Source of the DNA: a candidate division WOR-1 bacterium RIFOXYB2_FULL_36_35
GTDB lineage: Bacteria; Margulisbacteria; WOR-1; XYC2-FULL-46-14; XYC2-FULL-37-10
DNA: 36,102 nucleotides
Assembly (NCBI GenBank): GCA_001771505.1
Contig: MEUA01000037.1
Coordinates: 1-36,102 of the forward strand
Direction: 5' to 3'
Below are positions 1-36,102 of this stretch, piece by piece (the first letter of the stretch is position 1; each line of letters begins with the position of its first letter). Under the pieces are notes generated by a model. It had not been told where the DNA came from. It made no database searches and was given only the letters and a program-made list of their open reading frames with translations. Made by a program: the position numbers and the translations under genes.

Positions 1-70
1 AAATAATCTTTTCAGCCTTTGTTTGATCTTTTCTTAATATTCTTGCGAAATTTCGTTTTATTTCTTTCAT
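1..70 (-). CDS. DUF559-type endonuclease-like protein, N-terminal fragment
   Basis: The reverse strand from base 70 runs open off the left edge and reads MKEIKRNFARILRKDQTKAE, followed by KII. An opening of the form LRKxQTxAEKxxW is characteristic of the DUF559 family, small proteins with a Vsr/restriction-endonuclease-like fold. Only about 23 residues are visible, so no catalytic residue can be checked. An in-frame ATG at base 85 would add five residues (MQKKI); neither start has a strong ribosome binding site. A short hairpin repeat lies just upstream. Confidence 0.55.
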   Translation of the reverse strand, partial: MKEIKRNFARILRKDQTKAEKII

Positions 71-85
71 AATTTTTTTCTGCAT

Positions 86-392
86 TTAAAATAAATCTAA
101 TTTAAATAATAGCTTAAAATTGCCCATCAGTCCCTCTCCCTCTGGGAGAGGGCGAAATGCCTACCAGTTCTCAAACTATTTCAAGATTGGGTGAGGGCAG
201 AGAAATCCAGAATGGAAAATTCACAAAGTCATTATTTTATGTATCACAAAACTTTTCTTGCACAACGGTTTTTTTGCTTAATGACAACAATTATTGGAAA
301 ATGCTTTTTTTCTAGGAGAAAGTCAGGATAAGAAGTTTGTAGCATTCAGTACGGAAACAACCATGCATAATTTTAAGACTTTCGCAACAGGG
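86..392. other. intergenic stretch with a small hairpin repeat
   Basis: There is no convincing gene here. The stretch holds a perfect 9-bp hairpin at 132-152 (CCCTCTCCC, loop TCT, GGGAGAGGG), followed by a GGGTGAGGG segment near 190-198. The remainder up to the stop codon at 393 shows no further structure that I can support. A short open frame at 294-521 on the plus strand lies mostly inside the large minus-strand gene and looks like a shadow. Confidence 0.6.
132..152. repeat. 9-bp perfect hairpin of a pyrimidine-rich repeat
   Basis: The arms CCCTCTCCC and GGGAGAGGG flank the loop TCT. The arrangement, followed by TGGGTGAGGG about 40 bases later, resembles dispersed CCCTCTCCC/GGGTGAGGG repeats seen between genes in many bacteria. 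It lies between two minus-strand genes and lacks a T-run, so it is more likely a repeat than a simple terminator. Confidence 0.5.
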
Positions 393-3300
393 TCAATAAC
401 TCATCTCCCCATCACCATCATCCCCCCGTCCCTTCTTTCTTTTTTCATCTATATCTACATTATTCAATTTAACTGTCAATGTTATAGCAGGACGAATATC
501 TTCCAATTTCTGAGCCGTTGAGCTTGTCACTATTTTATCTTCAAGTCGTCCCGCACTTCCTATCAGAGAAATTTCTGCAATCTTAACATCGCTTGCGCCA
601 CCTTGGGTCTTTGTTAAATATATAATGCCATCTTCGTCCGGAGGAGTAAACCCGCCATTCCAATCTCTAAGTAAGCTGTTCACAATGGGAGGTAACAACC
701 TATTCTGTTCTCTGCTAAAAATATAATTGCCATTCTTATCTACTATAACTACATCCATAAGAAGCTTTTTTGCAATTTCATATTCACCCCGATTTTCTAA
801 TCGGGGCTCATCTTCCTGTAAAACATCCTGATATGATTCAATAAAAGATAGAAAAGATGTAAATACCGATAAAAACTGAGGGAGCCTTGGATGCATCCAT
901 ACTTCTCCATTGCGAACCGCTTTACTATCGCTATTTCTTCTATCTCTTGCAAGATCAGAAGGATAAAAATCACCCCTCAATCTCACCCTGTCAAGGTATC
1001 CCAAAAATGCCTCTGCACTAAAAGAAAAATGTTTCTCTGATACAGAGTCATCCTCGGCACGCTGCAACGATACAGCCAATGACTCTGAATAAAAATCTAG
1101 TCCTGGACGATAATCCATGTAAGCTTCACCTTCTACTCTATCTTCCACGGACATAATCGCATACAACCTCTCTCTTGTATGATTTTTTGAGTAGTTTTCT
1201 ATAGCAGCAATCATTGCATCTCTATTTCCTCTGCAACTATCATAAATCTCAAGCATCTTGTTTCTTATGTTACGATAATATTCAAGCCTTAGGAAAGATA
1301 ACAGGCCATGGGCGCCCGTATCTGCCAATGTAAATAAAAGAGTACTATTTAAAAGCTCCGCATATTTTGCTTTATTTACTGTTACAGTATCTTCCAATAA
1401 CAAAAGATCTGTTACATCCTTGTCTTCAAGCATTTCCGCGAAAGCTATGGGAGAATCGTGCCCGACATAAAGATTTCCAAAGATGTGATGATATTTTATT
1501 GTAAGCTCAAGAATCTTTTTAACTGTTTCAACACTGTTGTCGTAATCAGCCTGATCCACAAGCTTTTTTAATGCGACTCTTTCAGTGTCAGTTAATTCTT
1601 TATTTTTATCTATACCATCATATAATTTCTTTTTATTTTTTACTTTATCATCATCATATTTTTTAAATACAACAATGCCATCATCACGTTTAGACTTATC
1701 AAATAGATCCTTTGCCTTCTTCATTATAGAAGTAACATCGTTTTCTGCAACCCTTAGTTCCCCCCACGCTCGAAGCCCTGCCCCCTCAAGAAAGTCTGTC
1801 CTCCTGACCCCTTCATACCCAGCTCTGTCGTGAAGAAGAATTTCAATATCCCCCGCCCCTGCTTTACCAAGATCGTGAGTAAGCGCCAATAAAACCCTAT
1901 ATTCCAAAGGGAACATAGCAGCCAACCCTCTCCACCACCTTAACATAGTCCCTTTCTTTGATTCACTATCAAAAGGAGCAAGAGATGATAACCCATCTCC
2001 TAAAACAGAATAAGAATCAGGTCTGCTAAAGCCAATTTCAACCATTAAAAGGGCTGTTAAAAGGATATGCCAAGGTGTCCCCATATCATGCAAAGAGACA
2101 TCCTGTCCCCATTGCGTCATAGGATATCTGCCAGTTCGCAACCTGCAGAATTCTTTTAAGTACTGCTGCAATTTACCAACAACAGAACTATTCTTATCTT
2201 TTGCATATTGTTCTGCAAAAAATTGCGCCATACTATTAAAATTAGCTCCATCTACTTTAGGATCCATAATCCCTTCATAAATTTCAGCCATAAGTCCCCT
2301 CACCAAAGAGACCCTTACAAGGTCAGTATCTATGGCAAGACTTGGAATAGGGATCTTTATCTCATGACCGCTCTCTACGACAACCCTTTCCATAAAAGTG
2401 ATGGCAGAGGCAATAACTTCATTTTTCGATTTGTCTACGGTACTAATTATCTTATCGTAGCCGTCTTTCCCCTCTTCTAGTTTTTTATGAACTGCAATTG
2501 CATGATCAACCCTATCTTTAGCAGAGCGACCTGTCTCTTTCTCTCTAGTTGCAAGCCTCTCTCTTATGGCCTTCTCATTTGCTTGTAAATAGAGAGTCAC
2601 AACAGGCTTCTCTATATTGCCTGTCATTTTTTCTTTTTCCAACATTTTATTAACAAGCACTTTAAGCATCCTTGCGATAAACGGCCCGCAGACAATCATA
2701 TGCGGCCCGCCCGTAATAACAGCTTTCAAAACATCAGCTTTTGCCACCGCGTACCTTACTCCAAATTCACCCTCAACAACAAGAAAAGATCCATCATTTT
2801 CTCGTCCTGTAAACTCATCTTTTGACATGGCGATCTCTGATGAGAATTGCTCTTTTTCATAATCAAATGTATGCCCTGCAACTTCTCTGTCTGTATAGAT
2901 AGGGATAACCTTTGCTTTCAGGGAACTCTTTACAGCCCCCTCAACAAAGGTAGATTTACCAACACCAGATGTCCCTGTTACGGTAAAAAGCTGAAATTTC
3001 TCTCCCGGCTTAAAACTAACGTCACTATACCTTTCTTCATAATATGGCGCCAATTTATCACTTGATAAACCTGACTTAGAAACGAGTTCGTTATTCCATT
3101 GTTTCAATCTTTCAGCCTCATTAATACAATCCCTCATTAAAAGTATCCCATGATTTACTGTCCAGTCATCAGGGGCATATCCCACAGGAAATCCGCTTGT
3201 AATTCCCCTAAAAGCGTAACCAAGATGATCAACATTAAGCACAGAACCATTGCGCTCAGCTAAAACGTTAATAACATCTAATATAGAAACTCTGCTAATT

Positions 3301-4046
3301 ACATTAGAATTGGAAGAACCAACAAGGGTATCATGGTTTGCAAAACATAAAGCTGTAATATCTTTATCTAAAAAGCCGATCAGATTAAGTCTTGCAAAAA
3401 ATTTGGCTATCTCTTTAACTCCATAGAGGGCGTCATCCTGCGAAGCCGATCTATGTCCGATATTTCCCCAGGGCTCCATCTCTCCCCACTTATAAAAAGA
3501 GGCACCGTTATTCATTATAAAATCGTAACGACGGGAATTCAAAGAATCAGCCGCCGTCATTTTACCTGAAATTACAGCCTCTATCGGCCTTGTGTCTCCT
3601 ACAATGTCCTTCAAAGCTTCATGAAAGCCTCTTTTAGCTTCACTTGTCGGTATCCCTCTTAAAACAGAACCAAACAGAGGAGCCCTTGGAAGAAGCCTGC
3701 TTGGATGCGCACAACACAGCCATTGGACTACTTCATCTCTTCTTGCTTCAGACAGTTTCCCGCCTCTAATGGCTTCTCCCCACGCATCCTTATAAAAAGC
3801 TTCCGGAAGCCCTGATTTTAAATGCGGCGCTACAAGAAGAGGAGAGCTAACATCAACAACAAATCCTTCATTTCTAAGCCTTTCCGCCGTCTCCATAATA
3901 AATTTCATGGGAACACCAGGAAGAACCATTCCATCAGGTTTAACATATACAACTGCATGGCTCAAAGGTGAAGAAGAAGACCGACTCCCTCTAAACCCTT
4001 TCAAAAATCCAACGCTTGATGCATCTATTCTATTTAAATTAGACAT
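393..4046 (-). CDS. Large NDK-like / guanylate-kinase-like / HD-domain fusion protein
   Basis: A 1217-residue protein. Residues about 29-220 resemble nucleoside diphosphate kinase: KPDG at 36-39, then N195-IG-H198 matching the NxxH active-site motif, then an EIAKFF tail as in NDKs. Residues about 352-550 resemble guanylate kinase: P-loop GTSGVGKS at 358-365, a TDREVAG/FDY segment like the GMK substrate-binding TTRxPRxGExxGxDY, and a late RERLATRE stretch. Residues about 640-915 look like an HD metal phosphohydrolase: H660, H724-D725 in THDLGK, H853/H854, H863 and D909. A palindromic DNA repeat is read in frame at residues 1079-1090 (DEPRLENRGEYE). The ATG at 4046 follows an AAGGTGA ribosome site. 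It is the last gene of a three-gene operon, 11 bases after the preceding stop. The combination suggests nucleotide phosphotransfer plus hydrolysis; the real substrate is unknown. The C-terminal 300 residues are unrecognised. Confidence 0.85.
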   Translation of the reverse strand: MSNLNRIDASSVGFLKGFRGSRSSSSPLSHAVVYVKPDGMVLPGVPMKFIMETAERLRNEGFVVDVSSPLLVAPHLKSGLPEAFYKDAWGEAIRGGKLSEARRDEVVQWLCCAHPSRLLPRAPLFGSVLRGIPTSEAKRGFHEALKDIVGDTRPIEAVISGKMTAADSLNSRRYDFIMNNGASFYKWGEMEPWGNIGHRSASQDDALYGVKEIAKFFARLNLIGFLDKDITALCFANHDTLVGSSNSNVISRVSILDVINVLAERNGSVLNVDHLGYAFRGITSGFPVGYAPDDWTVNHGILLMRDCINEAERLKQWNNELVSKSGLSSDKLAPYYEERYSDVSFKPGEKFQLFTVTGTSGVGKSTFVEGAVKSSLKAKVIPIYTDREVAGHTFDYEKEQFSSEIAMSKDEFTGRENDGSFLVVEGEFGVRYAVAKADVLKAVITGGPHMIVCGPFIARMLKVLVNKMLEKEKMTGNIEKPVVTLYLQANEKAIRERLATREKETGRSAKDRVDHAIAVHKKLEEGKDGYDKIISTVDKSKNEVIASAITFMERVVVESGHEIKIPIPSLAIDTDLVRVSLVRGLMAEIYEGIMDPKVDGANFNSMAQFFAEQYAKDKNSSVVGKLQQYLKEFCRLRTGRYPMTQWGQDVSLHDMGTPWHILLTALLMVEIGFSRPDSYSVLGDGLSSLAPFDSESKKGTMLRWWRGLAAMFPLEYRVLLALTHDLGKAGAGDIEILLHDRAGYEGVRRTDFLEGAGLRAWGELRVAENDVTSIMKKAKDLFDKSKRDDGIVVFKKYDDDKVKNKKKLYDGIDKNKELTDTERVALKKLVDQADYDNSVETVKKILELTIKYHHIFGNLYVGHDSPIAFAEMLEDKDVTDLLLLEDTVTVNKAKYAELLNSTLLFTLADTGAHGLLSFLRLEYYRNIRNKMLEIYDSCRGNRDAMIAAIENYSKNHTRERLYAIMSVEDRVEGEAYMDYRPGLDFYSESLAVSLQRAEDDSVSEKHFSFSAEAFLGYLDRVRLRGDFYPSDLARDRRNSDSKAVRNGEVWMHPRLPQFLSVFTSFLSFIESYQDVLQEDEPRLENRGEYEIAKKLLMDVVIVDKNGNYIFSREQNRLLPPIVNSLLRDWNGGFTPPDEDGIIYLTKTQGGASDVKIAEISLIGSAGRLEDKIVTSSTAQKLEDIRPAITLTVKLNNVDIDEKRKKGRGDDGDGEMSY
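785..810. repeat. CCCCGATT palindrome inside a coding region
   Basis: CCCCGATT, a 4-base loop TTCT and AATCGGGG form an 8-bp hairpin within the 1217-aa gene. Read on the minus strand it contributes the peptide DEPRLENRGE without breaking the frame. The same element occurs in the 31828-33519 gene in the same reading frame and in several intergenic places. Confidence 0.85.
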
Positions 4047-4057
4047 AATAATTCACC

Positions 4058-7000
4058 TTACCTATCCCAAATCTGCTTTGGAGTTCCCTCATAATAATTC
4101 TCCAGTAAATTTCCAAGCGATTTCCACAGCTGCCCCGCCCCAAAAATCACATCCTCAGGTTTTAATTTCTCCTTCGTAGAAATATATTGAGCAGCATCAA
4201 CCCTCCTACCGTCGGGAAACCTGACATCGGCATCTGCAACATCCTGTTCAAGCGCAAGAGTTAATCCTTCAAGCTCGGCATCTTCAGCATTTCCCATATG
4301 CCCCAAAACATATCTTGCGACAGTATCATCTCGAGTCGATTTTTTCTTGTAAATAACGCCTATTGCTCCTCGCCCTATTCTCTCATGCGTGGGGAGGGAA
4401 CCATCTTCCAAAGTTTGAAAAACTGTTGGCATAAGGATAACCGGATCTTCATAATCAAGACCATTTATCAACTTATAGTGAGGGATATAAAGCGGTTTGG
4501 CTACTTTTGCCTTGTTCACAATCACCCAAGGATTAACAACACTTCCTGAAGGTAGATCCCCTGCAACATAAGAGTGTTCCAGATCCCAAATTACAACACC
4601 GTGATATTTTTGCAATATTTCAAATATTTTGTCTTTCTTATCAGCTTGATCTCTTTCGCCAACATTTAGCCCTTCTAAATTAAAATCTCTTCTAAAATGA
4701 ACAACATAACTATCAAATTTTTCAGGTATAGTATATCCTTCGCCATCAATAAAACCTTGTGCTAGTAAAGCAGTATAGAAATCATCACCCAACTCAGCTT
4801 TTTCAACTTTCTTAGCCCCGACTCTAATCATTTGTGCCTTTTGGGCTCCTATCTTTATTGTTTTAGTTTTAATCTCTTCCCCTCTATCTAAAACTACCGC
4901 TTTACCTTTTGTCATTATTAAAAGCTCCAGCTTTCTTCTCAATTCATCTTCCGTTGATTCTCTTTGTCCTGCAAGTGGCTCTGGCCTACCGATTGAGCCA
5001 AAAAGATTCATCTTAACAGCTTTTAACCTAAGCTCATCGCTTGAAAGATCTTCAAAATATTCCTGAAGCACCTTGTTAGCTAAGCTATCCTCTCCTAAAC
5101 TATCCAAACCAAGCAAATTATTTTGATCTAAATTTAACCTCGTAATATTAATAAGAAGTTTTTTAACTAACTTCACGTCTAACTCTGCTCTTGTATCTTC
5201 TTTTTTTATAGAAACTCCCGCAAGCTCAATCCCCGGAACAAGATTATAAGGATAAAGGCTTGCCTGCTGTTGAAGCCGTTTTGCATCCCTAAATGCGGCA
5301 TTTTGATGCATAAGATCAAAATGTTCCTGGTGACTATCCACAATAGTTCCACCATCGTTAAATCTACTCCCGACAGCAACAGCTACATTGTGTAATCTAT
5401 AGGCTTTCAATGAAACACGCATATAATCAAACCAGTCACGAGGATCTACATGTTTAAACTCATCTTTTTCACGAACCTTCATCCAAGCTCTGGCACGTAT
5501 TAAACGCTCAAGTGGAGTTCCAGCTATAACAACACAATCTCGCTTATCAACCTTCAAGTTGCGAACATATCCTTCTGTCACTTCAAAATCGTTAAAACCA
5601 AACTCCTCTTTAAATTTATCCTGAAGTTCAGGGTAATCTTGCATTTTATCAATCAATGCAAGGAGATCAGTTCTAGTCTTTTCAAGCTCTTTAACTTCTT
5701 CTAGCAATGCCGCTCTCTTTTTATTTCTTGCCTCTCTGAATCCTTCAAACATTGCACGAATAAACACCCCAGCCCAATCATACCAAGGGTTTTTGCTTAA
5801 AAGATTCATAAGCTCAATCTGTCTTCCATCATCCAAAACAGTAAAAGACATTCTGCTGAGTTCTCCGCCAAGGTCGCGAAGAAGGACCTGTTTTAAAGCA
5901 TACAAGAAAGTATTCAAATAGCTGTGTATAAATCCGTCTGCAACATCTCTCAAAACTTTCCAAGCTTCAGCATACTTGAGAGTAATCCCCAACTCTTTTC
6001 CAATTTCATCCCATTCTTTCTTTGTGGCAGATCTTCCCGCAGCAAAAACAAGAGTTGTCCAAGCTTCTTCGGCTTTTCCGATCTTTTTAAGATCTCTCAT
6101 TTTATCTGTAGTATCCAATGCCTCTTTTAACCACTCAGGGACATGAACTCCTGCCTTATGAACAAATTTGCCAGTAATAAACAGGTTAAACCTGTCAAAG
6201 TCGAGGCTTAAATCCTTCAAAATAACTTTGCCAGCTTCTTTGTATACCTCTCCAACGGCCATTTTCCCAAGCTGTTCATCACTAATATCTACGGCATATC
6301 CTGCCATTTCAAGAACTAAGCGCCTTACAACCCTTCGCAGTTTTTCTATCTCCTTAGGTTTCTCTTCCATGTCATAAAGGCATCCCATTAAAACCAAAAG
6401 ATGTCCTAAATCTAAAATACTCCCATATTGAGTATCAGGTTTTCCTTCTATCTCAACTTTAGAAGAAAATACTATAATTCCTTCATTCGCATCTCTTAAA
6501 TATTTCTCTCCCACTCTGATTGGAGCAGTTATAATATTAAAGAAAAACCATAAATTCTGATCACAGCCTGCAAGGATGGCAAAATCTTTACCTGCGTTTG
6601 GCAACTGTATGGCAATTGGAACAACACAAGTAAAAGAACATGTCTCCTGCGTTGAATTAAGTACAGCAGTAAACCCTTTATCAATATCTTCTGCCGTAGA
6701 CTCAACACCCATCCTGGTCCCCTTTCCCCCTTTACTTACAAATATAACAATCTTCCCCCCATTAAACATATGATACTTCTTTTCAGCAATAAGGGACATC
6801 TGGACAAGGCCTGCAACACTCCCTAGGGCTAAAGCCTCGTTTTGATCTTTTCTAATATCATCTTTATCCGTAGAACCAACGGTTACAACTCCATCATCTT
6901 CACTGCGGGTAACAGCTCGTAAAAACCCGTTTTTCAGAACTGATTCCAGTGTCAATCTTGCTCTCTCTCTCCCTGATGCATCTGTCTCATACTCAGTTGC

Positions 7001-8845
7001 AAGGAACTGAACATGATCAACTTTATATTGGCCTACATAATCACCAACAACTTGATCTTTAACAATTATCGAACCATCCTTTTGAATAATGCCATCCTGA
7101 ATCCTTCTGTTTCCATCTTCTTCCTTTTTACCAAGGAATCTAATTTTGTTTTCACCAATCTCTTCGGCGCAAACATACTCATCCATACCACCTTCTACAC
7201 ACAACTTAATAAGTTTAATTTTGCCGGTTTTTAATTTTTGTAAATACTCAAAAGTGCTTCTATCATCTTCATCAGGAAGTGGATCTGCGCTCGGCTCTCT
7301 TAGCTGAACTTTTTTTTCCTTCGAAAGATCACATCTGATTTTTTCTAATCTATCATTTAGTCCAAGCCTTGAAAGGACATTTGTCTTTGCCCAAACTCTG
7401 TTTGCCCTACACAATGTCGTCTGCTCTAAAAATATAAGAGTCTCTTCAATGGATGTATCCAATTCGGTTTCGACATCTCTTTGCTTATTAGCCTTCCTTC
7501 TATATAAATCCTCGATACATTTTCTAAGTTCAATCTTATCCTCTTTATCTCCCAACGTAGGATAAAGAGCTCTGGCGAGTACCAACCCATCTTCAATTAC
7601 TCTTCTATCATCCGAAAGAAGGGCTGCTTTTGCATAGCTTAAAACTTCCTGCTCTCTTCCCGCAAACATACTTGCCAAGATTTTTGTAACAGATTTCCTG
7701 ATAACTCTTGATGATCCGGGATCTGTGAAAACATTTAAAAGGTGATCAAAAGATATACCAACCTTACTTGGAGTAGATTCTTCCGCTAAACAGAATCTTA
7801 CAAAAGACCCTCCAACAAGATCTGGGACTTTGCTATCCGCTCTTTTAGGATTCTTACTTTTTTCAAAAGCATCTTGAGATTTAATTGCTTTACACCCAAC
7901 ATCCAAAGCATTTCTTAAATTCGTAGGCAAAGCAACTTTTTTGGCATAATCAGCTCCGTTTTCACTTAAAACAAGGTAAGCAAGATAGTAAATAAGTCCA
8001 TCTTCCCCTCCCTCCAAAAACTCTACAAAACGGTTCATTATGCCATTCTTTAAAACATTAAGTTCATCCGATACCAATTTCTGTTGATCTCCTGTAGCTA
8101 AAGGAGAAGGATCTCCTTTAAGAACGCGCAAAGCATCTCCTGCAAGACTCCCCAACCGTTCACTTTTTAATAATCTCTCAAAAACTTTTCTTGCCGTATA
8201 TATATCAGTAAGTCTTTCTCCATTAATGTATCTATTTAAAACATCCTCTTTCTCTTCTTCTCTCACACTACTACTTAAAAGCCTTTTAAAATTAGTAACC
8301 CTATCTCTCATGACAGCATTTGTAAGGTATCCACCACTCCCACCTCCTGATGCCGCAACAGAAGTACTTTCCGCACCCCCACCTGATGCCTCTGGCCTAA
8401 CTTCATCTCCTTTTAAATGGACATGATCCAGCTTAGCCCTCTCCGCTTTTGCATCCTCAATTAATCCAGGGTTTAATCCTGTACAAACAACCAAATTACT
8501 TTCTGGATTGGCGGCGCCAAAACGATCGATAAGACTATTCAATAAGCCAGGGATAGAAGATTTCTTGCCAACAAGATCGCGGGCTTTTAATAACTCAATG
8601 GTCCCCTCACTTAAAGGCCCAACTTTGGCTTGAAATATATCCAGATCAAGTTTCCCGTCACCTGTAACAAGGCTTCTATCAGACGCTAAATGTGTAGCTA
8701 AACGAAGATTATTCCCAACTGCCGGAACAAGCGCATCTCTTAGTGCAACTCTAAATAATCTCCCTCCGGGAGTACAACTAAACTTATTTCCGGTCATTGA
8801 CATAACCGCTCTTTGCAATAATTTATTTTTAATAGGATTGACCAT
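4058..8845 (-). CDS. Giant protein with a nucleotidyltransferase-like GGxGTRMG motif
   Basis: A 1595-residue protein that I do not recognise as a whole. The clearest signal is KGGKGTRMG at residues 705-713, preceded by a hydrophobic strand (KIVIFVS). This matches the GGxGTR(M/L)G signature of sugar-phosphate nucleotidyltransferases (UDP-sugar pyrophosphorylase type). A hydrophobic strand ending in GCD at about 760-762 may be the metal-binding Asp. The usual following PK is not evident. There is a Gly/Ser-rich linker at about 154-172, an alpha-helical N-terminal third and a charged helix around 1038-1090. No signal peptide or clear membrane helix is seen. The start at 8845 has GGAG about 10 bases upstream. 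Its neighbours are 12 bases upstream and 11 bases downstream, so translation of all three genes is probably coordinated. A UDPGP-like activity is possible but rests on one motif. Confidence 0.8.
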   Translation of the reverse strand: MVNPIKNKLLQRAVMSMTGNKFSCTPGGRLFRVALRDALVPAVGNNLRLATHLASDRSLVTGDGKLDLDIFQAKVGPLSEGTIELLKARDLVGKKSSIPGLLNSLIDRFGAANPESNLVVCTGLNPGLIEDAKAERAKLDHVHLKGDEVRPEASGGGAESTSVAASGGGSGGYLTNAVMRDRVTNFKRLLSSSVREEEKEDVLNRYINGERLTDIYTARKVFERLLKSERLGSLAGDALRVLKGDPSPLATGDQQKLVSDELNVLKNGIMNRFVEFLEGGEDGLIYYLAYLVLSENGADYAKKVALPTNLRNALDVGCKAIKSQDAFEKSKNPKRADSKVPDLVGGSFVRFCLAEESTPSKVGISFDHLLNVFTDPGSSRVIRKSVTKILASMFAGREQEVLSYAKAALLSDDRRVIEDGLVLARALYPTLGDKEDKIELRKCIEDLYRRKANKQRDVETELDTSIEETLIFLEQTTLCRANRVWAKTNVLSRLGLNDRLEKIRCDLSKEKKVQLREPSADPLPDEDDRSTFEYLQKLKTGKIKLIKLCVEGGMDEYVCAEEIGENKIRFLGKKEEDGNRRIQDGIIQKDGSIIVKDQVVGDYVGQYKVDHVQFLATEYETDASGRERARLTLESVLKNGFLRAVTRSEDDGVVTVGSTDKDDIRKDQNEALALGSVAGLVQMSLIAEKKYHMFNGGKIVIFVSKGGKGTRMGVESTAEDIDKGFTAVLNSTQETCSFTCVVPIAIQLPNAGKDFAILAGCDQNLWFFFNIITAPIRVGEKYLRDANEGIIVFSSKVEIEGKPDTQYGSILDLGHLLVLMGCLYDMEEKPKEIEKLRRVVRRLVLEMAGYAVDISDEQLGKMAVGEVYKEAGKVILKDLSLDFDRFNLFITGKFVHKAGVHVPEWLKEALDTTDKMRDLKKIGKAEEAWTTLVFAAGRSATKKEWDEIGKELGITLKYAEAWKVLRDVADGFIHSYLNTFLYALKQVLLRDLGGELSRMSFTVLDDGRQIELMNLLSKNPWYDWAGVFIRAMFEGFREARNKKRAALLEEVKELEKTRTDLLALIDKMQDYPELQDKFKEEFGFNDFEVTEGYVRNLKVDKRDCVVIAGTPLERLIRARAWMKVREKDEFKHVDPRDWFDYMRVSLKAYRLHNVAVAVGSRFNDGGTIVDSHQEHFDLMHQNAAFRDAKRLQQQASLYPYNLVPGIELAGVSIKKEDTRAELDVKLVKKLLINITRLNLDQNNLLGLDSLGEDSLANKVLQEYFEDLSSDELRLKAVKMNLFGSIGRPEPLAGQRESTEDELRRKLELLIMTKGKAVVLDRGEEIKTKTIKIGAQKAQMIRVGAKKVEKAELGDDFYTALLAQGFIDGEGYTIPEKFDSYVVHFRRDFNLEGLNVGERDQADKKDKIFEILQKYHGVVIWDLEHSYVAGDLPSGSVVNPWVIVNKAKVAKPLYIPHYKLINGLDYEDPVILMPTVFQTLEDGSLPTHERIGRGAIGVIYKKKSTRDDTVARYVLGHMGNAEDAELEGLTLALEQDVADADVRFPDGRRVDAAQYISTKEKLKPEDVIFGAGQLWKSLGNLLENYYEGTPKQIWDR

Positions 8846-8857
8846 AACCTATTCTCC

Positions 8858-10432
8858 TCACTTAGAACTTTTTATCACTGCTACCGCGGCGCCGCCGCTA
8901 TCCCCACCATCACTTACCCCGGCAGACACAGTCCTCTTCTCACCTAACAACTCAATAGCATCTGTAAAACTACCGAGAACTGCGGTTGCAAACCCAGCTT
9001 CTTTTGGATCAAAACCACCTTTTGAATAGTCGCTCAAGCGTTTTTTTATTCCATCTATATCAGGGCCAGCATACTTGATCTTTTTTCTCATCCTAATTCT
9101 ATATTTATTCGCAAAGTTTCTGATTTTTGAAGCAACAATCTTTACTTGAGAATCATTATTTGAAGAAGAAAAAAGGACATTCACCCTTGAAATAAAAGAA
9201 TCCAAATCTCTTAACTCGTTTAGCCTGACAAATTCGTTATCTTGTTTGATGTGCTCTAATGCAAGCAATAAACCGCTCGAGTTTGTTACATAAACAAAAA
9301 GTTCCGCAGGATTCAGTACTTCACTCATAGACCCCAAACATCTCTCAAACTGCGACAAAGAGCTTTTTATCATATTGAGATCTTCATTGGTTGTAACTGA
9401 TTCATCACAAAGAAAATCTTCATTGTCAACAAAATTTAAAATATGTGCTAATTCTGCTGTAATTTCCTGAATTTCTCTCTTTGTTAACGACAAAAACATC
9501 GTATTAATCTGTAAAATCAGATCACTCGCCTCCATCCGCGCTTTTTGCCTTTCTCCTCTATTCATTTGAGGTTTCTCTACAATCTGCCTGATAGAATATG
9601 TTAGCTCATGCCTTCTAACGTAACGAAAAAGGAGGGGAAGATTTAAGATCGCACTGTCATTCGCTTTTAAATATTCTCGAATTCCGACAGTTGCTTCATC
9701 AACTAAAATAATATCCTCTTCATAATAATCTTTTAAAAGAAGCCCCAAAGCCCTCATTCTAGAGACTCTTAATGCGGAATCCAAAAGCTCCAAAACCTGT
9801 TTACCCAAAAAATGCATCTCTCCTTTAAGCATTGGAGGAAGTAATATCATTCCATCTTTTATATACCCCAATTCAGAATCTATAAGTCTTTTTAGTCTAT
9901 CGGGAATGAGAGCTCTTACCTTTCCGACAAACTCATTTCCCAAGTAGTGTTTCGATCTTTCTAGTCCATCATTAATCTCTTCTCTCGCGGCATCAACATT
10001 AATCTCTGAATAATCATCAATCAATCTAGCTAAATTTTCTGAATCTTCTTCAAAACTTTTCACAAAACATTTTTTAAAGCTATCAATAACTCTCCCTCTT
10101 GCAATCTCAAGTGTTACAACCCCTATGACTCCGGAAGCAAAAATGCCAAGCGCAGAAACAAAATTAGAATAATATAAATATCCGGTACCATCTATCAACC
10201 CATGGGAAAGAGAAGAAAAATCAACGTAAACACCAAGCCTTTCTCCCAATGCCATTGATAAGCTGCTGTATGCCGCGACAGCAGTACCAACACGACCGAG
10301 GAATCTACTTATCAATCTATTATTCGCAAGCATAGATTTGCTCAGCTTCTCATTAACCAAACGGAGGGATTCAGCATACCCATTTTTGGGAATTAATGCA
10401 TCTGGTGTATTATTTACTGCTCTAATTGCCAT
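8858..10432 (-). CDS. Helical membrane-associated protein, first gene of the large operon
   Basis: An unrecognised protein of 524 residues from the ATG at 10432; a GTG at 10438 would make 526. The ATG is preferred because GAGGTG sits five bases before it and would abut the GTG. Numbering from the GTG, two hydrophobic segments near residues 50-66 and 91-114 could be membrane helices. The rest looks mainly helical and charged, and the C-terminus is Gly/Ser-rich. The stop codon overlaps the ribosome binding site of the next gene (TGAGGAG). It heads the operon containing the two giant proteins and is preceded by a motif shared with the 31828-33519 gene. A membrane-anchoring or scaffold role for the operon is inference. 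Confidence 0.8.
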   Translation of the reverse strand: MAIRAVNNTPDALIPKNGYAESLRLVNEKLSKSMLANNRLISRFLGRVGTAVAAYSSLSMALGERLGVYVDFSSLSHGLIDGTGYLYYSNFVSALGIFASGVIGVVTLEIARGRVIDSFKKCFVKSFEEDSENLARLIDDYSEINVDAAREEINDGLERSKHYLGNEFVGKVRALIPDRLKRLIDSELGYIKDGMILLPPMLKGEMHFLGKQVLELLDSALRVSRMRALGLLLKDYYEEDIILVDEATVGIREYLKANDSAILNLPLLFRYVRRHELTYSIRQIVEKPQMNRGERQKARMEASDLILQINTMFLSLTKREIQEITAELAHILNFVDNEDFLCDESVTTNEDLNMIKSSLSQFERCLGSMSEVLNPAELFVYVTNSSGLLLALEHIKQDNEFVRLNELRDLDSFISRVNVLFSSSNNDSQVKIVASKIRNFANKYRIRMRKKIKYAGPDIDGIKKRLSDYSKGGFDPKEAGFATAVLGSFTDAIELLGEKRTVSAGVSDGGDSGGAAVAVIKSSK

Positions 10433-10464
10433 TTCCACACCTCACACAATTCAATCTATTTCCC

Positions 10465-10497
10465 ACATATATATCGAAAATTTTGAGGTGAAATTTC
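10465..10497 (-). promoter_or_regulatory. Shared bipartite upstream motif, copy A
   Basis: Read on the minus strand: GAAATTTC, five variable bases (ACCTC), AAAATT, TT, then CGATATATATGT. The last base is 32 bases before the ATG at 10432. The same components with exactly the same spacing occur at 33554-33586 upstream of the 563-aa gene. GAAATTTC is itself an 8-bp palindrome. The motif could be a promoter for a particular sigma factor, or a promoter plus operator; the sequence alone does not decide. Confidence 0.7.
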
Positions 10498-10504
10498 AGA
10501 ACTA

Positions 10505-10599
10505 AACCCCGATTATTAGACGAACAGAATTCTAGCAGAGTGTTGGAAGTTTCCCCAGGTATGAACCCCGATTTCCTAATAGAGGTGAATAATCGGGGT
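10505..10599. repeat. Dispersed ~95-bp repeat, copy 1
   Basis: It begins with AACCCCGATTATT and ends with AATAATCGGGGT, which are inverted copies of each other. The interior 10525-10580 is 56 bases long and matches 12628-12683 with only two differences. The interior carries an EcoRI-like GAATTC and a second CCCCGATT half-palindrome. Confidence 0.75.
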
Positions 10600-10863
10600 A
10601 AAGAGAGATTAACCCCACAGAGAGAACTATTTACAACGTATCCCATTTATCTATATCCTTTCTGTCCCTATTGCCTGTCTTTCCTGTTATTAAATAGAGA
10701 GCTTTTCAAGCTTCAAAACAAATACCTTGCAATTTGCATCCTAATTTATATGCGTTCTATGTAGTCGCCAATACCTTTTAAAAATTTCAGGTGAATTTTA
10801 AGAGCTTATTAAAACCATTGAAAATAGAGGCGATCTTCAAAAGTAAAATTTGATTTTTACATT

Positions 10864-11110
10864 AACCCCGATTATTAACCCCTATTATATGGGTCTGTTG
10901 CATAATGGTCATTCCCGTGCCGTGCCAGACGGGATGGATCCCCGCTTTCGCGGGGAGGACAAATTGGGAGTGTTGCAAAATACTTATTTTTATCGGTGAA
11001 ACCTGCGACTAAAAGTCGTGGTTTCCTAAGATTTATTGCTATATAGATAAAAATGGAAGCCGAGACGTTAGATGAATTTCGCAACAGACCCAATATAGAT
11101 AATCGGGGTT
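10864..11110. repeat. Split CCCCGATT palindrome enclosing another element
   Basis: The outer arms AACCCCGATTAT (from 10864) and ATAATCGGGGTT (ending 11110) are perfect inverted copies, separated by about 220 bases. The separation is mostly the 201-base element 10891-11091, so the small palindrome seems to have been split by an insertion. Confidence 0.65.
10891..11091. mobile_element. MITE-like element, copy 1
   Basis: Terminal inverted repeats GGGTCTGTTGC (10891-10901) and GCAACAGACCC (11081-11091) bound 201 bases without a transposase. The inside contains a CCCCGCTTTCGCGGGG hairpin and an ATTCCCGT segment, as in the related elements at 28269-28399 and 31443-31586. It is flanked by AT-rich sequence; no clear target duplication could be settled. 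Confidence 0.65.
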
Positions 11111-11119
11111 TTAATCGCC

Positions 11120-11147
11120 TTGTTAATATAAACACAAATGTTATAAT
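11120..11147 (+). promoter_or_regulatory. Promoter of the pseudokinase gene
   Basis: TTGTTA (11120-11125), a 16-base spacer and a perfect TATAAT (11142-11147) end only 8 bases before the ATG at 11156. There is no Shine-Dalgarno. Transcription would begin at or next to the ATG, which implies a leaderless mRNA. Confidence 0.6.
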
Positions 11148-11155
11148 TTATTCAA

Positions 11156-12115
11156 ATGGAGAGACTGTTAAAAAGCAAATTCAAAACAGGTAAAAAAATC
11201 GGCGAAAATTTCTTTTCTCTTACCTATGACGGCGCCACTTTATCGGGAAACCAGTCTATAATAATAAAGATTTATAAAAGAGGAACTTTAAATTCCCCGC
11301 TTATAAAAACAATGAAACAAAAGGTAAAAATCCTGCAAACAGAAATCCATCCTCGGATTGTCAAGCTTTTAGACGGTGATTACGGGTGGCAGGGATTTTA
11401 TTATGTACGTCCGTTTATAAAAGGGGTTCCTCTTAAAGATTTAATAAAAAATAAAACAATAAAACCGGATGAAGCGGAAGGATATATTGTACAAATATGC
11501 GAAGCTTTGGAAGCCACCCATAAAAGAGGAATAATACATGGCGCGTTATCCGAAAACAATGTTTTAATTGATGAAAAAGGGGTAAAACTTACCGATTTTG
11601 TAATAGAAGGAGATATAAAAGAATCCCCTTCGCAAAAAGCAATGGCAATTATAGAAAATGAAGAGACGCTCTCTCCAGAAGAATTGTCAGGGTGCCGAGC
11701 CTCTTTTTCTTCCGACATCTTCGCAACAGGAATATTACTTTATAAAATGCTCCTGTTTAAATCCCCTTTTCAAAAACAGATCCAAAAACTTAAAGGTAAT
11801 GTTGAATTACATTCAGATTTAACAAAATATCAAAAAGATATTATAAAAAAAGCGTTGGAGCCGGACCCGAGATTAAGATTTAAAAATATTTCAGAGTTAT
11901 CTCAAAGCATAAAAAATAAAAATGTTATAGACAACACAGTAGAGTCAGATTATTTTCAAATAGAACTGGAAAATGTCCCCAACCCTAAAGAGATTGAAGT
12001 TCGTGAAATAAAAAAAGAGACTGAAAAAAGTTTTTTTATGGCAAAAATAGTATTGCTTGCAGCTTTAGCAGGTATTGTCTATGCTGTTTTAAGCTCACTA
12101 TTGGGAGGACGTTAA
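11156..12115 (+). CDS. Membrane-anchored Ser/Thr protein pseudokinase (PknB/PrkC-like)
   Basis: A 319-residue protein with a Hanks-type kinase fold and a C-terminal membrane helix at about 293-314. The VAIK lysine is kept (K38 in IIIKIY). The catalytic HRD is replaced by HGA (128-130), so the catalytic Asp is Ala; N135 remains. DFG is DFV (147-149), and the glycine-rich loop is degenerate (IGENFFSLTYDG). The APE-like SPE (173-175) and the SDIFATGILLYKM helix are intact. These losses argue for an inactive, perhaps ATP-binding or scaffolding, kinase. The following gene encodes a separate membrane-anchored PASTA domain, as if a PrkC-type receptor kinase had been divided in two. Rpe follows, as it does after prkC in many Gram-positive bacteria. 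Confidence 0.85.
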   Translation: MERLLKSKFKTGKKIGENFFSLTYDGATLSGNQSIIIKIYKRGTLNSPLIKTMKQKVKILQTEIHPRIVKLLDGDYGWQGFYYVRPFIKGVPLKDLIKNKTIKPDEAEGYIVQICEALEATHKRGIIHGALSENNVLIDEKGVKLTDFVIEGDIKESPSQKAMAIIENEETLSPEELSGCRASFSSDIFATGILLYKMLLFKSPFQKQIQKLKGNVELHSDLTKYQKDIIKKALEPDPRLRFKNISELSQSIKNKNVIDNTVESDYFQIELENVPNPKEIEVREIKKETEKSFFMAKIVLLAALAGIVYAVLSSLLGGR

Positions 12116-12138
12116 TCCCTATTGGGAGAATCGGGGTT
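12114..12138. repeat. Degenerate CCCCGATT-family palindrome
   Basis: AATCCCTATTGGGAGAATCG followed by GGGTT lies directly after the pseudokinase stop. It looks like a decayed copy of the AACCCCGATT/AATCGGGGTT hairpin. Confidence 0.45.
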
Positions 12139-12168
12139 AATTTCAAATATGAGCAAAAAATATAGTAT

Positions 12169-12597
12169 ATGTACAACACATTATTAATATATTTTATATT
12201 TTTATTCTTCGTAGCTGTTGTTTTGCTCTTTATTGCCGTTAAATTACAGTTGAAAAACCCTTTTCTCTTTATGGGAATTATAGTGTCAACAATTATTTTA
12301 TCTTTTTTAGCAGGATATTTATATTTTGCCTACTTCAATTCGATTCCCGAAGCAATTGTCCCTGACATCATAGGCATGAATGAAGGAGAAGCAATAAAAA
12401 GGATCGAAGATGCTGGATTAAAAGCAAAAATAGAGGCTAAATATGATAACTCAATTATTGTAACCAATCAGCATCCTGAACCTGGTAAAGTAGTAAAAAT
12501 AGGAAGAATTATTTCGATCACAATAGGCAACTACGAAATAGATTCCATGCAAAATAATGAAGAATTACCCCCAACCCCGTTTCAAAGTCCCCTTTAG
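12169..12597 (+). CDS. Two-helix membrane protein with a single PASTA domain
   Basis: A 142-residue protein. Two hydrophobic segments at about 4-24 and 34-56 are likely membrane helices. A PASTA domain covers about 62-117: VPDIIGM, the EAIKRIEDAGL helix, and the closing strand VKIGRIISITIG. PASTA domains bind peptidoglycan or muropeptides and usually form the extracellular part of PrkC/Stk1 kinases or of class B PBPs. Here it is a separate polypeptide beside a kinase-like protein that lacks its own sensor, so the two probably act together at the membrane. No clear Shine-Dalgarno precedes the ATG. The tail is short and proline-rich. Confidence 0.8.
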   Translation: MYNTLLIYFIFLFFVAVVLLFIAVKLQLKNPFLFMGIIVSTIILSFLAGYLYFAYFNSIPEAIVPDIIGMNEGEAIKRIEDAGLKAKIEAKYDNSIIVTNQHPEPGKVVKIGRIISITIGNYEIDSMQNNEELPPTPFQSPL

Positions 12598-12604
12598 AGG
12601 ATTT

Positions 12605-12689
12605 AACCCCGATTATTCATATACAAACAGAATTCTAGCAGAGTGTTGGAACTTTCCCCAGGTATGAACCCCGACTTCCTAATCGGGGT
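12605..12689. repeat. Dispersed repeat, copy 2, ending in a palindrome
   Basis: It begins with AACCCCGATTATT and shares 56 bases (12628-12683) with 10525-10580, with two mismatches. It ends with the hairpin CCCCGA-CTTCCTAA-TCGGGG. The distal AATAATCGGGGT arm present in copy 1 is absent. It lies between the PASTA gene and rpe. Confidence 0.75.
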
Positions 12690-12722
12690 GAATACTGACC
12701 TCTTGGCGCTACAAATATATGC

Positions 12723-12728
12723 TATAAT
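12723..12728 (+). promoter_or_regulatory. -10 box of rpe
   Basis: A perfect TATAAT ends 10 bases before the rpe ATG at 12739. No good -35 is visible at 17 bases; TTGGCG at 12703-12708 is only 14 bases away. There is no Shine-Dalgarno, which fits a leaderless or nearly leaderless mRNA. Confidence 0.5.
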
Positions 12729-12738
12729 TCTTTACAAA

Positions 12739-13386
12739 ATGATAAAAATAGCGCCATCAATATTATCCGCAGATTTTAAAAATCTGGAAAAAGAGATAAA
12801 CAAAGTCGAAGAAGCCGGCGCAGATTTAATACATATAGACATAATGGACGGACACTTTGTTCCAAACATAACTATCGGGCCACTCATAGTAAAAGCTTGC
12901 AGAGACGTTACAAACCTTCCCTTAGATGTCCACTTAATGATAGAAAATCCTGATCGCTATATACCTTCTTTTGCAAAAGCAGGAGCCGATATTATAACAA
13001 TACACGTTGAAGCGTCAAAAAATCTGGACGAAGATATCGCGCTAATCAGACAAAACAACGTAAAACCCGGAGTTGTTATTAATCCCCCAACTCCTGCTGA
13101 TAAAGTATTCGATATTTTAACTAAAATTGCTATGGTTCTTGTTATGTCCGTAAATCCCGGATTTGAAGGTCAAAGTTTTATGCCAGAAATCCTTCCCAAA
13201 ATAAAACAATTAAGAGAAGAGATCAAAAAAAGAAAATTAAATGTAGACATAGAGGTGGATGGCGGTATCAACTTAAAAACCGCCTCCAAAGCTGTAAATG
13301 CTGGGGCAAATGTTCTGGTGGCAGGATCTGCGATTTTTTATGACAAAGAATTTCCAAAGATTTTGAAATATTTAAAAACACTCTAG
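12739..13386 (+). CDS. rpe: Ribulose-phosphate 3-epimerase
   Basis: A 215-residue TIM-barrel enzyme that interconverts ribulose-5-phosphate and xylulose-5-phosphate in the pentose phosphate pathway. Family motifs are present: IAPSILSADF at the N-terminus, HIDIMDGHFVP with the metal and catalytic Asp (D34) and H32/H39, VMSVNPGFEGQSF, and EVDGGIN near the C-terminus. The length is normal for the family. The open frame extends upstream to 12643, but those residues are encoded by the repeat element; the ATG at 12739 gives the canonical start MIKIAPSILSADF and lies 10 bases after a TATAAT box. It follows the pseudokinase and PASTA genes on the same strand. Confidence 0.95.
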   Translation: MIKIAPSILSADFKNLEKEINKVEEAGADLIHIDIMDGHFVPNITIGPLIVKACRDVTNLPLDVHLMIENPDRYIPSFAKAGADIITIHVEASKNLDEDIALIRQNNVKPGVVINPPTPADKVFDILTKIAMVLVMSVNPGFEGQSFMPEILPKIKQLREEIKKRKLNVDIEVDGGINLKTASKAVNAGANVLVAGSAIFYDKEFPKILKYLKTL

Positions 13387-13450
13387 TCGCTCATTTATAT
13401 TGAACTTCCTTCTAGTATGAATAATCAGGGGTAAGTGATAAAATTATATT

Positions 13451-14557
13451 ATGTGGAATAAAAATGATATAAAATTTATGAAAAAGGCTCTTCATTTGGC
13501 CCAAAAAATGGAAGGAAAAACATCTCCCGATCCGATGGTCGGAGCTGTAATAGTAAAAAACGGAAAAATCATAAGCCATGGATATCATGAAGAACAAAAC
13601 ACCCCTCATGCGGAAGCCTGGGCAATAAAAAAAGCCGCAAAACAAGCAAAAGGCTCAACTTTATATGTTAACTTAGAGCCCTGTTGCTTTTTTGAAACAA
13701 AAAATAATCCTCCATGCACAAAAGCTATAATCAAAGCCGGCATAAAAAAAGTTGTCGTAGCTATGCAAGATCCAAACCCACAGGTCAACGGCAAAGGTTT
13801 TGAAGAATTAAAAAAAGCAGGAATAAAAGTAAACAAAGGGCTTCTTACAAAAGAAGCAAAAAAACTTAATGAGGTTTTTATTAAATATATTACAACAGGC
13901 CTGCCCTTTGTAATATTAAAAACAGCAATGAGCCTGGATGGTAAAATAGCCACAAAAACAGGAGAAAGCTTCTGGATAACAGGGGAAGAATCCAGAAAAA
14001 GAAGCCACAAAATAAGAAATACTGTAGATGCGATAATAATCGGAATCGGAACTATTATAAAAGATGACCCGGAACTTACAGTGCGCAATATTAAAAATAA
14101 AATAAAAAATCCCAAGAAAATAATTTTAGATCCGCTCGCAAAAATTGATGTTGACCGAAAAGTTTTAAGAATTGAACCCGAAAAAACAATAGTTATTGTT
14201 TCAAATAACGCAAAAGAAAATAAAATAGCCAAAATAGAATCGACCGGAGCAAAAGTTATTAGAGCGACAACAAAAAATGGGTCTTTCGAAATGAAAAAAA
14301 TCATCAAAACCCTTGGAAAAATGGGAATAATAAGCGTTCTAATAGAAGGGGGAGGAAATACAAATGCCAAAGCGCTATCTGCGGGGATAGTCGACAAAAT
14401 TTATTTTTTTGTAGCTCCTAAAATCATAGGCGGCAAAGAAGCAATAACCCCTATCGAAGGAGAAGGGATAACGCAGCTCTTAAAAGCGATAAAAATAAAA
14501 AACCTTTCAATAGAAAAATCAGGAGAAGATTTTCTCTTTTCAGGATATTTATGCTGA
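13451..14557 (+). CDS. ribD: Bifunctional riboflavin deaminase-reductase
   Basis: A 368-residue two-domain enzyme of riboflavin synthesis (diaminohydroxyphosphoribosylaminopyrimidine deaminase plus 5-amino-6-(5-phosphoribosylamino)uracil reductase). The deaminase zinc site is H53-A-E55 with C78/C79 and C89, in EPCCFFETKNNPPC, one residue longer than usual between the cysteines. The reductase domain starts at about 150 with KTAMSLDGKIAT and includes the DPELTVR segment and the EGGGNTNA nucleotide-binding turn. No other rib genes are in the window and no FMN riboswitch is seen. A possible -10 (TAAAAT, 13439-13444) sits 6 bases before the ATG, with no Shine-Dalgarno. Rpe and ribD are adjacent on the same strand. 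Confidence 0.95.
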   Translation: MWNKNDIKFMKKALHLAQKMEGKTSPDPMVGAVIVKNGKIISHGYHEEQNTPHAEAWAIKKAAKQAKGSTLYVNLEPCCFFETKNNPPCTKAIIKAGIKKVVVAMQDPNPQVNGKGFEELKKAGIKVNKGLLTKEAKKLNEVFIKYITTGLPFVILKTAMSLDGKIATKTGESFWITGEESRKRSHKIRNTVDAIIIGIGTIIKDDPELTVRNIKNKIKNPKKIILDPLAKIDVDRKVLRIEPEKTIVIVSNNAKENKIAKIESTGAKVIRATTKNGSFEMKKIIKTLGKMGIISVLIEGGGNTNAKALSAGIVDKIYFFVAPKIIGGKEAITPIEGEGITQLLKAIKIKNLSIEKSGEDFLFSGYLC

Positions 14558-14609
14558 TTTCACCCGATAATTTTTTAGTTTTTCAAAATAAGACAAGCTA
14601 GAGACGTTC

Positions 14610-14823
14610 TTCGCCATTCGCTATTTGCCATTCGCTATTTGCTATTTGCCATTCGCTATTTGCTATTTGCCATTTGCTATTTGCTATTTGCCATTTGCTA
14701 TTTGCCATTCGCTATTTGCCATTTGCCATTCGCTATTTGCCATTTGCCATTTGCCATTTGCCATTTGCCATTTGCTATTTGCCATTCGCTATTTGCCATT
14801 TGCTATTTGCCATTTGCCATTCG
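14610..14823. repeat. Heptanucleotide tandem repeat, about 30 units
   Basis: An uninterrupted run of 7-base units, mainly TTTGCCA, TTTGCTA and TTCGCTA, covers about 214 bases between ribD and the DUF1858 gene. All units share TTYGCYA. Because 7 is not a multiple of 3, all plus frames read as the same seven-residue repeat (for example LPFAICY), which produces long spurious open frames. It ends just before the promoter of the next gene. Confidence 0.9.
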
Positions 14824-14831
14824 CCCCACCC

Positions 14832-14860
14832 TTGCCGCTCATAAATTTTTACGCTATAAT
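14832..14860 (+). promoter_or_regulatory. Promoter of the redox gene cluster
   Basis: TTGCCG (14832-14837), a 17-base spacer and a perfect TATAAT (14855-14860) stand 9 bases before the ATG at 14870. There is no Shine-Dalgarno. A leaderless mRNA is likely. The -35 overlaps the end of the heptanucleotide repeat region. Confidence 0.65.
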
Positions 14861-14869
14861 ATTGTTATT

Positions 14870-15076
14870 ATGAGTGAAGAAAACAAGCAGATAACCAAAA
14901 AAATGACCATTGCGGAAATTATTAAAATAAAACCGCAGTCTGCTTCAGTTTTAATGTCTCATGGCATGCACTGTTTAGGTTGTGTAATTGCTCAGGGAGA
15001 AACATTGGAACAAGCAGCTGAAGTACACGGAATTGACTCAGATGAGCTCTTAAAAGCAATCAATGGAACAAAATAA
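14870..15076 (+). CDS. DUF1858 redox-disulfide protein
   Basis: A 68-residue protein of the DUF1858 family (hybrid-cluster-protein-associated disulfide domain). The signature is the helix MTIAEIIKIKPQSASVLMSHGM followed by C35-LG-C38, then the ALLxLAA-like helix EQAAEVHGID. The pair of cysteines is expected to be redox-active. The open frame runs much further upstream, but that part is encoded by the tandem repeat; the ATG at 14870, right after a strong -10, is the plausible start. It heads a chain of small redox genes (zinc ribbon, glutaredoxin, two ferredoxins) with spacings of 11-24 bases. Confidence 0.85.
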   Translation: MSEENKQITKKMTIAEIIKIKPQSASVLMSHGMHCLGCVIAQGETLEQAAEVHGIDSDELLKAINGTK

Positions 15077-15087
15077 GGCATAAATAA

Positions 15088-15333
15088 ATGACTAACGAGA
15101 TTTTAAAATGTACGGTATGTGAAACCGAAATTAACTTACCTGAAGATGTTAAACATGGCGACAGGATAACATGTCCAAACTGTTTTGCGCAGTTAAGTGT
15201 AGTAATTCAAAAGAATAAAAAACAATTAAGATGTGCATTGTGTATAACACCAAAACAAGAAGTCTGCACCCCTGATTGTGAAAGAAAGATTTCGGAAAGG
15301 GAAAGGCGAGGTTTCTTTGATATAAAGTTATAG
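15088..15333 (+). CDS. Small zinc-ribbon protein, LysW-like N-terminal half
   Basis: An 81-residue protein with eight cysteines arranged as C8-x2-C11, C29-x2-C32, C49-x2-C52, C60 and C64. The first half (CTVCETEINLPEDVKHGD) has the look of the LysW/lysine-biosynthesis carrier zinc ribbon, but the acidic C-terminal EDWGE-type tail that carries the amino acid there is absent. A second cysteine cluster and a basic tail replace it. It may bind zinc or iron. It lies 11 bases after the DUF1858 gene and 15 before the glutaredoxin gene, which suggests a redox or metal-related role. Confidence 0.75.
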   Translation: MTNEILKCTVCETEINLPEDVKHGDRITCPNCFAQLSVVIQKNKKQLRCALCITPKQEVCTPDCERKISERERRGFFDIKL

Positions 15334-15348
15334 GAGGTCCCGGAAATA

Positions 15349-15591
15349 ATGCTAAAAGAAAAAATTAAAGTCTACTCTACGCCTACCTGCCCATACTGTA
15401 AAATGGCCAAAAACTTTTTATTAGAAAACAATATCACTTTTGAAGATATAGATGTCTCTACAAATCAAGCAATGGCGCAAGAAATGATTCAAAAATCCGG
15501 ACAAATGGGAGTCCCTGTTTTTGATATAGACGGTAAAATAATAATAGGCTTTAATAAACCCGAAATAAAATTAATGCTGGGCTTGAAATAG
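15349..15591 (+). CDS. Glutaredoxin-like protein
   Basis: An 80-residue protein with the glutaredoxin/NrdH fold. The active site is C14-PY-C17 in STPTCPYC, followed by the cis-proline segment GVPVFDIDG and the closing GF. It reduces disulfides using glutathione or a thioredoxin-reductase-type partner; the true donor is not evident here. A strong AGGAGG precedes the ATG, beginning right at the stop codon of the gene before. It is part of the redox cluster. Confidence 0.9.
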   Translation: MLKEKIKVYSTPTCPYCKMAKNFLLENNITFEDIDVSTNQAMAQEMIQKSGQMGVPVFDIDGKIIIGFNKPEIKLMLGLK

Positions 15592-15610
15592 AGTATAAAG
15601 AGGTGTAAAT

Positions 15611-15793
15611 ATGTCAGTAACTCTCGATAGATTATTATGTATAGGGTGCGGAATTTGTACAGATGCCTGCCCCGAAGTCTTTTCTTTTGATTCAGAAGGG
15701 AAAGCAGAGCTTATAAAACAATCATGTGATTCTTGTGATCTTGAAGGAATTGCTGACCAATGTCCAACACAGGCGATCGAAGTTTCAAACTAA
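15611..15793 (+). CDS. Ferredoxin, single [4Fe-4S] type
   Basis: A 60-residue ferredoxin. C10, C13, C16 and C51 (CIGCGIC ... DQCP) match the ligands of the monocluster ferredoxins of Thermotoga type. C20, C39 and C42 are extra cysteines; in that type a pair of them can form a disulfide. It transfers electrons at low potential. GAGGTG lies upstream of the ATG. It is followed 24 bases later by a second, two-cluster ferredoxin. Confidence 0.9.
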   Translation: MSVTLDRLLCIGCGICTDACPEVFSFDSEGKAELIKQSCDSCDLEGIADQCPTQAIEVSN

Positions 15794-15817
15794 AAAAACT
15801 GAAAAAGGAGGATAGAT

Positions 15818-15997
15818 ATGGCAGAAAAAGCATTTGTTGATCCAAATACATGTACAGGCTGCGGTGTTTGCATAGATACATGTCCGTCTCAAGCCATAGC
15901 AATGGATGATAATGTAGCAAAAGTTGACACGGATAAATGTACATCATGCAAAGACTGTGTTGACGCTTGTCCTCTTCAAGCAATCTCAATGAAATAA
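15818..15997 (+). CDS. Ferredoxin, 2[4Fe-4S] type
   Basis: A 59-residue ferredoxin. Two complete motifs are visible: C12-x2-C15-x2-C18-x3-C22-P and C41-x2-C44-x2-C47-x3-C51-P, as in clostridial ferredoxins. The start ATG is preceded by AAAGGAGG, an excellent ribosome site, at 6-7 bases. It closes the redox cluster; nth, another iron-sulfur protein, follows 49 bases downstream. Confidence 0.93.
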   Translation: MAEKAFVDPNTCTGCGVCIDTCPSQAIAMDDNVAKVDTDKCTSCKDCVDACPLQAISMK

Positions 15998-16046
15998 AAG
16001 ATTATTGTAGAGGCGCAAAATCTTGTGCCTCTACTGGAACCCCACA

Positions 16047-16718
16047 ATGAACACCAACAAATCCTTCCAAATAATTAAAACTCTACAAAGAAAATATCCA
16101 AACGCCGGAATTGCTTTAAAATACGGCGCTCCTATCGATCTTTTAGTCGCGACTATTCTTTCCGCGCAATGTACAGATAAAAGAGTAAATATTGTCACAA
16201 AAAATCTGTTTAAAAAATATAAAACTGTGAAGGATTACGCAAGGGCCAGGCAATCAACTTTTGAAAAAGAGATAAGATCTACTGGCTTTTATAGAAACAA
16301 AGCAAAAAACATTATAAACGCCTGTAAAATGATTTTAAAAAATTTCAACGGAAGAATTCCGGATACAATGAATGAAATTTTAAAATTGCCGGGGGTGGCA
16401 AGAAAAACAGCCACGGTCGTTCTATCGCATGCTTACAACAAAATTTATGGGATTACTGTCGATACACACGTAATTCGTCTATCTCAAAGGCTGGGTCTTA
16501 CAAAAAATAAAGATGCCGTAAAAATTGAAAAAGATTTAATGGAAATTTTCCCGAAAAGACTTTGGTTCATCCTCCCCCACCTCTTTATAAGCCATGGAAG
16601 AACAATTTGTATTGCCAGAAAACCATTATGCCCACAATGCCCTATAAAGAAATTATGTCCCTCTTACATAATCTTTATGAGAAAATTTTACAATCCCACT
16701 GTACACAACAAACGGTAA
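16047..16718 (+). CDS. nth: Endonuclease III (DNA glycosylase/AP lyase)
   Basis: A 223-residue base-excision repair enzyme that removes oxidised pyrimidines. The helix-hairpin-helix LPGVARKTATVV carries the catalytic K120, and D139 is in VDTHV, matching K120/D138 of the E. coli enzyme. The iron-sulfur motif is C188-x6-C195-x2-C198-x5-C204. A TTG eight codons upstream could extend it, but the ATG at 16047 fits the family length. No clear Shine-Dalgarno. It may be co-transcribed with the ferredoxin genes just upstream. Confidence 0.95.
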   Translation: MNTNKSFQIIKTLQRKYPNAGIALKYGAPIDLLVATILSAQCTDKRVNIVTKNLFKKYKTVKDYARARQSTFEKEIRSTGFYRNKAKNIINACKMILKNFNGRIPDTMNEILKLPGVARKTATVVLSHAYNKIYGITVDTHVIRLSQRLGLTKNKDAVKIEKDLMEIFPKRLWFILPHLFISHGRTICIARKPLCPQCPIKKLCPSYIIFMRKFYNPTVHNKR

Positions 16719-16737
16719 GCAGTACACTATACTTGCC

Positions 16738-18000
16738 ATGGCCGAACAAATAAACCCCAATGCTCCATTAAATCCAATACAAGAAGCAATCGCAATTTCT
16801 TCACAAGCTATTTTTACTGCCGCAGACAAAGAAATGATCAGAAATCGCGTAGGAGACAGGCTGGGAGACTACAACACTATAAGAAACTTTATAGACCTTG
16901 CAAGAGAAATGATGGACAAAACCACAACTATAGACAAACCAGAGATAGAGGTTCAGGAAGGGCTCCCTCAAAACGATTTAAGAACAAGAGTAAAATTAGA
17001 AAGGCGACTTATTAAAACTTCCCCCTCATTTAATCCTCATGAAAGAGTATCCATCTCAAAAGAAGAGACAAAACCGGAAGACAAATTCGGGAAAGAAAAC
17101 GAGGCCTCACTTGAAGAATACGCGGTTTTATACGGGCACAAACTTTTAGGGTTGCCCATAAATTATGAAACATTAATAGTCTTGGAAAAAAATATTGATC
17201 CTAAGCTTATAACAGATATACAATTAAAAACTGAGAAAGCTATTTACGACTTGTTGTCACAACTTGTTATGGAATTTTTCAACGCTAAAATCAACGATCC
17301 TAAGCTTGCTTCTTTTGTTGTATTACAATCCCAAAGGCCACAAAGGCTTTTAGATTATTATTCAGGGAAAATAACAGTAAATTTATCGGATTTAATAGAA
17401 ATGATAAAAGAGCTGGAAATTCCATGGGAAAGATTAAGAGTCCTTTTTAGTAAAGAGACTATAATTCTTACGGATGAAGCAATAAGAATAAAACATATTG
17501 AAATAAAAATAAAATCAGAAATACAATCTCTCGAGGATCAATTAAGAAACAATACAATTCAAACTTTAATCACAGAAAACTTAATAGAAAAATACAGCCT
17601 ATCAATAGAAAACAATTTTATAAAAAGAAAACTTTTGACTTTAAAAGAGACCGAGAAGAGAATGGAAGAAGTCATACATGAAGCTAAAAGATTGGCATGG
17701 TTAAAATCGGTAGTCATACTAAAAGAACTTCACTTAAATAGAATTCTATCGTCAACAAAAAAAGATTTTGAGCGATTAACAAGAAAAATAAACAATCATA
17801 CGTTAAGAACCCGAGAACTTGGTTTGCATATAAGTCCTGATGGAGCAAAATGGATAGAAGCAAAATTGGAAGATATGGCAAGCCAGGCAGCAGCATATAA
17901 AATTGAGCTTCTAAAATCGATGCAGACCCTTTCATACGAAGAAGAAAGAGAAAAAGATATAAAGTGGCTATCTGAAATAATTGTTAAACTAAAAGGATAA
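16738..18000 (+). CDS. Unrecognised helical protein
   Basis: A 420-residue protein with no signal peptide or membrane helix. It is largely helical and highly charged; residues about 250-340 look coiled-coil prone (repeated ENLIEKYSLS, KRMEEVIHEAK and similar stretches). I do not recognise a domain. A TATACT box ends only 4 bases before the ATG, and there is no Shine-Dalgarno, so the mRNA may be leaderless. A palindromic hairpin follows the stop codon. Function unknown. Confidence 0.75.
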   Translation: MAEQINPNAPLNPIQEAIAISSQAIFTAADKEMIRNRVGDRLGDYNTIRNFIDLAREMMDKTTTIDKPEIEVQEGLPQNDLRTRVKLERRLIKTSPSFNPHERVSISKEETKPEDKFGKENEASLEEYAVLYGHKLLGLPINYETLIVLEKNIDPKLITDIQLKTEKAIYDLLSQLVMEFFNAKINDPKLASFVVLQSQRPQRLLDYYSGKITVNLSDLIEMIKELEIPWERLRVLFSKETIILTDEAIRIKHIEIKIKSEIQSLEDQLRNNTIQTLITENLIEKYSLSIENNFIKRKLLTLKETEKRMEEVIHEAKRLAWLKSVVILKELHLNRILSSTKKDFERLTRKINNHTLRTRELGLHISPDGAKWIEAKLEDMASQAAAYKIELLKSMQTLSYEEEREKDIKWLSEIIVKLKG

Positions 18001-18026
18001 TTTAGAACTTAAAGAGCCTATGTTCG

Positions 18027-18047
18027 CCCCGATTAGGATAATCGGGA
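18027..18047. terminator. Palindrome between convergent genes, probable bidirectional terminator
   Basis: CCCCGATT, loop AGGAT and AATCGGGA form a hairpin 26 bases after one stop codon and 12 bases before the stop of the converging queE. It belongs to the window's CCCCGATT palindrome family. There is no long T-run, so the terminator role is inferred from position. Confidence 0.45.
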
Positions 18048-18058
18048 TTCATACAATA

Positions 18059-18817
18059 CTAAAAAACCCCTAATGCCTTATGAACTTGCGGAATAATTTT
18101 TACATTTTCCAGATGCTTTTTAGAAACTGTTCTCCAGGCTAAAAGATCGGAAGTTGACGGCTGATGTTTAATCTTTTTTGTTGGGGTTGCAGGTTGAATT
18201 ACAAACGATATTTTATTATCAACTTCGGCAACAAGGTTTGCTGCGGCTTCAACTTCTTTAATAATCGTGGACGGTGTAACCACTACTTTAACAAAAACCT
18301 CTTTAAGATATGCCGTTTCTAAAAAAAATTTATAGTCTCTTATCTCCATGCCGCTTCCAGAGGATGAAGGGAGTTTAATATCCATAGATATTATATCTAC
18401 AAAATTGATTATCTCTTCCAAATGTTTTGATAATGTTCCGTTTGTCTCTAAATAAACTCTAATCTTCTTTTCTTGAAGCATCGGAAGAAAATTTTTCAAG
18501 AAATCGACTTGTAAAAGTGGTTCTCCTCCGGTTATAGCAACAGAATGTACAAAATAATTCGGTTTATACAAACCTAATATATGATTTAGAAGTTCGTCTT
18601 TAGAAACAGGGTTTTTGAAGTTTTTAAAATCATGTTTACCGGGGGTCTGTTCTACTTTATACTCGGAAGTTAAAGAGAGAGCCTGGTCGGTATCGCAGTA
18701 ATCGCAAGAAAGGTTGCACCCCGAAAAACGGACAAAAACCTGCCTCTCTCCAAGATAAATCCCCTCCCCCTGGATAGAGGTAAATATTTCATGTAATTGT
18801 GCATCAGTTGAGCTCAT
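18059..18817 (-). CDS. queE: 7-carboxy-7-deazaguanine synthase (radical SAM)
   Basis: A 252-residue radical SAM enzyme of queuosine/7-deazaguanine synthesis that contracts carboxy-tetrahydropterin to CDG. HEIFTSIQGEGIYLG at 9-23 is the QueE hallmark. The cluster motif is C34-x3-C38-x2-C41, and the SAM-binding GGEPLL is at 97-102. An AAAGGAT ribosome site precedes the ATG. The start is only 3 bases after the stop of a ParE-like toxin gene, so it is translated from the same mRNA as a toxin-antitoxin pair. No queC or queD is in the window. Confidence 0.92.
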   Translation of the reverse strand: MSSTDAQLHEIFTSIQGEGIYLGERQVFVRFSGCNLSCDYCDTDQALSLTSEYKVEQTPGKHDFKNFKNPVSKDELLNHILGLYKPNYFVHSVAITGGEPLLQVDFLKNFLPMLQEKKIRVYLETNGTLSKHLEEIINFVDIISMDIKLPSSSGSGMEIRDYKFFLETAYLKEVFVKVVVTPSTIIKEVEAAANLVAEVDNKISFVIQPATPTKKIKHQPSTSDLLAWRTVSKKHLENVKIIPQVHKALGVF

Positions 18818-18820
18818 TAT

Positions 18821-19138
18821 TTATATATCCTTTTTCCAATCTTCATTTTCTCGTCTCTTGGATATATCCATTGCTCCATGCACAATTGCAATAATCGCTA
18901 TTTCTTCTTTCTTTGCAAAATATACAATTCTATAGTTATAAAAAAATGTTTCCCTTAAATTTTCATCTGCAAACTCAGGAACAACTCTGCCCAATTTAGG
19001 AAATAAAGATATTTTCTCAACAGAATGGATTAACTTTTCTATAAAAATCATTGAAAAAAGAGGAGAGCCTTTTGATATATAAGAATCAATTTCTTTTAAG
19101 TGATCTTTTGCTAGTTCCGACCAGACGATTTTCGCCAT
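18821..19138 (-). CDS. ParE/RelE-family toxin
   Basis: A 105-residue protein with the ParE-type pattern: WSELAKDHLKEIDSYI at the N-terminus, the central helix with KLGRVVPEF, and RETFFYNYRIVYF followed by AIIAIVHGAMD. ParE-type toxins poison gyrase, RelE-type cleave mRNA; this sequence looks closer to ParE, but the target cannot be told. It overlaps the upstream antitoxin gene by 28 bases, the usual toxin-antitoxin arrangement, and directly precedes queE. Confidence 0.85.
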   Translation of the reverse strand: MAKIVWSELAKDHLKEIDSYISKGSPLFSMIFIEKLIHSVEKISLFPKLGRVVPEFADENLRETFFYNYRIVYFAKKEEIAIIAIVHGAMDISKRRENEDWKKDI

Positions 19139-19311
19139 TGAATTATCATATCCTTAACTTGTTCATGAGAGTAAGTTTTGCCTTTTCTTATGTCATCCAA
19201 ACCCTGTTCTACTTCTTGCTTAAAATATAATTCAGCCATTATTTCATCAAGGGTATAATCATCAGGAAGTTTTTCAATTAATTTAATAGCTTCTTCTTTC
19301 ACAATGCTCAT
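19111..19311 (-). CDS. Antitoxin of the ParE-type pair
   Basis: A 66-residue protein from the ATG at 19311 (a GTG at 19320 would add three residues, but it falls inside the GAGGTG ribosome site). The pattern of an N-terminal helix with IEKLPDDYTLDEIMAELYF, then EQGLDDIRKGKTYSHEQVKD, is typical of small antitoxins found with ParE/RelE toxins. It should bind and neutralise the downstream toxin and repress their promoter. Overlaps the toxin start. Confidence 0.8.
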   Translation of the reverse strand: MSIVKEEAIKLIEKLPDDYTLDEIMAELYFKQEVEQGLDDIRKGKTYSHEQVKDMIIQWRKSSGRN

Positions 19312-19394
19312 TCTATTCACCTCTACTCGTTATTTTACCACAATATTCTCCGCAATTCCGCTCTATAATATGATAATATATTCTAAATATAATT

Positions 19395-20849
19395 ATGAAA
19401 ACATCAAAAATTGATCAATTTAAAGCAGAGTTAAGCCGAATCGAGAAATATGCTAAAGCAAAAAACATAGAGCAATTACGACTATCGCTCCATGATTTCT
19501 ACAAACTCCCCTTGCATGAATATGGCCAAGAAAACTCTCAAACAGTAGCTGATTTGTGGGACAAGTTTTTTTCTTTAATGCTTAAACTTATTAGATGGGA
19601 TGATATTCAAATTAAAAATAGTGCGTTTCACAATATTAAAATCGGCCTTTGGAGTGAGAAATTGTCAAACAGAATAGATACACATTTCAATAAGATTCTC
19701 CCTGTTTTTGGGGTAATTTTCGAAGAAAAACAAGAATGGTTTTTGGAGTTTTTTGATTATTTTATCTATTTTTTAGAGACCCCACATCCTCTTATAAACA
19801 AATGGTTAAATGACATTGAGAAAGGAAAAACAGCTCCTCATCTTCAAAAAAATTATATTGAGGCGGCTAAAATATTTTATTTTTATCCGAAAAAAACATG
19901 GGATGAAGCAAAATATTTTCTTTTTTCCGCACTCGATCATTCAGATATTTTAGTCAGAGCTTATGCCGCGAAAGTTCTTGGAATGTGGTATTACAACCAT
20001 GCTACAGAAAATCTTTCACCATCTCTAAAAGAGACAATAAAATATCTGACTGAAAGAGAAATAAACAGACCAGGCATTGCCGGCCCTTTTATAAGTGAAT
20101 ATTACTTAAATATGGAGATTGAACTATTTGAAAAAGAAAGTGGATTAAATATTAAAGAGTGGATATTTGAAATATTAGAAAAACGAAAAACGGCTGAGCC
20201 CGATACTCTCCCATGTTCCAACGGTCTCGATTTTTATAGCCATGAAATATTTTCTACGAGGGAGGAGCTTTTGCATCTCATCAAAATCGGCCAGATTGCT
20301 ATAGCCCAGGAATCAGCAGGAGATAACAATTTAGATTTTAAGAAAATTTTACTGGAAATAAAAGACCATGACGATCCCAAGGTAATTAGGGATGTCTCTT
20401 TTGCTTTGGCCTCTTATTATAAAACTATACATCCAAAAGGACAAAAGCTTGGAATGGTTAAAGTGTTTAATCATCTTCCAAATATTGAAATTATTCTTTT
20501 AAACTTTGATATTAACACTGCCTCATATTGGCATTCAATTTTAATCTCCCCTAAAAAGCCAAAAGATAATTTTACAGATAAAAAAGCATGGGAACTAATC
20601 GAATGGCTATTGCCCCCTTCTATACGCGGCAAGGAGTTGCATCGTTCTCCCTGGGATGATGAACAATTAAAACAGGTTGCTCCCAAATATCCCTGGACAT
20701 ATGTTACTTATACAAACAGAGCATCAATACGTTTAGATGGTTCTAATAGCGATAAAATCTGGAAGAAAATAACTATAAATTCCATTCTTCCCCTGTTTTT
20801 ATGGGATCCGGAAACGCTGCTAAATTTTGAAATTTTGCCCCAAATCTAA
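19395..20849 (+). CDS. Unrecognised helical-repeat-like protein
   Basis: A 484-residue protein without signal peptide or membrane helix. The sequence is rich in Trp, Phe and Tyr and appears mainly helical; segments such as SALDHSDILVRAYAAKVLGM and the later KDHDDPKVIRDVSFALASYY look like HEAT-type repeats. This suggests an alpha-solenoid binding surface rather than an enzyme. No family recognised. There is no Shine-Dalgarno; several TATAAT-like boxes lie within 30 bases upstream. The next gene starts 15 bases after its stop. Confidence 0.75.
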   Translation: MKTSKIDQFKAELSRIEKYAKAKNIEQLRLSLHDFYKLPLHEYGQENSQTVADLWDKFFSLMLKLIRWDDIQIKNSAFHNIKIGLWSEKLSNRIDTHFNKILPVFGVIFEEKQEWFLEFFDYFIYFLETPHPLINKWLNDIEKGKTAPHLQKNYIEAAKIFYFYPKKTWDEAKYFLFSALDHSDILVRAYAAKVLGMWYYNHATENLSPSLKETIKYLTEREINRPGIAGPFISEYYLNMEIELFEKESGLNIKEWIFEILEKRKTAEPDTLPCSNGLDFYSHEIFSTREELLHLIKIGQIAIAQESAGDNNLDFKKILLEIKDHDDPKVIRDVSFALASYYKTIHPKGQKLGMVKVFNHLPNIEIILLNFDINTASYWHSILISPKKPKDNFTDKKAWELIEWLLPPSIRGKELHRSPWDDEQLKQVAPKYPWTYVTYTNRASIRLDGSNSDKIWKKITINSILPLFLWDPETLLNFEILPQI

Positions 20850-20864
20850 CGATAACAATTCATC

Positions 20865-22058
20865 ATGAGAATATTCAATAAAGTTATCTCTTTTACCATG
20901 GACAATGCGGTTAAAAAAGAAGTCTCTCCAGATTTATTAAAGAGCTTGAAAGCCATAAGAGAAGGAAAAGCAAGCCTTACTCCTCAACTAATAGATGAAA
21001 TTAAAAGATGCGGCATTCCAGTAATCGCAAGTCGGATACCAACTGCAATTAAAAACGGGAGCATTGAAGCTACGTTACTATCAGGGAGAACAAACAGACC
21101 AACAGCTGCCAGCGTAAGGAACTTAAGCCCTATAGAAAAATACAGACTTATAGCTGATATACCGAAAAATGAGCGCGATCCAATCGAAGAATACTTATTT
21201 GATAATTATTACAAACGGTATATGTTCAATGAAACAAAAATTCAAGAGATCAGGCCATTAACAACAGAAGAAAAACAACTCAAAGACAATTTAAGTAAAC
21301 TTTTAAAAAGAGGAGATGCAATAAAAACCTTATTACAAAAAGATGATGATACAGCATGGGCAATTCTACTTGAAGACCAAAAATTTGCCAAATCTCTCAT
21401 GGAAGACAAAAACAATCTCCACATATTAAAAAGGATATTAAAACTTTGCGAAAAAGAACATCCTCAAGCAAAAGCTTTTTTAGAGAGAAATCAAAATAAA
21501 CTTACAGCTATTATTAAGGAATCTGATGATCCAGATTTAATTAGCAGTTTGAAAACTGAGTTTTTAGTCCTACGCCTTCAAAACACTATTACAATTGAAC
21601 CATCACGGTCATTAATAAACCTTTTAAAAGAATGTTATGCACATCTATCAAGCGACATAAAAATATCTTCAGAAAGAATAGACTACCTCACCAATAACAT
21701 CACGTCTAATATGATAGATAGATTAAATCCTCAAACTGTCTCTTTTTTCTCAGATGCGAATATCCTATGTAAAACAATCTGGCTATGGTTTTTTCCCTTC
21801 TTTCATCTTGTCCATATAGCGGAACAAATTCTCTCTTCACGAGACATCTCGTTTCAAAGAAAGAATCCCTCCATACCTCCAAACTTAAATGCCGAAAACC
21901 TTGCAAGAAGAGTAGCAAGAACTTTAGGCAATAAAGACCACATCCAAAGGTTGCAGGAATTATTTACAGAAGTAGAAGGTGAAAAACACTGGTTATATGC
22001 AGAATACCAAAGAGCGATACAACTTAGAGATGAGCTGGAAAACCTGCCAGTAGTATAA
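20865..22058 (+). CDS. Unrecognised helical protein
   Basis: A 397-residue protein, predicted helical and charged, with one aromatic hydrophobic segment near 302-320 (TIWLWFFPFFHLVHIA) that might associate with membrane. No recognisable domain. It follows the previous gene by 15 bases on the same strand, so they are probably one transcript. No Shine-Dalgarno is evident before the ATG; an in-frame ATG at residue 12 is an alternative start. A 36-base copy of the end of scpB lies 14 bases after its stop. Confidence 0.7.
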   Translation: MRIFNKVISFTMDNAVKKEVSPDLLKSLKAIREGKASLTPQLIDEIKRCGIPVIASRIPTAIKNGSIEATLLSGRTNRPTAASVRNLSPIEKYRLIADIPKNERDPIEEYLFDNYYKRYMFNETKIQEIRPLTTEEKQLKDNLSKLLKRGDAIKTLLQKDDDTAWAILLEDQKFAKSLMEDKNNLHILKRILKLCEKEHPQAKAFLERNQNKLTAIIKESDDPDLISSLKTEFLVLRLQNTITIEPSRSLINLLKECYAHLSSDIKISSERIDYLTNNITSNMIDRLNPQTVSFFSDANILCKTIWLWFFPFFHLVHIAEQILSSRDISFQRKNPSIPPNLNAENLARRVARTLGNKDHIQRLQELFTEVEGEKHWLYAEYQRAIQLRDELENLPVV

Positions 22059-22072
22059 AAATAAGTATATTA

Positions 22073-22108
22073 CTTCAACGCCACTTCAAAAACTCGGCTC
22101 TTGCCAAA
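22073..22108. repeat. 36-bp direct repeat, copy 1 (stranded 3' end of scpB)
   Basis: Identical over 36 bases to 22786-22821, which is the 3' end of scpB. Read on the minus strand it still encodes the last ScpB residues (GKSRVFEVALK) and runs into a TAA stop instead of the TGA of the intact gene. The two copies bracket vapBC. Confidence 0.9.
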
Positions 22109-22115
22109 AAAATAA

Positions 22116-22493
22116 CTATTTATAAAATTCACTTAATTTCAACATGGGATAATGCTTTTTATTGCATGTCCATAGTTTTAAATTGTTAATTTTAGTTGTA
22201 GCTGCAATAATAGCATCCGTTGTATGAACATTATGAGATTTTTTATATTTCCTAATATATTCACCTGCTAACCTGCCTATCTCACTATCAATGTGAAGCA
22301 CCTGTAAAGAATTAAGAAATAATTCAGTATCAAGTCGTTCCGTCTCTCTAACTCCCGCAAGTATCTCAACAAATTGCATTGGAGAAATATATATAGCGCC
22401 GTCACATTCATTAACCGCCGCGGAAAAATCACCTTTAAATTGTTTATCGCCTCTCAAAATCCATATCAAAACATCAGAATCAACAAAAATCAT
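22116..22493 (-). CDS. vapC: VapC-family PIN-domain toxin
   Basis: A 125-residue PIN-domain ribonuclease toxin. The acidic residues expected at the metal site are visible: D5 in MIFVDSDVLIW, E43 in QFVEILAG, and D93 in TTDAIIAAT. VapC toxins cut specific tRNAs or rRNA when free of antitoxin. It overlaps the antitoxin gene by 4 bases. It lies within the segment bounded by a duplicated 36-bp end of scpB, so it may have arrived with that insertion. Confidence 0.92.
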   Translation of the reverse strand: MIFVDSDVLIWILRGDKQFKGDFSAAVNECDGAIYISPMQFVEILAGVRETERLDTELFLNSLQVLHIDSEIGRLAGEYIRKYKKSHNVHTTDAIIAATTKINNLKLWTCNKKHYPMLKLSEFYK

Positions 22494-22723
22494 AACAATC
22501 TGTCCTCTCTCATTTTTCGTAAATATTTATTTGGAGATATAGAAATCTTTTCCCAGGCTCCAGAAACTTTATTCATTTTTGATATTATTGAATCAACATT
22601 ATCTTTTATATTTTTTTTAATACTATTTCTGATTATCTCCGAAAGAGGGGTATGCGTCTTTTTTCTTTCTTTTTCAAGAAACTCAAAAATCCTATCATCA
22701 AGATAAATCTGCGTTCTATGCAT
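22490..22723 (-). CDS. vapB: VapB-type ribbon-helix-helix antitoxin
   Basis: A 77-residue protein from the ATG at 22723; a TTG at 22732 would add three residues. RTQIYLDDRIFEFLEKERK is the DNA-binding ribbon and first helix, followed by PLSEIIRNSI, the second helix. The C-terminal part should wrap VapC. GGAGG lies nine bases before the ATG and falls inside a 28-base perfect palindrome, a likely operator for self-repression. Confidence 0.88.
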   Translation of the reverse strand: MHRTQIYLDDRIFEFLEKERKKTHTPLSEIIRNSIKKNIKDNVDSIISKMNKVSGAWEKISISPNKYLRKMREDRLL

Positions 22724-22733
22724 CACAATCAAC

Positions 22734-22761
22734 CTCCATAATGTATATATACATTATGGAG
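22734..22761. promoter_or_regulatory. 28-bp perfect palindrome, probable vapBC operator
   Basis: The half-site CTCCATAATGTATA is followed by its exact reverse complement. The vapB-proximal end contains the GGAGG ribosome site, so a bound VapB-VapC complex would cover both the start region and the AT-rich promoter. Ribbon-helix-helix antitoxins usually bind such palindromes. Confidence 0.75.
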
Positions 22762-22783
22762 TAAGCCTCAAAATTTGTCAACA

Positions 22784-23338
22784 TCACTTCAACGCCACTT
22801 CAAAAACTCGGCTCTTGCCAAGTTTACTCTCATCTATTATTGGAAGATCAGAAACATCTTTAAGCCCGAAATGTTTTAAGAATTCCTCTGTTGTGCCATA
22901 TAAAATCGGCCTGCCAAGCGAATCGGCCCTCCCCTTTTCTTCGACCAACCCTCTGTCAAGCAGGGTGGCAACTGTACCATCGGAATAAAGGCCTCTTATC
23001 TTTTCTATCTCAGCTTTTGTAACAGGTTGTTTATAAGCAATAATGGCAAGTGTCTCCATAGATTGAGGAGACAATGTAGTTTCAACTTTTATATTAAATA
23101 ACCTGTCAACGTATTCACCGCATGAATGGTCGGTTCCCATGATAAACCCGCCAGAAATCTCAAAAATCTTTATCCCTCTGCTCTCGTACTCCACCCTAAG
23201 CTCACAGATAACTTTCTCAATCTCGGAGCTGTTTGATTCCAAAAGCAGAGATAATTCACTCAAAGACAAAGGTTTTCTTGTGGCAAAAAGCAAGGCCTCG
23301 ATATTTTTTTTAAGTGCATTTAATTGTAATTCCACCAA
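22784..23338 (-). CDS. scpB: Segregation and condensation protein B
   Basis: A 184-residue ScpB, the winged-helix dimer of the SMC-ScpAB condensin. The family stretch TLSPQSMETLAIIAYKQPVT, followed by KAEIEKIRG, is intact, as is the later LLDRGLVEEKGRADSLGRPILYGTT. It overlaps scpA by 29 bases, typical for this pair. Its last 36 bases are duplicated at 22073-22108, beyond the vapBC genes. Confidence 0.95.
   Translation of the reverse strand: MVELQLNALKKNIEALLFATRKPLSLSELSLLLESNSSEIEKVICELRVEYESRGIKIFEISGGFIMGTDHSCGEYVDRLFNIKVETTLSPQSMETLAIIAYKQPVTKAEIEKIRGLYSDGTVATLLDRGLVEEKGRADSLGRPILYGTTEEFLKHFGLKDVSDLPIIDESKLGKSRVFEVALK
22786..22821. repeat. 36-bp direct repeat, copy 2 (inside scpB)
   Basis: This is the genuine scpB 3' end; the match with 22073-22108 begins inside the stop codon and covers the last 11 codons. 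The segment between the copies, 22109-22785, carries only vapBC and its operator. Confidence 0.9.
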
Positions 23339-24038
23339 AAATCCCCCCTTGTGTAATTTTTATTTCTCTTCTCTTTGCCAATTCCAAAATCGCCAGAAAA
23401 GTCACAACAACTTCAAGCCTTGTCCTGCGAATAAAAAGATTTTCAAAAAAGACCCCTTGAGAAGAACTTTTTATCATATCCGTTATCTCTTCAATTCTTT
23501 GAGGCAAAGTTATATCTTCATCTTCTATATGTTGTAACTCTCTTTGTATGGGAATTGAATCCCAAACTTTTTTAAATGCCTCAATTAACTTTTCCAAGCT
23601 CACATTTTTAAACGCGTACTCAACTTTTTCAGTCTTTCTTCTCCCTTCATCTCTATGATAACGTGAAAAAACCTTTCTAAAAACCTCTCCTTTTTCCTTC
23701 AATCCCTCGGCAACCTGCTTAAAGAACTGATACTCCTCCAGATGTTTAGCAAGATCCTGCTCTACTTCCTCTTCTTCCTCCTGTAATAAAACATCCGCTG
23801 GCTTTGGCAAAATACCCTTTGACTTTAATTCCAAGAGGATCGCTGCCATTAAAAGAAATTCAGAAGCCGAGGATAAATCCAAAACCCCCAGCTCTTTTAA
23901 ATAATCAAAATAAGCAGAAGTTATCTTGGCCAAAGAGAGATCAAAAACATCAAGCTGCTCGCCTTTTATTGCGGCAAGCAAAAGGTCAAAAGGGCCGGTA
24001 TATTTTTCCGTCTCTATTTTGAAAACAGGAACAGTCAT
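23310..24038 (-). CDS. scpA: Segregation and condensation protein A
   Basis: A 242-residue kleisin subunit of the SMC-ScpAB complex. The N-terminus YTGPFDLLLAAIKGEQLDVF is the diagnostic kleisin start, then FLLMAAILLELKSKGILP, an acidic linker and a C-terminal winged helix ending in VVTFLAILELAKRREIKITQ. Its ATG overlaps the trpS stop by 4 bases (ATGA), so it is translationally coupled to trpS. Confidence 0.95.
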   Translation of the reverse strand: MTVPVFKIETEKYTGPFDLLLAAIKGEQLDVFDLSLAKITSAYFDYLKELGVLDLSSASEFLLMAAILLELKSKGILPKPADVLLQEEEEEVEQDLAKHLEEYQFFKQVAEGLKEKGEVFRKVFSRYHRDEGRRKTEKVEYAFKNVSLEKLIEAFKKVWDSIPIQRELQHIEDEDITLPQRIEEITDMIKSSSQGVFFENLFIRRTRLEVVVTFLAILELAKRREIKITQGGIFGGITIKCT

Positions 24039-25021
24039 TGGCTAAGCCCCATGGCCTTTTTAGCCTCTTTTAAAGTTTTTGACGCAATATCCTTTGCCTT
24101 TTGCGCTCCACAGCATAAAATCTCTTGTATTTTTTTATGATCCTTTTCTATCTCTTTTCTATTTTCCTGAATCGGTTTTAATACTTCAAGAAGTCCCGCT
24201 AAAAACTCTTTTTTACATTCCACACAACCTCGAAAAGCATTTTTACACTCTTTTTCTATCTGAAGAACTTTTTCTTTATTAAAAACTTTATAGTAGGAAA
24301 AAACAGTACAAATATCAGGATGTCCCTCATCCTCTTTTTTAACTCTTGCAGGGTCTGTAATCATCGAATTAACCTTCTTTTTTATCTCTAAAGGAGAATC
24401 AGACAACGCTATCGTATTGCCATAACTTTTGCTCATTTTTCTTCCATCAAGCCCGGGCATAACAGGAACATGGGTTAAAAGTTCTTTCGGATCGGGAAAT
24501 ATGCTGCCATAAAAATGGTTAAACCGCCTTGCAATCTCCCTTGTAATTTCAAGATGAGGAAGCTGATCCTCCCCCACCGGAACAAAGGCCGGCTTATAAA
24601 GTAAAATATCCACAGCCTGAAGAACAGGATACCCCAAAAACCCATAAGTACCTAAATCTTTCCCTTTTAATTCCCTAATCTTACTCTTATAAGTAGGGAC
24701 CCTCTCCAACCAAGAAAGAGGTGTAATCATTGAAAAAAGAAGGTGCAGTTCACAATGCTCTACAACATCAGATTGTTTGAAAATAGTACACTTTTCAGGA
24801 GTAAGCCCGACAGACAACAAATCAATGGCAACCTCTTTAACATATTTAGGCAATTCTTTAACATTGTCATATCCGGTCGTTAAAGCATGATAGTCGGCAA
24901 TAAAGAAAAAGCAGTCATAATCATCCTGCAGTTCAACCCAATTTTGAAGGGCTCCAACTAAGTTGCCAAGATGAAGTTTTCCGCTTGGTTGAATGCCGGA
25001 TAATACACGTTTTTTTATCAT
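24035..25021 (-). CDS. trpS: Tryptophanyl-tRNA synthetase
   Basis: A 328-residue class I aminoacyl-tRNA synthetase charging tRNA-Trp. The HIGH-type motif is HLGN (17-20), after GIQPSGK, and KMSKS is at 195-199. The length is normal. The start ATG lies 12 bases after an extended -10 (TGCTATAAT) and has no Shine-Dalgarno. trpS, scpA and scpB form one overlapping transcript; no T-box leader is possible in such a short 5' end. Confidence 0.96.
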   Translation of the reverse strand: MIKKRVLSGIQPSGKLHLGNLVGALQNWVELQDDYDCFFFIADYHALTTGYDNVKELPKYVKEVAIDLLSVGLTPEKCTIFKQSDVVEHCELHLLFSMITPLSWLERVPTYKSKIRELKGKDLGTYGFLGYPVLQAVDILLYKPAFVPVGEDQLPHLEITREIARRFNHFYGSIFPDPKELLTHVPVMPGLDGRKMSKSYGNTIALSDSPLEIKKKVNSMITDPARVKKEDEGHPDICTVFSYYKVFNKEKVLQIEKECKNAFRGCVECKKEFLAGLLEVLKPIQENRKEIEKDHKKIQEILCCGAQKAKDIASKTLKEAKKAMGLSQ

Positions 25022-25033
25022 TTTATTGTTTCT

Positions 25034-25042
25034 ATTATAGCA
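25034..25042 (-). promoter_or_regulatory. Extended -10 promoter of trpS-scpAB
   Basis: On the minus strand TGCTATAAT, an extended -10, ends 12 bases before the trpS ATG. No obvious -35. The leader would be only about 5 bases. Confidence 0.55.
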
Positions 25043-25077
25043 TAATTTATGGTAGATCTTTTTTCAGATTCGAAACC

Positions 25078-26766
25078 CTAATTTGCGATTTTCGCCTCAC
25101 CTGTCAAATTGTCCGGTTTAATGTTTAAATATCTTAAAGTCTCTTCTACGACTCGTTGAAAAACAGGACCCGCAACAGATTCTCCCCAAATTGATCCATG
25201 GGGTTCATCAACTACAACTAAACACAAAACTTTAGGATCACTAATAGGAGCTAAACCTATAAATGAAGCTATATATTTATCCTTAAAATATCCTCTTCCA
25301 TCAGGATTTGCTTTTTGTGCAGTCCCAGTCTTTCCCCCAACTCTAAATCCCTTAATTTTTGCTCTTCTTCCTGAACCTTTCAATACAACATTTTCCAAAA
25401 GTTCCAAAACTTCAGATGATATTTTTTTAGATATGGCGTTTCTTATTTTGTTAACTGTCGATTTTTTAACAAATTTTTGATCTTCACTTTGTATTTTTTT
25501 TATTAATGCAGGTTTAACAAGCTCTCCTTTATTTCCTATAGCAAGATAGGCTAAGCATAATTGCAACGGAGTAACAGCAATGCTTTGACCAAATGTCATC
25601 ATGGCAATATCCGGCGCATACCAGTAAGAAAAATGCCTTACTATTCCCGGAGATTCCCCTCTAAGGCCAACATCGACAGAATCCCCAAACCCAAAATTTT
25701 TTATGCCGTTATAAAGCTTCTCTTTTCCCAGTTTTAATCCTATTTGAACCATCGCTGTATTTATTGATTGTTCAAGCGTATAAGACAAAGTACAAAACCG
25801 GTTCCCCTTCCAATTTATTTTATGAGAGTTTTCTATAGTCTTCCCCCCCACCACTATTTTATCCAAAGCATTGAATTTAGAATCAAGACCTATAACCCCT
25901 TCGTTTAGACCGATCGCTGCGGTTATTGTTTTGAAAGTAGAGCCAGGCTCATAAATATCCAAAGCCTTGCATCTCCATACTTTGGAACTAAATTTATCAT
26001 AATTATTAGGATTAAAATCCGGTTTGCCAGCCATGGCTAAAATTTCTCCACTTTTAGTATCCATTACTATAACCAATCCAGACAAAGCTGAATATTTTTC
26101 AACAGCTTTTTTTATCTCTCTCTCCGCAAAATATTGAATACTCTCATCTATGGAAAGATAAATATTGGAGCCGGAAGAAATTTTTTTCTTTTCACTTTCA
26201 CGTTTAGTCAACAATTCATAGCCTGCAGGATCACTTTCTGTAACAATATTCAATGCTTCTCCCTTCAAATAGTCCTCCATTGACAATTCAACGCCGGACA
26301 AACCTTCATTATCTACTCCTACAAACCCCAAAACCTGAGAAGCTAAGCTCCCTTTAGGATAAATTCTTTTCTTTTCATCAAGAAAATAAACTCCAGGCAA
26401 GTTTAGATTTTCTATTTTTTGTACTGTTTTTGAGTCAACTTTTCGTTTGACCCATGCAAATAATCTTTTTTTGGAAAATCGGGGGAGAGTTATATCCAAA
26501 GCATTTTCAAGTTTAGAATAAGCTACAAACTCTTTTGGATTCACATATATAGATTTAACATCTATAGATGTCGCCAAAAGCTCACCGTTGCGGTCATAAA
26601 TATCGCCCCTGTCTGTTGCAATAGGGATTATACGGCGGCGTTGAGACTCCGCCTTTTTTTTATAAAAAGAGTGATGAATGATTTGAATATCTACAAGTCT
26701 TATTAAGATAATAAAAAAAGATATAACAACAAATATTAAAAAAAAAGTTAAACGTTTTTTATGCAT
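25078..26766 (-). CDS. Class B penicillin-binding protein (FtsI/SpoVD type)
   Basis: A 562-residue peptidoglycan transpeptidase with one N-terminal membrane helix (6-25) and a periplasmic remainder. The dimerisation domain begins with TDRGDIYDRNGELLA, the GLSGVELSMEDYLKG segment follows, and the catalytic motifs are S276-TFK, SIN (334-336) and KTGT (479-482). It lacks the C-terminal PASTA domains of Gram-positive PBP2x. It is closest in layout to FtsI, which builds the division septum. It sits between holA and trpS; the ATG is preceded by TATAAC eight bases away and no Shine-Dalgarno. Confidence 0.93.
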   Translation of the reverse strand: MHKKRLTFFLIFVVISFFIILIRLVDIQIIHHSFYKKKAESQRRRIIPIATDRGDIYDRNGELLATSIDVKSIYVNPKEFVAYSKLENALDITLPRFSKKRLFAWVKRKVDSKTVQKIENLNLPGVYFLDEKKRIYPKGSLASQVLGFVGVDNEGLSGVELSMEDYLKGEALNIVTESDPAGYELLTKRESEKKKISSGSNIYLSIDESIQYFAEREIKKAVEKYSALSGLVIVMDTKSGEILAMAGKPDFNPNNYDKFSSKVWRCKALDIYEPGSTFKTITAAIGLNEGVIGLDSKFNALDKIVVGGKTIENSHKINWKGNRFCTLSYTLEQSINTAMVQIGLKLGKEKLYNGIKNFGFGDSVDVGLRGESPGIVRHFSYWYAPDIAMMTFGQSIAVTPLQLCLAYLAIGNKGELVKPALIKKIQSEDQKFVKKSTVNKIRNAISKKISSEVLELLENVVLKGSGRRAKIKGFRVGGKTGTAQKANPDGRGYFKDKYIASFIGLAPISDPKVLCLVVVDEPHGSIWGESVAGPVFQRVVEETLRYLNIKPDNLTGEAKIAN

Positions 26767-26796
26767 AGTTCAAAGTTATAAGAAAAAATGAAAAAT

Positions 26797-27717
26797 TCAT
26801 CCTACTAAATTCGAAATCAGCAAAGACAATTCTATTTCACTATCATACCCGCTCTTCATCTTTAGATCAGCATCATACATCATAAGCAAGGCTTCTTTCA
26901 ACAGATTAACATTAAATATTCGGGAACGATCACAAAGCCTTTTTATATAATATGGAGAAGATTTTAATTCCCGGGCAATTTGAGATGGGTCTCTCCCAAG
27001 AGAAGACAAAAGCTTAACTTTTAAAAGCAATCTATATTGCGAAGCCAAAAAAGCTAGAATAGATAAAGGATTTTCTTTCTCTTTCAACAGACTCTTAATT
27101 GCTCTAAAAGCAATAAGAGCATTTTTTTCAAACATTGAATTTAAAAGAGTAAAAAGATCAAGGCCTGATCTGATCATCAAAGTTTCAATATCGCTTTTTT
27201 CTATCAACTCTTTTTCTCCAACATAAGTTGATATCTTATCGATTTCTGAATTAAGCAATGAAAGATTGCGCCCCACCCCTTCAACCAAAAAGTAGGCGTC
27301 ATCATTGCTTATGCTTTTCCCTGACCTTAAAAATGTTCGTTTTACAAAATCTACAACCTTCTCCTCCTCCCACTCAGGAATATTTTTAAATTCATAAGTC
27401 TTTCCATGGGCGTTTATTATCTTATAAATTTTGGAGCGTTTATCAAGCGCCACTGGATTTTTAATTACAACAATAACCCCTTCCGGAATGTTTGAAAAAG
27501 AAGTAGCAAGCAGGTCAGTTGCGTTTTCAAAATCAAATCCGTCCAAAACAATTATCCTTTTAGGTGAAAAAAGTGAATGCATAAAGATAAGCTCAACAAG
27601 CTGCTTATCCGAAACGTCTTGAGGTTTTTCGACAGAAGCGTCAGGATTTTTATCCAAAATACTTTTATACTCTTCCTGTACAAGGAACTGTTCATCACCA
27701 TAAATCAAATAAATCAT
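26797..27717 (-). CDS. holA: DNA polymerase III delta subunit
   Basis: A 306-residue clamp-loader delta subunit. The start MIYLIYGDEQFLVQE is typical, followed by a VVIKNP strand, the EEKVVDFVKRTF region, a domain-II segment AYFLVEGVGRNLSLLNSEIDKI and a C-terminal collar ending LSLLISNLV. Delta opens the sliding clamp during loading. A TATAAT box lies 11 bases before the ATG and no Shine-Dalgarno is seen. Confidence 0.9.
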   Translation of the reverse strand: MIYLIYGDEQFLVQEEYKSILDKNPDASVEKPQDVSDKQLVELIFMHSLFSPKRIIVLDGFDFENATDLLATSFSNIPEGVIVVIKNPVALDKRSKIYKIINAHGKTYEFKNIPEWEEEKVVDFVKRTFLRSGKSISNDDAYFLVEGVGRNLSLLNSEIDKISTYVGEKELIEKSDIETLMIRSGLDLFTLLNSMFEKNALIAFRAIKSLLKEKENPLSILAFLASQYRLLLKVKLLSSLGRDPSQIARELKSSPYYIKRLCDRSRIFNVNLLKEALLMMYDADLKMKSGYDSEIELSLLISNLVG

Positions 27718-27728
27718 TTGTAGTTGAT

Positions 27729-27734
27729 ATTATA
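27729..27734 (-). promoter_or_regulatory. -10 box of holA
   Basis: TATAAT on the minus strand ends 11 bases before the holA ATG. No clear -35 is visible. The CCCCGATT-family palindrome lies just upstream. Confidence 0.45.
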
Positions 27735-27766
27735 CTATAATCAAATGTAGAGAGGAAATTTGAGTT

Positions 27767-27790
27767 AACCCCGATTATCTTTGTCGGGGA
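27767..27790. repeat. CCCCGATT-family palindrome near tRNA-Thr
   Basis: AACCCCGA and TCGGGGAT arms with a 9-base loop TTATCTTTG lie between holA and tRNA-Thr(TGT). It could end transcription of the tRNA genes, but there is no T-run. Confidence 0.5.
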
Positions 27791-27809
27791 TAAAAGATTA
27801 GGGAGAAAC

Positions 27810-27882
27810 AGCCGACGAGTGGAATTGAACCACCAACCTACTGATTACAAATCAGTTGCTCTGCCAGTTGAGCTACATCGGC
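27810..27882 (-). tRNA. tRNA-Thr (anticodon TGT)
   Basis: On the minus strand a full cloverleaf can be drawn: acceptor GCCGATG/CGTCGGC, D stem GCTC/GAGC, anticodon stem ACTGA/TCAGT with loop TTTGTAA, and T stem GGTGG/CCACT. The loop gives anticodon TGT, threonine. The discriminator is T and CCA is not encoded. Confidence 0.95.
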
Positions 27883-28079
27883 GTATTAGCATATGGTTTA
27901 TAGCCCATAGCTATTTATACATAAATTATATAACAAAAAATAAAAATTGTCGCAAAAATAAATATAAAACAAAATGCGACAATCAATCAGCTTGCCACGG
28001 AAAGACATTTCTCAACACTCTCATATTCTATAATATTACAAAATGCTATAAGCCATTTACCATAAGCTATAAACTAACA
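27883..28079. other. Spacer between the two tRNA-Thr genes
   Basis: About 197 AT-rich bases without a gene. Short stretches resembling TATAGCCCATAGCT and GCCATTTACCATAAGC recall the tandem-repeat units at 28157-28254, as if an older array had decayed. Nothing else is supported. Confidence 0.5.
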
Positions 28080-28152
28080 AGCCGACGGCCAGGATTGAAC
28101 TGGCGACCTGCTGTTTACGAAACAGCTGCTCTACCAACTGAGCTACATCGGC
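28080..28152 (-). tRNA. tRNA-Thr (anticodon CGT)
   Basis: On the minus strand: acceptor GCCGATG/CGTCGGC, D loop AGTTGGTA, anticodon stem GCTGT/ACAGC with loop TTCGTAA, and T arm GCCAGTTCAATCCTGGC. The loop gives anticodon CGT, threonine. The acceptor stem is identical to that of the neighbouring tRNA-Thr(TGT). CCA is not encoded. Confidence 0.95.
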
Positions 28153-28156
28153 TTAA

Positions 28157-28254
28157 TAGCTTATGGCTCATAGCTTATGGCTCATAGCTTATGACACATA
28201 GCTTACGACACATAGCTTACGACACATAGCTTATGGCTCATAGCTTATGACACA
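28157..28254. repeat. 14-bp tandem repeat, seven units
   Basis: Seven consecutive 14-base units, each TAGCTTAyGrCwCA (variants TAGCTTATGGCTCA, TAGCTTATGACACA, TAGCTTACGACACA), begin 4 bases after tRNA-Thr(CGT) on its 5' side. There is no spacer between units, so this is not a CRISPR. A partial eighth unit follows. Confidence 0.9.
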
Positions 28255-28268
28255 TGGCAATACAGCTA

Positions 28269-28399
28269 GGGCTTGTTGCGTAATCAATTTGTCATCCCCG
28301 CAAAAGCGGGGATCCATCTTAACCCCGATTATAATAATCGGGGTTGTTTTATGAAAAATAGATTCCCGTTTTCACGGGAATGACCATTATGCAACGGTC
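28269..28399. mobile_element. MITE-like element, copy 2
   Basis: 131 bases starting GGGCTTGTTGCGTAAT and ending ATTATGCAACGGTC, imperfect inverted ends. A 7-base direct repeat ACAGCTA flanks it (28262-28268 and 28400-28406), which looks like a target duplication. Inside are an ATCCCCGC/GCGGGGAT hairpin, the AACCCCGATT palindrome (28321-28345) and an ATTCCCGT/ACGGGAAT hairpin. No coding capacity. It shares its plan with 31443-31586. Confidence 0.75.
28321..28345. repeat. CCCCGATT palindrome nested in the MITE-like element
   Basis: AACCCCGATT, loop ATAAT, AATCGGGGTT, a perfect 10-bp hairpin followed by GTTTT. It sits in the middle of the element 28269-28399. Confidence 0.8.
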
Positions 28400-28430
28400 A
28401 CAGCTAATATCCACAACTTATTATACAATA

Positions 28431-28464
28431 AAAAAGGAATCTTATTAAAAAGATCCCTTTTTTT
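28431..28464 (-). terminator. Rho-independent terminator of the exported-protein operon
   Basis: Arms AAAAAGGAATCTT (28431-28443) and AAGATCCCTTTTT (28450-28462) pair over 13 positions with one mismatch around a 6-base loop. On the minus strand the stem is followed by a T-run, 26 bases after the stop of the TPR gene. The symmetric A/T flanks could work in both directions. Confidence 0.8.
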
Positions 28465-28489
28465 CAAAAACCTATACACTAATATAAAA

Positions 28490-29971
28490 CTACCAACGGG
28501 TCATTAAAAGCTTTGCATTATCATTTAATGCAATAACCCGTCTGCTGTCAGGATCTATCCTCCAATCAAAGTTCTCCGCTTCAACCCGTCCTTTACGCTG
28601 TTGACGGCAAGCGTATTGCACCAAAAAACCGTTTTCCATGGCGGAAACATTCCACCCCACCTCATCAACCTTGGTTCCCAGCGATTTTGTTAGAGCAATA
28701 ACAGATTTAATGGCAGAAACAACAGATGTCCCTCTTGTTGTTTTTGAAACCTGAACCAGTTTAATAGAATCTTTTACAAAATCCTTTGAAACCGCATTAT
28801 TGTTATTTGTTAAATCCTTTTTAGTTTCCAATTTTTTAGAAGCTGAGGCAACTCTAACAGGCTCTTTTTCAATTTTAGCAACACTATCATTATAACCAAG
28901 CAAGCTTCTTACATTTTTATCTTCCGGATCAATTTTTAACGCTTCCCTCCATGCGACTTTAGCTTCATCCTTTGACCCGACAATAGCATGCACTTCACCA
29001 AGTTTAATCCAAGCAGAAAGCATATTGGGATTAAGAGCTAAAACATTATTTAGATTAGTTAAAGCGCCCTTGTAATTTTTGTTGCCCAAATTATCTAAAG
29101 CAGCTTTATAATAATTATCAACAAGCAAAGATGCCAACCTTCTGGCCCCGGTAAAATTAGAATCTTGCTTCATAACTTCTATTAACTGGTCTTTTGCCAA
29201 TAAATCTTTCCCAAGCTTAAGATAAGTTTTGGCCAACCAATAATGTGCTTTTGTGTAAGAAGGATCAAGTCTGATTGCCTGAGAGTAAGAATTTGCAGCT
29301 TTGTCATACTCTCTATTGCTATAAAACTTATATCCTCTAAAATAAAATTCCTCTGTAGGCTCTTTCACTTTTGAAGCTTCAACCCACCCCTCAGTACCAT
29401 CTTTAAGTTTAACCCTATAAAAAGGAGCTTTAAAAAAAGCTGCTATCTTCTCTCCCTTTCCTAATTTCTTTATACTTCCTTCATCTCCAACAAAACTAAC
29501 CTCTGTCAGGGTTGTAATATCAAATTCCGATGCTTTAGCAGTTGTTGTATCCCCAGCCAAAACAACAAAATCCAAAGTTCTGGTAATCTGCTTTTCTTTT
29601 TTACCCTGTATAATTATTTGAGCCAAATGTCCCCCCTCCACAATATTAGGAGGAGTTTTAGAAACACCAGTCCATGAAAATCCATCATTTGACGAAAGTT
29701 CAACCTTTTCTGATGTATTCCCAAAGTCCAATTGAGCATAAACTTTTTCAACTTTAGAAGTAAGTTTTACTTCCAGAAAAAGTTCTTGCCCTTTTTCAAC
29801 ACGTTTAGGATAAAGGGCCGCTTCAACCCACGCAATGGACAAACCTTCCACAACATCGGTAGGTCCTGCCTTTAAACTTACCCCCTCTTCATCAAAATCT
29901 TTAAAAGAAATAGCCAGTGAAACAGAAGTAAACAAAACAAATATGACAAAACCAAAAAATATTTTTTTCAT
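28490..29971 (-). CDS. Exported TPR protein with an SH3-like domain
   Basis: 493 residues from the ATG at 29971. A hydrophobic N-terminus (MKKIFFGFVIFVLFTSVSLA) is a signal peptide. Residues about 150-205 resemble a bacterial SH3 domain (LGKGEKIAAFFKAPFYRVKL, then DGTEGWVEASKV). Tetratricopeptide repeats follow at about 207-355 (EYDKAANSYSQAIRLDPSYT, YKGALTNLNNVLALNPN, EAKVAWREALKIDPE). The C-terminal 130 residues are unrecognised. The upstream ATG at 29986 lies within the GGGAGGTGG ribosome site, so 29971 is chosen. It is the last of three genes for exported or membrane proteins; an envelope or peptidoglycan-binding role is inferred. Confidence 0.85.
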   Translation of the reverse strand: MKKIFFGFVIFVLFTSVSLAISFKDFDEEGVSLKAGPTDVVEGLSIAWVEAALYPKRVEKGQELFLEVKLTSKVEKVYAQLDFGNTSEKVELSSNDGFSWTGVSKTPPNIVEGGHLAQIIIQGKKEKQITRTLDFVVLAGDTTTAKASEFDITTLTEVSFVGDEGSIKKLGKGEKIAAFFKAPFYRVKLKDGTEGWVEASKVKEPTEEFYFRGYKFYSNREYDKAANSYSQAIRLDPSYTKAHYWLAKTYLKLGKDLLAKDQLIEVMKQDSNFTGARRLASLLVDNYYKAALDNLGNKNYKGALTNLNNVLALNPNMLSAWIKLGEVHAIVGSKDEAKVAWREALKIDPEDKNVRSLLGYNDSVAKIEKEPVRVASASKKLETKKDLTNNNNAVSKDFVKDSIKLVQVSKTTRGTSVVSAIKSVIALTKSLGTKVDEVGWNVSAMENGFLVQYACRQQRKGRVEAENFDWRIDPDSRRVIALNDNAKLLMTRW

Positions 29972-29986
29972 TTGACCACCTCCCAT

Positions 29987-30607
29987 TTAAAAAGTAAACA
30001 TCAAATTATCAACCATGCAATCAAATTCACCTTCTTTAGATGATGCAACAAATATGGCTTGCAACTTAGATATATTTCCTCCCTGCCGGCCATGAAAAAC
30101 TACTTTGCCGGAATCTTTTGTATCTTCAGAATAAAAAGAAGAAAAAGGAACGGAATATCTTGTAAACCCTTCTCCTAAAACAGGAATTTCAACCACCCAT
30201 TTGGTTTCACTTAGATTTCCTTTTTGATCAACCTTATCTTTTTCTTTTTCGAAAAGTTCCAATTTAATTTTTCCAAAATTAGAACTTCCATAAACATCTA
30301 TAACAATTCTGGAATAATCCATGCCATCAACCTCTAAAAGAGTCCCCATCCCTCCTACATACCAATTATTAGTCTTTCCAATCAATTTTAAGGATTTTTC
30401 ACCACAAGCTTCGGAAACAGAATCTTCTATGTCTAAGCCAGGATTATCAACAAGCGTCCCTTCCACATTATCAAAAACATACCATTTATTTGAAAACGAA
30501 TTATCCTCGAAATTGTCTATAAGATAAAAAGTCATCTTTGCAAAAGGCGCACCTGCCAAAGCAAAAACAGATAAGCTGACCAACAAACAAAAAACAATTT
30601 TTTTCAT
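29987..30607 (-). CDS. Exported protein with a carbohydrate-binding-like domain
   Basis: A 206-residue protein with a signal peptide (MKKIVFCLLVSLSVFALAGAPFA). The mature part reads as a beta-sandwich: LIDNFEDNSFSNKWYVFDN, a MDYSRIVIDVYG strand, RYSVPFSSF, and a closing MVDNLMF. This pattern (opening with a FED...W...FDN segment and ending with a VDNL strand) is typical of galactose-binding-like/CBM11-type domains. It may bind glycans at the cell surface. No catalytic motif is seen. It starts 8 bases after the preceding gene and ends 15 before the next. Confidence 0.75.
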   Translation of the reverse strand: MKKIVFCLLVSLSVFALAGAPFAKMTFYLIDNFEDNSFSNKWYVFDNVEGTLVDNPGLDIEDSVSEACGEKSLKLIGKTNNWYVGGMGTLLEVDGMDYSRIVIDVYGSSNFGKIKLELFEKEKDKVDQKGNLSETKWVVEIPVLGEGFTRYSVPFSSFYSEDTKDSGKVVFHGRQGGNISKLQAIFVASSKEGEFDCMVDNLMFTF

Positions 30608-30615
30608 TTAACCCT

Positions 30616-31323
30616 TCACCCTCTTTTTTTTATTACTACTTTTTTTCCGGTTGTTTTACTTTTTTTTATCTTTTTATTTTTGTTTAAAACCTCATCTTTT
30701 TCAATTACTCTTTTAATGCTCATTTCTTGCGCGCTCATATCCTCTTTTAGCCTCAAATTTCTAGAAGTTTCCCCTTCTACAACAATAATTTCTTCGATAT
30801 CTATATCACTAAAAAGTCGCGGGCTGTTTTTTTTGTTTAATTCAATGGCCAACCGCTCTTTTTCCATAACAACTCGCTCTTGCTCTCTTCTAAGTTCTAT
30901 GGCGCTTTTTCTTAGCATCTCTTCATTTTTTCTTCTCTCTTCAATAATATCATGCATTTTCATAAGCTCTTTTTTAAATATTTCATTTTCTGCTTCTTTT
31001 TGTTTAAGTTCAGCTGCGGTAAAAAACAATTTTGCCTCAAGCTCTTTTAATTGTGGAACTTCTTTCGAAGCTTCTTTTTCTTGAATTTCTTCATTTTTTA
31101 GTTTTTTTTTCTTCAAAGAAATAAAATGGGCCTTTACTGCAAAAACAGCTATTCCCAAAACAATTAACCCCCCCAAAGAAATAAACATCCAATTATACAT
31201 AAAAGCCTGCCCTTCCAATACATCTTTAATTCCGGGATCATAAGAGACCGCATAAGCATTGTGGGACAAAAAAAACATAAAAACCAAGAAGAATAGAGCT
31301 TCAATTTTTAAAATGAGCTTCAT
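30616..31323 (-). CDS. Membrane protein with a long coiled coil
   Basis: 235 residues from the ATG at 31323, chosen because GGGAGGTTGTTG precedes it; the open frame extends 17 codons upstream without a ribosome site. A signal-like hydrophobic start (MKLILKIEALFFLVFMFFLS) is followed by a short periplasmic stretch and a second helix at about 46-67 (FISLGGLIVLGIAVFAVKAH). Then comes a charged coiled coil of some 110 residues and a very lysine-rich tail. The cytosolic tail may bind nucleic acid or acidic partners; this is inference. It is the first gene of the exported-protein operon. Confidence 0.75.
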   Translation of the reverse strand: MKLILKIEALFFLVFMFFLSHNAYAVSYDPGIKDVLEGQAFMYNWMFISLGGLIVLGIAVFAVKAHFISLKKKKLKNEEIQEKEASKEVPQLKELEAKLFFTAAELKQKEAENEIFKKELMKMHDIIEERRKNEEMLRKSAIELRREQERVVMEKERLAIELNKKNSPRLFSDIDIEEIIVVEGETSRNLRLKEDMSAQEMSIKRVIEKDEVLNKNKKIKKSKTTGKKVVIKKRG

Positions 31324-31442
31324 CAACAACCTCCCTTTCAGGTTTTCTTCAAAACAAAAAAACTTTAGAATCAAATCTGCAACTCACGATATTTATTTTA
31401 CAACATTTTCGAAGTTTTTAAAGCTCTATTTTTTTTCAACTT

Positions 31443-31586
31443 GGGCTTGTTGCGTAATGATAGTTTTTGCAATTTGTCATCCCCGCGAAAGCGGGGATCC
31501 ATCTTAACCCCGATTATTATAATCGGGGTTGTTTTTTGAGAAATAGATTCCCGTTTTCACGGGAATGACCATTACGCAACAGACCC
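31443..31586. mobile_element. MITE-like element, copy 3
   Basis: 144 bases with inverted ends: GGGCTTGTTGCGTAATGA at the left and ATTACGCAACAGACCC at the right. Inside are ATCCCCGC-GAAA-GCGGGGAT, the palindrome AACCCCGATT/AATCGGGGTT (31506-31530) and ATTCCCGT/ACGGGAAT. It shares most of its length with 28269-28399. No transposase, so it would depend on one encoded elsewhere. Confidence 0.8.
31506..31530. repeat. CCCCGATT palindrome nested in MITE copy 3
   Basis: AACCCCGATT, loop ATTAT, AATCGGGGTT, followed by GTTTTTT. Same position in the element as in 28269-28399. Confidence 0.8.
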
Positions 31587-31677
31587 ATCTTGGACAAAAG
31601 ATCTCCGCACTTTAATAAAAGGAGAATAATTTTAAAAGGTAGGATAAATTTGAGCTATCTCTCTTGGTAATAAAAAA

Positions 31678-31750
31678 TGCCGCAGGGCGGAATCGAACCG
31701 CCGACACATAGCTTTTCAGGCTACTGCTCTACCGACTGAGCTACCGCGGC
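31678..31750 (-). tRNA. tRNA-Phe (anticodon GAA)
   Basis: On the minus strand: acceptor GCCGCGG/CTGCGGC, D arm GCTCAGTCGGTAGAGC, anticodon stem GTAGC/GCTAT with loop CTGAAAA, and T arm GGCGGTTCGATTCCGCC. The loop gives anticodon GAA, phenylalanine. The discriminator is A; CCA is not encoded. Confidence 0.96.
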
Positions 31751-31827
31751 TTGTCAACTTATAGCTAAAGACAGATAATATATTCATTTTACAGAATTTT
31801 TGAGGCGTTTTCAAGAATAACAAAAAA

Positions 31828-33519
31828 TCAAGCCAACATCAGCATAGGTTCTCTCTCTATTACAGAGGGGATCCCTCTTTTTAATAAAATTGATCTACTA
31901 ATAAATCGGGCCACAAGAGATGCTTCATTTGTAAAAGAGAGATTACCACTGTACCGCGAGTTTCCCTTAGCAATTTTCCCTTGAAAATAAGGGGCAATAT
32001 TAGTTATCCTCAATTTTTCTTTTCCATCCTGCTGATCAAAAAAAATAGAAATTGCAGAATCTTCTGTAATTGGAGTAATAATAACCGGCACAGAATAATC
32101 GATTGCGGCTTCCACATGAGCTGCGACTCCTCCGTTCCCTTCACAGGCAAGCAGTAGATCAGAATATCCATTGCCGACATAAGCGCTGCTATAAGCCTTA
32201 TCTGTGTCATCTGTTAAAACATAGGGGGAGATAAACTTTGAATGACTATTCACATAATCCGCATAAAGTGGTCTTACAACGCCATATCCGCGAAACCCTC
32301 TGCTCAATAGTTTATCCAAAAAGACTCTATCAGAACCGTAATCACTCATGCCATGAATCACAAAGATTTCATAAGGGGAGATAGCATAATGCCATCTCAG
32401 ATAAAAAACAAGCTTATCAACAAAATTTTCAACAAAGCTTTTTTCAGCAAAAGAATTGGGCTTATTATTATATTGTGATCTGCCGGCTACGGATAAAACA
32501 AAAGATACATCTCTGAATAATCCAGCGCCTATTTGCTCTAAAGGGATAGGGTTTTCTTTTATATCATTAAATTTTGACATAACATCCCCAACCCCTCCAC
32601 TTAATTCATACAAAACCTGAGCCAGAGCCTCTTCACGGTCTATAACCTTTATTCTTCTGGACACTTCTTCATTGCTCCATCGCCTACCACTAATAAAAGT
32701 CAATTTATCACTGAGCATTCCATAAGCATAATTTGGATTATCCCTGACAAGGAGGCAGCAATTCCCCATTTTCAGTCTTTTTGATCCATTACTATCTAAA
32801 CCATTTTGCCCAACAATCTCTTCCCATGGAGGAAGCGATTCATCCGCGTACATCACAACAGATTTATTCTGCAATATTGACTGGGGAACATCATGTAAAA
32901 AGGTATACTCGGCGCCGCCCATGCAAAAGACAAGATCGCTAAACCCGCTACTCTCCCGAGAGTAATCTGTAATTCCATCTCCGGTACGATAAATATGCGG
33001 CATGGTTACGCTGTCAGTTCTGACATAATCAGCTGTCTTTATATACCATTCGTTCGCAAAAGCAATAACAGGAAGCCCGAACCTAAAAGCAATCTCTCTT
33101 GTAAAAACATCAATAATTCCTTCAGTAAGCGAAGTGGCAACATTAAAATGTTCTTCAGGATAAACGCCAACACGACGAAGAATTGAAAATGCTTTGCAGG
33201 TAATATCTTCCGCCTTACGCATAAAAACACCCCTTGCCCCCTCATCCATAATCCCCGATCTCCCTAAAAAGAGAATAGTCTTTCTCTCTCCAGGCTTTAA
33301 AATATCCCTCAAACGATCAGAATCAATCAGACGGCTGGCAACAAGGTCATCTTTAGTCCTTGGCACTTCAAATTCATCTTCACCCCGATTTCCTAATCGG
33401 GGTTCATCAGGCCTAACCAACCTTCCTCTTGAATCTGGCGCCAAAGGAATATAAGGAATAGCAGGTTTGCAATAATTAACAGAAGGAATTAGTTCTTTTA
33501 ATAATCTCAATCCGGTCAC
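31828..33519 (-). CDS. Protein with two SLOG-like Rossmann halves
   Basis: A 563-residue protein; GTG start with AAGGAG seven bases upstream. No signal peptide or membrane helix. Each half has the outline of a SLOG/lysine-decarboxylase-like Rossmann domain. First half (about 78-225): strand KTILFLGRSGIMDEGA, then LPVIAFANEWYI, then SDLVFCMGGAEYTFLHDVPQ with NKSVVMY. Second half (about 335-482): VSFVLSVAGRSQ, then FVIHGMSDYGSDRVFLDKL, GFRGYGVVRP, and SDLLLACEGNGGVAAHVEAA with VPVIITPI. Such folds bind nucleotides or nucleotide derivatives. Residues about 38-49 (DEPRLGNRGEDE) come from an in-frame palindromic repeat. Its upstream motif is shared with the 393-10438 operon. The SLOG assignment is by pattern only. 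Confidence 0.8.
   Translation of the reverse strand: MTGLRLLKELIPSVNYCKPAIPYIPLAPDSRGRLVRPDEPRLGNRGEDEFEVPRTKDDLVASRLIDSDRLRDILKPGERKTILFLGRSGIMDEGARGVFMRKAEDITCKAFSILRRVGVYPEEHFNVATSLTEGIIDVFTREIAFRFGLPVIAFANEWYIKTADYVRTDSVTMPHIYRTGDGITDYSRESSGFSDLVFCMGGAEYTFLHDVPQSILQNKSVVMYADESLPPWEEIVGQNGLDSNGSKRLKMGNCCLLVRDNPNYAYGMLSDKLTFISGRRWSNEEVSRRIKVIDREEALAQVLYELSGGVGDVMSKFNDIKENPIPLEQIGAGLFRDVSFVLSVAGRSQYNNKPNSFAEKSFVENFVDKLVFYLRWHYAISPYEIFVIHGMSDYGSDRVFLDKLLSRGFRGYGVVRPLYADYVNSHSKFISPYVLTDDTDKAYSSAYVGNGYSDLLLACEGNGGVAAHVEAAIDYSVPVIITPITEDSAISIFFDQQDGKEKLRITNIAPYFQGKIAKGNSRYSGNLSFTNEASLVARFISRSILLKRGIPSVIEREPMLMLA
33381..33406. repeat. CCCCGATT palindrome inside a coding region, second case
   Basis: CCCCGATT, loop TCCT, AATCGGGG within the 563-aa gene. 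It is read in the same frame as the copy at 785-810, giving DEPRLGNRGE. Confidence 0.85.
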
Positions 33520-33553
33520 AAGAAAACTCCTTATTCAAAAAAATTAATCTTCT

Positions 33554-33586
33554 ACATATATATCGTTAATTTTATAAGGAAATTTC
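33554..33586 (-). promoter_or_regulatory. Shared bipartite upstream motif, copy B
   Basis: On the minus strand: GAAATTTC, five variable bases (CTTAT), AAAATT, AA, then CGATATATATGT, 34 bases before the GTG start at 33519. All parts and spacings equal those of copy A at 10465-10497, although the surrounding sequences differ. Confidence 0.7.
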
Positions 33587-33599
33587 TTATTTTTTGCGC

Positions 33600-34574
33600 T
33601 TATGCCAAAAAAGCGGAATTCTTTTCGAGGTAATTTTTCACGTAATCGGCAACTGAATTTTCAAGAGAGGCAAACGAAATACTAATATCCTTTTCTCGCA
33701 TTTTCGATAAATCAGCTTGTGTAAAATATTGATATTTTTCTCTCATTATTTCCGGCATATCAATATATTCAATTTGCGTTGGAATTTCCAAGGCTGAAAA
33801 AACAGCATTGGCAAGATCGTTCCATGTCCTCGCCCTTCCTGTGCCGACATTAAATATGCCTCTAACATTTGACTCAGCATAAAAATGATACATAAGATTG
33901 ACTACATCTTTAATATAAATAAAATCTCTTTGCTGTTCACCATCTTTATATTCCGGTCTATAAGATTTAAAAAGCTTTATTTTCCGGTCTTTTTTAATTT
34001 GATGATATGCTTTTACAACAAGGCTTCTCATCTCTCCTTTATGGTATTCATTAGGCCCAAACACATTAAAATATTTAAACCCTACAACTTTATCCAGCAA
34101 TTTATTTTTCAATAACCACAAATCAAAAAGATGCTTAGAATACCCATACATATTAAGAGGCAAAAGCCTTAAAGTATTTTCATCCTCATCTGAATAACCA
34201 AACCTTCCATCCCCATAGGTTGCAGCCGAACTAGCGTAATAAAAAGGGACGTTATTGTCAAATGCCCACATTGCAAGCTTTTTAGAGTATTCATAATTGT
34301 TTTCTATAAGATAAGAAGCATCCGTTTCCATGGTAGAAGAGCACGCACCGATATGAAAAATAGCTTTCATTTTTTTATGCGGCCTAAATTTATCAAGTTT
34401 ATCTAGAAACTCATCTTTTTCAAAATAATCCAAAAAAGATTTTCCGGTCAAATTGTTCCATTTTGAAGTATAACCCAAATGGTCAACAACTATTATCTCT
34501 TTTTCTCCCTCGTAATTAAGCTTTGAAAGAAAGCAGCTTCCTATAAAACCCGCCCCACCGGTCAAAATAATCAC
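33600..34574 (-). CDS. hldD: ADP-L-glycero-D-manno-heptose 6-epimerase
   Basis: A 324-residue short-chain-dehydrogenase-type epimerase that makes ADP-L-glycero-D-manno-heptose for the lipopolysaccharide inner core. The dinucleotide-binding GGAGFIG is at 6-12, SSAATYGDG at 115-123, and the catalytic Y143-x3-K147 is in NMYGYSKHLFD. The FNVFGPNEYHKG segment is typical of HldD. It starts with GTG, overlapping the TGA stop of the upstream deoxyhypusine-synthase-like gene (GTGA). It implies an outer membrane with heptose-containing LPS. Confidence 0.93.
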   Translation of the reverse strand: MIILTGGAGFIGSCFLSKLNYEGEKEIIVVDHLGYTSKWNNLTGKSFLDYFEKDEFLDKLDKFRPHKKMKAIFHIGACSSTMETDASYLIENNYEYSKKLAMWAFDNNVPFYYASSAATYGDGRFGYSDEDENTLRLLPLNMYGYSKHLFDLWLLKNKLLDKVVGFKYFNVFGPNEYHKGEMRSLVVKAYHQIKKDRKIKLFKSYRPEYKDGEQQRDFIYIKDVVNLMYHFYAESNVRGIFNVGTGRARTWNDLANAVFSALEIPTQIEYIDMPEIMREKYQYFTQADLSKMREKDISISFASLENSVADYVKNYLEKNSAFLA

Positions 34575-35680
34575 CCTGTTTTCATCTCCTTTAAGTTGTC
34601 ATATTCCCACTTAAATTTTAATCTTGATCTTTTTTTAGTCAATCCTCTCCCCAGAATATAACCTGCCAAAAGAGGCAAAGAGACACTTGGTTCAACCCAG
34701 GCCATGGCGGATCTTGCTTTTCTATCAACTTTACCCCAAGATTTTGCTTCTTCTAATGTTGATCCGGAAAGTCCCCCATCTTGGACAACTGCAGTTGTTA
34801 TTTGAACAGCATAATCATGACCCTTTTCACGCCCGTATATGTATCCCATAACTATTGCATCATTTATATAATTTTTTGGGACACCTCCGGCAATATAAAT
34901 AGAAGAAGTAGACTTCGAGTTAACTACAATTTGAACTATTTCATCATTATCCATAATCGAATCTATGGCAATTCCAGGTTTTCCTTCTTTTTTACAACGA
35001 ACCCTATGTTCTGTCAATCCAATACCTATAGAAGAATCATTTAGGGCTGGAACAAAGACAGGAATCCCGTATTTTCTACATTGATAAAGAATAGCCTCTT
35101 CATCATCTATTTCATCAGCCAGATATTCCAGATATTGGCGGCTTGAATAATTGCCCGTAGGCATTTTATCAGCAACTCTTCCGCAAAAATTATCCACCCG
35201 CCAAAACATCTCCTCATCAACATAAGTATCATATATCCTATCAATCCTCAAGGAATGGAGAAGAGAATCATCAGCAAAGAGAGATCCTTTGAAATGGCCA
35301 TGACCTAAAGCATTGTAAACATCCTGAAATATTATTGCACCGGTAGAGACAACAACATCAACAGCCTTGTTAACTATTAAATCCTTAATTACACTTCTTA
35401 AGCCGGCAGCAATAAGAGGCCCCGCCAACCCCAAAAAGACCGTAGGACGCTTTTTGTCTTTGTACATATTCTCCAAAACTTTGGCGCACTGGCCTATATT
35501 GCGGGCTTGGATTGACATATCTGCCATATTAGAAACAAGTTCCGCGATCGTTGTGCTTGGAGTAATTTTTATCTGTTTTATCCCTTTTTTAAGTATCCCT
35601 TTTTTAATTTGCCTATCTCCGGGAGAGAGATTAAGATAATCAAAACGGCCATTAGAAGAATTTTTCATTCGCTTTGGCAT
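34571..35680 (-). CDS. Deoxyhypusine-synthase-family protein
   Basis: A 369-residue protein of the deoxyhypusine synthase family (NAD-dependent transfer of the aminobutyl group of spermidine). VFLGLAGPLIAAGLRSVI, VSTGAIIFQDVYNALGHGHF, IYIAGGVPKNYI and SWGKVDRKA with the Lys that forms the enzyme-imine intermediate (K317) are all present. Bacteria lack eIF5A, so members of this family there are thought to act on other amines, for example in homospermidine synthesis; the substrate here is unknown. No Shine-Dalgarno: a TATAAT ends 9 bases before the ATG. Its stop overlaps the hldD start. Confidence 0.9.
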   Translation of the reverse strand: MPKRMKNSSNGRFDYLNLSPGDRQIKKGILKKGIKQIKITPSTTIAELVSNMADMSIQARNIGQCAKVLENMYKDKKRPTVFLGLAGPLIAAGLRSVIKDLIVNKAVDVVVSTGAIIFQDVYNALGHGHFKGSLFADDSLLHSLRIDRIYDTYVDEEMFWRVDNFCGRVADKMPTGNYSSRQYLEYLADEIDDEEAILYQCRKYGIPVFVPALNDSSIGIGLTEHRVRCKKEGKPGIAIDSIMDNDEIVQIVVNSKSTSSIYIAGGVPKNYINDAIVMGYIYGREKGHDYAVQITTAVVQDGGLSGSTLEEAKSWGKVDRKARSAMAWVEPSVSLPLLAGYILGRGLTKKRSRLKFKWEYDNLKEMKTG

Positions 35681-35689
35681 ATATTATAA

Positions 35690-35695
35690 ATTATA
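35690..35695 (-). promoter_or_regulatory. -10 box of the deoxyhypusine-synthase-like gene
   Basis: TATAAT on the minus strand ends 9 bases before the ATG at 35680, with no Shine-Dalgarno. The region where a -35 would lie is occupied by the 35713-35743 palindrome. Confidence 0.5.
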
Positions 35696-35712
35696 CAGTA
35701 TTTAGAAATAAA

Positions 35713-35743
35713 ATGAACCCCGATTAGGATAATCGGGGTTCAT
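35713..35743. repeat. Perfect 13-bp CCCCGATT palindrome
   Basis: ATGAACCCCGATT, loop AGGAT, AATCGGGGTTCAT. It is the longest-armed copy of the family in the window and lies across the expected -35 of the deoxyhypusine-synthase-like gene. Confidence 0.85.
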
Positions 35744-35812
35744 TAACAACTTTGGCGGTGTTTTTTGATTGATGTTCGAACTTTTTTTGAGCAAACCCCC
35801 CAATAAGGAAGC

Positions 35813-35966
35813 CAGCCCCGCCACCGCTCGACAAGCTCGCACCACCACAGAAAAATACTCTTTGCTCTTTTCATTTTGCGCGCGCCCGATTTTTTCTTCT
35901 TTTAATGAAAAGAGTATTTTTCTGCGGTGTTCTGCCTTCCAAGTATTCAGGCAGGTGGCGGGGCTG
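35813..35966. repeat. Long imperfect inverted repeat
   Basis: The outer arms CAGCCCCGCCAC (35813-35824) and GTGGCGGGGCTG (35955-35966) and the inner arms CAGAAAAATACTCTTT (35848-35863) and AAAGAGTATTTTTCTG (35909-35924) pair perfectly. The sequences between the arms match only partly. It has no coding capacity; it may be another non-autonomous element. Confidence 0.75.
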
Positions 35967-35984
35967 TCCTCAATTTGATTTCGT

Positions 35985-36031
35985 AAAGGAAAAGCGGAAT
36001 TCCCCCCAAACCCCCCTTCCGCTTTTCCTTT
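35985..36031. repeat. 15-bp hairpin with C-rich loop
   Basis: Arms AAAGGAAAAGCGGAA (35985-35999) and TTCCGCTTTTCCTTT (36017-36031) are perfect. The 17-base loop contains CCCCCC-AAA-CCCCCC. Confidence 0.85.
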
Positions 36032-36059
36032 TCTCAAACGGAACGGGAACGGAAGCAGG

Positions 36060-36102
36060 CGGGCAAAAATTCCTTCCCCCCAACCCCCTTCCTTTTTGCC
36101 CG
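36060..36102. repeat. 10-bp hairpin with C-rich loop at the window edge
   Basis: Arms CGGGCAAAAA (36060-36069) and TTTTTGCCCG (36093-36102) are perfect. The 23-base loop again contains CCCCCC-AA-CCCCC. The right arm may extend beyond the window. Confidence 0.8.

Follow-up and report, generated by a model that had tools for sequence, protein, structure and literature searches.

The window, that is the whole stretch of 36,102 nucleotides analysed from the candidate division WOR-1 bacterium RIFOXYB2_FULL_36_35, carries at positions 393-10438 an operon of three genes in the order C-B-A, all on the minus strand, as are the domains described below. WOR-1 bacteria are uncultured relatives of cyanobacteria. 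Gene C (8858..10438) has a GTG start and encodes a helical protein of 526 aa that has a hydrophobic segment and, at its C-terminus, a Gly-rich tail; gene B (4058..8845) encodes a protein of 1595 aa composed of an N-terminal region, a sugar-1-phosphate nucleotidyltransferase-like core and a hexapeptide-like C-terminus; gene A (393..4046) encodes a protein of 1217 aa that combines a nucleoside diphosphate kinase (NDK)-like domain, a guanylate-kinase/PhnN-like P-loop domain and an HD domain. The intergenic gaps of 12 and 11 bp given in the first-pass annotation were correct, as were its positions for the NIGH motif, the P-loop and GGKGTRMG, while THDLGK (residues 723-728) ends one residue later than the 727 it gave. 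All three proteins fell below the cut-off of every Pfam model, so that calling them unfamiliar was right. Protein C had also been described as membrane-associated, which is plausible but weak, since it has just one clear hydrophobic segment (residues 94-112). Scans for sigma-70-type promoters and terminators around the operon returned matches at chance level only.

The C-B-A order recurs in two genomes, G073 and G048, from two further families of the candidate division WOR-1 (Saganbacteria), with gene spacings of -4/+2 bp and 12/12 bp. Order, tight spacing and motifs are thus kept at 25-35% identity between orthologues, which indicates that the operon is more than a chance arrangement and provides the homologous operons that the first-pass annotation had suggested searching for. 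The A homologue is 962 aa long in G073, and in G048 it is split at an N-run and a contig end, for which reason the split was not counted against conservation; the C genes at the same position encode 384 and 537 aa, respectively. Shorter forms of A, with the guanylate-kinase-like and HD domains, were found in G069 and G062, and an HD-only form in G061. A scan of the genome collection gave G073 as the sole match, and two near-complete genomes of the window's own family lack the operon. Such a patchy distribution, together with the large size and multidomain nature of the proteins, would suit a system of anti-phage defence or conflict built around nucleotide processing. We consider this highly improbable, in view of the polysaccharide-type genes linked to the operon (see below), of PADLOC matches that were weak and limited to the P-loop, and of a search of IMG/VR and of phage and plasmid records, partly pattern-based and not very sensitive, that gave no relatives. 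AlphaFold2 models of A and of the C-terminal part of the G073 B protein, built with the window's protein as the sole second row of the alignment, had a pLDDT of 30 and were left out of the fold searches.

The first domain of A (3402..3962, residues ~29-215) is a genuine NDK homologue, as judged from its sequence, and its phosphotransfer activity is predicted. Comparisons by hhalign with about 20 true NDKs of related genomes gave 96.4% and 95.0%, off-target control profiles remaining below 2%, and the ten PDB profile matches at E<=5, led by one at E 0.008, all fell on NDKs or an NDK-domain protein. Like nucleoside diphosphate kinase (PF00334), the domain contains the collinear elements KPD (residues 36-38), FY, T, R and NxxH, and the equivalents of the NDK site are present as K36, Y85, T152, R173, N195 and H198. 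The NxxH motif, which holds the active-site His already pointed out in the first-pass annotation, reads NIGH (195-198) in the window, NAIH in G073 and NGWH in G048. Unlike ordinary NDKs, the domain has long insertions, is fused to two further domains and scores far under the Pfam cut-off (best value 0.064 in one relative, and no match in the window's protein). A normal NDK is encoded separately in the window's genome.

The second domain of A (2412..2999, residues ~350-545) is assigned from its sequence to the guanylate-kinase/PhnN superfamily. It carries the P-loop GTSGVGKST at residues 358-366 and reached 98.2% by hhalign against the guanylate-kinase superfamily, with controls below 1%; guanylate kinases in the PDB were matched at 2e-5 with a profile of the three operon members and at 4e-18 with a profile of the wider family. 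Conversely, the A-family profile recovered the true guanylate kinases of the phylum. The likeness to guanylate kinase (PF00625) and to the PhnN ribose 1,5-bisphosphokinase (TIGR02322) thus extends to the P-loop, the core and a near full-length profile match. The differences lie in the fusion, in scores under the curated cut-offs (NCBIfam PhnN 1.8e-5 and guanyl_kin 5.9e-4 for the window's domain, both far below) and in the GMP-recognition stretch TTRxPRxGExxGxDYxF, which is retained in G062 and partly in G069, but lost, except for one Arg, in the window, G073 and G048. The superfamily proposed in the first-pass annotation therefore stands, whereas GMP as the substrate is not supported, the PhnN model also scoring better. 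A role of A in converting GMP to GTP was set aside because the GMP-site residues are lacking.

The HD domain of A (1242..2084, residues ~655-935) keeps the H, HD, H, H, D ligand set of HD-domain phosphohydrolases (PF01966). The later His and Asp ligands noticed from the sequence alone were borne out: H724, D725, H739, H853 and D909 are invariant in six of six homologues, and H660 is present in all five that cover its position. By contrast with known phosphohydrolases, the domain has large insertions and matches no functional subfamily; its Pfam score in the window is 10.7 bits for a cut-off of 22, the best E value in the family being 8e-4. A weak likeness to an exopolyphosphatase HD domain was also observed. 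The proposal in the first-pass annotation that one polypeptide could make and degrade a nucleotide finds only partial support, since the residues for GMP recognition are lost in the window's branch and an action of the HD domain on what the kinase domains produce is hypothetical.

The very low sequence similarity of these domains, the long linkers and helical regions, and the loss of GMP-recognition residues in the window's branch could all be read as signs of relics that now serve binding or scaffolding, like the corresponding domains of MAGUK and axonemal guanylate-kinase-like proteins. The operon would then be a platform for an envelope complex, with no nucleotide turnover. In line with this, the wider kinase profile found its best-scoring PDB match in the axonemal protein FAP42, which contains multiple guanylate kinase domains. 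However, the P-loop Lys, the NDK-site residues including NxxH and the HD ligands are all kept across orthologues that are 25-35% identical, which is not expected of relics, and we regard such a role as unlikely. The binuclear-type ligand set of the HD domain may instead suggest that A is a regulator, in which the HD and kinase domains would make and break a signalling nucleotide controlling a polymer synthase, in the way c-di-GMP does for Bcs. Polysaccharide synthases are classically regulated by nucleotides, and the joining of domains for possible synthesis and hydrolysis in one protein had been proposed in the first-pass annotation. Yet neither a cyclase nor an oligonucleotide-synthetase domain was found, NDK and guanylate kinase yield ordinary nucleotides, and no effector domain was identified, so that regulation appears still less probable than scaffolding.

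Protein B is probably a very divergent relative of sugar-1-phosphate nucleotidyltransferases, in view of its motifs and weak profile matches. Its core (5321..6763, residues ~695-1175) contains GGKGTR (706-711, within the GGKGTRMG at 706-713 that had drawn the earlier attention to this motif), K723, D762, EKP (828-830) and D1164-G-G-T1167. Across seven homologues, R711, K723, D762, E828-K829, D1164, G1166 and T1167 are invariant, and G707/G709 and G724 are conserved, yet the Gly-rich loop varies. The order GGxGTR, K, D, EKP, DxGT, followed by hexapeptide-like repeats, is that of ADP-glucose pyrophosphorylase and RmlA-type enzymes (PF00483), although B itself has no Pfam match to this family. 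The top PDB matches of the core include GlgC and RmlA and are weak (E 0.07 for GlgC and above), and hhalign against NTP_transferases gave 57%, covering the DxGT region only. Near the C-terminus, a left-handed beta-helix-like (hexapeptide) region (4436..4603, residues ~1415-1470) is suggested by alignments and by weak PDB matches to hexapeptide carbonic anhydrases and acetyltransferases (E 0.015-2). Contrary to PF00483 enzymes, B has its EKP and DxGT motifs separated by hundreds of residues and an N-terminal region of ~590 aa with no domain assignment, and the core is joined to the N-half of a starch synthase (GT5) in G062 and G069.

In the other two families, the operon is followed by a paralogue of PurA (adenylosuccinate synthetase) on the opposite strand, then by the gene of a giant, BcsA-like membrane protein and that of a hydrolase of family GH8 (BcsZ-like), after which a TPR-type protein is encoded in G073. 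In the window's genome, PurA paralogue, BcsA-like, GH8 and TPR/barrel-like genes lie on a separate contig, C24, where the TPR gene likewise follows GH8. The window's contig end (1..392), downstream of A, holds a ~57-bp repeat and a REP-like palindrome (131-152); the same repeat occurs at the start of C24, and we infer that this contig and the window's own (C37) are adjacent. The giant gene and the complete operon occur in exactly the same three of 74 genomes. The core of the giant protein conserves DxDY, ESED and RWxRGN, and three of its four PDB matches were cellulose synthase BcsA (E 5-6, not significant alone), the alignments covering the QxxRW stretch and the TM helices after it. No known family, those of Pfam included, matches it with statistical significance, and hhalign comparison with GT2 proteins of relatives gave no support. 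The hydrolase is recognised by Pfam GH8 (3e-11) and by NCBIfam BcsZ (1.2e-12, under the equivalog cut-off), and the TPR protein of C24 has TPRs at E 2e-11 and a C-terminus that is barrel-like by eye. In diverged loci, guanylate-kinase-HD proteins are grouped with nucleotidyltransferase fusions in G062 and G069, in G062 also with GH8 (1e-22), and SLOG, PfkB and ARMT1-like genes are present.

The WOR-1 locus resembles the Bcs (cellulose) locus and others for synthase-dependent exopolysaccharides in its BcsZ-like GH8 hydrolase and, more tentatively, in its TPR protein, whose putative barrel-like C-terminus would give it an architecture like that of BcsC, and in the BcsA-like DxD, ED and RWxRG motifs of its giant membrane protein. 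It differs in that its candidate synthase is of giant size and matches no family significantly, and in that BcsB, PilZ and further Bcs parts were not seen in a general Pfam scan of the genes covered. We know of no counterparts of the A-B-C operon and the PurA paralogue in Bcs loci. Literature searches gave nothing relevant on A-type fusions or on Saganbacteria polysaccharide loci, in agreement with the first-pass annotation, to which no such layout was known. Housekeeping NDK and PurA are encoded elsewhere in all three genomes (G000, G073 and G048), so that the copies at the locus are extra. The divergent PurA paralogue, kept at the locus in each of them, the PhnN-like score of the kinase domain and the SLOG, PfkB and ARMT1-like genes of the diverged loci may point to a specialised nucleotide- or nucleoside-derived product that decorates or regulates a polymer, A performing phosphate transfer, the PurA paralogue aspartate ligation and B nucleotidyl transfer. 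The GH8, TPR/barrel-like and BcsA-like genes nevertheless indicate a polysaccharide as the main product, and no small-molecule exporter or tailoring set was seen; we hold this to be improbable, marginally more so than the scaffolding role and less so than regulation.

Because the operon adjoins genes that resemble divergent cellulose-type assembly genes in the relatives, A, B and C probably prepare activated building blocks for the putative polysaccharide assembly line beside them. Our best explanation, which we judge evenly balanced between right and wrong, is that the operon forms the cytoplasmic module that supplies nucleotides and nucleotide sugars to a divergent, giant-gene exopolysaccharide locus of the synthase-dependent (cellulose/Bcs-like) type. 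From a mechanistic point of view, the P-loop kinase domain of A would phosphorylate a nucleotide or ribose-phosphate substrate, its NDK domain would turn NDP into NTP, and the GlgC/RmlA-like B would spend this NTP on the activation of a sugar-1-phosphate. Polymerisation of the sugar by the giant BcsA-like membrane protein would then free NDP, which would go back to A, while the HD domain may hydrolyse a phosphate by-product or serve as a brake, and C may tether A and B to the membrane. The analysis shows homology for the three domains of A, conserved motifs in B, the gene order, the linkage to a GH8 gene and the co-occurrence with the giant gene; we infer all these substrates and activities, the flux between domains, the polymer chemistry, the membrane tethering and the view of the giant protein as a glycosyltransferase. 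Several features count against such a supply module: the giant protein has no significant family match, further Bcs parts were not seen in the Pfam scan, the downstream genes of the window's genome lie on a separate contig, the profile matches of B are weak, sugar activation does not account for the PurA paralogue, and the proposed cycle offers the HD domain no clear role. A bolder version, which we put forward as a tentative and rather doubtful possibility, is a self-contained machine for nucleotide recycling and sugar activation, built from giant fusions and working together with a giant synthase of polysaccharide that represents a new family, with the NMP or NDP freed by polymerisation recharged on the spot, substrate channelling and modification by a PurA-type ligase.

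Exopolysaccharide synthases usually draw on the general NTP and nucleotide-sugar pools of the cell. A locus with its own NDK-like, guanylate-kinase/PhnN-like and nucleotidyltransferase-like giant fusions beside a family-less synthase-like protein would meet the need for substrates in a new way and would be, if the recycling machine proved true, a substrate-channelling exopolysaccharide system unlike those described. Surface chemistry is little known in WOR-1, a lineage near cyanobacteria, and the supply module offers a first testable hypothesis for WOR-1 giant proteins that have no family matches.

The window, which forms an entire contig (C37) of a genome of 1.95 Mb that is 96% complete, is placed in or near WOR-1, a name equated with Saganbacteria (PMC6349859), via the relative RIFOXYB2_FULL_46_45 (G073). 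The three-gene layout and spacing proposed by the first-pass annotation were indeed confirmed: on the minus strand, genes C (526 aa, 8858-10438), B (1595 aa, 4058-8845) and A (1217 aa, 393-4046) are separated by 12 and 11 bp, and none of the three products matched Pfam above the cut-off. In protein searches of 74 genomes of the phylum, A homologues were found in G073, G048 and G061 (HD part alone), and B homologues in G073, G048 and G062 (nucleotidyltransferase part alone). The order C-B-A is kept in both G073 and G048, which belong to other families within the class, with spacings of -4/+2 bp and 12/12 bp. No homologue of C was detected by sequence search; its position is occupied in these two genomes by genes of 384 and 537 aa, the products of which align weakly with C and have similar Gly-rich tails. 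Distribution is patchy, since two genomes from the same family as the window lack the operon although near-complete. Profiles built from operon members reached shorter relatives, namely GMK-HD proteins in G069 and G062, together with tandem B-like proteins in the same genomes, each starting with a starch-synthase (GT5) half. Such tandem paralogous fusions (L019, 8236-13556; L043, 10621-16782) join a GT5 N-half, a divergent nucleotidyltransferase core and a hexapeptide-like C-terminus, with GMK-HD, PfkB, SLOG and ARMT1-like genes nearby.

The NDK-like, guanylate-kinase-like and HD domains ascribed to A were all borne out. Aligned by hhalign with true NDKs of related genomes, the three operon members scored 96.4% (95.0% with slightly changed options), collinearly over about 140 columns from KPD through NxxH, versus less than 2% for control guanylate kinases and nucleotidyltransferases; all ten PDB matches at E<=5 (best 0.008) were to NDKs or to an NDK-domain protein. 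The P-loop domain reached 98.2% against true guanylate kinases (controls <1%), and its three-member profile matched PDB guanylate kinases at 2e-5, or 4e-18 once G062 and G069 were added. Taken alone, the window's domain scored 1.8e-5 with the NCBIfam model for PhnN and 5.9e-4 with that for guanylate kinase. The GMP-recognition stretch is present in G062, partial in G069 and lost from the operon branch, making the suggested GMP to GDP to GTP specificity unlikely. That one polypeptide both makes and degrades a nucleotide, as was also suggested, is hypothetical. A scaffold built of relic domains is one rival reading. In the HD domain (best Pfam match within the family, 8e-4), all six homologues share H724, D725, H739, H853 and D909, and all five covering the position share H660; this H-HD-H-H-D ligand set is of the type known from binuclear HD enzymes. 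A signalling role is another rival.

In B, the motifs GGxGTR, Lys723, Asp762, EKP (828-830) and D1164xGT follow the same order as in GlgC/RmlA-type nucleotidyltransferases, upstream of a hexapeptide-like region, and R711, K723, D762, E828, K829, D1164, G1166 and T1167 show no variation across seven homologues. The best PDB matches include GlgC and RmlA, at EKP and DxGT, and are weak (E 0.07 to 2); hhalign gave 57% for the family, confined to DxGT. Membership of this family is likely but not proved.

In G073 and G048, A faces a divergent adenylosuccinate-synthetase (PurA) paralogue, after which come a giant protein (1836 and 2293 aa, respectively) and a GH8 protein; G073 has a further protein of 1867 aa, with weak TPR matches, next in line. 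The giant-protein profile hit exactly three of the 74 genomes, these two and the window's own, where the gene lies on another contig, C24, as two overlapping ORFs. There, a PurA paralogue precedes it; next come a GH8 protein with a twin-arginine-like signal, matched by Pfam at 3e-11 and by NCBIfam BcsZ at 1e-12, and a TPR protein of 1947 aa whose C-terminus is barrel-like. The ends of C37 and C24 have in common a direct repeat of about 57 bp, with one mismatch, plus pieces of a REP-like element. In the window, a REP-like palindrome (131-152) and the repeat common to the C24 start lie within a contig end (1-392) that looks like a repeated element at an assembly break. Shared ends of this kind would be expected had the assembly been interrupted by a repeat lying between A and the PurA paralogue; the two contigs are probably adjacent. 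A second conserved cassette, comprising a product that bears a DxSGS-like (VWA-type) motif, an uncharacterised protein of about 300 aa and another divergent PurA paralogue, shows 41-52% identity across three genomes, the window's own included (L159, G000:C4, 5888-10184; L160, G073:C3, 9063-13124; L161, G072:C32, 153-3734).

Elsewhere in the window, genes for a Ser/Thr protein kinase (11156-12115) and a separate PASTA-domain protein (12169-12597), possibly a split PknB, diverge from the operon. A ParE-family toxin-like gene (18821-19138) adjoins a radical-SAM gene, and a deoxyhypusine-synthase family protein (34571-35680; Pfam 8e-85) is encoded in this bacterium. Four ORFs of 397-563 aa (16738-18000, 19395-20849, 20865-22058 and 31828-33519) had no Pfam match at 1e-3.

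The giant-protein core conserves DxDY, ESED and RWxRGN. It gave no significant match in any library searched, and hhalign lent no support against GT2 proteins of relatives; three of its four PDB matches, at E 5-6, were BcsA, with the alignment covering QxxRW and the helices after it. The simplest account is a supply module in which A would recharge nucleotides and B would activate a sugar for polymerisation by the giant protein, with the GH8 and TPR proteins trimming and exporting the polymer; a nucleotide-derived modification is a third rival reading. Because these genomes also encode a housekeeping NDK and PurA at other sites, the NDK-like and PurA copies of the locus are extra and presumably serve it. 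We regard the locus, with moderate confidence, as being of the synthase-dependent polysaccharide type, with an unusual nucleotide module.
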